The translations under genes were made by a program, and so were the position numbers. DNA of 64,000 bases from Macrocystis pyrifera. Its lineage: Eukaryota > Sar > Phaeophyceae > Laminariales > Laminariaceae. The stretch lies in contig JASSKH010000017.1 in NCBI GenBank assembly GCA_031763025.1, positions 4,592,041 through 4,656,040 of the forward strand, read 5' to 3'. Below the pieces are notes generated by a model that was given only the letters and a program-made list of their open reading frames with translations, was not told where the DNA came from and did no database searches. Below, one piece after another: positions 1 through 64,000 of the stretch (position 1 is the stretch's first letter; each line of letters starts with the position of its first letter).

Positions 1-141
1 GAGGGGGCGGGGAGGAGGGGGGGGGGGAGAGGGGGGGGGGGAGAGGGGGAGGGGAGGGAGGGGGGGGGGGGGGGAGGGGGAGGGAGGGAGGGGAGGGAGG
101 GGGGGGGGGGGGGGAGGGGGGGGGGGGGGGAGGGAGCGGAG
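1..141. repeat. G-rich low-complexity tract
   Basis: Almost only G with scattered A. No reading frame or element end is visible. It continues off the window edge. Confidence 0.9.
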
Positions 142-299
142 ACGAAACGAGTCTGGGTGCCGCAAAGCTTGGTGCCCCCCCCCGTGTGATGGCACCAGAC
201 CCTGCCGTGCGTAACATCCTCGGGGCATTTAGCAAGGACGCCGCCGCATGCCTTTAGAATACATAGCTTGTCGTTATGAGAAGCTGCGCAGGATTTGTG

Positions 300-432
300 T
301 ATTAATAGTACATACATATCCCACCCAGGAAACACGTGGTCATGTCGTGCAGGTTGTACGGCTCCCACCCGGCAACCATGAGCTACAGATCATACAAATC
401 ATACAGATCACACAGATCATACAGATTACCCA
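300..432 (+). repeat. Dispersed repeat with GATC/ACAGATCA words, copy 1
   Basis: It contains the segment ACCCAGGAAACACGTGG, then GCAGGTTGTACGGCTCCCAC and CGGCAACCATGAGCTAC, followed by short direct repeats of ATCATACAG. The same blocks recur at 3590-3790 (same strand) and 34430-34540 (opposite strand). Confidence 0.7.
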
Positions 433-700
433 ATAAGGCAACAACGCCTTATCGCTGGAACACCTTCCGTCAAATACAATGTTACCAGGTGGCGCGTGCT
501 TCGGTAGATATGGTACTCAATTTTTTCTGCGGCCCCTTCACTTGATTAAAATGTAGTAGGAATACACCACGCCCAAAAACTCGTTTTTTCGAGAAAACGC
601 TAGTATAAGTGCCCCCAAAGCCTATAGGTAGGCACATCACGATTTTTTTTTTTTTTTCGCAAAACACTGTTCATCTTCCAGCTATATATTGGGTCATTAA

Positions 701-829
701 CGCCTTAAAAAAACTGCAGTCCTGTTTTTGGAGAAAAAAAAAACACAGGGTAGCTTATAATTTGAGTGGTTTTGTCCCCCCCCCCCGAAATGGGACTGCA
801 GTTTTTTCGAGGGGTTAAGGAGCTCGGAG
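701..829. mobile_element. Inverted-repeat element, family B, copy 1
   Basis: The ends read CTTAAAAAAACTGCAGTCC on the left and GGACTGCAGTTTTTTCG on the right, an imperfect inverted repeat around about 80 bp. The TTTGTCCCC...GGGACTGCAG core matches five more copies in the window. It is a non-autonomous element by structure, and the transposase family is not recognisable. Confidence 0.65.
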
Positions 830-1117
830 TCAGAAATAGTTTGGCCGGAAATTTGTTATCCTTATCGTAGCTCGCCTCCGTTGTATTGGTCGTGGATTTG
901 GGCCGTGGGGTCGGTCATCGAGAACGAGAGAGCGCACGCTGTTCCTCAAAAGCCTTTTTCTTTTCGGAGAGGTCCTCGAGTGAGAGGAGGCTCAGAAATT
1001 TCGACCCCTGTAAAGCGCGCGCGCCTCCGACTGCCCCTCTTCTGCCCCGGAATTTTTAAGCGCGTATGCGTGCGCCTCCCCTCCTCCTGTCGTTCGACTC
1101 TCGCGTGTGTTTCGCAG

Positions 1118-1256
1118 AAACTGCGCCGAGGTGCTTCTGGTCTTCATGATCAAGCTGCTCAACTTCGTGTCGGCGGAGTCGGGAACCCTGCGCGAGTTCC
1201 AGCAGGAGATGACCTTCACCGATCCCGACGGGGACAAGGATGGGAAGGAAGAGATT
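1118..1256 (+). CDS. FANCJ: FANCJ-like helicase, tentative exon
   Basis: Acceptor TTTCGCAG, donor GTGAGA. It encodes NCAEVLLVFMIKLLNFVSAE and an acidic tail ending GKEEI, and enters with one base of a split codon. It resembles the helical stretch after the DEAH box of BRIP1 (LRAVCCSLINWLEAN), but the similarity is weak. Confidence 0.5.
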
Positions 1257-1281
1257 GTGAGACAGGGGATGTTCGTGTCAC

Positions 1282-1320
<39 letters not shown>

Positions 1321-4300
1321 TCCCCTCCCCCCCCCCCCCTCCCCACAAACTTGTTTTCGATGTCGGATTTGTACTTTTTGGTACTCATATTACTGTCCAA
1401 AAGGTCCTTATATTGCCGTCCATCGCGGTACGACTCTGTCCCTCAATGTAAGGGACTTTTTTTTGTTCAATATTAGTGTACAAGGGGTCCTTTTATGCCT
1501 GGGGCAGAGTGGTATTACGGGGGTCCATAGTTAATAGGACCTATGGTGTACATGAACACCTTTATGTTTACCTATTTTTTATGTTTACCAACAATATTTG
1601 GTCCTGTTTACTATGGTCCCCCGTAATAGTATGTGCGAACGAAGGTGCGCACATGTAGTCGGGCCTGTGTGGGAGTGCGGTTTTCGCTCGAGGAGCGCCG
1701 GAGAAACCACGCGGCGCGCGCGCGTTCGGCGCGAACGGCTTTGCGCGCGCGTACACACCAAGGCCGGCCGGCCGGCCGGCCGGCCTCTCTCTCTCTCTCT
1801 CGATCGTCGTCCCGGCGGAGGCGGAGGAGCTTCTTGTAGCAGCCAGCTCGTGTGGCGGACTGACTGACCCTGGCGTAAAACGGTCACACGCGGGCCTGCT
1901 TGTTGTTGTTGTTGTTGTTGTTGTTGGTTTTGTTTTTTTTTTTTTTTCTTGCATGTTCCGCATTGTCGCACCGTTTCACATTTGCGGACTCGAGGTCCCT
2001 GTCTCGAGCGACCATGGGCGGAGGTGACCTGCCTGCTTGTGCGGCAGATCAACGAGGAGAGATACCGCGTCGTCGTGAATGCTAACCGCAGCTACTGTAT
2101 ACCTGGTATATGTATGGGGGGGGGTGCGGATGGCACGGAAAATGACGGTCCCAAACGGGACGGCCAGGGCGGCGATCCGTGGCGGTGGCATGGAACGTGT
2201 TGAGAGTAGAGGGAGGGTCGGGTTCCCTCTCCCGCTTCGTCTGTACTAAAGCCCGGCCCCTCCCTCGCGCGAGCAGAAGAAACGGTGGGAGTGCGACAGC
2301 GCGGGGAGCAACTTCTGGAGCGACCTTAACCGACGAGGAAGGAAGACTCCCGTCATGTCTCTGGTTTCGGTGAGCGTAGGATACTGCCAGGTAGTTAGTA
2401 TATATGCGTAAGTTCGTGGCGTGTGGGTGCTGTTGGTATGTACTGTTGCGGGGGGCCATAGTAAATAGGACCATAAATTGTTGGTAAAAGTAGGAAAATA
2501 TATACCAGGTTTTTGTGTGTACCGTAGGTCCTATTTACTATGGCCCCCCGTAATAGGTGTGTACGTACAGCAGTATCGTTTTGCGCCAACGATTGTTTGC
2601 AGTTGTGTGTCGGCCTCGCTGTTCCTGGTCAGTGTGTACCAGGATGTCGCGCGTGACTACTCTCGGCTGCAGACACCGTTTCGATTCTTCCTGTCAGAAA
2701 TAGTTGTGGGCGTTGCAGTTTCGAGGTCGTGCTTAGTGCATGTATGCTGTACCTGGTATAAATCGGTGGGTACTCTGGGGTATCCGGGAACCGACGCGTC
2801 CTACAGTTCGGTGTAGAGGAATTAGTGTTCGATATAGTGTCGAAAGTTTTCGATACATTTATCGATACATTTATCGAGATATCGATGTATCGCATCGAAC
2901 GTTTTTTTTTTTTTTCGCCCTGCATCTCCTGCTGGTTTGCGCATCCCCCGTCTTTTTTTTTTTTTCACGCCTGACACTCAACAAAAGCTTCGACGTATTT
3001 GGTACCGGTATCAGATATCGATGTCGTACGTAGCTACCGGTTCTGTTCTGTATCAGATATCGATGTCGTACGTATCTGGTATCAAATATCGATGTCGTAC
3101 GTATCGATACGTTTTTTTCTTTGTTCATCGGCATCGTACATATCGAAGTCGATTCCGATGTCGCGGTCTTTATATTTTGGGACATAGCGCTGTCCCTACG
3201 TTTCGGGATAACTTGTTAATATTAAGGGACAGAGTGTTGAGTCATTAGCAAATTATCCCCATCAGTGGTTTTAGAGGAGAAAAGCTGAAAGGGCGAAAAA
3301 CCGATAATCAATGCCAAACCCGATATTATAAAAAAAAAAAAAACCCAGGTATTTTCTCACGAATTGTTGTCGTAAAACACGAACGAACGGTATTCCAACG
3401 ATATTTTTGGGTTAAGAAGCCCTCCCCGTGACAGCTTGGCCCAAACGTGCTATGAATGATACCTCACCTGGTTGTTTCGAAGGTCTACAGGAAAACCCGG
3501 GGACTCCCAGAGAAATACACACATACCAAATACCCCCATGCAGTGTTTCGATCGCGATCTATTAATAGATCGTTTAGAGCATGCGTAGCCTGCCGTTGTG
3601 TCATGTTTGTGCGGGATCTGTATGGTACAGATCCAACCTACAAGTACAGCATACAGGGATCTGTCGTGGTACGGCTCCATCCTACAGCATATAGGGATCA
3701 GTCGTACACCGTGCAGGTTGTACGGCTCCCACGCGGCAACATGGAGCTACAGCAGTACGAATTAATAGAAGATCATGTTGTACAATTCAGGAATATGTTG
3801 TTAATAGTTGCCCTTGAAAGATTTAGGTCGTGGAGGTGGGAGTTCTGTGACCAGTCCCAGGTGTGAGCTGGTTTCTGGTCTCGGTGAGCGTTCGAGTATG
3901 TAGCGTGTCACTACTGTTGCCTTACCCGACCGACACCTACGATTCTTCCTTGTATGGGCATCGCAAATGTTTTTTTTGCTGTACTATTGAAACCCCGAAA
4001 CGGTCGAAAGAAGAGGAAGAAACATACAATGCGCGTGGATGTGCACTTGGCGTTTGTTTTTTTTTTTGCTCTGGAGACAAGGAGCCAGAAAGCTAAAGAA
4101 ACCAGCGTCGTCGTGGGCAGGGGAGCTGGGATGCCTTTGCCAAGCGTTTTGATTGGATGAAGCTGCCCAGTGTTTCTGTCAAGCGCTCTGCGGTTAAAGT
4201 TGTGAGCTTTCCGGAACCCAAGCAACACGAACAGTGGCGCTTTGGTTGTTAGCCTCTACCACTAATAATAGCTCTGGCATTAAAAAAATGTTACTATCCC

Positions 4301-5727
4301 TACCTGTGGCTTGGAAAAAAATGCTGGTCGCTGCGTACCTCTGGCATTTATAATTGTTCAAGTCTCTAGCTCTGGCATTAAAAAATGTTGGCCTATACGT
4401 ATCTCTGGCATTGAAAAGCGTTACGTACGTACGTAGTCTCTATCAACAAGCTTTCGCACTAAAAATGCGACACGACTTCGAATGACCGCAAACGAACGAG
4501 TGCAGGCGCTGGAAGAGATCAAGGAGATGATCAAGACTGCCGACCCTGAGGAAAGCAGAGAGAGGATTACGCCGGCGCTGAACATGCTCGGGAACTTTCT
4601 CTTTGTGGCCGGCCTCGCGCAGCGGCGCCCCCACGAGTACAATGTGAACATCATGGTGTGGGACAACGTGAAGCAGCAGAATCTTCTGGCGCACGGCAGG
4701 TAATACGGGAGGTGATAGGGGCGGCGAGGGAGGGGGGGAGGGTTGCACGGCCCTTTCTTCTGGGAGCGAACACAGAATGATGCGCAGAATGGTGCGCAGA
4801 GCAACACTTTACGTCGGCGGCTGATGCTATGCTTCTTTCATACGAACTTTAGGGTCGGCGATCGATAGACCGGTGTACCCGGTACATTTTTACGTGTTTG
4901 GGGCGGGCTTGATTATTTGTTGGGGTTGGAGCAGATTTTATTCATTGGGGTGGAGAAGATTTTGTTTGTCGCGCTTTCTGTGTCAATGGCCATGCCGACC
5001 TTTTTTCACCGCAGCGAGGCTTGTTCGTTTGTTTTTTTTCTACGCGAGAGCAAGGGTTGAATCGCTGCTATTACGTCTTCATGGTTTGTGTGTTGGTTGT
5101 TTGGTTCTAGTTCGTTAGAAATGGTTCAAACACGTCCAGCACGCGCTGGTCAGAAATGACGTGCAAACGGTGAAATGCGCATGCGGGGAAATAATCCCAT
5201 GGACCCTCATCGCCCTGTGCACGCGTTACCGCGTGCTATTCGCGAGCGCACCCATCCCCGACGGTGCGGACGCTTGTCCCATGACATCCCTGGCATATCA
5301 CAGGATAGCGAGCTCCACTAACTCCGCATTTCGCCTTCTCTCTCGGCAATTTGCGGCCAACTGTCTGACAGCGGAGACGCGCGGAGATTGCGAGCAACCT
5401 TCCCACCTCCCTCCCCTCTCCCCCCCTCCCGCTCCCCCCGCCTCCCCCCCCCCCCCCCTACCTATCTGTTTTTTTCCCATCGCCACCTTCTCTTCCCCCC
5501 CTCCCCCCCCATTCATTGACACTGTCATCCATATGCAAGAAAATCCGCCTCACAAGCGGTTCTTAGTATAATAGGATGCAGCTCACCCCCCCCAACACCT
5601 CACGGCGCTTCGCGCTTGGTGCAAGCAATGTCTGCCTGATCGGTGAAAACCCGACGTGCTCCGTCCCGACATTGTAGGGATGCGAGGGTCTATGGTCATA
5701 CGACTACGGCCATGCACGAAAATGAGT

Positions 5728-5768
<41 letters not shown>

Positions 5769-6817
5769 ACCACCTTGTGTGCCTCCACCAACAAATCGCG
5801 CTGTAATACCTGAAACAATTCTCCAAGAGAACACGGGCGGTGCCCCGCGAACGGTTCGCCGTTCATGCTTGGTGGAAATGTGCCCCAGCGAATGTTCCGG
5901 CTAAACATGTGGCTCATGGCCCCGGATGTCGTCTTCAACGAGGTCGCCGCGCAGGTGAATTGAATTCCCACCGTTTAGGAGTAGCGCAGGTGTCTCGTGC
6001 TGTTTTGTCTCCTCTTCTCCTTTCGGGTTTGCCCGCCTGCCCTTTGGTAGATATCAACAGGGAAGCGTTTATTGATGACGCCACCTCCCGGTGGCATGGA
6101 TGCCTTTTCTTCGTGGGGAAAAAAAAAAACGTGATGCCGAGGGAAAAAACCCGCAGCGTCACGAAACGTGTTATCTCTCCCGCATTTGGACCGGTTTTGT
6201 ACTGCTGTCCTAGTCGTGTGTATTCTCCAGACCGCGTTGCGTAGTCAGAGAAGGGACTTCGTAGGTGTGGACTGCGGACTACGTAGAACGAATTGCATTA
6301 ACCGCATTGTGTTGATGCTCACAGGATGACCCTCACCCATAGCGCCTTATCCCTTCCCCTATGTGGTCATACGACTACGGCCATGCATGACATGAGTACA
6401 CCCTCCCTCTCTCCACCTGCTCCGTCTAGAAAGGGATGTGTGGTCAATGGTCAAATGACTTACGGCAAGCAACATGTTATCACCCCCCCCCCCCCCCCCC
6501 CTCCCCTGCCTGGTCGGTGAAAACTCGACGCGCTCCGTCCCGGCATTGTGGGGATGCGAGGGTCTATGGTCATACGACTACGGCCATGCATGATAATGAG
6601 TACACACCCCCCCCCCCCCCCCCCCCCCCCCCCGGTCTGTAATCATGTGACTATGGCCATGCATGACACAATCTCCCCCCCCCCCCCCCCCCCAAACAAT
6701 GTAGCAAACGCGCAACTGTTGGAGGTGTGTCTACTAGGAGTAGGAATGATGCTCCGTCTCGAAAGGGATGCGTGGTCAGTGGTCAAATGACTAAGGCAAG
6801 CAACAAATGAGATGAGT

Positions 6818-6855
<38 letters not shown>

Positions 6856-9800
6856 CCTGGCGTTGTGTTCGTCCACCGTCCTCCGTTGACGCTGAAAATT
6901 GCCCCACGGAATGATGTGAACGGCGCCGCCAGGCACACTCCGTTATTCTGACCAGCGGCACGCTTAGCCCACTTCACTCTTTAAGGGCCGAGCTGGGTCG
7001 TTCGTTCGGCAAGCGCCTCCTGCCCTTCCCCCAACAGGTATCAAGGAAAACCCTCGAATCGCGCTTCATCGAGGCCCCATCGCGAGAGCACCGGGGGTGG
7101 ATGAGTGCCGCTTTAGCGTATAATTCAGACAGGAACGTGACGCTCATCACGAGGGATATATTTTGCCAACACATTATATTTGCACGGCAGCAGTACCATA
7201 AGTCGGTGGAATTATAGCTGTATATTTGTTTCCTGTACTTTTTGTTGCACTAGTAATACGAGACTGTTTTTTTTTCTGTCGATACCGTACGGTACGAGAT
7301 ACCTGGTACTGGTAGTTTTTTTTTCGTATTGTTTTTGTGTTGGTGACCAAGTTGTGTTTCCACTCTCCGTTTCAGTGCCTTGCACCGTTACTGGGCCCCG
7401 AGCTTCGACTAGCGGGTCACCCACGTTTTCTCTTCCTCCATCGGTTCTGTTCCTCGCTCATACGCGGGAAATTAACCCTGCGAAAAGTCCCGTGTTGAGG
7501 ACAGACTACTTTAAGAATTTGATAAGTTTTGTCCCCAAAACGAGACTGCAGTCCAAAAAGGGTCAACACATGTTTTTTTTGCCGCATCTTGGAAAATATG
7601 TCCGCGGTGGTGGTACCAGTACATGATATTATCGCGAACTCCAATAGAACGAAAGCTCAAACTTGAACATGCAGCAGTGGCCCCTCTCTCTATAGATGGC
7701 GCCGGTTGGGTAGTGCCGGTTGCCCGCTATAGTGCTAGGCACATATATATATATATATATGGGATTCACCAGCGTGTTACAGTGTGCGGAGGGATTAGTG
7801 CCGGTTGCCGCAATTTTTAGTGCCGGTTTTGTTGGTTGGCGCATACCTACCGGCACTATAGAGGGACCACTACTGCTGCACATGCGAAGTATGCTGAAGT
7901 GCTCCCCGTACCGCAGCCTTGGTCTACGCTGCTAGCTGGTGACACACAAGTGGTCGGAGATAAAACGCCTGCTGCACAGGCACGACGGCTAGGGAAAAAG
8001 AGAAACGCACTCATTTTCGTTCCCTTCTTACAACTAACTGCACGCACATTTTCGGCGACAAACTGGCTTGGCACTACAGTAGTGTCGCATAAATTTCGCA
8101 GCAGTGATGGTAGGGCTAGCGTAGTGTGTCGCATAAATTTCGCAGCAGTGATGGTAGGGCTACCGTAATGTGTCGCATAAATTTCGCAGCAGCGTAGGCT
8201 ACCGTAACGTGTTCCCGCGGGAACTCTTTCGCTGAGTCGAGCGGGGAGAGCCTTTCGGGACAACCGTCTGTTCCGGGGTCAACGACGCATATCATTGGTG
8301 CTACCCACGTATTCGTACCGTGTTACGCGCGACCGTAGTATCACACCAAGCTTACGAAGATGGGTTTTGCCGAAAAAATCGATCTCACAGCTGAGGAAGT
8401 AGTTGTGTTTGTTTTCGTTCTTCCAAATATATACCAGGTAAACTGGAGTGCTCTCTGCACTATGATCAATGTTCTCGCTTCTCACTCTGTTCGCGCGCTG
8501 CTGAGAAGACGCAATGCGCCTCTCTTGTCCCGCGGTAGGTAGCCTTTCCACGCCCTCTGTATCTCATGTGGCATAGGGTATCGGTACAACAGTAGTCCAG
8601 TCCATTGAGCGGGTGACGCATTGCTATATAGACCTGTCTTTGAGCATTCCTAGAAATACGCCCTGCGCGCGGCCCTCTTTTAACGCGCTACCACAGCGCG
8701 CGCTAGCTATCGGCAGGCGGTGTCCGTGCCACTGCTCTTCGCGCGATTTTTCTTTGTAAAGAAGCATGACGACGACCAGCCGTCGACGTAAAAGTCAACC
8801 AGCTGAAGGTTTTTCAGCCGACCGTCCGCGATAGAAACGCCTCCACGACTCATCGGTGGAGACTGATGTTGTGTCGTGATCGGCCTCTTGGGTATTTTCG
8901 CTCTCGACCGCCAGGCGCTGGAAGCGAACCACGTCGTAAAGCATGGGATGCAGCTGGAGGTCATCCCCGTCGGGCACTCCCCGGACAACCGCACTACTCT
9001 GACGTGAGACCGCCTACCTTCGTGTGTTCCGTAGGTACTTTCGCCCGGAGCTGAGGGCGCTGTTTTAGAGTCCAGGCGCGATTGCCCTAATTCGTGGAAA
9101 AAAGAAAAGGCTGCCGGTTGGTTTTATATTTCACGTCGGCAGTTTCTAAGTTTCGCTGTATCGAATTATCGTACTCTGGGATAGATCGCACCGGCCGCGT
9201 TTTGCCACCCATTCCCTCTGGCATACCCGCTTTTGGTTTTGCTGGTACTTTCACGAGAAACTTTGACCTAACGACTACTGAAAGCGTATATTTTTTCTTT
9301 TATTTTTTTTCGTCGGTTCGCTATTTGTTGCCAATCTATCACTAAACTACCGCTAGAAGAGCCCGCACGCCAAAAAGCGTTGGCAGCATCTGTTATTAAA
9401 AGGTTCCATTCCGAAAAAGAGTATGGTTTTACAAAGGGGAGGATATGTGTGTGTGTTTCCGCCGCCGCGTTGCTGTGATACGAGAGCGCCTACGAAGAGA
9501 GAGGCCGTCGCTGGTTTTCAATGACTCACGATGCGAGCGTTGCCTTCTTCCTTCGGCTCAGGTGCGTCGAGAAGAACATGAAGAGGCATAGCTTCTTGGA
9601 TCAGATTGGGCGCACGGTCGTGGCCCTGTGCCGGAACATCCCGCGAGGGGTCCTCGTGTTCCTACCGTCCTACGCGCTACTCCGCCAGGTCGGGCTGCTC
9701 TGGCGCGAGAGCGAGGTGAGGGGGCGACTCCGGGCCAGAACCTACCGAGATTATTCCTCGCACGATCCTAAGATACATCAATCGTCAATCATCTGTCAGC

Positions 9801-12217
9801 AATAAGTAAATATAGGGTGACTGAGGTCAGCATCCACAATCTTTTTTTGTTTTTTTCTCCCCAAAAAGTGATGTCGCCGCCATATATGACATCACCAGGG
9901 GACCAGAGATTTTCCACCAATCTTAAATCCCTATATATATATTTTTCACCAATCAGATAACTGCGGGCACCTTTTACCTTTCTGTGTTCCTGTTGTGACT
10001 TTGTATCGTGGCTTAATTCGTACCGTGGTGTATATATAGTACGGAATCAATGGGGCATGTCTGCTGCGACCAGCCGGGCTCTCACCCAAAGGTTGCTACT
10101 TACTCGCCGCGTTGATCATCTGGCAATCGACGCGACGCCTCGTCGCAAAGAGTAGCTCCCCCCGGTAATAGAAAATACTTGATACATATATTTGTTCCCG
10201 GCGAAACTGCGTCTTACAACAGCCTTGGTTGTGTTGTTCATGTATACGTAATCTTGTTTGATTTGTTCGGCGGATGGGTGAATGCGTATAGCTTTATGCT
10301 TGCCGCGCTTCCATAGTTGTGTTCGTGCGTCAGTTTTTTTCGAGTCGGTTTGTTTGTTTGTTTTTGCTGGTGGGGGGGTATTTGGAGGCTCGTGCGAGCT
10401 ATCCACAACGCAAGGAGTCTTTTTTTTGCTGAGGACTTTTTTGGTAAAACACCAAACTTGATCCTTTTAGTACTGCACTCCCGTTTTGGGGACAAGCCAG
10501 TCAAATTCTATGTAGTTTGTCCCCAAAACGGGACTGCAGGACTAAACGGGTCCCTCCCAGAAGGGTGAAACGTGCGCCAACCACTATGATAGCTCCTGGT
10601 GGTGCTGCATATTGTCATCCGAGCACAAGGTTCCGCGGTATGCGGTGTGAGTGGTGCGGCTTACACTATCGACAATGGCTCGGGCGCAAGCCGCCGCGAG
10701 AGCGACAAGCTACTCGCTCCCGCTGGCTGCGGTTGGTTCCGGCCCAGTAAACCTCGGTAGACAGCCTCGCTTCTGAATTTCGACAGGCCTACCGTGCTTG
10801 TTGTACCCGTTTTCTTGCGGCGCACGCAAAATCACGTGTGGGTCGAGAGGGCAGCAACGCACCGTGATATGACGTTTCTACCCATGCTTCGGTGGTGTAT
10901 TTTTGTCAAATGCAGCACCTGCTTCTGGTGCACGCCACCGTTCCGAGAGCGACGTAGGTCAAGGGTTAACAGGTTAGCAGACCGCGTGCTCTGTACATGG
11001 CGCGTCACACCAGGTGCGTCACAGCAGTAGCCCACACCCTGCCGTCCGAATCCGAACGCAAACAGCAGTTGCACTGCACCGTGCGGGGGCGCCGATCGAT
11101 CTATCAAAAGCCGGTTTTCATCTTGCACACCTCGAATGTCCAATGACATAATCGCTTCTAACGTATCTGGAGGAAAGTAACTGTTTTGTAGTAAATGCAT
11201 GGTCGATAGCAGCATCTCGGCTTTGGTACCATGCGGAGTGTACGCACCACCCTCAAGCTCATCGTCGACCGATGTCTCCTTCCAACCCCCGCCACCATTC
11301 TCACATGCACCACCCTAAAAAAACACAGCGTCGATCGGTGTCTCCTCCCACTCCCGCTCCACTTCACGCTTTCCCCTCGGCACGCGCGGCTAAACAAGGT
11401 GTGGTCGGAGCTGGAGAAGATCAAGGGGGTGATTGTGGAAGAGACCGAAGCGGCTTCGGAGTTCAAGGCTACGAAGAAGCGTTACGAGACGGCCATCGAC
11501 GACCCGCAAGGCGGCAAAGCCGTCCTCCTCGCGGTGTACCGCGGAAAAATGAGCGAGGTGATCTACCTTCGCTCGGAATATCGAGTGCTGCCCCCCCCCC
11601 CCCCTCTATTTTGCTTCTTGTTGCTCGTCGTCGCGCTCGGGGCGGAAGTATTCTTTGTCCGGTAGTCCGGGGTGCGTCAGGCGTGTCGGTTCGTGGGATA
11701 GGCTATAAAGCCGTTTTGGGGCCCGGGTGGATGCTAGAGACCAAAACAAATGAGTACGTAGGTCGTGCGGTTTTTCCCAGCCCGCTGTCGTAGTGCAAAT
11801 ACCGCAGCAGTGCGAATAGTATAGTTCCAAGCTGCCCGCATGTCGGTGCAACTCCTTACGTCCCATTCCGGGCATATTTTTTCAACATCCCGTGACCCAG
11901 AAGCCCCTGGGTTTCTCGTGTAACCGGCGCTGCAATGATTTAGGTGTTCGTCGCTTTTTCCCTCTCAAGTCCCTAAAGGGTTTCGAGTGTGGCGCTGAGG
12001 CGTTCACGATGCTTGAGTGGAGCACGGTCGAGAGGGGGCTTCGTAAGGAACAGGGTAGGCATGACCGCTGTTTTTTTTTGAAGCGGAAGCGCCGGTGAAT
12101 GCCGCAGTGGCATCGTGCCGGGTGAAGGGAGCACCATGCACGCCACCGCTGCGTTCCATTTAACCCCTTCCCTCCTCGCCTTTGGTCATATGACTACGGC
12201 CATGCATGATAATGAGT

Positions 12218-12266
<49 letters not shown>

Positions 12267-13400
12267 GCCTTTCCCCTTTTTAATTTTTGTAGAGAGGCGT
12301 TCTGCCTCCAGGCTGCTCTATCTACCTAAACCTAAACCACGCGTGTTTGCCTTGGCCAACAAGCTTGTCGCACCCCAGGAAGGGTATGCGACCTTCAGTT
12401 TTGCCGCACGCTTGAACGTTCGCGACAGCCCCGCTCCCGTCCGCCCCCGTACTGAGCTACAAACGAAGCGTCATGTACCTACAACGGTATCGCTGCATTT
12501 GCGGTGGTTTTACACGCTTCGGGGCTTCCTTACCCTCAGAGCATGTGCAGCACGTATCAATAAATTGTCACAGGGCTGATCCCCCCCCCCTAGTTCATTA
12601 GAAGCTGTCATCCATTGCAAGTCTGCCCCCCACAAGCGGGTCTTAGTAGGATGCAGCTCACCCTTCATGCGAATCGCCGAACAACTCACGGCGCTTCGCG
12701 CTTGGTACAAGCAATGTCTGTCCGGTTGGTGGAAACCCGACGTGCTCGGTCCCGGCATTGTAGGGATGCGAGGGTCTATGGTCATACGACTACGGCCTTC
12801 ATGCGAATCGCCGAACAACTCACGGCGCTTCGCGCTTGGTACAAGCAATGTCTGTCCGGTTGGTGGAAACCCGACGTGCTCGGTCCCGGCATTGTAGGGA
12901 TGCGAGGGTCTATGGTCATACGACTACGGCCATGCATGATACTGAGTACCCCCTTTCCCCCCCCACAACACGTCCTCTCCGTCAGGGTATCAGCTTCAAC
13001 GACCACTACGCAAGGGGGGTGCTGTGCGTGGGCATCCCCTACCCCAACTTCGGCGACCCCAAGATCGAAGCGAAGCGCCGGTTCAACAACTGGAAAAAGA
13101 TCGGCGGTGCGCCGGACGAGGATTTCCGCGGCGGAGGCGGTACGCGGTCTTGGCCGGCGATCTGCGCCGCCGGCGAACACGAGGCGCAGCGCCGGTGGTG
13201 GTTGGGCAGCAGCACCGGCGATGGTCATGGTGAAAGGGTGGTGGTGAAGGTGCAGCCGCGGGATGGTGCGGCAGATGTGGTAGTGGCGGCGGTAGAAAAA
13301 TGGAGGCGACTATGGTGGCAGATGATCACGATGCAATGACGGTGGTGACAGACTCGTCGTCTCAAGACTCAGAAGCGGCAACAGTGGCGGCGGCAACGGC

Positions 13401-13441
<41 letters not shown>

Positions 13442-14780
13442 AAACAGCAGCAGAAGCAGCAGCAGCTGAAGCGGCGTGGGCTGCGGCGGCAGAAGCGGCG
13501 GCGGAAGCGGGAAAACAGTTGCTGAGCGGAAAAGAGTGGTACGCCCAGGAGGCGTTTCGGGCACTCAATCAGGTCAGGGTATTTGCTTGAGACGGGCGTG
13601 GGGTGGGGTCGTGTTCACTGGCGCGGAATTCGGTGAACAACATCCCGCGCCCGTAGTTTTTTATTGGTTCAACTACTTTCGAGAAAGTTTGTGTGATTGG
13701 GGAAAGCTCCCTGGATGCCGCCACGTGACGTAATCCAAGGTCCTGACGTCACTTTCTGATCAAGGAGATTGCTTGTTTCAGGCGACGGCTGCTTGCCTTC
13801 GGACAGTGGTGGAATGGTGGAAAAGGCTGGCCACACCCTGTGTCAGAGTTATCGAGCGTCGTCCTTCGACCTGTTGTCCACGTAGATGTGGCGCCTTTCT
13901 TTGTAACAATTGCAGCGAATCGAATGCCCCACCCGGCATGGCGCCGGTTGAAACTACGGATTAAGATGCATGACTTGGGGCCTCCCAAAAAAAAAATTAA
14001 ACTTGAAAGTTCACGTCTCTGCGGTGAGACCGATTTTTTTCTCCTTCGAAAAACTCTATATTTTGCAAGCAAGCCGCGTGTAATGCTTCGATCGCGCGTG
14101 GTACACGTTGTGTACGACCTTAGGAAGGATGATATCTGCTGGTTCTGGTATATGAATGTTCCCCTGGGATGCTTTTACGGGTATTCGAGATGCCTGTTGT
14201 TGGTGTCAATAATTGCCGTGCGCGTGCCCCACCCCCCCCGCCATCAATTAATTCGACGTTGTCATCCATATGCAAGAAATCCGCCTCACAGGCGGTTCTT
14301 ACATAGTAGCGTGCAGCTCACCCTTGATGCGAATCGCCCAACACCTCACGGCGCTTCGCGCTTGGTGCAAGCACTGTCTGCCTGGTCGGTGAAAGCCTAA
14401 CGTGTGCTCCGTCCCGGCACTGTAGGAATGCGAGGGTCTATGATCATACGACTACGGCCATGCATGACACGAGTACACCCCCCTCCGCCCCCTCCTGCCT
14501 CCCCTCGGTTCTCTTTCAGGCCCTCGGAAGATGCATTCGCCACGTGTACGACTACGGCGTGATCTGCCTGATCGATGAGCGCTTCCAACGCGGAAGCACC
14601 CCGAAGTTCCTTGCGAAATGGATGCGGGATCTCCTGGGCGACTTCACGGGCCTTCCGCACATGGGCCACAGGATGAAGGAGGTTCGGACCTTGGTGCTTG
14701 TGCGGTTTGACCCGACCCTTGAGCAGCCCTCGAATTTTGCCCAGGCGGTCGGGGTTAAGGCTATACAGTACGAAGTATAG
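1118..14780 (+). CDS. FANCJ: FANCJ/BRIP1-like DNA helicase (3' part, at least 12 exons)
   Basis: Superfamily 2 iron-sulfur DNA helicase of the XPD/FANCJ/RTEL1 group, a nuclear 5'-3' helicase used in crosslink repair and G-quadruplex unwinding (family knowledge). Phase-compatible exons: 1118-1256, 2277-2369, 4121-4201, 4506-4699, 5828-5954, 6933-7037, 8915-9003, 9562-9715, 11399-11557, 12986-13106, 13352-13572, 14520-14780. Visible signatures in order are VILTSGTLSP (motif III), GVLVFLPSYALL (IV), VYRGKMSEGISF (V) and [12 protein letters not shown] (VI). Alternating matches to human BRIP1, such as LEANHVVK and DQIGRTVVALC, favour FANCJ over RTEL1 or DDX11. Walker A, the FeS cysteines and the DEAH box lie off the left edge. 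The first three exons are tentative. The 13106/13352 borders are one of several phase-compatible choices. An alanine-rich insert separates motifs V and VI. The stop at 14780 may be bypassed by splicing to the Gly-rich ORF downstream. Confidence 0.85.
1283..1345 (+). repeat. Poly-C tract just after a helicase donor site
   Basis: A run of about 36 C followed by a broken C/T run, 26 bases inside the intron. No retroposon body is attached. Confidence 0.9.
1513..1628. mobile_element. Inverted-repeat element, family A, copy 1
   Basis: It is bounded by TATTACGGGGGTCCATAG and its complement CTATGGTCCCCCGTAATA. Inverted repeats of about 29 bp surround a conserved AT-rich centre with TTTACCTATTTTT. 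A TA target duplication is plausible. Five more copies occur in the window. Confidence 0.85.
1753..1802. repeat. (GGCC)n followed by (CT)n microsatellite
   Basis: Five to six GGCC units run straight into about nine CT units. Confidence 0.9.
2277..2369 (+). CDS. FANCJ: FANCJ-like helicase, tentative exon
   Basis: Acceptor GAGCAG, donor GTGAGC, 31 codons in phase 0 at both ends. It encodes KKRWECDSAGSNFWSDLNRR and PVMSLVS. Composition and borders look like coding sequence. The match to the helicase is by position and phase only. Confidence 0.35.
2444..2555. mobile_element. Inverted-repeat element, family A, copy 2
   Basis: It has the same inverted ends as the other family A copies (GGGGGCCATAGTAAATAGG and its complement) with a diverged left terminus (TGTTGCGG for TATTACGG). 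Confidence 0.85.
3007..3112. repeat. Short tandem repeat, TATCAGATATCGATGTCGTA
   Basis: Three imperfect units built on ATCGATGTCGTACGTA occur within about 105 bp. Confidence 0.8.
3590..3790 (+). repeat. Dispersed repeat with GATC words, copy 2
   Basis: It shares GCAGGTTGTACGGCTCCCAC and GGCAACATGGAGCTACAG with the copy at 300-432. It is preceded by inverted words such as GGGATCTGTATGGTACAGATCC. Confidence 0.7.
4121..4201 (+). CDS. FANCJ: FANCJ-like helicase, tentative exon
   Basis: Acceptor GTGGGCAG, donor GTGAGC, 27 codons in phase 0. It encodes GSWDAFAKRFDWMKLPSVSV. Its phase matches the next exon exactly. No firm family motif is present. Confidence 0.45.
4255..4432. repeat. Interspersed word repeat CTCTGGCATTAAAAA
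   Basis: Four copies of the word, spaced about 40-70 bp apart, in the intron just before the next helicase exon. Confidence 0.7.
4506..4699 (+). CDS. FANCJ: FANCJ-like helicase exon
   Basis: Acceptor GAGTGCAG, donor GTAATA. It encodes ALEEIKEMIKTADPEESRER and LNMLGNFLFVAG...EYNVNIMVWDN. The second part lines up with BRIP1 LKGLFMVLDYLF...DDYKIAIQQTYSW. It ends after two bases of an Arg codon. Confidence 0.75.
5521..5768 (+). mobile_element. Poly-C-tailed SINE-like element, near full length
   Basis: The body starts near TGTCATCCATATGCAAGAAA, continues through CTCACGGCGCTTCGCGC and GTCGGTGAAAACCCGACG, and ends with GGTCATACGACTACGGCC...AATGAGTA followed by about 39 C. The 5' side is also C-rich. 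I see no convincing tRNA A/B boxes in the head. It sits 60 bp upstream of a helicase acceptor. Confidence 0.8.
5828..5954 (+). CDS. FANCJ: FANCJ-like helicase exon
   Basis: Acceptor CTCCAAG (weak polypyrimidine tract), donor GTGAAT. It enters with one base completing Arg and then reads EHGRCPANGSPFMLGG and MWLMAPDVVFNEVAAQ, matching BRIP1 VLNFWCLNPAVAFSDI. The exact 5' border is chosen by phase. Confidence 0.75.
6357..6854 (+). mobile_element. Nest of five poly-C-tailed retroposon 3' ends
   Basis: Five 5'-truncated tails follow one another in the same orientation: 6357-6400 (SINE type), 6436-6501 (LINE type, with CAATGGTCAAATGACT), 6506-6632 (SINE type), 6633-6693 (diverged SINE type) and 6703-6854 (LINE 3' end with TTGGAGGTGTGTCTA). 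All except the first end in runs of about 18-35 C. The first ends in a broken C/T tract. Confidence 0.8.
6933..7037 (+). CDS. FANCJ: FANCJ-like helicase exon with motif III
   Basis: Acceptor CGCCGCCAG, donor GTATCA, 35 codons in phase 0. It encodes AHSVILTSGTLSPLHSLRAE then LGRSFGKRLLPFPQQ. TSGTLSP is the motif III signature of the XPD/FANCJ family. Confidence 0.95.
7471..7568. mobile_element. Inverted-repeat element, family B, copy 2
   Basis: Right half is TTTTGTCCCCAAAACGAGAC then TGCAGTCC. The left end, TTAACCCTGCGAAAAGTCCC, is diverged. Confidence 0.6.
7671..7880. mobile_element. Inverted-repeat element, GCAGCAGTGG ends
   Basis: The left end GCAGCAGTGGCCCCTCTC pairs with the right end GAGGGACCACTACTGCTGC. 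GTGCCGGTTG words lie inside, with a central (TA)n run. It is structurally a non-autonomous DNA transposon. Only one copy is in the window. Confidence 0.55.
8082..8205. repeat. 44-bp tandem repeat, three units
   Basis: Units start at 8082, 8126 and 8170 with GTGTCGCATAAATTTCGCAG. Confidence 0.9.
8915..9003 (+). CDS. FANCJ: FANCJ-like helicase exon
   Basis: Acceptor GACCGCCAG, donor GTGAGA. It encodes ALEANHVVKHGMQLEVIPVG and HSPDNRTTLT, matching BRIP1 [20 protein letters not shown]. It leaves two bases of a Thr codon that the next exon completes. Confidence 0.93.
9562..9715 (+). CDS. FANCJ: FANCJ-like helicase exon with motif IV
   Basis: Acceptor CGGCTCAG, donor GTGAGG. It encodes CVEKNMKRHSFLDQIGRTVV and IPRGVLVFLPSYALLRQVGL. 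GVLVFLPSY is helicase motif IV of this family. Confidence 0.95.
9806..11398. other. Helicase intron
   Basis: It holds one family B element (10459-10556). Otherwise I see only short AT runs and no further exon. Confidence 0.6.
10459..10556. mobile_element. Inverted-repeat element, family B, copy 3
   Basis: The inverted pair CACTCCCGTTTTGGGGACAA and TTGTCCCCAAAACGGGACTG lies about 20 bp apart. Confidence 0.8.
11399..11557 (+). CDS. FANCJ: FANCJ-like helicase exon leading into motif V
   Basis: 53 codons in phase 0, acceptor AAACAAG, donor GTGATC. It encodes VWSELEKIKGVIVEETEAAS and GGKAVLLAVYRGKMSE. It matches BRIP1 LELVKTVIVEPQG and ALLVAVCRGKVSEG. The acceptor lacks a long pyrimidine tract and is fixed by phase and homology. 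Confidence 0.95.
12179..12264 (+). mobile_element. Poly-C-tailed SINE-like element, 3' end only
   Basis: Truncated copy beginning TTTGGTCATATGACTACGG and ending ATGAGTA plus about 45 C. Confidence 0.85.
12588..12962 (+). mobile_element. Poly-C-tailed SINE-like element with internal 134-bp duplication
   Basis: Near full-length copy, preceded by a C run, starting near AGCTGTCATCCATTGCAAG. Bases 12663-12796 and 12797-12930 are a head-to-tail duplication starting CTTCATGCGAATCGCCG. The tail is CTGAGTACCCCC with an interrupted C run that merges with the polypyrimidine tract of the helicase acceptor at 12985. Confidence 0.88.
12986..13106 (+). CDS. FANCJ: FANCJ-like helicase exon, motif V region
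   Basis: Acceptor CTCCGTCAG. It encodes GISFNDHYARGVLCVGIPYP and IEAKRRFNNWKK, matching BRIP1 SDDNARAVITIGIPFPN and VELKRQYND. The donor at 13107 (GTGCGC) is the phase-compatible choice. Other donors up to about 13260 cannot be excluded because the frame stays open. Confidence 0.88.
13352..13572 (+). CDS. FANCJ: FANCJ-like helicase exon with alanine run
   Basis: Ends LLSGKEWYAQEAFRALNQ at donor GTCAGG, matching BRIP1 LLPGRQWYEIQAYRALNQ. The 5' half is an alanine-rich insert coded by (GCA)n, with one run of about 15 Ala. Human BRIP1 has only a few residues here. The acceptor GTGACAG at 13351 gives matching phase. The 3' border is firm and the 5' border is tentative. Confidence 0.85.
14245..14495 (+). 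mobile_element. Poly-C-tailed SINE-like element, near full length
   Basis: It is preceded by a run of C and starts near TTCGACGTTGTCATCCATA. It ends ATGCATGACACGAGTACACC, then a C-rich tail that runs into the pyrimidine tract and CAG of the helicase exon at 14520. Confidence 0.88.
14520..14780 (+). CDS. FANCJ: FANCJ-like helicase exon with motif VI
   Basis: Acceptor TTCTCTTTCAG. It encodes [20 protein letters not shown] and [20 protein letters not shown], matching BRIP1 [20 protein letters not shown]. Arg and Gly of motif VI (QALGRCIRH) are present. The frame stays open to the stop at 14778-14780. A GTATAG donor at 14775 could instead splice in phase to a further exon. Confidence 0.93.
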   Translation, partial: [86 protein letters not shown]

Positions 14781-14882
14781 AGTTAGGGTTATAGGGCTCA
14801 AAGTCAAGTATTACTGTTTAAGAGATGTTTCCGTTTGTTGACTGTACATATGTGTATAGCCAGACCACCGCTGTGCAGCTGT

Positions 14883-14908
14883 CGGGGCATATATATATAT
14901 AATATATG
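14883..14908. repeat. (TA)n microsatellite
   Basis: A run of alternating TA. Confidence 0.9.
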
Positions 14909-15333
14909 TATAGACGCCTGCTTGATTGACCGCACTGTGTCTCGTCAGTGGCACGCCACGTACTGCTAGTCGATTGTCTGATTTTTCGCCGCTGAGCACG
15001 ATTATTATTGTTCAGCCAATTTTCGTAGTGTGCCCCAAAAAAGTGAAGCCTTCTGTTCTTATTGTTGATGGGGTTCTTTTTTTTTTCGCGGGCCTATACT
15101 TAAGAGGGGTAGGCGCGCTTTGGGGTGTTCATGCGGACATCGATGATCGAGTGCCGTCAACCGCCATCACCCCGAAACGTGCTAGAGCCTCTTTTGCGAG
15201 AGCTGCACAGCGTATGTATGACCAACCAGAAGAGGTCTGCGAGCGCACCATATATTATCCGCCTTTTGTGTTTTTATGTTTCGTTGTTGTCCCACCTTCC
15301 ACACCCCCCCTGGCGGATCGTAATAAACGAAAG

Positions 15334-16587
15334 CTCTTCGAGGGCGCCCCAGGGTACGTGCAAGGCGAGAAAGACCGGGCAGCGCAAAAGAGGGAGGAGG
15401 CGGCAGCAAGGCGGCGCGCTCAATCCGAAGAACGATCCGAAGAACGGGCGGCGCTCGAAGACGGCGCGGGAAGTGGTGTCGGCAGCACGAGCGAAAGTGA
15501 GGTCAGGCGAGAACGAGGCGAGGGGGAGGCAAAAGACGGAGGGTGCAGTCCTGGGCCGGAGATGGGGGTAAGTCGCGCGGGTAGCGCTGTTGGCGGCGGC
15601 GGCGGCGGCGAGGCAAGCGGTGGCGACGTCAATTCCCCCGTCCAACCTTCCCCCGTCGCCGCCATGGGTTTAGTTGTCGGCCAGGGCTTGAACCACGCTG
15701 CGCGAGCTAGTTGTGACGGTGGTGGTGGTGGCCGTGGCGGTGATGCGCGAATCGCGGATGCGGTCGATGGACATTACCGGGCGCACCTCGCATTGGTCAC
15801 ACCGCCCTCGACCGCTAGCTCTGCCGCGGAATCGTCCTCCCCCGAGACCCCCGCGGTGCTGCCATCACTGTCGCCGCCGCAGGCACCCCTCGCAAGCCTT
15901 GAACCGATTCGCAACGCACAATCAGCCGGCGGCGGCCGTGGTGCCGGTGGCGGCGGCGGTGGTAGCGGCGGTGGTAGCGGCGGTGTTGATGGTGGTGGCG
16001 GCAGCGGCGGTGGTAGTGGCGGCGGCGGCGTCGGTCGCAGCCATCGACCTTCGCCGGGTTCGGCGACAGACATGGAGGATGGGGTTATTGCCGCGGCAGA
16101 CGCTTTGGCAGTAGCTGACGGGGGTGACGACTCTACCGCGCGACTACCGAGCACAGCGTTTCGAGAATGGCGCCGCACCCACCTGACGGTGGGCGGTGTC
16201 GGTAGTAGTGGTAGTCCGGTGCGCGGGGGTGGTTTCCCGGTACACGGCAGAGGCGGCTGCTCTGGACGAAAGGCGAGGGAAGCGCCCCCAGAGGGAACAG
16301 GAATGGCCGTCCTTGGGAGGGCTTGTGGAGTTGCTGACATCGGTATTGGTGGTGGTGGTGGTGATGTTGGCGGTGTTAGGTTAGGTGGTGACGGGGTTGA
16401 TTGCGGTAGGGAGACAGGGGTACGTGCCGGCGGGGGGCTCAGAGATAGCCACGGCGAGCGTGCAGAAGAGGACGCGGAGAGGGCTGACGATGATTGTCTT
16501 GTGAGCGGCGGCTTGAGCGCGATGGATGTGGTGCTAACCCAAGAGCAGGAGGAGGCAGAAACTTACACTATGATGTACGGCGAATAG
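15334..16587 (+). CDS. Gly/Ser/Ala-rich ORF, possible terminal exon of the helicase
   Basis: An unusually long open frame (about 417 codons from a possible acceptor CGAAAG). It starts LFEGAPGYVQGEKDRAAQKR, continues with charged Arg/Glu repeats, then a low-complexity middle of Gly runs mixed with Ser, Ala and Asp, and ends EQEEAETYTMMYGE. No domain is recognised. A donor at 14775 and this acceptor join in phase 0, so it could be the disordered C-terminal tail of the helicase. It could equally be a separate gene or a chance frame in GGY-rich DNA. Acidic ends and strand-specific openness over 1.2 kb favour real coding. Confidence 0.4.
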   Translation, partial: LFEGAPGYVQGEKDRAAQKREEAAARRRAQSEERSEERAALEDGAGSGVGSTSESEVRRERGEGEAKDGGCSPGPEMGVSRAGSAVGGGGGGEASGGDVNSPVQPSPVAAMGLVVGQGLNHAARASCDGGGGGRGGDARIADAVDGHYRAHLALVTPPSTASSAAESSSPETPAVLPSLSPPQAPLASLEPIRNAQSAGGGRGAGGGGGGSGGGSGGVDGGGGSGGGSGGGGVGRSHRPSPGSATDMEDGVIAAADALAVADGGDDSTARLPSTAFREWRRTHLTVGGVGSSGSPVRGGGFPVHGRGGCSGRKAREAPPEGTGMAVLGRACGVADIGIGGGGGDVGGVRLGGDGVDCGRETGVRAGGGLRDSHGERAEEDAERADDDCLVSGGLSAMDVVLTQEQEEAETYTMMYGE

Positions 16588-18457
16588 TTGGGAAGGCTTG
16601 CGTATCCCACGGCCTTTACATGGCGGATTATGTGCGTATGTGCCCTATTAGCCTGTTAGCCTTATCATGTATATGGAGCCCGGTGGTAATGTGAGCACCC
16701 GTAGGGATGCTTTGAGCAGGGTTTAGGAGGTTCCCCACAGTTTTGACGATTTTTTTTTCTCCCACAAAACACGCTTTCCTCGACGTCTTTAGGTCGGCAC
16801 GATTTTGTTCATATTCTAAATATCGCGCGAAAAGCGCTTACGGCTGCGGGAAAGCGCAGTTCCTCGAGCATCGACGAGCGAAGGCTACATAGCCAACGCG
16901 TGAGGTATAAGCAGGGCGCCTGAAGGTAAATGGGCATACCTTGTGAGACAAAAGACCTGCAGGGTACCGAATCTCACGTTGGAAGGGTGTGGCGGATGCG
17001 AAGGGAACGGCAACAGTTTTCTTTGCCAACAGCGGCGACCACGAGCTTCTCGCGTGGGCCCTTGCTGCATCCATGTAAATATAACAAAGACCTGTAACCA
17101 AAGCAAGCCGCAAGCCGCAAAGTGGTAAGGCCCGCATTTTTTAGCCATCAATTACTTGGCAGGTGCAGAGATACTTGGTAAATGGTTATGGTATCTTTTA
17201 GAGCTGCGGAGGCCGTGTGAGTATCGGTCGGTGTTCCCGTGTACAGCGCGTTGCCAAGGTACGTGATGCAATCCCGGGGTATTCCCCAGCGCTGCCCTGG
17301 AGGTACTTGAGAAAATGGAACGCTTGATTTCTTTCGTCCTTACTTTTTTAAGCCGTTTATTTCATCACCGGCCATCACTATCATACAGGTAGGTGGCACT
17401 GTTTTTTGCGGGACGGCGAATGAGAAATCTCCAGGTTGCTGATTTTACATCGGCGGCTGATGTTGCAATTCTTGAGAGAGGACTAACTAATCGGCGTGTT
17501 GTTGGCGTTCCGGTCGGGGACGCAACTCTCAGTTGGACGCCGCGTGCAACGCAATCCCTGTGCTTCTTTCTTTAGACTGATGAAAACGAAGACCCGCGCA
17601 CTTGTGCACATCAACACCCCCCCCACCCGCACCGTCGCCGTGATATTTGGAAAGCTCCCCCGTACCGAGTAACAGTTATTTTCGGGGGTGCGTTGCTTTT
17701 CGTCCTCTTTTTCGCGAGACCTACAGTACTGCTGTACGTACTACTGTACCCGTATGAACAGCACGTTGTTTTGTGGCGTCAAGCCAGCCGATTGTATCTC
17801 CTCGCTGTCCCCGGCTTCCCCCCCTTACGACCCAAAAACGCAGCCTCTCCGCCCCTTGTGTCGTCGTCGGCGCCTTCTGCAAGGAAACGTTGCCGCTCTA
17901 CCCCTCCCGCCTGCCGTGCCGGGCAACCCCGCGACACGATAAACAACGATCCGCCGACAAACCGCGCACATATTTTTACCGCGACACCTGCTTTAATTTC
18001 GAGGGCCGGATGCTTTATTCAACCGGCTATCATAAGCACGTGTTCCTCGTCTCTAACCCGACTGACGATGCCAGGTTAAAATGCGGGCCTGCTGAAGGTC
18101 TGGCTGTACGCCCACAAGGAGCGGGGGAAGCTCGAAAACACGCCAGCAGGTTGTGTGAGCGTCCCACACAAGGCACGGACGCGGTGGCCGTCCAGCCTAA
18201 GAGTTAGGGGGGAAATCTTGTGGGTCTTACGCGGTCGCTTGCACAATGGTGACCACAACCGCCAACCGCTTGTAATCCGTCGACTACATGATAAGGGTGC
18301 GCCGACAACATGAAAAAAATACACAGCACCCGAAATGGATGAAAATACCCTGCCTACGCACAATACAAAACCCTTCCGTGCGTCACACAAAATGCTCCTT
18401 CCTGCCTCTCACACCATTCTCCCCCCAAACATATTACCACGAAAAAAAGCCTCCAAT
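16588..18457. other. Intergenic region between helicase and JmjC genes
   Basis: The two genes converge here. I find no exon, RNA gene or repeat family member that I can support. Confidence 0.5.
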
Positions 18458-18890
18458 TTACGCAAACGAAAACCCAAAGCTGAAGCCGCCGCCGGAATCG
18501 GCGCCGAGCCCAGTCCCGCCTCGACCCCCAGCCCCCCCCTTAGCGCCAACCATGGCACACCCCGTCCCGTCACCCGCCGCACGGTCGCCCGCGGAACCGT
18601 TTTCGCCCGACGAAACACCTTCCTTGAGCTTCTCCCACAACCTCGGCCTCTTGCTGACGCCGCCTGGTCGCTTTCCCGCATGAACGCTTCTTCCGACACC
18701 CGTCGAGCCCCCGGCCGCGACGCTATCGGCGGTCGCGGCGGCTGTGGTGGTAGCGGCGGCGGCAGCTGCCATCTCTTCCGCGCCGAGCGCGGGGTACTTG
18801 GCGGCGAGGGCGGAGACAAACCGCTCTCCGAGGTCGTCGCGCTGGTCCGGCGGGAGGCCCGAGATAAGGTGTTTCTGCGTGAGCAAGAAG
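18458..18890 (-). CDS. F-box/JmjC gene exon 10 (C-terminal tail)
   Basis: Acceptor GGTGGCGGCAG. It encodes [20 protein letters not shown] and [13 protein letters not shown], then an Ala/Thr and Gly-rich tail ending FSFGFSFA and TAA at 18460-18458. SGLP...R..L is the usual post-JmjC helix of this family. Confidence 0.88.
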
Positions 18891-21128
18891 CTGCCGCCAC
18901 CGCCGCCGCCACCGCGTCACAAGAGTTTCAGTCAGCCGTGCCGTGCCGCCCGACGTACGTGCGTACCGGAAAATGCACCCCATACGGTCGGTAGATCGGT
19001 CGTTAGACCAGTCGGTAGACCGACCGTGTTGTTGTACCGGTACCAGGTACGCAAACATGAACAGACGGTGGTGTGGAGACAGGGTGGTAAAATTAGGAGA
19101 AAAGCCGGAGGGGGGAGGCGGCGGCGGTGGCGGCGGCGATGGGGTAGGGAGGGGGGTAGATGAGAAGACGGGTTGGCTGCTCTTGGGAGACGTGGAGTAC
19201 ATATGTAGGGGTCGCACACATGTCCATCCAGGAAATGTCGCAGAAATGAGTACAGGCCAAAAGCTCGAGCTTACGGAAAACACGGGACGAAATAAATAGT
19301 ATGAGTGAGAACATCGAGGCAGGGAAAAGGTGACACGATTTTTTTTCCACCTGACTGACCGATGCATCGCACCGCCGTAGTGCCTCGTACCCCTCCCGGC
19401 CTGCCGCAACTTGGCAGGGGCCAGCGCGAGCGCGCTTTCGGCATCATTATCGCCGGCAGCGCCGGGCCGTAAGCACAGGAAAGTAAGGCGCTCTCACCTG
19501 ACGACGTGCGGAAGGTTGACGCTGCTGACGAAGTTTTGCGTGATCGCCACCGACCACTCCAGGTTGAGCACGCAGTGCCACCAACCCATGGGCACGAAGA
19601 CGACCTCCCCGGCGGACACCACGCACTCCAGAGGCCGCGACTTCCGTCCCGGCGCGTGACACTCCTGTGCGGGGAGCGCGATCAACCGAGCGGTTCGTTT
19701 CATCGTTCGCGTGGCAAACCAAAAAGGTGTTCTCAACATCAAACGTAGGAAATTTGGGGTTTCAATAATTTCAGATTCATCAAGGACAATAAAGACTCCT
19801 TTACAGAACGAACACTGCAACTCTATATGAAGCACAAACGTTTATTTACACACCACTGCAAAAAAAAGTATCCCACACAAATTCCCTGCAGAAAGTTTCA
19901 CCCCACCGTAGTAATTCCGTGCGAAACTTATCTCACACTATTTTCTCTGCGAAACGTATCCCCCACGATTTCTCGACACAACTCATCCCCCACTAATTCC
20001 AAGTATTTTTTCCCCGAAACATGGGTGCAGCTCTGACACGAGTCACCGTACGTAGTGGGGAGGGGGGGGGGTGTACTCATTATCATACATGGCCGTAGTC
20101 GCATGATCATGGACCCTCGCATCCCTACAATGCCGGGACGGAGCACGTCGGGTTTTCACCGACCAGGGATGGGGGGGGGGGAGGCTCGCTCGGAAGGTTT
20201 GTTGGATCTAACAACAGCAGTAGGGTTTTTACCCAAAAACCAAACAGGAAAAATGAAACAACCAACACCCAAAAAGAGCTTCGAACAGCAACTGGAATCA
20301 CATCCGCCGAAAGTGCTGTCATTTTCCGCCACGCTCGATTCTCCCGCGTACATACTGCGCCACTGAAACAAAGTGATACCCACGGCACGCAGAGAAAGTA
20401 GCCACGCCAAATCACGCCACACCCGACAAACAACTCTTGCGCATCGTTCCGGCTCAGCAGGTATTTCAACCTGTGCACGCCGCCACCTTTCTTTCCCCCC
20501 CGCCCCTGCCCTGCCACCGCCCCGCCCTTTCTCAAAAGGCTGGCGACTCCCAACAATCCAATAAGCCATGCATGTCGTTTCTGCTCTTGACTATTCTTGA
20601 CGCTGGGTTACCACCGACCGGACGGCCCACGACGACTCACGTAGTACACACTACTTTGAAGTCGTACAACGCATGTAGATCTGTGCTCAAATGCGATTTG
20701 CTCCGTTGTTTTCTTGTTTGACTGATATATTTCATTTCCCTCAGGGTTTAGGGTTAGGGAACCTGTGCTTGAGAGACCACGGGCTAGGTCATGGCGATCC
20801 GTCAGATGCGAGAAAAGCAGCAACAGGAGCAGCGACAACAAAGACAACAAGACTACCACCAGCAACAACAACGACAACAAGACCACCAAGAACAGCAGCA
20901 GCAACAGCAACAACCCCCCCCCCCCCCCCCCCCCCCACACCATCACCACCACCAGCCCCCTCCTACATCACCTATCACCAACACCACGTCACAACCACCA
21001 CCATCCCCCCCCCCCCCCCTCCTCTGTCAATGAGTACACCCCCCCCCCTCACCGACCAGGCTCCGTCCCAGCATTGTAGGGATGCAAGGGCCCATGGTCA
21101 TACGGCTACGGCCATGCATGATAATGAG

Positions 21129-21177
<49 letters not shown>

Positions 21178-24100
21178 TAGACCAACAACCACAACCAACA
21201 AACCTCATAGAAGTTCAAGAACCACTCCGTGATCGACACCGGGGCGGCCAGGTCCAACCCGTCCTCGCTCGGGTGAACTCCCGGAGGCGTTTCTCCGGGG
21301 GGGAACATTATCCACTTTTTCTTGCCCGACACCGTGGCGTTCCAAGCGCTCGTGCAGTTGGGGTCGACGTGGAACGACGAGCCGGAGCGGGCTGGGCCTG
21401 CGATGAGCCAGCGGTGGTCCGGACGGCGTTCTTTGCCCAGCACGGAAAAGAGATCTTCCTGAAATAAATGAAAACATGCGTATCCAGTTTTGTTTTTTTG
21501 TAAGGTGGATATGGAAGGGGTAAGGAGGGAGGGGGAGGGGGAGGGGAGGGGTTGCCGCCAAATACGATCAGGGGATGAGTAAGGAAGGATAGGAGGGGGG
21601 ACGGGGACGAAGGAGAGGAGGTTGCCGTTGACGCTGTGTTATATTGTGGGAGAAAACGGTCGACAGCACAAATAACACGGCAGTAGCACTTTCAAATGTT
21701 TTCGCGACATTATTTATTTACGAGCACCACAGCCACGAGTTCAGCTGTAAATTGGTCACAACAATCAACTACTCTGCAGTAATCCTTGACTTCGTCTAGT
21801 TGGGAGTGTTAGATACACGAGCATGCCGAGCATCACGCGTCTTCGTTCCTGATACAACTACAGCAAAACAGCAATGCCAGCCCCAAGGCACCATTTTAGA
21901 GCAAACTGCCAGGGCTCTACCGCTTCGTTAGCGAGTCGTAGAACCCATCGATCATCGATCGTTAAGACCAACAAACCGAAACTGAGCAAATTAACAATAA
22001 AAGACCCAACCCAACCCAGTCCAACCCGAGCATCGATCGTTAAGACCAACAAACCGAAACTGAGCAAATTGACAATAAAAGACCCAACCCAACCCAGTCC
22101 AACCCGAGCATCGATCGTTAAGACCAACAAACCGAAACTGAGCAAATTAACAATAAAAGACCCAACCCAACCCAGTCCAACCCGAGAAAAAACAAAGATA
22201 GACCGAAATAAACCAAACCACACAAAACAAAACGAAACCAAATCAAGCAATGCCAAACCACACCACACCACACCAAAACCAAACCGAAAAAAAAACAGCG
22301 AAACAAGTACAAAGCACTATTATCGTGTGTACAAAAAAAAAAATGCAAAACCCACTCACCGGGAAAACCTGGGGAACGTCGTACTCCTTTCCCAGGTCGG
22401 CGCATTTGTCGACGAACCTCTTGTCGAACACGTACAGAGGAAGCTCGTCCTTCGACTCTTCCGCGTACACCAGGTAGTCCTGCCGCAATAGTACGGTACG
22501 ACGGTATACCACGTAGCACGATAAGGTACCGTATGGCACGATACGGTACGGTATAGCACGGCATGGTACAAGGCATACTGCGATACGGTACGGTGCACTA
22601 CGACGCGGTGCGGAATAGCACAACAAGGCACGGTATAGAGCCTGATGCCAAAGTACAAACATTACCAGCAGTTAACGGCATAGTGCAGCAAAACAGTACA
22701 AAACCGTGCCCGTCGAAACAAAACAAAAACCCAGGAAACACGAACGGTGCAACAAAGGTTGAAGCTACCGTGCAGAAGGTGCGTCAAAGACAAAAAAAGA
22801 CAAATGCAAGAGAAACAGAACGGTAACACGGTCAGCTACACACCAGTCGAAGAAACAGCAGCATCGGGGGCGCGCGCATCATCGATCCGGCATCAAGACC
22901 ATTAGTAAATAACCCTATCTGTCATCACCGAACATGCATTACGTACGTAGCTTGCAGAGCTAAAGTATCGACCGACAACTTTCGATCAAATTCACAGCTG
23001 ACGGCTGTTGTCAACAAAAACGTACTCGGAACAAGAATGCCAGAAGAGAAGCCGGGGAAACCGAGGGATGCCATTCTCGGCGGGGGGCGCTCAAGCTTTC
23101 GAGTTTTTGTTTTTTTCGTGACTTTTCCTCTCCTCTGTTATATAGCCCTGTTGGGGACTTGAAGTCCTTTAGGACTTGGAAAATGAAAAAAAAAAACAAA
23201 GGCGAGCAAAAAAACATGATGACTTACGGTTACGGCTTACCCCTTTCAGCACTGCAGTCCCGTTTTGAGGACAAATCACTCAAATTTCAATTACCTAGTC
23301 CCCTAAACGGGACTGCGGTCCTAACAGGGTGAAGACTGCAGGGACACGTACACATGCATTGATGACGGTCCTTCGACGAGTATGTTGTGGTGGTCTGGTC
23401 CCGAGTTCCCAGTAGGCAAGGTAGGTGAACACTTGTCGTACATACTCTGTCGCTACATTTATGCCAGGTGTACAAGGTTCCGCTTCGGGATTGTGGTAGA
23501 CTTTAAATCCCGAGGGGGGGGGGGGGGGGGGGGGGTGTCGCAAGCTGAAAAAGGCGAACACAGCTACAGTAGCTAGCAGGCGTTCTTTCGTTCCTCGTAC
23601 GCAGCAGTTACTCGTATACGTAGCCACCGGGTTTGAACGAAAGCACATGTAAAAGGAAAACAAAAAAAAAAAAAACTTTAAGAGAGCTAGAGAAAAAAGA
23701 AAAAAAAAAAGTACGTACGTACGTATGCCACCGAGCAAGTAACCGTAACGGCCGGGCAAGTAACACCGACCAGCCCAAACGAGGTTATCGTTAGATAGTT
23801 AGCTATGTATGAGAAGCACGACGACAGGATGGCGAAAACAAAATTCTGACCACGAGTACCAGGTAGGAACTACCAAAACAAGGCGTAAACCTCCTCTGGG
23901 TGTTGGAAGATGTTATAGCCACCAAGGTATTGACAGCTTTTTGGTGTTTTTCAACATTTCTACGAGCAGCGTCAGCACCCGGCAGTATACGGGTAGGATA
24001 ACGTTGCTTGCGCCCGCGCCGTACGACTCCTTGCATTGTAACTCGGGGACACCAAAGTTTGTGTCATTTCACCGAAACCACGCAGCGGCCGTTTAGCTGT

Positions 24101-27100
24101 GATCGCCGCTTTCTAAACGTCGTTTTCTTCCCCTCGGAAGTTTCCAGAGGGTCAAGGCAGAAAGGCATGCCTCCTTGTCGGGGCCCCAGTCGTATTTTTA
24201 CAAACACTTTTTTCGTGATGTCTCGACGAAGGCCCACGGGCTTGTTCGTCGGGTTACTACAGTACAAAGTTTTTCGTTTTATCTCGTGAAGTCAGGATTT
24301 TGGGTGAGGTGCACCAATAGTAGCAAATGGAATCGTATGCCGTGAATAGGAGTAGTACAAGTCGTACTCTCAAGATGAGGAGCCCCAGCCAAAAAAAAAA
24401 AAAACAGGTGCGACAATACGGTAGCATGCGCCATTCCACTCTCGTCTCTAAATACATGAACTTTTTTTAGATCAATATTCAATACGAAGGGTCCCTATAC
24501 TCAGGGGCAGAGTGATACATAAAACGTATTTTAGCGCGGTGGGGGGGGGGGGGTGGTGGTGGTATTTTTTTGGCTTAGCGCATGTTCGGGGACACGGCAA
24601 TCGATTCAAGACAAAGCAAGACACCAAAATCTTACCCAAGGCAGCGATATCATATATAGACTTATTTGTCTTTTTCCTGAGCGTGCTCGTTCGGTACGTC
24701 CCTGGCTTCTCAAGAGCTCCCGCTTGGAAACCGCCTCCTATTATTACTTGCCGGCGAGAGCTTCTTCTTTTTTTTTTTCCTTTTTGTTTTTTTTATGTGC
24801 ATGTGTGTACCCAGAGCACGGCACCGCGGGCGAGCCCGGCGCCGTCGCGAGTGTCAGCGGGCGTGGGCGGGTAGAGGGGGGGGTTGGAAGAAGCGCCGTC
24901 GCCATTTTCGTGGCTAGGCGTCGCGTGTCCATCGAGATACGAGGGAAGCATGAATGGGCTCTGTCTGGTCTCCTCGTGTGGGGTTGGATATAATATGTAC
25001 GAGTCTATAAGGGTCGTTTTGGGTTGCAAAATAACATTCGAGCGGTGTTCATTCTTGCGACCAAGCTGAATTTCACAGAGAGAGCTCCGCAGTCTGATCA
25101 CCAACATTGTCGAGCTGGTGAACGAGGGCCACGGCGAGCACTGGGATTCACGCGAGACGGGTGATGGGGCTCACTGTGGCAGAGAGGGAGGAAAGCTTCA
25201 CCCGGACCGAATCGATGGCGAGGTGGTCGCGAGAGGGGTGGGCTGCGTACGAGGCTGAGAGAGAAGCTCTGCTGTTCGTTTTTTTTGTTTCGGACCAGCG
25301 CAAGGTGTTCCAATCAGGCGGGATATAATTAAAATCAGAGGGGACGGGGATTGTTTTTCTCATTCAAATTTCGTTTTCATGTCATTTTCATTTTTTTTTG
25401 TGGTGGGTTGCCGTGCTTTGCCTTTTCTTTCGTACATGTCAAAAGAAGTATGTACCAGTACTACTATACTATTACGGGGGACCATAGTAAATAGGACCAA
25501 ATATTGTTAGTAAATATAGGTAAATATATAGTTTTTTTATGTATACCATAGGTCCTATTAACTATGGACCCCCGTAATAATACGTACATGCATGCGGCGC
25601 CCGGGTTGGTTTTCTGGATGGAGCGTGGAGCTCTTGGCATTCACAAGTTTCTTGTTTGCACCTACATTTCTCCAACATCTGTTCCGTTCAATCCTTCCTT
25701 GTGAGCGAGCGCAGCGGGCGGAACCGCCCACTGCGCGGAGCGCCTTGCATATATATACTGGCATGTAGGTTTCTGTCTCTGCTGTATCATACATATAAGG
25801 GGGGTAGGGGTGGGTGAGCGACGAGATAGTGTGAATTCAATATTTGCTTCAATTTTTTAGGAGACGATGTAGAGGTCAGGGGATGATGCTACTGCATCAT
25901 GTCAATGTCGGGACTCCGATGCAGTAAATCGCACGGCACAAGCGCAGCGCGCCCCACCATCGTAACGTGCACGCTCACACGACACTTGGTATGACAAGTC
26001 ACCGCAATTCTCGGGGTTTTTTTTTCTTTTTTCATTATTTTTGTGTACATACAAACAAAATGATGCAACTCTAATTTCAAGTTGTTTCTCCCCGAAACGT
26101 GAAATAAGAGTGGGAGTTCTGAAGGTGCAGGCGGGCGGCAGTACAACCCTCCCTAAAAAAAGGCGCGATATATCTACATACGAGGTTTCTGCGCCTTTTG
26201 GGAGGGTGCATGGCAGAGAGCTTGCGGGTACCGTTACGTACCTTGAGCGCGAATTCCAGACCTCCTGCATGGAGGCGGAGGTCCCCGTGCCCCGTCAACA
26301 GCTTGTCCCGAGTCCACTTGTGCAAAGCAGGCCAGCTGCGCGTGCGAAAAAAAACCCGAAGAAATGGATAGCTACCGGTTAGTACCGGGCAGTCGCGAGG
26401 TTCCAGGCAGTCTCGGTTTTAGGTGCAAAACAACAAACGATCCGAGCCACGCTGATCGCGCGTTAGAGATGTAACCTACAGTGCTCGGTGTGCAAAACAG
26501 GACAGGTAACGGTTCTGCGGAAGTTCTGCGGAAGGCGTAGGTACCGCAGGCATGCTAAAACAAGGCGGCACTCAACAGCCCCAGCTAAGAAGAAAAGATG
26601 ACCTGGAACATGCGTGCGGGGGGATGCATTCATGTCCTGCATGGCCGTAGTCGTATGAGGGGGGGGGGGTATATCCTCCCCTCTCTTATGAGGGTATGAG
26701 GGAATATATTTATTAAAAAAAATGCGTATCTTCAGGCGAAGCTCGGCTCTGCACGGCCATGTCCAGGCTCCCCACCCACCCCACCCCCCCTCTCGACACG
26801 CGCTTACGGCACATATGGCGGCGCACTGAGGTAAGCCGCGTGATACACTCACGATTTAGGATGATCAAACAGACCAAAATTCCTGCTGGCGCACAGTATC
26901 AGACCACTCGACGCCAAATAGTGTTACCTACGGTGCAAAACCTTCCCCGACTCTCACCCAGGAAAAAAACAAGCGTGACTAGACAACCCCCCCCCCCCCC
27001 CCCCCCCACGCGGGAACTCCCCACCCCCCCCTCCCTCCCCCCCTCACGGCGCTCCGCGCTTGGTGCAAGCAATGTCTGTCTGGCCGGTGAAAAACCGACA

Positions 27101-30100
27101 TGCTCCATCCCAGCATTGTAGGGATGCGAGGGTCTATGGTCAAACGACTACGGCCGTGAATGGTATCGAGTACCCCCCCCCCCCCCCCCCCCCGGAATGC
27201 GCGAGAAGTGCTGTGATGCTGGACGGGGAAATATCGAAGTATGTTGATATTTTACAATGAGTTGCACAGGGACGTACGTTGTCACCTAACTTATTCAAGA
27301 TATATATATATTAATGACCTGATAGTAGCAGTCGAGGCAGCAAGGCAGGGAGTCACGGTAGGGGAAGATACGGTGTCGGGCTTGATGTTTGCGGATGACT
27401 TCGTGGGGATATCAGAAACACCCGAAGGATTGCAGAAACAAATAGAGAAGGCGCTAGAATATACCAAGAAATGGAGGGTGACGGCGAACGTCAACAAATG
27501 CGCAGTAGTTGTTTGTAACGAATATAAGGTAAACCCGGCAAATTTCAGTGGGAAGTGGGGAGAAGATGAATTGCCGATCGTAGACCAGTATACATACCCT
27601 GGCGTAGAGATCTCGAAAGACTGCTCTTGGGATACACACATAGCAAAAGTAATAAGAAAGGCTAAGACACAAGTAGGCAAGATGGATGCGATCCTAACAG
27701 ATTCGAACCTTGACACTAGGATTAAGAGATGTATCCTGATGAATGTGGTAGCACCAAAGCTAGAATATGCAGGAGAAGCATGGGAAGGGAACGCGAAACA
27801 CGTAAAACAGTTGGAAAGAGTACAAATGACAGCAGCTAAAAAAATCCTAAGATGCTCAAGTACGACTAGTAATACAGTATTAAGAGCAGAACTGGGAATG
27901 CACCCACTCAAGACAAATAGAGACATGAGAAAGTTGAACTGGCAATATAAAGTAAGGAACATGCCAAAAAAGAAGTTGTCAGCCAAAGTTGATAGAGCTG
28001 TATGGGAGAAAGTAACGAAAGGGCGAGCTGGAATAAGGTGGGATGGCGTAGTTGAGAAAGTATGGAAGGATATAGGGGGAAAACCAAGGAGAGATGATGT
28101 CCGCCGGGAAGTTTGGGAGGTACAAGGCAGAAGTAGAAGAAAGGATAGAAAGAAGGGAAAGACTAGCGCTTAGAAACAAGGTGGAATCGGAAAAACACTT
28201 AAGAGATATACGGGGGATTGAGGGAAGGAATAGGAACGAAAACGTATTTGCATGGCCCAACGGACTTCGCGAAAACGTTGAAACTGCGCTTTCGTGTAGG
28301 GGACCTGGATCTGCCAGAAAGAAGAAAGAGGTATACCAGTAGCCGGGAGGAGGAGGAAGTAGATGCACAGATGTACCCGTGTGGCAAAGTAATAGAGAGT
28401 AGAACTCACATAGTAGGAGAATGTGAAATATACAAGGAGGAACGGGATGTGTTAGAAGAGAAGATGAGGGACATAGACGAATGTGACATGGAGGAGTTTG
28501 ATACAATGGATAGCAGCGAGAAAACGATCGCTATCTTAGGAGATAGATGGTGGCCAAAGGAGGCCAAGCAGCAAGGGGATACGATTAGCAAAAAGTTTCT
28601 ATGTAATATATGGAAACAACGTAATGAGCGCCCAATTGTTGGAGGTGTCTATTAGGAGTAGGAACGGTGCTCCGTCTCGAAATGGATGCGTGGTCAATGG
28701 TCAAATGACTAAGGCAAGCAACAAATGAGCACGCCCCCCCCCCCCCCCCCTCCCCCCCCCTCCCCGGCCCCTCGTCCTCACCACCACCATTCCTTTCCAT
28801 CCCTAATCACGCGGCGTCGATGTTTTTTACCTCTGCGCGGCATCCGTGAGGACGACAGGCTTGTTGGGTTCCTCGTACAGCCGGCGAAAGTCGGCAGCGG
28901 TGAGACCCGCTCTCCTGTCCACCGTGCTCCGGTCGACCCACTCAGGCTTTATCGCGGCGGTGGCGCAGTGGTGCGGCTGGAACAGCAGGTCCGAGAAAAA
29001 CCCGGACACCTGGTTCGGAGTTTGGAGTTGGCGGGGGCGGGGGTGGAGAGGGGGGAAGCGACTTGAGCAGCAGCCACGGGCGTGTTCGGCAAGAGGAGAG
29101 GTTGATGGGGGGGGCAGGAGGTGGGGTTGTGTGGGGTTGTGTGCTCATTGTTATGCATGGCCGTTGTCGTATGACCATAGGACCTCGCATCTCTACGATG
29201 CTGAGACGGAGCACGTCAGGTTTTCACCGACCAGGAAGACATGTGCTTGCACCGAGCGCGAAGCGAAACGTGAGGTGTTGGGCGAGTCACCTTAAGCATG
29301 AGCTGCATCACACTAAGAATCGCTCTTGAGGCGGACTCTCTTGCCTTGGATCTCAGCGTCGAATTGTTCGAAATGCTTTCAAAGACAGTGAGGGTGGGAA
29401 GGGTGTACTCCTCTAATGATATCATGGGGGGGCGTAAGGAGGCGGTCGATGTTTGTTTATGCATCGTATGGGTTGAGGGTTGCAAAACGCGTGAGGTCTT
29501 GCGGGTCGCAAAAAGGTCGAGGACGAGAACGTATCAGCATGTGTGCGCGCGGCTGCTGCCGCCTGATCCGCTTGACCGCACTGCCGGATAGGGTTTCTTG
29601 CGTGGCTCTCTTTGGTTGCTTGATCCGAGGGGCGGGTGGGGGGGTGGAGGCCTCCGCTCAGGCCAGGTTAGGTTTGAGAGAGAAAGTACGCTCAAGTATT
29701 GTGAAAAATAGTAGTCTTGAAACAATTACGACTCTAGTTAGAAAACCCGAGTGTGGTCGTATCCCCTCCCTGAGTCTGTCTCCTTGTCTCCCCGTCGCTG
29801 CCTCAATTTATCGTTACGGGTGCAACCCGCGCTCTCTCGCGACCGTCGCCGAGCTGGCTGACCACCGCGTCGTCGCCGAAAAAAAACAAAACCCTCGAAT
29901 GACAAGGGACGACGCCGACCAGCAGTCTGTACCGACCCCCCTTCTACCTTACCCTGCCCCACCTCTCACTCTACCCTACCTTACCCTCCCTACCCTGCCC
30001 TACCTACCCTGCCCTACCCTACCCACTCTGCTCTCTCTACCCTTCTCAGCCCTATCTTGCCTACTCTCCCTACTCTGCCCTTTACCCTCTACCCTACTCT

Positions 30101-30740
30101 CCCTACTCTATCCTACCCTGACCTACACCTACCCTACCCTACCCTACCCTACCCTACCCCACTCGGCCCTACTCTAACCTTAGCCTTTTTATTTTCGACT
30201 CGAGCGACGGCAACTTCCATCAAATCACCTTTAGAGGAACGTGCGGAACATGGGGAGCGCGAGGAACACGTCCGCCATCGGCAGCGCCACTAAAAGGCGT
30301 TCGGGTAATGTGCTGGAGAGTGGACTTCCAGCAGGCTCCGCGTGTCTGCACAGCCTGGCCCGGCCGTCGCGCCATCTCCTGCGCTTGACCGCCACCAGTA
30401 TCCCCACCGGCACCGCGGCAACAAAACGAAACGGGGGGGGGTAGCAGGCAAAAGTCAGCATCATCCTGATAATCAGCACCATTACCATGATCATGGTGAG
30501 CCATCGTTAGCATCGTCCTCATCATCATCGCCAATACCATTGTCATCCCCATCATCGTCATCAGCATCAGCACTAAAATCACCACCTGTATGAACACCGC
30601 TTCAACTGCTGCCGAATTCGCAAAGAGCAGCGCACAGGGCCAAATAATCTGCTCGTGAAGAGGTTGAAACGAAACATGCTTGGACCTCTAGCGGCGGGAC
30701 CAGCAGCGGCGTCGTAATCTTGCACAGCCGGGGAGGGGAA

Positions 30741-30784
<44 letters not shown>

Positions 30785-32691
30785 AGCTTGATGCTGGTTC
30801 GTGGGTCCACGCCCGCAAGCCGTCAACACTCGCTACAGCGGGTTTCGTTTCGAGAATCCAGTTGCCGGTACATATGGTAATGGTCGGAGAGCGATGGATC
30901 TAGTCGTCAACAACAGCTTCTCGGCGGCAGCTGGAAATTGCGCCTGTTACTGCTGCTGCTATTGCTCTTGCTGCTGCTGGTGCTGCGGCTGTGGTCCTTG
31001 TGCTGCCATTGCTATTATTGCTGCTACTTTTCCTGTTCCTGCTGGTGATTTTGCTATTTTGCTGCTGCTGCTGCCATTGTTCCTGCTGCATCCCCGCTGC
31101 CAGTTCTACTGCTGTTGTTCCTGTTCCTGCTATTCTTGGTGGTGGTGGTGGTCCTCCTGCTGCAAAAGCTGTTGCTACTGCTCTACTGCGGCTGCCAGTT
31201 GTACATAGAAAACGCACTCTTGACACTAATACTGCTATCGCTGGACCGCACCGCGTACACAGCATACCTGCACCACGAGACCTTTCCACAGATCGTCCAC
31301 GTGCGCAAACACGTACAGGGCGCGGCTGACACAGGCGAGGCGCCCGAGGCAGGGTGCGCCCATGAACCCCATCAGGTCCAGCATGCGTTCGTCCTGAGAA
31401 CACCAACGCAGAGCAGGGAGATAAAAGGGCAGGCATGAGGGTGAGGTAGAGCTAGAGGGGGGCGGGGGTGGCTATAACCCTCTGGGGCGAGGCAGGGTGC
31501 GCACATGAACCGCATCAGATCCAGCATGGGTTCATCCTGAGAACACCAACGCAGGGTAGGGGTATACATGGGCAGGCGTGAAGGTAGGGTATACGTATAG
31601 CGCTAGGGTTAGAGGGTGGGGGTCGGTTACATGCCAGTGTTCTAAGGGCTATATGAAAAGCCTCGGCCCAGCCTCGACAAACTTGTTCGAAATATATAAA
31701 TATACGGGAGATGTCGCAATAGGGTCAAGGACCAACGGCGCACAGAGCAGTGCCTACGACCACATGCCGCATTGTGGCGATGAGAACAACAAGCGGCATA
31801 AGCTTTTGACTATTTGCACTCGTACTGGCTTCTGTTGTACCTGGTAGTTTGCAGTAATTGCCTGTATTAATAGTGCCCGTTACGACGATGGTACGATAGA
31901 GCAACGGCCTTGTACAGGTTCTTCACGGCTGCCCTGCAGCTGTGCTTTAGCAACGACCTTGTACGGGTAGTGGCACTCTAACCGCTACGCACTGCTGCTG
32001 CTATGTGCTTGCTTCGCGCTTCCTTCGCGCTTCGGATTCAGGTTGTGGAGAGTAGAGACACACATTGCCTCATGCGAACAGAACAGCCGAGGTCGCAGCG
32101 AGTGCTACCGTACATAACTCCCCGGGTGTACGGCCTCGACATCCCAGAAGGCGATAGACTAAGGTGGCAAAGCTGGCAGCGGGGCAACACAAGCAGCTAC
32201 TCATAGTGGAGCGGAGCGTCCTGTCAAAACCACTCATGTAGTGCCTCACATCGAACACAGCTGATAGCATCCCCAGGCCTCGCGGTTTACAGTTGGAGCT
32301 CCTACCAAGGAAGATGTTTCCCAGAGGCTCCACCCCGTACGGATGGCCGTCCTCGTCGTCCTTCTGGGCGGCGCTCTGCTGTTCTCAAGAGCGATATTGT
32401 GCACAAAGCAACGCGTGGCAACACAGGATCAGTCTCGGCCGCTCGCTCGCACAACACACCCCTGGTCTCTGGTGCTCATCATTCCGCCTCCAGCAGGCAA
32501 CGCTGCTGCTGTGTGTGAGGCGATTGGAAAGCTGCAAATGCCGCAATCCTGCAGAACCATGTGAGGACAAGACGTATATGGACCCACACGACTTGCACAG
32601 CCAACGTCCGGATTGCCTTATTCAAAACCACGGTGCTCGGGAAGAGTGAACATATTGCCGGCGCTCTCACCTTCTTCTCGGACGCGATCAT
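18458..32691 (-). CDS. F-box + JmjC oxygenase (JMJD6/PSR-like), complete ten-exon model
   Basis: JmjC Fe(II)/2-oxoglutarate oxygenase with an N-terminal F-box, as in fungal and protist JMJD6-like proteins. Exons, 5' to 3' on the minus strand: 32691-32671, 32378-32250, 31393-31268, 30345-30229, 29009-28831, 26335-26242, 22479-22360, 21458-21204, 19664-19498, 18890-18458. All borders are GT-AG, phases match, and the sum is 1641 bases (546 residues plus stop). In order: MIASEKK start; [14 protein letters not shown]-box with [38 protein letters not shown]; iron site HVD in [14 protein letters not shown]; second His in [19 protein letters not shown]; charged, Gly/Ala-rich tail. The iron ligands (H, D, H) are all present, so the enzyme should be active. 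The F-box suggests use as an SCF adaptor. Introns carry the LINE, SINEs and tandem repeats. Substrate (Lys hydroxylation or Arg demethylation in JMJD6) is not predictable. Confidence 0.92.
19498..19664 (-). CDS. F-box/JmjC gene exon 9 (distal iron His)
   Basis: Acceptor CCGCACAG, donor GTGAGA. It encodes [20 protein letters not shown] and [20 protein letters not shown], then [19 protein letters not shown] carries the third iron ligand. Confidence 0.97.
19867..20040 (+). repeat. Dispersed repeat with TATCCCACAC / CGAAACGT words
   Basis: Degenerate units of roughly 36 bp (TATCCCACAC...GCGAAAC) end in CTAATTCCAAGTATTTT and GGGTGCAGCTCTGA. The last block recurs at 44811-44875, with a trace at 26062-26110. 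Confidence 0.65.
20074..20175 (-). mobile_element. Poly-C-tailed SINE-like element, 5'-truncated
   Basis: The minus strand reads CCTGGTCGGTGAAAACCC through to ATGATAATGAGTACACCCC. G runs on the plus strand bound both ends. Confidence 0.88.
20817..20912 (+). repeat. CAA/CAG trinucleotide-rich tract
   Basis: Imperfect CAACAACAG repeats lead into a run of about 24 C. Intronic to the JmjC gene. Confidence 0.85.
21039..21178 (+). mobile_element. Poly-C-tailed SINE-like element, 5'-truncated
   Basis: It starts at a C run with CACCGACCAGGCTCCGTCCC and ends ATGATAATGAGAA plus about 45 C. The C run stops 25 bp from the exon 8 donor of the JmjC gene, in antisense orientation to that gene. Confidence 0.85.
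21204..21458 (-). CDS. F-box/JmjC gene exon 8 (iron-binding HxD)
   Basis: Acceptor TTTATTTCAG, donor GTTTGT, 85 codons. It encodes [40 protein letters not shown] and the [10 protein letters not shown] end. His-Val-Asp supplies two iron ligands; the Lys in GKKKW is the likely 2-oxoglutarate contact. Confidence 0.97.
21954..22187. repeat. 78-bp tandem repeat, three units
   Basis: Units start at 21954, 22032 and 22110 with ATCGATCGTTAAGACCAAC. They are almost identical, so the array is young. Confidence 0.95.
22360..22479 (-). CDS. F-box/JmjC gene exon 7
   Basis: Acceptor TTGCGGCAG, donor GTGAGT, 40 codons. It encodes [20 protein letters not shown] and [11 protein letters not shown], matching JMJD6 PLYIFD and DYKVPKFF. 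Confidence 0.95.
22486..22640. repeat. GTACGGTAC / CGATACGGTA short-word array
   Basis: About ten degenerate words of 9-12 bases (TACGGTACG, GCACGATAAGG, GATACGGTACGG) follow each other directly upstream (gene sense) of JmjC exon 7. Confidence 0.75.
23239..23330. mobile_element. Inverted-repeat element, family B, copy 4
   Basis: ACTGCAGTCCCGTTTTGAGG and CCCTAAACGGGACTGCGG face each other. Outer ends are ACCCCTTT and AACAGGGT. Confidence 0.8.
25079..25160 (+). other. Orphan exon-like block
   Basis: Bounded by TTTCACAG and GTGATG on the plus strand. It would encode [20 protein letters not shown] and HWDSRET, GC-rich and amphipathic. It lies antisense inside JmjC intron 6. I cannot assign it to a gene; it may be an exon of a nested gene or chance. 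Confidence 0.3.
25470..25579. mobile_element. Inverted-repeat element, family A, copy 3
   Basis: TATTACGGGGGACCATAGTA and its complement bound an AT-rich core with GTAAATATAGGTAAATATA. Confidence 0.9.
26242..26335 (-). CDS. F-box/JmjC gene exon 6
   Basis: Acceptor CACGCGCAG, donor GTACGT. After the split Ser codon it encodes [20 protein letters not shown] then [11 protein letters not shown]. It matches the W.A..KWT...L block of JMJD6. Confidence 0.9.
26628..26670 (-). mobile_element. Poly-C-tailed SINE-like element, 3' fragment
   Basis: CATACGACTACGGCCATGC on the minus strand plus a short tail, next to a G run at 26659. Very short and diverged. Confidence 0.6.
27036..27194 (+). mobile_element. 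Poly-C-tailed SINE-like element, 5'-truncated
   Basis: It starts straight after a C-rich run with CTCACGGCGCTCCGCGC and ends GGTATCGAGTA plus about 22 C. The LINE copy begins at the end of this C run. Confidence 0.88.
27195..28765 (+). mobile_element. 5'-truncated LINE with poly-C tail
   Basis: Non-LTR reverse transcriptase remnant. It begins in the RT domain ([15 protein letters not shown], then [11 protein letters not shown]), has the catalytic box [16 protein letters not shown], a thumb/connector, and a C-terminal Cys-His block C..H....C...Y in [20 protein letters not shown]. The LINE frame ends [14 protein letters not shown] and stops at 28655. A 3' UTR of about 75 bp (GGTGCTCCGTCTCGAAATGG, then TCAAATGACTAAGGCAAGC) ends in a C run. 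The copy is dead: one TGA before AQGR, a slipped (TA)n run at 27300-27312, and two frame changes between 28090 and 28260. Endonuclease and ORF1 are missing. It lies antisense in JmjC intron 5. The clade (I/Jockey-like or other) is not resolved. Confidence 0.92.
28831..29009 (-). CDS. F-box/JmjC gene exon 5
   Basis: Acceptor GAACCAG, donor GTAAAA. It encodes [20 protein letters not shown] and [20 protein letters not shown], the N-terminal JmjC lead (ER..GL....F...YE.P.KPVVL). It ends with two bases of a Ser codon. Confidence 0.93.
29100..29400 (-). mobile_element. Poly-C-tailed SINE-like element, near full length
   Basis: The minus strand runs from CAATTCGACGCTGAGATCC through GAGTCCGCCTCAAGAGCG and CGCTTCGCGCTCGGTGC to AACAATGAGCACAC, with C-rich DNA after it. 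It lies about 100 bp upstream of JmjC exon 5, in the sense of that gene. Confidence 0.85.
29938..30178 (+). repeat. Degenerate CCCTA pentamer array
   Basis: CCCTA/CCCTG units fill about 240 bp, with a clean stretch of TACCC repeats near 30128-30160. The unit is a pentamer, not the TTAGGG telomere hexamer. Confidence 0.88.
30229..30345 (-). CDS. F-box/JmjC gene exon 4
   Basis: Acceptor GCTGTGCAG, donor GTGATT, 39 codons in phase 0. It encodes [20 protein letters not shown] and ends VPHVPLK. CWKST fits the W+.TY block that follows the F-box in relatives. Confidence 0.8.
30742..30783 (-). repeat. Poly-G run (poly-C on minus strand)
   Basis: About 38 G. No retroposon body is attached on either side. 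Confidence 0.9.
30930..31200 (+). repeat. CTG/CTT-rich imperfect triplet tract
   Basis: Long run of degenerate TGCTGC, GTTCCTGCT and GGTGGT triplets in JmjC intron 3, next to the F-box exon. Confidence 0.85.
31268..31393 (-). CDS. F-box/JmjC gene exon 3 (F-box)
   Basis: Acceptor TTCTCAG, donor GTATGC, 42 codons in phase 0. It encodes [20 protein letters not shown] and [20 protein letters not shown], with typical F-box spacing of Leu, Arg, Leu, Cys-Val-Ser and Leu-Trp. Confidence 0.93.
31488..31592 (-). pseudogene. Partial duplicate of the F-box exon and its acceptor
   Basis: About 105 bp, offset 143 bp from the source, repeats the acceptor (GTTGGTGTTCTCAG) and the first 16 or so codons of exon 3 as [17 protein letters not shown]. 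After that it diverges into EGYSHPRPP and a donor in the right place is missing. Used as an exon it would truncate the F-box. Confidence 0.8.
32250..32378 (-). CDS. F-box/JmjC gene exon 2
   Basis: Acceptor GAACAG (a second AG three bases on is possible), donor GTGAGG. It encodes [20 protein letters not shown] and [20 protein letters not shown] is the conserved lead-in to the F-box in this family. Confidence 0.85.
32671..32691 (-). CDS. F-box/JmjC gene exon 1 (start codon)
   Basis: ATG then IASEKK, followed by donor GTGAGA. Seven codons in phase 0. This start is chosen because the next exon joins it in frame and the previous gene ends about 110 bp upstream. Confidence 0.75.
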
Positions 32692-32770
32692 CGCATTTTA
32701 GGCTCGTAGCGAGGTCCAAAGTAGACGAGTAGACAGCAGGCCGAAGAGGGGCACAGGGCAAGCTGACCAT

Positions 32771-32776
32771 TTTATT
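32771..32776 (-). promoter_or_regulatory. Polyadenylation signal AATAAA
   Basis: AATAAA on the minus strand, 25 bases after the stop of the small gene at 32801. Confidence 0.7.
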
Positions 32777-32800
32777 GCGCCGCATCGACATGACGTCCCC

Positions 32801-33050
32801 TTAATGGAAAGCCTTCCAGGTCTCTTTTTCCCTCCTGCCTCGCGGCCAGGGCTTCCACTTCTTCTTTTCGTATACATCCGCATCTTGCAAGAAAGCAAAC
32901 AACACCTGGCACAATGGTGAGAACCCATGATTCGTTTGAGTGGATTGGAAGCTTCCTGCGGGATGCACCTTGATAGATGGCCACCGCAGTCGGTGTTGCT
33001 TGAATGCTCGTGCGCTTGCCCTCAAGGACGCGACCACACAAAATAGCGGC
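32801..33050 (-). CDS. Small basic protein, last two exons, function unknown
   Basis: Exons 33050-32969 (acceptor GTGCTTTTCAG, donor GTGCAT) and 32883-32801 (acceptor TTTCTTGCAAG) join through a split Asp codon. They encode AAILCGRVLEGKRTSIQATP, TAVAIYQ, then DADVYEKKKWKPWPRGRREK and ETWKAFH followed by TAA. AATAAA follows 25 bases on. The C-terminus is short and strongly basic with three Trp, recalling small accessory subunits of mitochondrial complexes, but I recognise no family. A first exon was not fixed; an ATG at 33312 (MSDEATAPGRG) does not join in phase by any obvious donor. The next gene on the same strand (JmjC) starts about 110 bp downstream. Confidence 0.65.
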
Positions 33051-33949
33051 CTGAAAAGCACACACAATAATTGGGAAATAGGTGTACAAACACGTTTCAT
33101 TCTGTGACGGGTCACAGGGGAGAGGGAAGTGGGGACCTTCGGCCGAGCGTGTCGACCTGGTTTCTTTTTGGGCTTGATTGGGATGCAGGCGAGAGTAGGG
33201 TGTGCCTTGCGTGGGCGTGTGTCTGATGCAGGCTATCCCTGCTGTGCCAGCGTGAAGGTGATTGCGCGATTGCACACCCCCCACGCCCCGGTGCTGTCGC
33301 TTCGTCAGACATCGTGGACTGGTGTGAGAATGAGACTTGCTCAAGCTCGCATTATGAATCAATGATACCTGGAATGCTACGTAAATGCTGGCAGATCAGA
33401 GAAGGATCAGGATACAGCACCAGTATCTGATACCATTGATTCCCTTCTGCAATGGATGTCTTCGGCAGCCTGCGACATCTATCAATCCCTGAGTGCGATT
33501 AGTCTACCCCGCTGCCCCCCCTGCACCCCTCGTCGACCCTCGGGCACGAGAATGCACGAAGCGAATCCATTGTTTATACCCTGGGCAGCTGGGTACCGCT
33601 TGTACTCGTATACTCTCGGCTCTGTCTTCATACCAGAGGTACTGCTGTATTGATATACTGGTGTACCGCAGGTGGAGCAGTACGGGCGTGCACAGGCAAT
33701 GCAAACTTATCAACACCCCAAACACAAGACAAGACACAAGGCAGTGGTGCTCGTATGTTTGTGATAGGCGATGACTACTGATACTGTATTCTACCCAGCC
33801 CCTCCTCCCCCCTTCCACGCGCTCTTCCACCTCCGTTGGTAAAACTCCTTTGTAGACACGAAACATGTCCGGAGACTTTCGCATTGCGCACGTGTAGTTT
33901 ACTGTATAATGCATTCAGGTTGGGGTTACATAGGCTTAAGTCACCCCCC

Positions 33950-34050
33950 CCTCATGCTCCGTCCCGGCATTGTAGGGATGCGAGGGTCTACGGTCATACG
34001 ACTACGGCCATGCATGAGATCGAGTACATCTCTCCTATCGAGTACACCCC
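33950..34050 (+). mobile_element. SINE-like element, 5'-truncated
   Basis: It begins after a C run with CATGCTCCGTCCCGGCATTG and ends ATGAGATCGAGTACATC. The C tail is almost gone (duplicated ATCGAGTACA words). Confidence 0.8.
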
Positions 34051-34126
34051 ATTATACCTGTACCTGGTATAATACTGTCTGGCCTGTAAAATTCTCCAAC
34101 AGGCTCTTGTCTACAAATAGTTGAAC

Positions 34127-34200
34127 TGGTCGCAGAAAACCCGACGTGCTCCGTGCTCCGCCCTGACACTATAGGCGTGCGAGGGTCTATGGCCTGATGT
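34127..34200 (+). mobile_element. SINE-like element, internal fragment
   Basis: GTCGCAGAAAACCCGACG, a doubled GTGCTCC, then GCGAGGGTCTATGG. It lacks the tail. Confidence 0.65.
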
Positions 34201-34299
34201 GCATCATACACCTTGCATATCGTCCATGAATAGACAGTTGACGCTCGCATATTGAAGGCATTCCCCAAAGGGGCTAGAGGGATCGGGTGCTATCCAGGG

Positions 34300-34630
34300 C
34301 GGCACGGCGCGCACGGAATAACGTTCTATCCTCGATGATCTGCGGGTGGTCTCTTTTCACACATCGAACAGATCACCGATCCCCCACTTGCATGATCTAG
34401 ATCTTTCAGCGCAGAGGTGTTCCTGATCTGTAATGTCTACCGGTAGCTCATGTTGCCGGTGGGATTCCTTTCAGTCTGCATGATCTACGAGCGGGACGTG
34501 TTTCCTGGGTTGGATATGTACTGCTGTACAGGTCCTGCACAACATGTCGTAATCGCAGGTTGGGGTCCAGACGATCTTGATGATCTATCTGTAGACGATC
34601 TGCCTCTCCGATGATTTGGGGAGTTTTCCC
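34300..34630. repeat. GATC/GATCTG short-word array with minus-strand dispersed repeat
   Basis: ATGATCTG, GATCTACG and AACAGATCA words recur roughly every 20-40 bp. Inside it, 34430-34540 is the reverse complement of the block at 300-432 (GTAGCTCATGTTGCCGGTGG, CACGTCCCGC words). Confidence 0.7.
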
Positions 34631-35489
34631 TGGGCCGCATGCTGAAACTCGCGGGGTCCTCGCGGATATGGAATTTTCCCTACACGGGCGTGTCCCCTCG
34701 TCGTCTTAGTACAAGCGGAAATGTCGGGTCATGGCTGCGTTGACGTCGGAGCGAGAGTCCTCAGCTTTTGCTTCTTGCAACAGACGACCGAAGAGCCATT
34801 CGACACAAGCCTTGTACCCAGGTATTGCCTTGTTTTGATTCAACACAACGGCATGTGTTGAATAAATAGCTTTGAGTCATGTTGCTAAATAACCAGAGTT
34901 GAGGATTAGTCTCCTCATTACACGAGCGCGCAGACATGGCCTGACGTCCACGGTTTGCAGACACGGGGGCATGCCCGCGTGCGGTAGATCCTTTCCTGCG
35001 GGCTAAAGGATACTGCTGGTGAGGAAGCTCGTCTTCCAACCTGTTGAAGACCAAGTGATGCCCGTTGAACCTCATCGCAGATTCGAGTGCTGACCTTACC
35101 GGTCTTTACCGCAGACCGGTAATGCAGCAAAATGAAATCGGATGTGCCGCGAGTCTATTCCGACATGGCTCTCCGCCCCGGAAGTTTCGCTGATCGCAAT
35201 TCTTTACCAGTACATAATATGTGCTGCTTTATATAACACGTGTTATGGGACCGCAACGGCTCAACGCCTATTAATGGTTGTAATCACTGGCGCCGGAGTA
35301 CTGATTGATTGAGTTGATTGATGCCGTGGGCCGACAGCAGTCTCTCTCTCTGAGTCTCTCGTTCTCTTATTCTAGAAAGCATAACTTGGAACAACAGCGG
35401 GAATAAATGTGGAAGCCGAGCGTCGTGGTGCGTGAAGCGTGCTGCGCTCTACCTCTCTGACCGAAAAAATAACCTCCGTTTGATATTCG

Positions 35490-35650
35490 TATCATTATTT
35501 AATTAGGGCTTATATTCCCGGAAATAGGATCCCGTTGTATTCATAACAAAGGTTAAATAGTTGCTTATATCCCCGGATACATGCTCCGTTTGACCTTCAT
35601 ATCAGAGTCCAAATAATGCTTATATTTTCGGCCAGAGTGGCACAGGGGTA
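35490..35650. mobile_element. Inverted-repeat element, TGCCACTCTGGCCG end
   Basis: Internal GCTTATATTCCCGG, GCTTATATCCCCGG and GCTTATATTTTCGG words and the right end CGGCCAGAGTGGCA match the palindromic element at 40893-40982. A decayed non-autonomous DNA element. Confidence 0.55.
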
Positions 35651-35845
35651 CATGGCACCTGATTTTTTTGTGAGGCTCCTCCTCACTTGAGGACCTTTGT
35701 ACCTCTCCCCCCCCAAAAAGATTTTTGTTTTCGAGAAAAAAAGCTCGTCGCACAAGATGAAATTTTAAAGATATACAGCAGTAGTATGCCGAACATCTGG
35801 CTCGCTAAATCTCCGTCGACCCAGCATTCAGTACCATGAAATACG

Positions 35846-35956
35846 TATTACGGGGGAACATAGTAAATAGGACCTACGGTACACACAAAAATGTTTATAT
35901 TTACCTATTTTTACCAACAGTATTTGGTCCTATTTACTATGGTCCCCCGCAGTAAT
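35846..35956. mobile_element. Inverted-repeat element, family A, copy 4
   Basis: Ends TATTACGGGGGAACATAG and CTATGGTCCCCCGCAG. Right terminus diverged. Confidence 0.88.
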
Positions 35957-36827
35957 GGTACTTGGCGCTGATCCTGCCTAGCTCTAAAATCAAGCTCAAA
36001 CAGCAGTCTCTGTCACAACTTGGACCTGTCTTGACCCTACCTCGCTGCATCCTCTCGATCGCGAGTCAACTGCTACGACAGAACTGGTCCCAGGTGCACC
36101 TTTTAGACTGAACGGGTACAACAACCCGTGTTGATCTGATCGGTCAACTTCTCCCGTACATACGAAAAACATTTTTCTCGTACCTCGATAATACCCAGCT
36201 TTTTTCGAGAAAAAAACGGAAGTGCAACCCACCGATGTATTCCAGGTATACACTACTGTAGGTACGAAACGAATAATACATACCACTCTGTCCGTGAATT
36301 TAAGGATATTTTGAAAATTAGTATGTGTACCAAACGTTGTTTATAGTGCCTACGTACAGAGTGGTAAACGCGTAACGCGGTATCACGCGCGATCGAAGTA
36401 TCACACACAGCTTGCAAAGATGATTTTTCTACGAAATCCTCGATCTCCTCACAGCTGACGTCTTGAAAAAAAATTAAATGTACGTAGTCGTATTAGAGGC
36501 CCATTCTTGTCGGGGAGCTTTTTTTCCAGAATTCCAAAAGTTTGGAAATATTTGGAGATATGTATCAAGATACGGATGCGTTCCGTCACTATTCGTGAAA
36601 TTCCCCAGAAGCAAAAAAATCTGGAAGACTGAAAAATTGCGCGAAAAAAACACAGAGTTTATGGAAAAAAAGCTCTCCGATAAGAATGACCCTCAATAGT
36701 GGAAAACAAAACGGTATTCCAACGATATTATATCGGGAAATTCCTCAGTTGAAGAGGCCCTTCAGTCGAAATTGTTTTAGCCAGGAACGTGCCACCCCTG
36801 TTAGTAATCGCAACAGTTCTGGACATC

Positions 36828-37121
36828 TTTTTTTTTTTTTTTTTTCATCCTCCGGCGGATTGGTAAAAATAAAGCTTAAGCTCACCACACTTCCACGTTC
36901 CCAATTTCGTGTCGTGTGTCAAGTTAGCCCAGTTGGGCACGTTGACCCGACCTGACCCCCGAGAGGAGCAGGTGCGGTGGAGATAGCCACCCGGGAGAGT
37001 CATCTCTCCCGAGTAGTGTGGGACTTGCGCGAGCTCACCCACTAACAAAAACCAAGGCTATGAGGCCTTCCCGCCGGACTCGGACCAGTTACGGAACACC
37101 CTACCCGTTGGGGCGTTGGTC
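36828..37121 (-). mobile_element. Poly(A)-tailed retroposon, copy 1
   Basis: Read on the minus strand it ends ATCCGCCGGAGGATG followed by about 18 A. The body contains GGGAGAGATGACTCTCCCGG (a hairpin) and AGCTCGCGCAAGTCCCAC. The second copy at 63353-63705 shares about 280 bp. Confidence 0.85.
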
Positions 37122-37689
37122 CTCAACATCGATATCGGAATCGAGGTCGATACGATACCGACAAACTAAAAACGTTTTCTATACGATTTCGGTGTTTTGA
37201 TGCATCAAAGCTTTCGTTTGAGTGTCTGCGTAAAAAACACAGGGGTGCCAGGGGTCGGAGGGCGAAACACGTTCGATAATACGATAGTCCCCTCCGGGAG
37301 TTGCCTAGGGGAGTGGCGCAAGAACGAAATAATGCTCGTATAAAATACCTACCTGCACTCCTGTTTGGAACTAACTGCATCCACCCATCATTAATAATGT
37401 GAAGAACACACGTATTTTTAAAGACAGATGTTAATATGTGGAAATAAACAGTGTGGGATCATTATAGTACAAAAATAATAAACTCAAAAGAGGGTCGTAC
37501 CGGTTAGTGGATGTCGATCCTGAACAGATGCACGCGGCGATCAATGTCAATCCTTTTGCGGCGTACACTCGAAATCAAGTACAAATGTTGCGTGAGGTCG
37601 AGGTTGGGACATATACTTTTGTGACCGGCTGAGTAAAATCCATCACATACAAAATATATTCCCGCAAAATAAAAGTTTATTTGCTCAAA

Positions 37690-38285
37690 AATACTCAAAG
37701 TAAAGGTTTCACAGATATATGCCGAGAAACAATTCGCAGTCCGAGTACTGGCGGCCACAATGTTGCGAGTACTGATAAGGCCCAAATACTGAGAGTAGTG
37801 AGAGTACTGAGTATGAGCAGAACGGAACCCCGAGAGTACACAGGCAAATATGTACCCGCAGTATCGAAACACGAAATACTTGGGAGTACAGGCAATATCC
37901 CCAGTGCGGAACCTCGAGATACTGAAAGTACTCGCAGTACGTCTTGCTCGCAGTACATATTCCCGAAGCACTTCATACTCCGAGTATACTGGGCATATTG
38001 AGAGTATCTCGGTACTGCGAGGACTCGCAGTAAGACTCAACGGACGGAATATTGCTATTATATAGTACTTGCAGTACCCGCAGTACAGAACCCCGAGATA
38101 AACAGGGAGTATCCACAGAAAATCAATAAGTACTCGTAGCGAATCCCGAATTAGTGCGAGCCCGAAAGTAACCGCAGTATAAAAGTGCAGAAGACCTCGA
38201 AATACTGCGAGCACTCGCAGTATCTGCATGCAGTACAAACCCGAAATACTGCGAGTGCACGAAGTACCTACAGTGTTTTTTCGTC
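37690..38285. repeat. GAGTACTG / CGCAGTAC short-word array
   Basis: About 25 words of the type GAGTACTG, CGCAGTAC and AATACTGCGAG in both orientations with 10-30 bp spacers. Near-palindromes such as GAAAGTACTCGCAGTAC recur. Confidence 0.8.
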
Positions 38286-39460
38286 ATATACGTTGCTTTA
38301 GTCCCCAAGTGTTGAGAACAACTGTGAAAGGTTGAGGTATGAACGCACGCCACACGTAAGCGCGCCCAAACTCCGTGACCCTGCGTAAAAACACACAACT
38401 TGTGTATCATACGTATGAACATTCATATAACGTCATTGCAAGATAAGACTACACGCAACAACGAAAGGAGGCACGTGTTTTGCTACCCTTTCGGATGACT
38501 GTAATAGTCACACTGCTTTTACTGCTTTCTGTTGGAGAAGCCCAGTACCGTACAACAGCAGCAGCAGTAGGGCAAACAGCGGAGAGTGCTTGGTACGATG
38601 ATTGTGTGGGACGATGCCCATGTCATATATAAGCTTACCCGGGAGGGAGGGGTCGGCTCCATTTCTTGGACGCGAAGGAAAAAAAAAGAAAAAAAAAAAA
38701 ATGTCTGCACTGCAGCAAGCCGAGCAAGTAGCAGGGTGCCTGGTGCATAGCGGCCAACATGGCAACAGCAACGAGCAACAGGCACTCGTAGGTACGTACT
38801 TGCTGACTGCTGGCCTCTCGGCTGCCGCGAGCATCGCACTGCTGCTTTACTGTTGCTGCTGCTCTGCTGCCGTCTATATATAGCAAGCAGAAGAAGAGAG
38901 CTCAGCAGCAGAAATTGTACCGTGAACCACCAAAGATGTCAGGAGACATGTATGTCAAGCAAGGCAAAACGTGTGTTGTCAAGGATGTAGGGCCGAGTGT
39001 TACATACTAAAACATAGTAGTTTGGCGTCAGTCGAGGCATGTCAAGGCACAGCAGTTGCTGTCTGTCAAGAGGTGAAAATTATGTCTCCTGACTTCTTTG
39101 TCACACACAGCAAGCAGCAGAAGAACAGTACTTGATTGCTCGGATAGGCTCCGATATAGAGCAGCCATCCACCGTACAGCGCGGGTCGACCACCGTGCAT
39201 GGTGCTGCCTGCTGTTGCTGTAGTTAACTGGGGGTTGGCACACTTTCTACACTGCTGGCTTCTGTTGCCGCAGTCGCACTGCTGTGTGCAACAGCATCAA
39301 GATCTCATGTACGATCACAATATCGGGCACAACGTCAGAGAGAGATGTGGTGTATTGTTGCGGGGTGATCGATTTCAGGCTCAAATAAAAACAAGCCACA
39401 ACGGTAGTAGTACAGCGGAGACCAACGCGCATGTGAATTTGCCACACGCGCTTGAGTCTG

Positions 39461-39492
39461 CTCGCTGCTGCTGCTGCTGCTGCTGCTGTTGG
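39461..39492. repeat. (CTG)n microsatellite
   Basis: About nine CTG units. Confidence 0.9.
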
Positions 39493-40269
39493 ACGGCAGG
39501 GATGTAGCGTTGTAGGCAGCTGGGGATAAGCACACTCTTTGTTCTGTATCGTCTGTTTATGCTGTGCAGTGCTTAGACGCAAAAAAAACGATACCGGTAC
39601 GACACTCATGAGAGGGCAAAAAGATGACGACATTTCACAGGTACATACGTACAAAATAAGGCCGCTCGTGCTGAAACCAGAGAAATCGTCTTATCCACTC
39701 CCGCCGGAAAAAAAAGTTTGAGCGCCCGCCACGCGCTCCAGAGTGCACGGATCGCGCCGAGACCTCGACCAATGTGTCCGACCGGGCTTCCCGTGTCCGA
39801 GTACTTGGTGTTTTGCCGAAAAGTGCTTTGTACGAAGAGAAAAGTTGTCAAAAGTACGAAAATTTGACAAAGATACGTATACATACATGTCAAAAGTTCC
39901 GTATTTGGATATATCAAAACTGTTTAGGTACGATACCCCCAACACTAACCCCTACCATGGTATCATTTATCATATCGTAGCACGCGGCATGTCGTGTGAT
40001 GGCCGAGTGGTGTCTTCCGCCCCCGATGTGAAGGATCCGCTCGAGCGCCAACGGCAAGCAGCTACATGTGTCGCGTGCTTTTCAATACTTGAGTTGCGCT
40101 CGTACTTATTTGTTGTACATAGCTCTGCAAGGCGGCAGAGCGAAAGGAAAAAAAAAAAGTCGAATACGAAGAGGTTATCGATGCTGGTTTTGTGTTTTGT
40201 GTTTCGTGCTGAACATGCTTTGTTTTTCACTTCAGCCTTGAATGAGTTCGAGCCATTATGCTACACGCG

Positions 40270-40470
40270 GAGGCAGACAGACACAGACGTGCACTTCGAG
40301 TATTCGAGCTACAGGCTTAGTCTAGACTGACAGACAGACAGCACGCTCGTGCATTTGAGGTATTCGAGCTACAGGCTTGGACAGACAGACAGGCAGGTGT
40401 GTATTTCGAGTAGTCAAGCTACAGGCTTAGACAGAGAGGCAGACATATGTTCCACGTGTTCAAGCTACAT
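40270..40470. repeat. Tandem repeat, about 55-62 bp, four units
   Basis: Each unit has ACAGACAGACAG then CGAGTATTCGAGCTACAGGC. The last unit is diverged. Confidence 0.85.
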
Positions 40471-40762
40471 AACAGGTTGGAGGCGGGCCTAGACTCGCAG
40501 AGAAGAATTACAGACATGTAGCAGCAGGAGCACCACGCTGTTGTCATTATAATATTAATAGCATTCACAGCACAGGTGATACGTGATATACCTGAAATCG
40601 TGTTTTCATTCGTCTACGCCGCCGCACGGCTACGTACGTACTGATGTGTTTCCTGTTCCCGTTCATTCGTGTCGCCTTACCTTTAATTGTCTGTCTTCCA
40701 TATTTTCGTTTCCCGCACACGCTTGCAACTTGCCTCGCCGCCTCGCCACGCCGCGCCGCCAG

Positions 40763-40852
40763 GCGGACGACGAACCCGTGGACCCCTTGACGGCTATCCG
40801 ACAAACGTGCGGAGAGACCAGTTCCTGCTCGGCTGCCATGTCCCAGTACAAG
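40763..40852 (+). CDS. QCR6: QCR6 exon (DDEPVDPLT)
   Basis: Acceptor CGCCGCCAG, donor GTGCGC, 30 codons, phase 0. The frame is also open upstream, so the exon might instead continue 5' without an intron. Confidence 0.9.
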
Positions 40853-41403
40853 GTGCGCTTACCACACGGCTGCTGTCCTATTAAGACGTTTTTTATATAC
40901 CACTCTGGCCGGGAAGATAAGGTCTGTTTGACGTTCGCATCAGGATCCCAACGGGAATTATATTACCGGCCAGGGTGGCACATACTTGATGTGTACCAGG
41001 TGCTTAATTACGTCGCGTTACACCACTTATGGGCGGAAATGTAAGGACCGTTTATACATTGATATCAGTGTCAATCGGTCCTTGTACTTACGCCCATATA
41101 TAGTGATTGTTATGGCGTGCCTTTTCAGGCAGTAGCAGTAGCGCTCTGTAAGTACAGTAGTACGTATGTACGCCGCGCTTTGCGCTGCTGTATTTGTCGG
41201 ACAACAGCAGGCAAGTGTGGACGCAAGGCAAACCTTGATAGTTGATGAAGCGTTTGACAACAGCAGCTTTTCGTAACAAGCACAACAGTATCTATCATAA
41301 GAAAGTGTCGCTTGTGCCGTCCCGCTTGCTGCCAGCTGTGGGCCATTCTGTTGCCTTTTTTTTCTCTCGTTTTTTCGAGGGTTTGGAAGGAGGAGGAAGG
41401 GCG

Positions 41404-41447
<44 letters not shown>

Positions 41448-41942
41448 GGGGGCAGGGGGAAGGTAGATGCTGGAACGCACGGGCGATGCAACTACGTGTG
41501 CAGTGACTTCGTGTTGCCTTCGCTCATACAGCAAGAGCTCTTGTACCAACAGATAAGCGAAAGGGCTTGCTGCATTTTAACGGTCAAGACAGGTTGCATT
41601 GCTCGTAGCTTTGTGGGTGTTACTTGTCGTGGCGAAGATCACCACCCATGCGAAAGCGCGCGCGTCACAGCTGCCGCAGCCTTCCCACCTGAAGGCGGCG
41701 GCGGTAGAAAAAGCTGGCGTTTGCGGGGCTAACATATGCGCTCTCTGGTCGTACATAGTGTTGTTCTCGACGCCGGAGCCCGTAGGTGTATCGTACCGTC
41801 GTTACCTGGTACGACGCGTGCCTTACCTCTTGACAGCGCTACATTTGATCTGCGATCGGTGGCGGTTAATCGTGTGTACTTTCCCCCCGCTCTCCCGGCC
41901 CGCGAGGCGGTGGCGGCCGCAGCGGTAGCGGCGGCAGTGGCA

Positions 41943-41987
<45 letters not shown>

Positions 41988-42832
41988 GTAGCAACAGTAG
42001 TTCATATAGTACATATGGAGGTTGCGTTCAAGTGCGAGGCCTGCCCCAGCACAACCAACCTGCGCGCCTACCTGATGTCGAATCGGTGACCGCTGTGCCG
42101 CGGTGTTGTTGTTAGAAACGCGAACGACTTCCGGGTGTTCCCATGGCGATGAGGCGAACATTCACACCGAAAGAGCTACTATAGTACGTCTACAGCCGAC
42201 CGATCGACTTTCCCTTGTTAACCCCCTTGTAAAACTGATCCCACTTTTCGCAACAACAATCTACTTCAAATTAGACCGAGATATTACTTGGAATTATACT
42301 ATTACGGGGGACCATAGTAAATAGGACCAAATATTGTTAGTAAAAATAGGTAAATATATAGGTTTATGTGTGTGCTGTAGGTCTTCTTTACTATGGTTCC
42401 CCGTAATAGTGTTTTTTTTTTTTTTTTGGCGCTGTACAAGGGGCTATGTTATCCCTTACGTTGATGCTATCCTTGCCTGTAGAACGGACAACGCTCAAGC
42501 CAGTTTTGAAGACTGCGTATGCAACGAGGAGGAGGTTTTGATTGTGTCGGAGCGCCGAGTAAATTACCGCTTCGTCACCAAGCGTTCGTTTTAAAACGTT
42601 CGGCTTTCTTGTTTCGTGATGACGTTGTTTTTTCCCGCTGCTGCACTATTTGTTTTGCTCTTATTTTGCGTCGCTTTTGCTTCGCCGTGTGCTTCGCCTT
42701 GTGCTTTGCTTTGAGCAGGCGTGCGTAGAGCGGGTCACCAGCAAGGGCTTTGGGACGTGTGAACCATGGTTTTTCGACTACGTGTCGTGTATCGACAAAT
42801 GCGTGAGTGCGCCCGACGAATGGCAGCGTTAG
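40763..42832 (+). CDS. QCR6: Complex III hinge subunit (QCR6/UQCRH)
   Basis: Small acidic subunit of the mitochondrial ubiquinol-cytochrome c reductase that contacts cytochrome c1 on the intermembrane side (family knowledge). Two coding exons, 40763-40852 and 42719-42832, join in phase 0 to give ADDEPVDPLTAIRQTCGETS, SCSAAMSQYK, then ACVERVTSKGFGTCEPWFFD and YVSCIDKCVSAPDEWQR. VDPLT..R..C and the later Cys pattern (AC, GTC, SC, KC) match the family's twin disulfide hairpin. The intron (1.87 kb) holds a family A element, two palindromes, a poly-G run and a GCA tract. A 5' exon with the start codon is expected upstream of the CCGCGCCGCCAG acceptor; I could not place it. The visible part is 67 residues, close to the mature family length. 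Confidence 0.92.
40893..40982. mobile_element. Palindromic element, CCACTCTGGCCGG ends
   Basis: ACCACTCTGGCCGGGAAGA pairs with TACCGGCCAGGGTGGCA. Related to the element at 35490-35650. In the QCR6 intron, 40 bp past the donor. Confidence 0.65.
41029..41098. mobile_element. Palindromic element, TGGGCGGAAATGTAAGGACC
   Basis: Inverted ends ATGGGCGGAAATGTAAGGAC and GTCCTTGTACTTACGCCCAT, about 70 bp in all. The GTAAGG terminus recalls the TGTAAGGGCC end of the element at 58101. Confidence 0.65.
41409..41446. repeat. Poly-G run
   Basis: About 37 G in the QCR6 intron, with no retroposon body beside it. Confidence 0.92.
41946..41988. repeat. (GCA)n microsatellite
   Basis: About 13 GCA units in the QCR6 intron. 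Confidence 0.9.
42300..42408. mobile_element. Inverted-repeat element, family A, copy 5
   Basis: TATTACGGGGGACCATAGTA and CTATGGTTCCCCGTAATA. The core is almost the same as copies 3 and 6. Confidence 0.9.
42719..42832 (+). CDS. QCR6: QCR6 last exon
   Basis: Acceptor TTTGAGCAG. 37 codons then TAG at 42830-42832. It carries CEPWFFDYVSCIDKC. Confidence 0.93.
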   Translation, partial: ACVERVTSKGFGTCEPWFFDYVSCIDKCVSAPDEWQR

Positions 42833-43220
42833 CCGTGTGACTCGCAACTCCTCGGCCGCGCTCGCTTTCGTGTGATGTAGAACCAAACAAAAGGACGCGA
42901 TGACTTTGGTCGGGTTGGACTCGATTCCGTTTCAGGGCGATTGACAATTGTCTTAATCCTCTCTATATTTGTCAGGCGCTCGTCGAAAGACCCATACAAC
43001 GCTAGACCTACGAGATACGTACACAACCGAGGCAACCCCACGAGCCATAACTCCCTCGCTAGCGCGAGCTTCCCATTGCACTGCTGCCTGCGCGCATCGA
43101 CAACCTCCGACGGATCTTTTCGCCCGGCGCCCCTCTGAAACAAGAGTTTTTTTTTTCTTCCTGAAAGACGGGCGCGTGTAGAATAGCCTTCTCCGCTAGA
43201 CCGCACGGAGCTCCAATCGG

Positions 43221-43221
<1 letters not shown>

Positions 43222-43277
<56 letters not shown>
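43222..43277. repeat. (CAG)n microsatellite
   Basis: About 18 uninterrupted CAG units. Confidence 0.93.
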
Positions 43278-43798
43278 TGGCGACGGCGGCAGTATCGTTT
43301 GGCGAGGCGACCGACCTTGCGCGGGGCGCGGACGGTCCTCGCGCGCGTCAGTTTAGCCGAAGAAGTCCCCGACTCCTCGCACTCGATCGGGACGCTCGCT
43401 TCCAGAGTTTTTCCGTCGGTAAATCGAGAAACACCCTACCTCCGACCGACCGATCGACCGACTTTCGCTCGTCCCGGGAACAAACACGCGCGTTTTTTTC
43501 GCAACTTCGACACTCTATTCCCTTCCCGCGCCCCCTCCCCCCTCCTCTGACCCTCTCCCATCCTCCCTCCCCCACACCCCTCCCCCCCCCCGCCTCCTTA
43601 CCCCTCGCGCGCTGTCCTCCCGGAAAAAAACGCAACACCTCAGGCCGCTCCGAAAATTATGAAAGCTACAAAATGACCGGGGCCCCTCCACAAGCAGGCT
43701 AGGCTCTAGGGAGCCAGAGTGGGGGGCGTAGGGCGGGGCGTGGCGTTGTTGGAATATGCATGGAAGCTCATATTGGGTACAGGAGCCACCATGGGCAT

Positions 43799-43832
<34 letters not shown>
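43799..43832. repeat. Poly-G run
   Basis: About 33 G preceded by CACCATGGGCAT. Confidence 0.9.
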
Positions 43833-43835
<3 letters not shown>

Positions 43836-44810
43836 GCGGTTTATAGGATGGCGAAGGGTTGTCGAGATTTTGCGTCAGGTGGAGAGCTGGGTCGATAAGG
43901 GGGGAGGGGGCGCTCTCTGATTGGGCTAATGCTCTCTGGCGATTTGGGAAGATACGTTTCTGCAATGTGATAGTTTCTTCAAGAGAGGGTGGCGATATGG
44001 CAGTCCGGGTGGGTATCTCACCGAGCGATTGGTTTACGTCTTCTTTGGGGCGGGGCAGGCGCCTCGTATCTAAAACCTGCGCCTCTCGTAGATTGCCCCC
44101 TTGGTTTTGTACGTTGTGTGGCCAGTTTGCAGCCTTTTAGGCAACCGGTACGTGCAAGGTGTAAGCGAACAGAAGTACATCATTCAGAACGAGACTTTTC
44201 TTTCTGCGGGTGTGGGTAATGTGGTTGTTTTTTCCCCCCTCCAAAACACGACCTGATCCCGGAGCCTGCTCTCAATAGTTGAAGAGTATAACAGGTGTCG
44301 ACCAAAGACCACCTGATACTGCGAGTAGCGCCCTTTTCTCTGTCTCCGACAGACTCAGCAGTCTTTGCGTTGTATTAACCATTTGCGTTGTAATATTAAC
44401 GGCGAAGAACTTGCTCTGTCCTCAGAAGCCCTGGAAGTACATTACGTGTTTTTCTCTTTGCTGATAGGCTCGCATTCTTTGCATGTGAACCATCGTTCGT
44501 ACCAGCGCAAACTTGTTCTTCGCTTTGAGAAGCTTTGATAGGTTCAATCTGGCGATTGAGCGATTTGCTCCTTTTGGAACTGCGCCTGCTGTAGAATGAG
44601 AGTGCACTCATTTATGTTGTAGTGGTGGAAGTCGTTGATAGCGCTGGGATAGTAACACTCAGTGCACGTCATATGTGGGACCCTCCTGCCGACCGCTTAC
44701 CGCGTGGCAGGAAAGAGCCCTCATTGCCTCCCAAACTCACTTCGTGGGTGTCACGGCTTCCGCGCGTCACTACAGGAAGACATCACTCGTCCCTGACTAC
44801 CGTCTGGCAA

Positions 44811-44876
44811 CAAGTATCCCACACTAATTCCAAGTGTTTTATACCTCAAAACGTGGGTGCAGTTCTGAAAGGCTCA
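44811..44876 (+). repeat. Dispersed repeat, second copy of the 19.9-kb block
   Basis: AGTATCCCACACTAATTCCA and GTGGGTGCAGTTCTGA match 19985-20035. Confidence 0.7.
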
Positions 44877-45203
44877 ACACCTCTACCAACTCCCACTGTA
44901 CAGAGTATGGTAGATATGACGGACAGGGGAAAATACACACTTGTGAAGCGGCGCATCATGCTGCGGCTAGGGATGGGATGGACATGCTCAGCTAGGGATA
45001 GAATGCAAGGTGTTGTACTGTATGTAGTTCGGTTCGTATTTTGGCCGAAGCCGGGGGCATCGGGAGAAAGTACCGTAACACCGGTCAATTTGGAACCTCC
45101 ACGGCCATGCAGAGTGAGAGCAGCGACGAAAACCCAGGATTAGTCATCAGTTGATCGGCGTGCTAAGCAACTACTCGAGAACGCTTTATTCCACGACACT
45201 ACT

Positions 45204-45379
45204 GTACAGTTCTCAGTTTGTAAAACTGAGTCTCTATTTTGGTGAGTGTACAGTTGTCAGTTTGTAAAACGGAGTCTCTATTTTGGTGACTGTAAAGTTC
45301 TCAGTTTGTAAAACTGAGTCTCTATTTTGGTAACTGTACAGTTCTCAGTTTGTAAAATTGATTCTCCATTTTGGGAATT
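45204..45379. repeat. 44-bp tandem repeat, four units
   Basis: Units start at 45204, 45248, 45292 and 45336, with CAGTTTGTAAAACTGAGTC and TCTATTTTGG. Each unit holds a small hairpin (CAGTTT...AAACTG). Confidence 0.93.
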
Positions 45380-45505
45380 GCAGATCTGTCTGTCAGCATC
45401 CCTTACATCTTCGAACTTATATTTTAGTTCGTTCCTGCGATCGATATATTCGTTCGTTGCAGATGATATTCGTACGTAATCGACTCTTGCAGATCTGATA
45501 CACTG

Positions 45506-45735
45506 AAACATACCATACCACCAGGCAATATTTAGTCAGACAACATATCTACCACACCGTACCATCATACCATACCGACATGACATACCACGTACTGTGA
45601 TTTTCCCATACAGCATATCCACCAAACCGTACCATCATGCCATACCAACATTCGATATCATAAACCCACGGCCACACCACACACCATGCCACACCGTACC
45701 ATACCATTCCATACCCTTCAAGTACCAACACCACC
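45506..45735. repeat. ATACCA / CCGTACCAT word array
   Basis: Degenerate words CATACCA, ACCGTACCATCAT and CCATACC repeat over about 230 bp. Confidence 0.7.
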
Positions 45736-46339
45736 CGAAGGGCTCGACCATACGAGGACAGGAGGAGAGCATGCTCCGCGCAGAGAGCACTCGAGCGCGA
45801 ACGAGTATAGATGCCATACTGCTGGACCAACAACCCAAGTATGTACGTAAGGAGCAGGAGGTGCGGAGAAGAGCATTGCGAACAAGGGAAATTCTGTTTA
45901 CATCGAACAACACCACCACTTTATGTTCAACTCTTTGTATGTGGATACCCCACCCAAACAAGGGTAATACCGTTGAACCGAGGGACTCAACCCTACGAGG
46001 ACACGAGAAGAGTATGCCCAATATCCTTGTAGATAATAATACGCATGCACGTTTGGAGCAGGAAACATTGAGAGGAGCGTACCCCGCACTGAGAGCACAC
46101 GTGTAGCACGAGGGGCTTTTGAATCGGAGGCCCCACTGACACTCGGCCACATCACATGATCTATGTGAAATGCTATTATACTATAGCCGGCCAGAAATTG
46201 GACTACTGCTGTATTACAGAAAATGCTAATGGAAATTGGCCACCAGAAAATAAAGACCGTTGGGGTACTATTATTTAGATCAAAGCAGTTCACACCTCGG
46301 ATGACGTGACATTCGGACAACACTTATCTACGTTATGGG

Positions 46340-48210
46340 GCCTCACAGAGGAACGTGGTAACGTACTAACATAGTGTTAGCACCAGAGGAGCGATCACGG
46401 TAACGCGGTAACACAGTCTTAACTGGAAACCCATGAACGTGCACGAGCCTTAACGTTATGTTGCTGCTCGGTCTCGTCCAGCTCTGGTACAGTAACATTA
46501 TGTTATGCCGTGATCAGTCCGTGAACTAACACCGTAACACAGTGTTAGGCTTTGACCAAACACGTACGTTGTCACTCTAACATGCCCAGATCGATATCCG
46601 CATATTTACTAACACGACAACATAATGTTATTGTCGACGCAGTGTTAGACGCAACACAATAACATAATGTTACCCTTAGGAGGAATGTTATACATAACAC
46701 CCTAACATATCGTTACCATGTTCGCCAGCACTACTAACACATAACATTGTGTTACAGATAACACACTAACGTAACATAACGCAATGACCAGCACTATTAA
46801 CACTACGTTATCTGGACCCTCCATCTGATTGCCTTAGGGTCGGATAACGTAACACTTAACGTACGTCAGATACGTTACAGTCTGAGCCGGCCCATACGTA
46901 ACATTATGTTAGGATGTTAGCCTAAATGCGGAAATCTCTGTAACATTATGTTACGGTGTTACCGTCAGTAAAGATCTGATGGTAACATTCCGTTACCGTG
47001 TTACCATAAAAAACAATCGGGGTCTAACTTCATGTTACTGAGTTACCGTTGGGGCCGAAGTCGTTCTAACGTGATGTTACTACGTTACCCTTTGGATCTT
47101 CCCGAGATCTAACATGTGTTACCTGTGTTAGTGGTAAAGCGGGCGCGTGGGAGTAACATAGCGTAGCCGTGTTATCCAATTTCGCCGACATTCCAAGAGG
47201 GGATATCTACAAAAATATCCCCGAGGGGGAGGATAGCATGGCATCCCCGGTAGAAAAACGCCCATATTTTAAAACCCCAAAAACAGGGGATAGTTAGGAG
47301 AGATCCCCCGCAAAAAAATGCTTCATTTTTTGTGGAAACCCCGCCAGTACGTTATCCATCTAGATGACACATTACGTTATCCATCTATAACGTAATCTGC
47401 ACACTCGCATGTACGAGTTAACACGGCAGTAACATATTGTTGACTTTAGATTGAGGGTGTACGTTATCTACTAACTTGTGTCACTATATACATTGCATAC
47501 GAATTAACAACATTAACATAATGCTATTAATAGTGTTTTATCGATCATATACGTTATCCGTTTGACGTATGTTATGTTGTTATGGTAGCAAGACTTCCGT
47601 AATACCCTCACATAACGTCGCTCGAAACGGACTGCTGCTGCGGCTGATACGGCAACAAAATGTTAACGCTGTATTGACCATAATATACGTCATCCCTCTA
47701 ACGTGTGTTACGATAGCCCCTAGGAATTTCACTAATACACTAACATAGTGTTATGCACGCGTTTATTTGGCCGCGTACATTATCCGTCGAAAGGGTGTTA
47801 CGGTAGCGCGAAGAATCCCGCTGACACAGTAACATAACGTTACTCGCTACGGGCTGATGCAGCTAACACGGTAACATAATGTTAGCGTTTAATTGACCAT
47901 GTACGTCATCCCTTCAACGTGTGTTACGATAGCCACCAGGAACTCCGCTAACACGCCAACATAGTGTTACTCGCTATGGGCTGCATACCCTAACACCGTA
48001 ACACATATACTGCGGTCAGTACGAGATCAAGGGAACACTCTAACATAATGTTACGCGATCGCCCGGCAATATCATAACACACTAACACTATGTTATCACA
48101 AAATCCAGAAAGTAGTTAACGTAGTAACGAAATGTTACGGTTTTTTTTCGCTGACGCCCAACATTAACATGAAACCTTAAGTGTTATGTTATCCGAGGTG
48201 TGAAACAGTT
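46340..48210. repeat. TAACATAATGTTA near-palindrome array
   Basis: Roughly 35 copies of a near-palindrome (TAACATNATGTTA, variants GTAACAC, TGTTAC) lie every 25-60 bp over 1.9 kb. Most carry a second half-site, GTTAC or TAACAC, 4-6 bases to one side. That side is mostly left in 46340-46850 and 47400-48150 and right in 46900-47170. Spacers are mostly unrelated, with a larger repeat of roughly 130 and 240 bp at 47640-47970 (CGTCATCCCTCTAACGTGTG). No ORF of 60 codons crosses it. Confidence 0.9.
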
Positions 48211-48739
48211 GATACATTTATGTTCAGAGAGGTCAGAAGTGCTAGGGGTACCTACAGTAGTAACGTCATTTGAGAGGGGTCCGTGGGCGTGTTCTTTTTA
48301 GCTGATGGACTATAGTTAACTGCGCCAAGTTCACAGCAGCACGACTGGGCAGGGGTGCCTTGTCACATCATTGAAGAGGATCGTGAATATAACAAGCTGT
48401 GTATTTAGAAAAAGTCAAAGTTTTGCAAAATGGTCGACCCCCACAGAAGTAGTTAAAACAAGACGGCAAGGCACAAATGATAACGAAGCAGCACATACAT
48501 CGAACAACTGTTAATCACAACTGTTATATGCAGATGAAACGTTAAACTGATCTTTCCACTCGGCTGGGGACTTTCTCTTGTATCAGAGGGTTAGTTGGCA
48601 AAACTCGATGAAAATGGACGAGCAGTCGGGAATGCTGAATCGTCTGGGCAGGTCTGAGCGATAAAAATAAAGCGGAGAAGGGACGACACATGCGACGATC
48701 CCGACGGTACCCATCCCGTCCGACCGCGACCGTGCCGAG

Positions 48740-50960
48740 CCCGTGGGAACTCCTCTTTTGCGGCTTCCGCCGCCAACTGACGCACCGCCCGTCACCACGA
48801 CCGATTTGGATGCCCTCGGCGCAGCTGCCGAATTTCGGTTCGGTGATTCTGCAGCGCGCTATTCGCACGCCGACTGGGCTCGGGAACAACAGGCCGAGCC
48901 CCCTTGCAACGCCGCCATGCGCTACATAGCCCTTGGCCGGCCGGCAGTTTCGCCCGCCGACTTTTTTGTCGTTTTTCCCTTCCCACCCGCGCCCTTCCTT
49001 TTCGGAGGTCTAAGAGCTGGCTACCAAAGGCCGCTTGCACGCCACCTACGCGGGCATCGTTCTACTCGTCCGACAGCCGTCCCCCCGCCTTGCGTCGGAC
49101 ATGCAACGCCCGGTGGGTCGTACGACCTGTTTATTGAACGACGAGCCTATTCGCATTTATGTGCCGCTGCTCATGCGCCCCTGGGTCATGCAGGCTTGTC
49201 ATTCCACAGCTTTCTGCCACCTAGGAACCGCGCGCACCCTACGTATGCTCGAACGTTTCTATTGGTGGATCGGTATGAGCATCTGCACCCGGTGGTGGTT
49301 ACGCAACTGCTTGAAGTGCCAAGCACGGACAACATCGCGGCGGACGGTCCGGTGGACTACCATCACGTTGCCTTTGCCAGAAGAACCCGGCATCGCCGTC
49401 AGCATCGACTATTTCGGCCCTCTCCCGATGATGCCTCGAGCAAATACCTACATCTTGCTTTTCACTGATCGTTTCAATCGCCGAGCAGCCGACATGTACG
49501 CCGTCACAGCCGCAGAGTTCACCGCTTCGGGCACGGCTAACATTCTCATCGACCGGTATATTCCCCTGTGGGGGTGCCCGCGCAGCATCCTCTCGGACAA
49601 CGGCCTCCAGTTCTGCTCCAAGCTTTCGAACGCCGTTTATCAGCTTCTCGGGGTTCGGAAAATTGCCACCAGCTCCTACCAACCAAACGACAACGGTGGG
49701 GTGGAACGTGTAAACCACACGATGACCCAGGTGCTGGTAATGGTCGTCAATGAGCTCCAACTGGGATGAACAGCTCCTTCATGTCGAATTTGCGTACAAC
49801 AATTCCGTCAGCGCCGCCACGGGTTTGGCTCCCAACGAGGTCCATATGGGCTGGCTGCCACGCCTCCCTCTCACGATTTTCGAGCGTGCTGGATTCGCCG
49901 GCCACTAGAGCTTGGCCCGTGACCACCTCACCTACCGCGACTTGGCGACGGACCGCCAGCAGCGCGCGTACGATGTCGTTCGCGAACACTACGCCCTCAC
50001 TGTCGCTCGCGTAAACCGTTGCAACTCCGCCCTCTCCGACGCTCTTCGTCCAGTCCCCAAATTTGACGTTGGTGGCTGGGCGTGAGTGTACAACACGGCG
50101 GCCACAATCCGCCAGGGCGCGAAGCCCGACACGGACGCCAAGGTCTCCAAGGCCAAACTCTCACTCAACTGAACCGGCCCCTACAAAGTGCTCGCAGTTG
50201 GCCCCTGCTGCTCAGCGGATACCCCGGACGAATCTCCTCTCGGGGCAAAGCTGCTGTATTTGGATCTTCCTTCTGATATGCCCGGCGCTGATGCTCGCCG
50301 GTACGTATCGGTTCAACGCTGCAAGCCCTGTGCCAACCTCCACGACCGTGGCGACATACCGAAGTATTTGCCGGCGACGTTGACGCAATACGTGCTCAAC
50401 AACTTCTCCAAGAAATCCCCCCCGTACCACGTCACCCAGGACGACGTTTCGACCCCTCTTCAACGCCTCGAAGTGGAAAAGATTACCGGGCACCAATCCG
50501 ATAGAGGTCGAGGTGGCGTCATCGCGGTGATGTACGAGAGGCACTGGACAGGACTATCTTGTCCATCCTGGGAATGGGAAATGGACCTTCAGCTTTCTCG
50601 CCACGAAATGTTGCGCTACTGGGCCGGCACCCCGAACCAACACCGCCAAACCAACCGCCTGTACCGCCGAATGAGAATCGGCGCGGCACAACGGAAGCTT
50701 TCTCGGAGTAACGGCGAGCGGTTTCTGGCACCCGGCTATGGCTGCGTGTCGCACGCCGATTGGCTTCGTCGATACTGCAACACTGTGCTTCCCAACGGGG
50801 CCCACTTTAGGTACAAGGGCGACGACGGTCTGTGGTGGCTCGGGAAAATCAGCGCGACTACGCCAACGGATGGGGTATATTTGGTTCGATTTTGGACGAC
50901 CCGGGACCGATCGAGCTTTCTCTTTCTCCGGCGCGCTACACGACTTCGACGAGAATTGTA
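48740..50960 (+). mobile_element. Ty3/gypsy-type LTR retrotransposon fossil, integrase region
   Basis: Integrase-like sequence with an N-terminal His/Cys zinc-binding block, an acidic catalytic core (IDYFGPLP, ILSDNGLQF, GGVERVNH) and a longer C-terminal region. No gag, protease, reverse transcriptase, RNase H or flanking LTRs are visible, so only the 3' part of pol remains. It is broken, with several breaks, and looks moderately old. Confidence 0.85.
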
Positions 50961-53189
50961 AGAGGTTCTTGGTGTCTGCAAATTTACTTGGCTAGCGCGT
51001 TTGCACGGGGGGTCCAGCGAAACGTAGATGAATCTCGAGGCGCCACCGTGGATAGCTGACTTTCGCTTCTCGGCTCCACTCGATATATATATACATTTTT
51101 TGCCGTTTGCCTGGACTTTGGGGGGTGGTTTTTCTACTTCTTGATGTTTTCCGAGTTTTCGGGTCGGGGTTTTTCTGCTCGGTGTGTTTCTGTTTTCTTT
51201 TTTTTTCTTTGGCTGGGTTGGGGACGGTTTTTGCGTATTTTGTCCTGCCTATCCCCCCGCTCAGTGTCGGGGCTGGTGTGGGTAATCGGGCCATTCATTT
51301 GTGGCACAGGACGCGTTGCCAGAGTTGTGGGCTGGGTTTAGGTGGTTCTTGGCGTATTCCGTGTTATTTTTCTTCTCTTTTTGGTATTCACTTTTTTTCC
51401 ATGAAACTTCCTCGCCCCCCCCCCCCCCCCCGTTACGGGTGGCATGGCGATGGCTTTGGTTGACGATTTATTCCTGCCCCTTAGGGCTAGGCCTTCCTTT
51501 CTATTGTTTTGACGTACCTTGTCGGCTTCGCTGCCTCGCAGTTCAGAGGTGTGGCAGTGGGTTTTGAGGAGCCGCATTTTCGACTCATGTTCTAGTTCGT
51601 GGAATCGGGGTTTCCATGAATTTCCCATAATTCTGCATATACGGCTCATCAGAGTGGGCTAGTGTTATAATACTGCCTTGAATTAGGCTGAAAACCCGGT
51701 AATTACCTGAGTTCAAGTATTGGGATCGTATTTGTAGTACTTGGGAGGCATATCGTAGATGGAAAACCAGGGGTTTTCCCAGCGAGGCACGAGCTCGGCT
51801 CTCAGTCTCCGCGCGCACGAAAGGAATACAGCTGCTCTTCTTCTATCTCTCAAGCAAACAACACACGTGGGTACCAAAGATTACCGACATAATAGCCAAA
51901 CCTGTCCAGGGATACAAGGTGTCCCGACCTTATCTTAACAACGGCTTGTCCAGAAGCTGGAAAGTGAAAGTGAGAGATAACCCCTCCCAAGAAATCACCC
52001 GATTGGCCTCTTAAACCAGGCACCCCACTCAAGACTCGCAACTGATACAATCTTCCCTCGTCGACTCGCATCTAATTGTTGTATGTGCAATTAACTGTGT
52101 TCATTTCACGCGGCAAATAAAAACAGGGCTACCTGGCACCAGACACCGCCTGGTATACGGTGCGGCTCTGTGTGTTCGTCACACTAAACTGCTATTTCCA
52201 CCCGTGAACATTCAGGACATCCAGTGTCCATGCATTATCCTAGACAGAGACAAGCTCGCGCGACAGGAGTTGCAGTAGTTGTACAATGTTTCTGCGCTGT
52301 GATGCGCATTTAGCACTGCAAAACCGGCTATCTCACTGAAAACGATCCCAATGCTGTATTACTGGCGCAGGTGCATGTGCCGCTGTGGTGGGCTGCGGCT
52401 GGTAGCGAGGTGTTGTTCCTGCGTCCCCGGAGTCGTCCCTGACTTGTTGTGTGCCCGCAGTCTCTGCCGGTTGGCAGCACCTGTCGCCTGTTTCGGTCCA
52501 GCTGGCGGGACATCTGTCCGCATCCATGACAATGCAACAACCGCCAACGCAGTAGCTTTATTATGTAGTTAGGGGCTTGACCACTACGGTAAACTCTGTC
52601 ACTTTCGCCGTTCCCATTCTTCTAGTAATCATATATATGCCAGTACGTAGTAGGCTGTGGAAGAGTCTGGTGCATCACTACCAACAACACGAAGCATAAA
52701 TGTATGTAGGATGTTGAATGCCCTTTACGAACCACGGTGAACATCTATCTCGTATCCCCGCCCAGTACGACCACGAGTAGTACCGATAGCCAGCACGCAG
52801 ACGCTCAGTCTGAGCCCCTGCTGGGGTGCCGTCTGTGTCGGCGCTGACTGGTCCCTCTCGTCACTCTCACCAGCTCCAACTGCGACTTCACAAAAAGAAA
52901 GACAATCAAACTGAGAACAGCGCTCGAATGCATTTCATCGAGGGCAATGTATTATATACTGGTATTCATCCAGGATGTGGGACATTTGTCCGGGCACGGC
53001 AGGTAGGTGTGTAATAGTTGTGAGAAGTATAATGTATTCCATTGTAATTGTAGTGTTCCCGTCCCAACCGGATAGTGATGGATACTGTCCTGGCTGTGGT
53101 TATCCCTCGCATTTCGCCTCTCGCCGTGATACGACACCGTATCGCACGCGTTTGTTACGGTGCCGATGCCGAAGTTGTACGTTGTCCCC

Positions 53190-53286
53190 CCCCCCCCCCG
53201 CGCCCCCATGGCATCGAAGGGATGCGAGGGTCTTTGGTCATACGACAACGGCCATGCATGATATCGAGTACACCCCCCCCCCCCCC
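53190..53286 (+). mobile_element. Poly-C-tailed SINE-like element, 5'-truncated
   Basis: It begins inside a C run with CATGGCATCGAAGGGATGCG and ends ATATCGAGTACA plus about 15 C. Confidence 0.85.
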
Positions 53287-53726
53287 GGCCTCAACCCTTC
53301 GTTTTCGGGATTCAAGAGAGAAAAGCGTTGGAATGAAGTGACCGTTTCAGCATTGGCCACACAAAGCAGCCCTTACAAGGCTGCTGCTGATCGCTTAGGG
53401 TTGGGGGTAGGGGGTGTACCCGAACTATCTATGTAGTACAATATTTATGGACGGAGATTTCCAAGAAGACGTGCGCAGCATGGATTCTGCACATGGTCGT
53501 GCTGCTGCACGCTCCCACTTCGAGTAGACGGATGACGGATGAAACGTATGTTTTTTTTTCGGTCGCTCTATCTGTCTTGGTCCCAAAAATATGAAACGAC
53601 GGGCATCCCAGCTTGTCTCCGCAATACTGCTGTACCGCCGTAACACCCTCCACCGCACGCCCCGCGAAGGACCTCCTCCTCCTCCTCCTGCTGAACGAGT
53701 GTGTCGAAATATATTTACGTTGAACG

Positions 53727-53764
53727 ACTGAGCTACTCAGTCAGCGCTGACTGAGTAGCTCAGT
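53727..53764. repeat. Perfect 38-bp palindrome
   Basis: ACTGAGCTACTCAGTCAGC is followed directly by its reverse complement. The right arm contains GTAGCTCAGTGG, like a tRNA A box. Confidence 0.95.
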
Positions 53765-54309
53765 GGTCTATCCTGTACATTGCGAACATCGATGTCTCGG
53801 CGGAGGGCTTTGCCCCCCGGGCTCCGACCCCGCAACACCTCACATATCGCCCGGCGGGCTCTCATGGCGGACGGGCGTATTCTTTGAAATATACAACCCA
53901 AAAACCAAAAATTGACGTGAGGACGATCATCACCCGCGGTCAATAGTGGGAGATGGAAGTACCCAGTACGTTCTACTTGAAGAAGACATTGGGCCAGAAG
54001 CTGATTTAGTCTTCTCATAGCTCGTAGCCCCATGAAATCTCGTGTACAGTTACTACCAGTAGTACGTACAGCAGTGCTGGTATGATATTGCGGGCACGTA
54101 AATCATCCGCAGCATCTATTTACTCGCGAAAGATCAAAGATCGAAAAAAGATCCATAATTTTATATTTTTGGGTTTGGTGGGTTTTCATATTCTACTTCG
54201 TGCGTTATGATAAAGGGGTGTTCCACAGCATAAAAAACCCGCGAAATTCGGGCAGGGAGCCACAGCAGCAGAAGCAGCGGCGTGCTGTGGGTCTGCGCAA
54301 CCACTCGTC

Positions 54310-54561
54310 ATGGAGTCCAGTGGCGAAATTTCACTGCCCACGTTCCCAGGGGCGTTTGAGAGGATGTGGAGCTTTGCGGAGGCGGACAGCGCCTTCTCCA
54401 ACGCCACAGAAGCGGAGTCGGAAATGACGGAACGAGGAGAAGCAGACGAAGGCTTCATAACTCCAAGGCAAACCTATTTCATGTGCTACGCCACGGACCT
54501 CCTCAGCGCGTACGAGCAGATCAAGAAGCGGAGCCTGTCGGGCGTGAGGGCCATCGATGAC
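54310..54561 (+). CDS. F-BAR gene exon with start codon
   Basis: 84 codons, donor GTGAGT. Acidic insert SNATEAESEMTERGEADEG before the first BAR helix. Confidence 0.85.
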
Positions 54562-57500
54562 GTGAGTGCCGTGGGCCTAGAGAACAATACGACGACACGC
54601 AGACATACCGCACGCTCGTTGCTTTTTGCCTGCGGGGTGGAATGGAATATGTACATCCGGCAGCAGTAGTACCCACACCCGTACTCAGATTGTCGCAACC
54701 ATCTCTCCTGTCGGCACCAACTACTATTAATACAGCAGTAGTATGCCGCTATGTCGCTATGCCGCGCGTGGTACCTCTTACTTGGGGATATGCTCGTAAA
54801 GACGACATGCCTGGTGCTGGTGCCTCGTGCCCTTGCCTTCGTGTCTAGTGCCTCGGTGTTTGTTTTTTGTAGTCCAAACAAAGTCACCTCCTGTGTATGT
54901 AAGACACGTGATAGCTCAAGCAGACCAAGGAAAAGCACGTGTGGGCACCTTAGCGTGTTGGTGCTTCTAGTGAAACATCGGCGAGCTCTCAACCTTTTCT
55001 CGAGCATATCTGGCAGTCTGGCAGGGATGGTAAACTCGTGCTGCTGCTGTACCACCTGGGGTAGTATTAATAGTTTCCGCATTTCGCAATGCTTAGCTGT
55101 CACGTATCGGTAATCATCCTTTTTAGCTGAAAATTGAAAACCATTACCGCTCGCCATTACCGCAACCGGAAATACCGCAAAAGGCTTTTAAATTCTGGAC
55201 ATGCATCCTTCAGGTTGAATCTTATGGGAGCCGAAACCGTAAAACAGAACTGGCATGCACGCCTGTTTTTCGTATGGCCCACGGATCCGTATATCGAGTT
55301 TCGTCTTTTCCTATCTTACGGTGTTTTGTGTAAGTATACCGAGGCCCCGTTTGAGTTGGGAGGACGTTGGAGGGAGGCGTTACCGCAATATTTGAATTCG
55401 GCGGATACACAGCAGTACACGGCAGCCACGCACCCTGTTTGGTACCGCCGGGTAACATGGAGCTTGCTGTCGCAGACTCGAGCTTCCTGGACTGAGTTGG
55501 CTTCCTTCGACGAAGGGTCCTCAAGCTTTGCAGTCTGCTGTAGCATCAAGAAGCAGTGCGTTGACATTGCAGAAAGTTCAAGCACACAACGAGAACCGCC
55601 AAGAGCATGCGGTGTAGACGGTTGTTCGCCATCACCACCAGAGCTTGGCGTCTCTAGCTACCGCTAGGGGCACCGTGTCAGAAATACCGAGATAGTACAG
55701 CAGTAGTAGCGATGATATGTACAACAAGTATTAGGCCCGCCAGGTTATGCCTCCTGTGTGGGGTTCAAAACCTTAGTTTCGGCCAGCTCTGGGACCGTAC
55801 AGAACTGGTGTCTGGTTTCGTCTGGCCAGGCCATTTCTGATCGAATTGCAAGAAAATACTGCAGAGATTTCTGTTTTTTTGTCCATCGACAAGATTCGAT
55901 AAATCAGATCTGGCACGAAATTCTTCTTGGATCTCTCTACAAACCTTGTTTTGTCTTCCGGTTTCGGCTCCCATAAGAGTCAGCCTTATCATCGTCGTTC
56001 AAAGAAATCGCGAAAATCCTTGCCAAAACGAAAAAAAACCCTGATGTGCCACCTCCGCGCGCTATTAATCGTCAAAAATTCCAGGCGTATCCAGTGTCTA
56101 TGAAGGCGCTTTTTACGAGGGAACTTTTCATAAAGAAAATTACCGGTGATTACCTCGTACCGGCTACTACTACCGTCCCTGGAAAAACGTACCTGGTTTA
56201 TATCTGATACTCTAAACATCCCTGTTCGTGACCTTTCTTCCTTTCTTTCGCTTACTTCTCACTTCCCTGCTTGCTTTATCATTATCCACAATTGATTATT
56301 GAGCGAGTCAACAAGCTCTCTGCCCTAACAGTGGTCATAACGGCATAGCATAGTGCAGAGCGTGCCGAGGGGTTTTCTGCACGCGGGCCCCAGTGACTCT
56401 TACTTCTTCGAGTTTGGCTGACCCACTCCGCTTCCTGGCGATTCCACCCAACAACTAATCCATGGAGTGAGACAATAATTTTTTCGCACGCGGGGTTTGT
56501 CGGCGGGCGCGGCGCGGGTCGGGGCGCGGAGCCCCGACCCGGGCGCCCCGACCCGCTCCCCGCCGCCCCGCGTGTGAAGTGTGGTGGTTAAATACTCGTA
56601 CGTAGTGCATTCAGTTCGCAATCCTATCGTTGTTTAACGTGCTCATCGAAGAGAAACAATGGATGCTGGCAGCGAAGAAACCGAGCAAGTGGTCCGGACA
56701 CGTTGAAGAAGCGGCAGAGCAGCACATGAAGCGCTGGTTCGTTAAGGAGAAGGAGAATGTAGCAAAACGACGAGCGCTTGAGGTACAAAATGCGCAACAA
56801 ACTAATTAGGACACCGCTGGGCCCGAGGCCCGGGGGGGGGGGGAAGAAGAGCCGCGTTGAAGGAGGCGTAGCAACAGCAGCTAGGCCGGTTATAGAAAGT
56901 GAAGGCACCCGCCGAAACTTTCTAGATGAAACGCCCGGTGACTACTACCTACGGGTATTACTGGTGTTACAATCCTTGTTGTTTTTTATTGTCTTATTCC
57001 CTGCCAAGCCGATGGTACCCCCTGCCATTTTGCGTCGCCTGGGTTACCTTGTTGTTTGGTTTGTGTGACCCTTTGCTACTCTTCCCTTTTTTTCCGACTC
57101 CTTTTTTGGCCCACCCCTTGGTCCGTCTGTCTCTTGTCGTCTTTGTGTCAGTTGTGTCGTCCTTGATACACCAACTCAACTGGACATTGGACTGCTCGTT
57201 TTTTGTTCGTTGTTGGCTCTTTGTCTCTACCCTCTTCTTGTCTTCTTGCATTCCGTCTGGTCTTCTTGTGGCGTCCTTGTGTTTGTCCATCAGCTGGACA
57301 CATCATAGCTCTGATCGTACCAGCAAACAGCAACCTTGTCCTCGGGAGTCGGCCTGCGCCCTGAGCTCATGTTTGGTTCGTTTTTCTTCCTTTTTATTTT
57401 CTTCTTTTTTTCCCTTTCTTTCTTCTTTTTTTTTTTTTTCCCCCCTCTCGGCGTTGTTCTTTTTTTTTTTCCCTTTTCTTTTTTTCGAGTGAACATACAA

Positions 57501-60500
57501 TACCATGGATATGTTCCTGGTGTTTTGGTTGCTTGCAAGTGTGTACGAGATGGCATACCACAGCTTGCTATTAATAGTACCGTTTCCCTTGCGGACTGTA
57601 CTACACTGCCGTGCGCACTATTTCGTACTTGCTTGTTTTCTCCCATCGAGATGCATTTTCGTTACAACCTGTTTTGTGACCACGGTCAGGATTTCGGGGA
57701 AGTGAGCTCGTGTGAGAACATCATCATCATACATCAATCGTAGAGCTCGTCTACAAGTAGTGCTGCTGCTGTGTGTAGTGCGCACAGCAGCAGTATATCG
57801 TGACTCAGTAGAGTCTGTCTATACCCCTCAATCCTGCTGCAGCTGGTACTGAGTACTTGAAGAACAAGAACTGCTCGTACTCGCACGCTTGCTGCTGCTA
57901 TTACGGTGGACCATAGTTAATAGGACCAAATATTGTTAGTAAAAATAGGTAAATATATAGAGTTTTGTGTGTACCGTAGGTCCTATTTACTGCGGTCCCT
58001 CGTAATAGTCGTCTCCGTGCTACTCGTACTCCGCGGAAACAGTATTTATTTTTTGTTCTCTCGACATCAAAACATGCCATGTTCGACCTGGTACCATACT
58101 TGTCCGGAAGTGTAAGGGCCCATCTTATCGAGGGCTTTCGGTTCTTTGAATTTGACTTGATTTTTTTATTTATATTTAATTTAAGGGCCCCTCTTATCGA
58201 GGACTTTCGGTTCTTTCAATTTGACTTGATTTTTTTTTTCTAATTTAATTTGCATCTGACTGAACGAAATTTAGTGTCCCCCGTTAAGATGGGCTCTAAG
58301 GAACGGTGGGGGTAATGATATCAATACCCAGACGGCCCTTACATTTCCGGACATAATCTTGATGAATAGTCGTGGTTTGTCTTCACATGGAACATGTGAA
58401 TTATCCGGAAAACGGTGTACCGGCGGGTTAATTCGCGACTGGCCGGTAGTGGTACATGGAATACCTGAATATATGCAAGCAGAAAACGCCTTCTATGGAC
58501 AACGCTCATTGGCCAAGGCGCCGCTGTACCGTGATGTGGCTAGAAACCTCACGTTGCACCGACTCCTAACTACTCAAGATTGGTGTTCGGTTTTCCCGTT
58601 TTCAGAGTTTTAGGGCCTAGGGGTTAACGGTAACCGGTAGGGTTCGACGTTTTATCGCTCACAGAAGGACAACACGGCAACCGATACGCCCATCACACCC
58701 GAGCAACCTCAACCCAGTCAACTTTGCAACTGAACAAGACCGCAGCATAGCACACGTCCCACGGACAGTGGTGGATATCGTCGTCGAAAACAGCGCGGTC
58801 GGTATCGAAAAAAAATACCGTCGCTCGAAAACGTTGTCGCTTTTTCTTCTTTTGTTTTTTTTTTTTTTTCCGGTTTGCATGTCCCAAATCGAGGACTGCT
58901 TTCGTGCGTATTGTATCCTTGTGTTTCGTCGGTATGTATTGCCTCCGTATTTTCACGGCATTCCGGACAATCGCATCCGCACTGAGCATGATGCACACGT
59001 ACACGTCAACCCTTTTAGAATTGCAGTCCCGTCAACCCGCTAAAATTCTAAGTACTTTGTCCCCAAAACGGGACTGCACTCCAAGGAGGGTTAAATGGGG
59101 TTCGAAAAGTACCTGAACAGCGTGATACCGTAAAACGGTACGAGTGTTTGATATTTCCGATATCGGTATACCTGGTATACGAAGTACATCGGTACGAAGT
59201 AAAATACCGATGCCTTTCTACGGTGTTGCCGGTACGGTGTTATTCCGGTATCCGGTACTGCCGACGCAGCATCACCTAACAGAGAGCATTACCGCTTTTG
59301 GAGTTCAGAGGTCAAAGTGCAGAACACGCGATGTATTGCCTGGGCCATCTCGATGCGTCGGTGTGGCTTGATGCGAACACCCCGAGTAGACGGCGGTTCC
59401 GAGAAACTCGGCGCGGCCGATCGCCGAGGAGCCACGACGTGCTGGGCCACCTCCCTTCCTCCACGGAAGGGAGAGCGTGAGCGTGTGTTTTTATGTACGT
59501 GTATAATACCTGGTACGCAGTAGCGGACAAACCTTGATCGTGAATCTTCCACAAAATGTACCTATTTTTTCGCTGTATTTGTATACCTCGCACTGCACAC
59601 CTCGTACGCGCATGTATGCGTATTCATACGTACTACTCTGTATGAACATAACTACAATGACCTTTTTCGTTGAATACTTGTATTAGTTGTGCAAACGGCC
59701 CGTGTGTTTGGGGTCGACACCTCGTACGCGCATGTATGCATATTCATACGTACTACTCTGTATGAACCGAACTACAATGACCTTTTTCGTTGAATACTTG
59801 TATTAGTTGTGCAAACGGCCCGTGTGTTTCGGGTCGACACCACGTACGTGGGATACGTTTGTCTCCGTGGGTCAGCGTGTCCCGACTGCCTGCCCCGAGT
59901 TGTTCCGTGGGTTCGTGGGTGTATCGTACGTACCTGCTGGGGGGGGCCGAGCAGGGAGCCCAGGGGCTCCGACTTTCCCCCGATGACCCAACCAACGCTG
60001 TGTGTGTTGTCCTCTCCGAAGGTGGTTTTCTCTCCGTTGCGTGCTAACTGCTGTAATTTTGCTCCGTGGGACGAATGTATGCTGTGTTCTTGTTTCGACG
60101 GGGTTGAGTTGAAATAAACACGCCGGGATCTGGTTGGCGTTTTGCGCGGGTCGGTGTTCTGTGTGTGTTGTCCTCACGTCAACCCGTCATTTTTACGTAC
60201 CCAATGGCATCAGAAAGTACACCCAGTTTTGTCTTGATTCTTCCTCCTAGAGAGGGTCAAAGCACATGCGAGACAGAGAACACGAGAAAACCAAAATGAT
60301 CGCACGTGGACCGAGGTGAGAGCTGCAGCGGTGAAACATCACGACAGCAGTCATTGAGCAAGTGACATAAATGACCAACGTACTTGATACGAAAACACAA
60401 CAAATCAAGCTAAAAAAATAACAAAATAGGACCTACGATATACCAAGTGAAAAACAAATAAACCCCAAAGGAATCCTGTTCTGAACGCCATAAAACAACG

Positions 60501-61205
60501 AAGCCGAGGAACCTACAGTACGCCGCAAAACCGATGACAACCAACCTGGGTAGTTGTAACAGGAGTCGGTGGTCCGCAGGGTGTGTGTCCAGTGTCCAGA
60601 CTACGTTACAGCGGTGCCTTGGCCAATGAGGGCTGCCGACGTGAAAAGGTGTATTCTGTAGCAGATTTTCCCTCTACGAGTACCTTAAAGTGGCGCAGAA
60701 CACCCCCCATATACCTTGTTCTGGATACTTTCCAACGTGAAAACCTCTGCGGTAGTTCTAACTCCAAGTACGATACCCCCCCCCCCCCTTTTTCCAGGCA
60801 TTTGTACAAGAATTGAGGAGTTTTCTCGTAAACATTTTTTTTTTTTTTTTGTTTCTGTCCCTTTTATGATGTTTGCCCTACTTTTTTCTCTCTCCCCTCC
60901 CACCATGGTCATAACTCAGATCCCTCGCGTCAGTGGGCGCCAACAGGCGCAGCATGGAAAACCAACATGCTTTCATGCATTTCATACATTCTACGTATAC
61001 TCAAGCACGTGTTAATTCTGTCCGGCTTATGTTCCGACCGCCATCACCGCTTCCCGCCCCCCCGCCCCCCCCCCCCCCCCGGACTCCCGCCGCCTCCTCT
61101 TCCTCCTCCTCCTCGTCCTCCTGGGTCCAGCTCTGCGTCATGATCAAGTCCAGGGTGGGACTGGAAGAGACCTACGCGAAAGGGCTGGAGAAAGTGTCCA
61201 ACCAG
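54310..61205 (+). CDS. F-BAR domain protein, N-terminal part (two exons visible)
   Basis: F-BAR proteins bind and bend membranes and link them to actin (family knowledge). Exon 54310-54561 starts ATG and encodes MESSGEISLPTFPGAFERM, an acidic stretch, and YATDLLSAYEQIKKRSLSGV then RAIDD. Exon 61131-61205 encodes LCVMIKSRVGLEETYAKGLE and KVSNQ. Joined in phase 0 they give the FCH signature: a helix ending in a G...I.D motif, then L...IK.R...EE.YAKGLEK. The intron is 6.6 kb and holds at least four inverted-repeat elements. Further exons must lie beyond 61206, possibly outside the window; I could not find them. The start Met is supported by the open, conserved-looking N-terminus. A 5' UTR intron is possible. 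Confidence 0.88.
55213..55985. mobile_element. 773-bp inverted-repeat element
   Basis: Ends GAATCTTATGGGAGCCGAAA and TTTCGGCTCCCATAAGAGTC form imperfect inverted repeats of about 36 bp. A 177-codon frame (55134-55667) overlaps its left half but begins outside the element. No DDE motif is seen, so it is probably non-autonomous. Confidence 0.7.
56488..56576. repeat. Large GC-rich hairpin
   Basis: CACGCGGGG...CCCCGCGTG outer arms enclose an inner stem GGGTCGGGGC/GCCCCGACCC and a third half GCCCCGACCC. It is nearly pure G/C and sharply unlike its flanks. Confidence 0.88.
56612..56809 (+). other. Short unassigned coding-like frame
   Basis: Open frame with no good start upstream. It reads LIEEKQWMLAAKKPSKWSGH and VEEAAEQHMKRWFVKEKENV and stops at 56807. 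Lys/Glu/Trp-rich and amphipathic, 36 bp after the GC hairpin. It could be a remnant of a transposon protein or an exon; no family is recognised. Confidence 0.35.
57370..57492 (+). repeat. Long T-rich pyrimidine tract
   Basis: About 120 bases of T with C, no coding signal. In the F-BAR intron. Confidence 0.9.
57899..58007. mobile_element. Inverted-repeat element, family A, copy 6
   Basis: TATTACGGTGGACCATAG and CTGCGGTCCCTCGTAATA around the shared AT-rich core. Confidence 0.9.
58101..58353. mobile_element. 253-bp inverted-repeat element, TGTCCGGAAGTGTAAGGG
   Basis: Left TGTCCGGAAGTGTAAGGGCC and right GGCCCTTACATTTCCGGACA are complementary with one mismatch. A block with TTATCGAGG...TTTCGGTTCTTT is duplicated inside at about 58131 and 58195. 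Confidence 0.85.
58470..58540 (+). repeat. Repeated block CTCATTGGCCAAGGCGCC, copy 1
   Basis: GCTCATTGGCCAAGGCGCCG and CTGTACCGTG recur inverted at 60600-60655. Both copies would encode RQPSLAKAPL or GQRSLAKAPL, in frames of 84 and 67 codons. Confidence 0.6.
59008..59092. mobile_element. Inverted-repeat element, family B, copy 5
   Basis: Ends AACCCTTTTAGAATTGCAGT and ACTGCACTCCAAGGAGGGTT. Core TTTGTCCCCAAAACGGGAC. Confidence 0.8.
59598..59838. repeat. 120-bp tandem duplication
   Basis: Two units start at 59598 and 59718 with CACCTCGTACGCGCATGTAT and differ at only a few bases. Confidence 0.95.
60600..60660 (-). repeat. Repeated block CTCATTGGCCAAGGCACC, copy 2
   Basis: Inverted partner of 58470-58540, about 2.1 kb away. 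The two may be ends of one element or two dispersed copies. Confidence 0.6.
61131..61205 (+). CDS. F-BAR gene exon with EETYAKGLEK
   Basis: 25 codons. The acceptor follows an exceptionally long pyrimidine tract (61050-61130). Donor GTGAGG. Confidence 0.93.
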
Positions 61206-63347
61206 GTGAGGAGGATGCTGCTGCTATAAACTGCCGTGCTTGGTAGGATATAACACGCGAGATTAATAAACTCCCCGGATAATTGTCTTCGCTGATCTCT
61301 ACGGCGGGGAGAGTTGAAGCACGGAGCATCGTGTCCGTCTATGGAAATATGAACTACGTCTCTCCGAGCGAGAATCTTTTCCAACTTCGCAATGTTTTTT
61401 CGTTGTGCGTGCCTCCCTTATTATTGGAGAAGGACCGGCTGGCAAGGTCACCCCCGAGGGTGTTTTATCTTGCGTGTTGCTGCTGCTGCTGCTGCTGCTG
61501 CTGGATGCATGTGGGCAAACACGCCGTAAAATTTTGTTTCTTTCGTGCGTTTTTCAGGGGTGGTACAGGACACATGTCACCTGGTACATACGTGGGTATC
61601 AACTTTACTTTTTTTCGACTTGGGCATTTATTTATCCTCCGGCCGTGGTTCCTTTCGCGTGCTCTCGGCCACGGGGCACGTGGGAGCCCCGCGTGTACAC
61701 ACGGTTCACGTTTGGACCCCGGCCGAGGTCCGTAGCGCATGCTCTGGGGGTTCAGAGTCGCTATAACTGAGCAAGTAACTACGAACGGAATCTGTTTCCC
61801 AGAGCCAGAGCCTGCCGGGACAATGCAAATCCCAGATTTTTTTGGGTGTTTTGATTTTTTTGTTCTGCTGCTGTACTACGCTGTCCTTCCAGCTCTCGGG
61901 CTGTGAACTTTGCGACAGCCACGGTACAACAGCAGTCCCACATCAATCCGTTCCCTTCGTGACAGCGACGTGCCGTGCTTCTGCGTGTGTGCGTGTGTAT
62001 GCCATGCTTCCCGTCTTCGTAGGAAATCTAAACGAATGCATACCGGTATTCTCAAAGAGCGGTGTATTTGCGGGGGCAGGACGTTAGCAAAACCACATTT
62101 TATCGGAATTACGAAGCAAGGCGCAGCCACGGGGTTTTCTACTCCTGCATCGACAGCAGCGGTTCAACAGCAGTACAACAGCACCAGAGAAGATGTAAAC
62201 TCGTGACTACAGCAGAAGCAGCAGTACATTTTCGACTCCAATTGCTCAAGTCAAACACACATCGTCGAACCTAGCTCATAATCATAGACATACTACATAG
62301 GAACCCCTCCGTACTCCTTTTTCCACTCAAGACACCCCCGGGATTTCAAGTCAACCTTATCCTGAAGGGGAACCTTGTATATGTAAATATATACATATAC
62401 GTATTAAAAAAAATAGGCGACTGGACGGGTCCATGCGGGAGTTCTCATAGGAACGACGGTGCGTGCCACACTATCTCACATGCGGGGCGACAGAAAAAAT
62501 CAAGAAAGAATAACCGATACCTCTCACATGCACACAGCAGCAGCAAGGCAGCAGCAGGTGTTGGGTCATGTCGGTGCCAGTGCCGGCGGCGATGAAATCA
62601 CCGAGCTGTACGTGGCGATGTGTGTGTGTGCGGCGATAATTTTCTAGATTTTTGGAACAGGAGATATCGTAGCGGGCTGGGGTTGCGGATGGTTCGCGCG
62701 CTAAAAACGTTGTGAGCATTTGATCCCGGAGCAGCCGTGCCGGGAGACTGGACACGATACGGTATTGGAGCTGATATGTTCTAATGCTAACTGAACCGTT
62801 GCCTCATCGGTTTATGTGCCGGTATTTTGCGCTGTGTCTTACCTGGTCATCAGGAAGCGAGCCCATCATCATCATCGCGTACACACCAGCACAAGCTGCT
62901 CTAAAGGCCACACCCCAATGCATGCTATAGATAGCGCGGTACTCGTTCGACTGGCTGGGTGACAATTATGTTTCAAACCCAGACGTCTAGAGAACGTGTT
63001 GGGTTGGTTCTCCGTCCGCGTCTGACTTTTTGTCTATTTTGCTGTGGTTGTGCAAAACAATTCACTTACGTACCCACACCCCAGACAATGAGTTTCTGGT
63101 GTGAAGCACGCCTTTGCCTGCTTCGGACACGGCTCCATCTCCCACACTCGAATGAGTTGCCAGCTTGGTCCCGGGGCGTTTCCCCAAACCAATGATAAGG
63201 GGGGACGTTGACGTGTAGCGTGAGACAGGGGCGCTTTCTGGCAGTTTTGTTTCGACAGGAGGCGTTTACTCCGTATTTTGCCTGGTTTTTCGCTCAAAAA
63301 TAGTTCCCCGGGGGCGTTTACCGTGATGGGGGCGTTTTTGTCGCATT

Positions 63348-63352
<5 letters not shown>

Positions 63353-63378
<26 letters not shown>

Positions 63379-63705
63379 CATCCTCCGGCGGATTGGTAAA
63401 AATAAAGCTTAAGCTCACCACACTTCCACGTTCGCAATTTCGTGTCGTGTGTCAAATTAGCCCATAGGTCCCGTTGTAGCATCAGAACAGGCTGTTGTTA
63501 CCCCTGGACTTTGGGCACGTTGACCCGACCTGACCCCCGAGAGGAGCAGGTGCGGTGGAGATAGCCACCCGGGAGAGTCATCTCTCCCGGGTAGTGTGGG
63601 ACTTGCGCGAGCTCACCCACTAACAAAAACCGAGGCTATGAGGCCTTCCCGCCGGACTTTGTCCAGTTACGGTCCACCCTCAACCCGTTGGAGCGTTGGT
63701 CCTCA
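63353..63705 (-). mobile_element. Poly(A)-tailed retroposon, copy 2
   Basis: On the minus strand it ends ATCCGCCGGAGGATG followed by about 26 A. Matches 36828-37121 but contains an extra block of about 45 bp (63467-63512). Confidence 0.85.
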
Positions 63706-63709
63706 GTTT

Positions 63710-63808
63710 TTACGGTGTTGACCATTTGTCCCGTTTTTTTGGGACAAACCACTCAATTTTTTTTTGCAGTGTGTCCCCGAAACGGGACTGCAGTCCTTAA
63801 AGGGTTGA
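63710..63808. mobile_element. Inverted-repeat element, family B, copy 6
   Basis: TTTGTCCCGTTTTTTTGGGA on the left and CCCCGAAACGGGACTGCAG on the right. It abuts the poly(A) retroposon. Confidence 0.75.
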
Positions 63809-64000
63809 TAACTGCTACTGCTGTGTGCAGACTGCTGTCGTATGGTGGCCCTGGTGGCCCCTGGTCAGTTCGTAATTCTCCGCAGAACTCTGATCCACGT
63901 TGACGCGGTCCCCGCACTGTTCAGGGTAGTGGCTGCAATGTACGCGATTCTCCGCACAGTCCGTGATAGCGCGGTACCGCACTACCTACCTAGGCACCCG

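Follow-up and report, generated by a model that had tools for sequence, protein, structure and literature searches.

LINE and SINE-like copies in the window

The window, which is the whole 64,000-nucleotide stretch of Macrocystis pyrifera DNA analysed here, carries on its forward strand a 5'-truncated and frame-broken LINE copy (27194..28733), comprising the C-terminal part of the reverse transcriptase (RT) and the 3' UTR. It is followed by a C tail (28734..28765, +) of 17 uninterrupted C's (28734-28750) and then C-rich, C/T-interrupted sequence to about 28765. The RVT_1 match in its ORF at 27217-28173 has an E value of 6.7e-5, below the Pfam cut-off, and the copy shares 84-91% protein identity with the other listed copies genome-wide. 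The LINE had been described in a preliminary description as starting at 27036. It begins at 27194, and the sequence at 27055..27172 (+) is a separate, 5'-truncated SINE-like copy (K) with C-rich sequence before it and its own C21 tail (27173..27193, +), which directly abuts the 5' end of the LINE.

Two further LINE 3' ends are located on the forward strand at 6418..6482, with a C19 tail (6483..6501), and at 6694..6818, with a C36 tail (6819..6854). Both had been reported as detached 3' ends (6436-6501 and 6703-6854); they are indeed LINE ends with C tails, of which the extents given here are the true ones, and both are 5'-truncated. SINE-like copy C (6507..6606, +) is located inside the C tail of the first of these ends and has a C27 tail of its own (6607..6633, +), followed by a short and diverged SINE-like 3' end, C2 (6634..6675, +), and a C19 run (6675-6693), directly 3' of which the second LINE end begins.

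The other SINE-like copies on the forward strand are copy A (5516..5768) with a C40 tail (5729-5768), 3' end D (12179..12264) with a C46 tail, the tandem pair E/F (12595..12950), copy G (14243..14480), copy I (21059..21177) with a C47 tail, copy N (33953..34027) without a long C tail, and copy P (53209..53286) with a C14 tail and another C14 before it (53186-53199). On the reverse strand lie copy H (20062..20170), with a C10 tail and C11 before it, and copy M (29141..29371), the tail of which is C-poor (ACACAACCCC...). Taken together, runs of C10 to C47 directly follow eight of the 16 SINE-like copies in the window, while in the remaining eight the C-rich end is shorter or interrupted, the 3' end is absent or there is little C. 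The earlier statement that most SINE-like copies end in C runs of about 15-45 was thus generous for the window alone.

Domain searches with another LINE copy, L051, revealed a non-LTR type RT (RVT_1, E 7.5e-29) and, in its upstream ORF, an APE-like endonuclease domain (Exo_endo_phos_2, E 9.9e-7, above the Pfam cut-off). The best PDB matches of the RT include R2 and L1 ORF2p, and in phmmer the R2 and L1 chains score about equally. LINE copies show variable 5' truncation and a fixed 3' end, as in APE-type non-LTR retrotransposons. The 3' end of the SINE-like family is homologous to the last ~75 nt of the LINE, as positions ~161 to 235 of the SINE profile match LINE 3' ends with E values of ~6e-4 to 9e-7. 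No Pol III head derived from tRNA, 5S or 7SL RNA was recognised in Rfam, either for the long form (E up to 1) or for the window (gathering scores), and ARAGORN found no tRNA genes in the window. A diverged head could escape such searches, hence the name SINE-like. An exact 24-mer of the SINE had no matches in the viral contig set or in the genome contig set, and no RT relatives were confirmed in the viral contig set. Judged from sequence, the LINE appears to be a high-copy element of the APE type and the SINE-like family its non-autonomous partner, the two having homologous 3' ends.

Genome-wide occurrence of C runs after a fixed 3' end

The genome searched, to which the window belongs, comprises 537 Mb. 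As the exact 18-mer AAGGCAAGCAACAAATGA, the LINE 3' end occurs 2,372 + 2,359 = 4,731 times, compared to none for the control. The pattern ATGAGTACCCCCCCC was found 2,334 + 2,375 times and its reversed form only 8 + 11 times, so that the association of the element end with a C run is not due to chance. Of the 2,372 forward-strand 18-mers, 1,404 continue with GTAC, no more than one further base and six uninterrupted C's; the reverse-strand figure for the same pattern (1,793) double-counts some places and was left out.

Sixty LINE ends, taken in listing order among the 100 matches listed of the 4,731, were inspected individually. A run of at least four C's starts 2-10 bases past ATGA in all 60 (at offset 3 or 5 in 43), and the run reaches at least ten C's in 46. 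None of the 60 has a run of five or more A's, and the poly(A) 3' tail of L1-type LINEs was therefore not found in this sample. Among 56 distinct SINE-like 3' ends, 51 carry at least C5 within ~40 nt, and in 33 the run is at least C10; an earlier tally (56 and 35 of 61) had counted some stretches twice. Under a stricter rule, a run of at least three C's starting within 14 nt, the count is 46 of 58, some of which were counted twice.

The C run after a fixed 3' end in both the LINE and the SINE-like family is therefore confirmed as a real, genome-wide observation. A C run of variable length proves to be a property of the elements, as had been proposed (60/60 LINE ends and 51/56 distinct SINE-like ends), and it begins at one place in the sampled LINE ends while the 5' truncation varies. 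The junction had been given as ATGAGTA or a close variant. One fixed place followed by a C run was borne out, but the C's start after GTAC, GTACG (LINE) or GTACA (SINE), not strictly after ATGAGTA, and the fixed base lies just past GAGTAC.

Insertion into C tracts and the excess of C's in the tail

The preliminary description, whose notion of an element-borne C run is retained, had missed the C runs at the 5' junction. C5 or more is present within 33 nt around this junction in 48 of 63 LINE copies, compared to 4.3% of random positions; the other 15 have no C5 upstream, and G5 or more was not found at the 5' junction in any of the 63. Similarly, 30 of 40 distinct truncated SINE-like copies have 5' C tracts and none has a G run. 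Insertion of the elements into C tracts best explains why most of the copies examined have C runs at their 5' junction. It follows that each 3' run consists partly of target sequence and that some of the 5' C runs are tails left by earlier insertions.

Target-site duplications in the LINE comprise the C run of the target together with a few further nucleotides. A match of at least 4 nt past the C run was observed in 12 of 62 LINE copies (1.95 expected by mispairing) and of at least 6 nt in five of the 62 (0.49 expected), leaving 50 copies without a duplication of at least 4 nt; in the SINE-like copies duplications were not above chance (1/46, 1.33 expected). So few may have been found perhaps because C runs hide the junctions, the copies are old, and the SINE 5' ends were taken from a model lacking the 5' half of the long form.

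Because C tracts flank most copies examined on both sides, it could be argued that the elements simply enter pre-existing C runs, as microsatellite-specific LINEs do, and that the 3' C's are merely those of the target. As a full account this is contradicted by the filled site of LINE copy L093, which reads T C8 TTCCACGT before the LINE and ...GTACG C13 TTCCACGTCACC at its end. Its nine empty homologues have C8 in six cases and C9, C12 and C4GC3 in one each, giving an excess of only five C's (C8 to C13) at this clean empty/filled pair. A larger excess was observed for L033, with a C37 tail against C4 in the paralogous empty site L124, although this excess rests on a paralogue of 75-79% identity. 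In both comparisons the tail has more C's than the target supplied. Across 63 copies, the 3' run is longer than the 5' run in 49, shorter in 12 and equal in two (Wilcoxon p 5.6e-6); by the adjacent-run measure (n=13), three tails fall short of the target and one equals it. Finally, six LINE copies (L013, L028, L033, L038, L062 and L093) combine a duplication with a target run of at most eight C's, and in all six the first tail run is longer than the target run. Target-derived C's as the whole explanation are thus quite improbable.

Empty sites were also sought for five further insertions (L013, L033, L038, L089 and L091). The searches for L013 and L089 returned only the site itself, and that for L038 gave repeats not reaching the junction, while those for L033 and L091 gave diverged paralogues, eight of which were retrieved. 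At the L091 site, L128 and L129 have short C tracts (C7 and C2TC6) and L125 has none; L126 has other sequence between both flanks, and the junction of L122 is uninformative. In L123, and in L127 together with L130, the same sites hold a LINE end whose tail contains a SINE-like copy, which fits independent insertion and shared ancestry alike.

A second alternative is that tails were short at insertion and that C runs of any origin have since lengthened by replication slippage. Long C runs do occur away from recognised element ends, such as C36 at 1283, C41 at 30743 and C40 at 41407 in the window, and in a crude test over 104 kb 18 of 25 C/G runs of at least 15 had no recognised element end, of which at least two are diverged element ends. 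C runs may therefore also expand by other means. However, in the six duplication-bearing copies the 5' duplicate run is 3-8 C's long and the first 3' run 13-37, whereas equal starts should have grown alike, and the 3'/5' asymmetry across the 63 copies points in the same direction. Expansion after insertion as the main source of the tails is consequently unlikely, if slightly less so than a purely target-derived origin.

Proposed priming on a C tail and comparison with known elements

Combining these observations, we propose, with a probability of roughly 80%, that the APE-type LINE and its SINE-like partner insert at C tracts by target-primed reverse transcription, in which a G-run primer anneals to a C tail. 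The endonuclease would nick the G-rich strand at the G run, either inside it or next to it. The 3' end of this run would then pair with C's at the RNA's 3' terminus and prime cDNA synthesis, and the second strand would be cut ~0-10 nt beyond the C run. The C tail would be part of the element transcript. The extra C's are perhaps most economically explained by a C run that the RNA takes over from the source element and that slippage would lengthen during reverse transcription. As every new copy comes with a long C tail, later copies can land there, giving rise to chains such as that at 6364-6854 in the window.

It was also considered that the C's are added to the RNA 3' end after transcription by a nucleotidyltransferase. 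A closing stem, GUGCUC/GAGUAC, separated from the C run by a single base (LINE ...GAGUAC-G-CCC, SINE ...GAGUAC-A-CCC), was predicted for a common LINE end and for a hand-typed typical SINE end, and resembles an acceptor stem with its discriminator base. Two real SINE copies from the window fold otherwise, without the closing stem, which lowers the odds of such tailing; the fold z-scores are weak (-0.72 and -1.81) and covariation was not above shuffles (two pairs had changes on both sides, a number that 95 of 500 shuffles also reached). A 3' fold common to LINE and SINE, first suggested by the predicted folds, is supported neither by covariation nor by the same two copies, and is not claimed here. 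Nucleotidyltransferase tailing is accordingly the least probable of the alternatives. Equally far-fetched at present is its fullest form, a true post-transcriptional poly(C) tail made by a cellular or element-recruited nucleotidyltransferase (e.g. of the CCA-adding type) together with an endonuclease co-evolved to nick G runs, which would mirror the poly(A)/T-run system completely in C and G.

Priming of a G run on a C tail, the reading preferred here, has its closest parallel in mammalian L1, which uses a T-run primer on its poly(A) tail and the insertions of which nest in earlier tails. L1/Alu and the present pair have in common an APE endonuclease and RT, 5' truncation, a homopolymer tail matching a homopolymer target strand, a partner SINE and nested insertion into tails. 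Unlike L1, with its A tail and T/A target, the tail here is C and the target C/G. If this is true, the rule of pairing between tail and target strand would hold generally and not for A and T alone, and thousands of copies would offer a natural test of tail making and primer choice.

The SINE-like partner also has ~75 nt in common with the LINE 3' end, whereas mammalian L1 3' ends are described in an excerpt of PMC3747384 as having no similarity to SINEs except poly(A). In this respect the pair is closer to stringent-type SINE/LINE pairs (e.g. eel UnaL2), in which the SINE 3' end is homologous to that of the LINE and the tail consists of repeated units. The LINE tails named in the same excerpt are either poly(A) or short repeats, among them TAA and TGTAA, the former being the unit of the I element and the latter that of UnaL2, for which template slippage is thought to be involved (PMC3747384). 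Compared to stringent pairs, the tail unit here is C, the SINE head was not recognised and a common 3' RNA structure has no covariation support. The open-licence literature yielded no title that deals with a poly(C)-tailed LINE, which does not imply absence in print, and the part of PMC6418280 giving brown alga repeat percentages holds nothing on tails. C-tailed elements may explain part of the many C/G homopolymers in the genome.

Insertion into simple-sequence tracts is likewise a feature of the microsatellite-targeting LINEs Dong, Kibi and Koshi. In contrast to these, the C-tract target can be as short as 4-8 and the element appears to add C's of its own.

A fixed 3' end followed by C runs

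LINE and SINE-like elements end in C's that start from a fixed base. A pattern count of ATGAGTACCCCCCCC over the genome surveyed (537,376,219 bases in 223 contigs) gave 2,334 + 2,375 matches versus 8 + 11 for the reversed control, and the exact last 18 bases of the LINE, ending in ATGA, gave 2,372 + 2,359 matches with 0 for the control. Of the 2,372 forward-strand 18-mers, 1,404 run without mismatch into GTAC, no more than one further base and then six C's. Sixty LINE ends were fetched from 100 listed 18-mer matches, in listing order with no random draw, leaving aside 25 on small contigs (C16-C121), two already contained in other fetched DNA and the final 13 on contig C127; this sample favours ends with intact last 18 bases. 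A C run of at least four starts 2 to 10 bases past ATGA in all 60, confirming on genome scale the preliminary description of a C run that begins at a fixed 3' base, and the start lies at offset 3 or 5 (GTAC then C, or GTACG then C) in 43 of them. The longest C run within 45 nt of the LINE end reaches at least 5 in 58/60, at least 10 in 46/60 and at least 15 in 36/60, and A runs of at least 5 past the 3' end were found in 0/60 of these ends. The same end was observed in nearly all of the 30 LINE loci fetched through protein similarity (138 scored of 7,338 candidates), L014 being a degenerate one. The fetched DNA also includes 56 distinct SINE-like 3' ends that are complete; the next 40 nt contain at least C5 in 51 of them and at least C10 in 33 (56/61 and 35/61 with overlapping loci counted twice).

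In the window, the interval 27036-28765 consists of a SINE-like copy with a C21 tail and, immediately after it, a LINE copy with a C17-plus tail. The LINE assigned earlier to the whole interval therefore stands for 27194-28733, a 5'-truncated and frame-broken copy, while 27055-27172 is a separate, 5'-truncated SINE-like copy whose tail adjoins it. A chain of elements with C runs between them (6364-6854) includes LINE 3' ends at 6418-6482 (C19 tail) and 6694-6818 (C36 tail). The suggestion that most SINE-like copies run into C's holds directly for eight of the sixteen listed in the window, which are followed by C10 to C47.

Insertion at C tracts

C runs of at least 5 were present in the 33 nt spanning the 5' junction in 48 of the 63 LINE copies whose junction lies inside fetched DNA (window copy included), compared to 4.3% at random positions (window plus ten arbitrary 4-kb loci), and G runs of at least 5 in 0/63. 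Distinct truncated SINE-like copies gave 30/40 and no G runs. Since C runs are frequent and G runs absent, most copies examined lie within C tracts and share one orientation relative to them, demonstrating that both elements insert at C tracts. The LINE starts at most 9 nt downstream of the end of the C run in 46 of 53 copies with a nearby C4 or longer.

Target-site duplications consist of the C run plus shared downstream letters, as in the LINE loci L013 (C7 TCGAATACT), L033 (C4 TACTTG), L038 (C5 GTAGT) and L093 (C8 TTCCACGT). In a fixed-rule search, 12 of 62 LINE copies (window copy L009 omitted) had a match of at least 4 nt past the C run, versus 1.95 expected from mispaired 5' and 3' ends, and five had one of at least 6 nt, versus 0.49 expected. 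No signal was observed for SINE-like copies (1/46 versus 1.33 expected), of which 46 of 58 were tested, the other 12 having no run of three C's that begins within 14 nt.

C's beyond those of the target

The elements carry more C's than the target supplied. L093, a LINE copy of 193 nt, lies in pol of a Gypsy-type LTR element with many close homologues; of 533 candidates 40 were scored, and nine, 93-98% identical across 299 nt of the 5' flank, were fetched. The empty site reads C8 in six of the nine and C9, C12 and C4GC3 in one each, whereas the filled site has C8 ahead of the LINE and C13 behind, with TTCCACGT on both sides; at least five C's therefore arrived with the insertion. Likewise, L033 has C4 before and C37 after the LINE against C4 in its diverged paralogue L124 (flanks 75-79% identical), and L091 has C14 before and C34 after against C7 and C2TC6 in two diverged paralogues. 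Gypsy-type LTR remnants with an integrase (Integrase_H2C2, 4.4e-12) also lie at 48671-50961 of the window and are homologous to the element hosting L093.

The longest C run within 50 nt past the LINE end exceeded the longest around the 5' junction in 49 of the 63 LINE copies, fell short of it in 12 and matched it in two (medians 17 versus 11; Wilcoxon p 5.6e-6). In the 13 copies with a duplication of at least 4 nt (12 LINE, one SINE-like), the adjacent 3' run was longer in nine, equal in one and shorter in three. The clearest cases are short targets, with target versus tail lengths of 7/24, 3/26, 4/37, 5/13 and 8/13.

C runs may in part have been lengthened after insertion, as only seven of 25 C/G runs of at least 15 in 104 kb are preceded by a recognisable element end under a crude rule, so long C runs are also frequent without a recognised element; of the remaining 18, at least two are diverged element ends overlooked by this rule. 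In the window, C/G tracts of 22 to 41 occur at 1283-1318, 23514-23535, 30743-30783, 41407-41446 and 43799-43832 without an adjoining recognised element end; they may represent tail-only insertions, slippage products or further families with C tails.

Element structure and a possible priming route

In the copy L051 the LINE encodes a reverse transcriptase (RVT_1, E 7.5e-29) together with an APE-like endonuclease (Exo_endo_phos_2, E 9.9e-7), and L049 has an 856-aa open frame bearing RT; what we take to be the GDFN and TDH motifs are visible in the endonuclease. The SINE-like family comprises a form of ~500 nt with a common 5' start (L037:2940-3440) and 5'-truncated forms, and a search for a known RNA head (tRNA or other) found none. 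Its profile matches LINE 3' ends at positions ~161 to 235 (E ~6e-4 to 9e-7), so the last ~75 nt are common to both elements. The long form sits directly in LINE C tails at L010, L067, L071, L101 and L107. Some SINE-like copies terminate with the 3' end repeated (as GATCGAGTACATCTCTCCTATCGAGTACACCC or a variant; L034:982-1090, L036:433-600, L037:3420-3460), possibly the product of a template jump or slippage.

A similar three-way fold, with GUGCUC/GAGUAC as its closing stem immediately ahead of the tail, is predicted for a common LINE end and for a typical SINE end composed by hand. In 20 chosen sequences, pairing was retained in 86.7% of cells versus at most 45% when partners were slid, but compensatory changes were no more frequent than in shuffles. 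Given this, and as minimum-energy folds of two real window SINE copies differ from the three-way shape, a shared LINE/SINE 3' structure is not claimed. The tail C's may be encoded by the source copy, lengthened as the reverse transcriptase slips, or added to the element RNA after transcription. We consider the last highly improbable, and the same two folds further reduced an already very low estimate for it.

A nicked G run at the target would prime on the C tail of the element RNA, a putative parallel to L1, in which a T run primes on poly(A). Poly(A), TAA and TGTAA are named as LINE tails in PMC3747384. Searches of open-licence papers gave no description of a LINE with a poly(C) tail. The machinery is that of a known APE-type LINE; the C tail and the C target base appear, to us, to be new.

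SINE-like copies at 12595-13250 and 14243-14600 of the window are seemingly intronic, near 3' splice sites of one gene resembling a RAD3/FANCJ-type helicase. The LINE copies L036 and L061 likewise lie just ahead of exons reading like an arylsulfatase, and polypyrimidine tracts rich in C may be favoured as targets. An open frame at 21853-22491 contains a tandem peptide repeat of ~26 residues in three copies.
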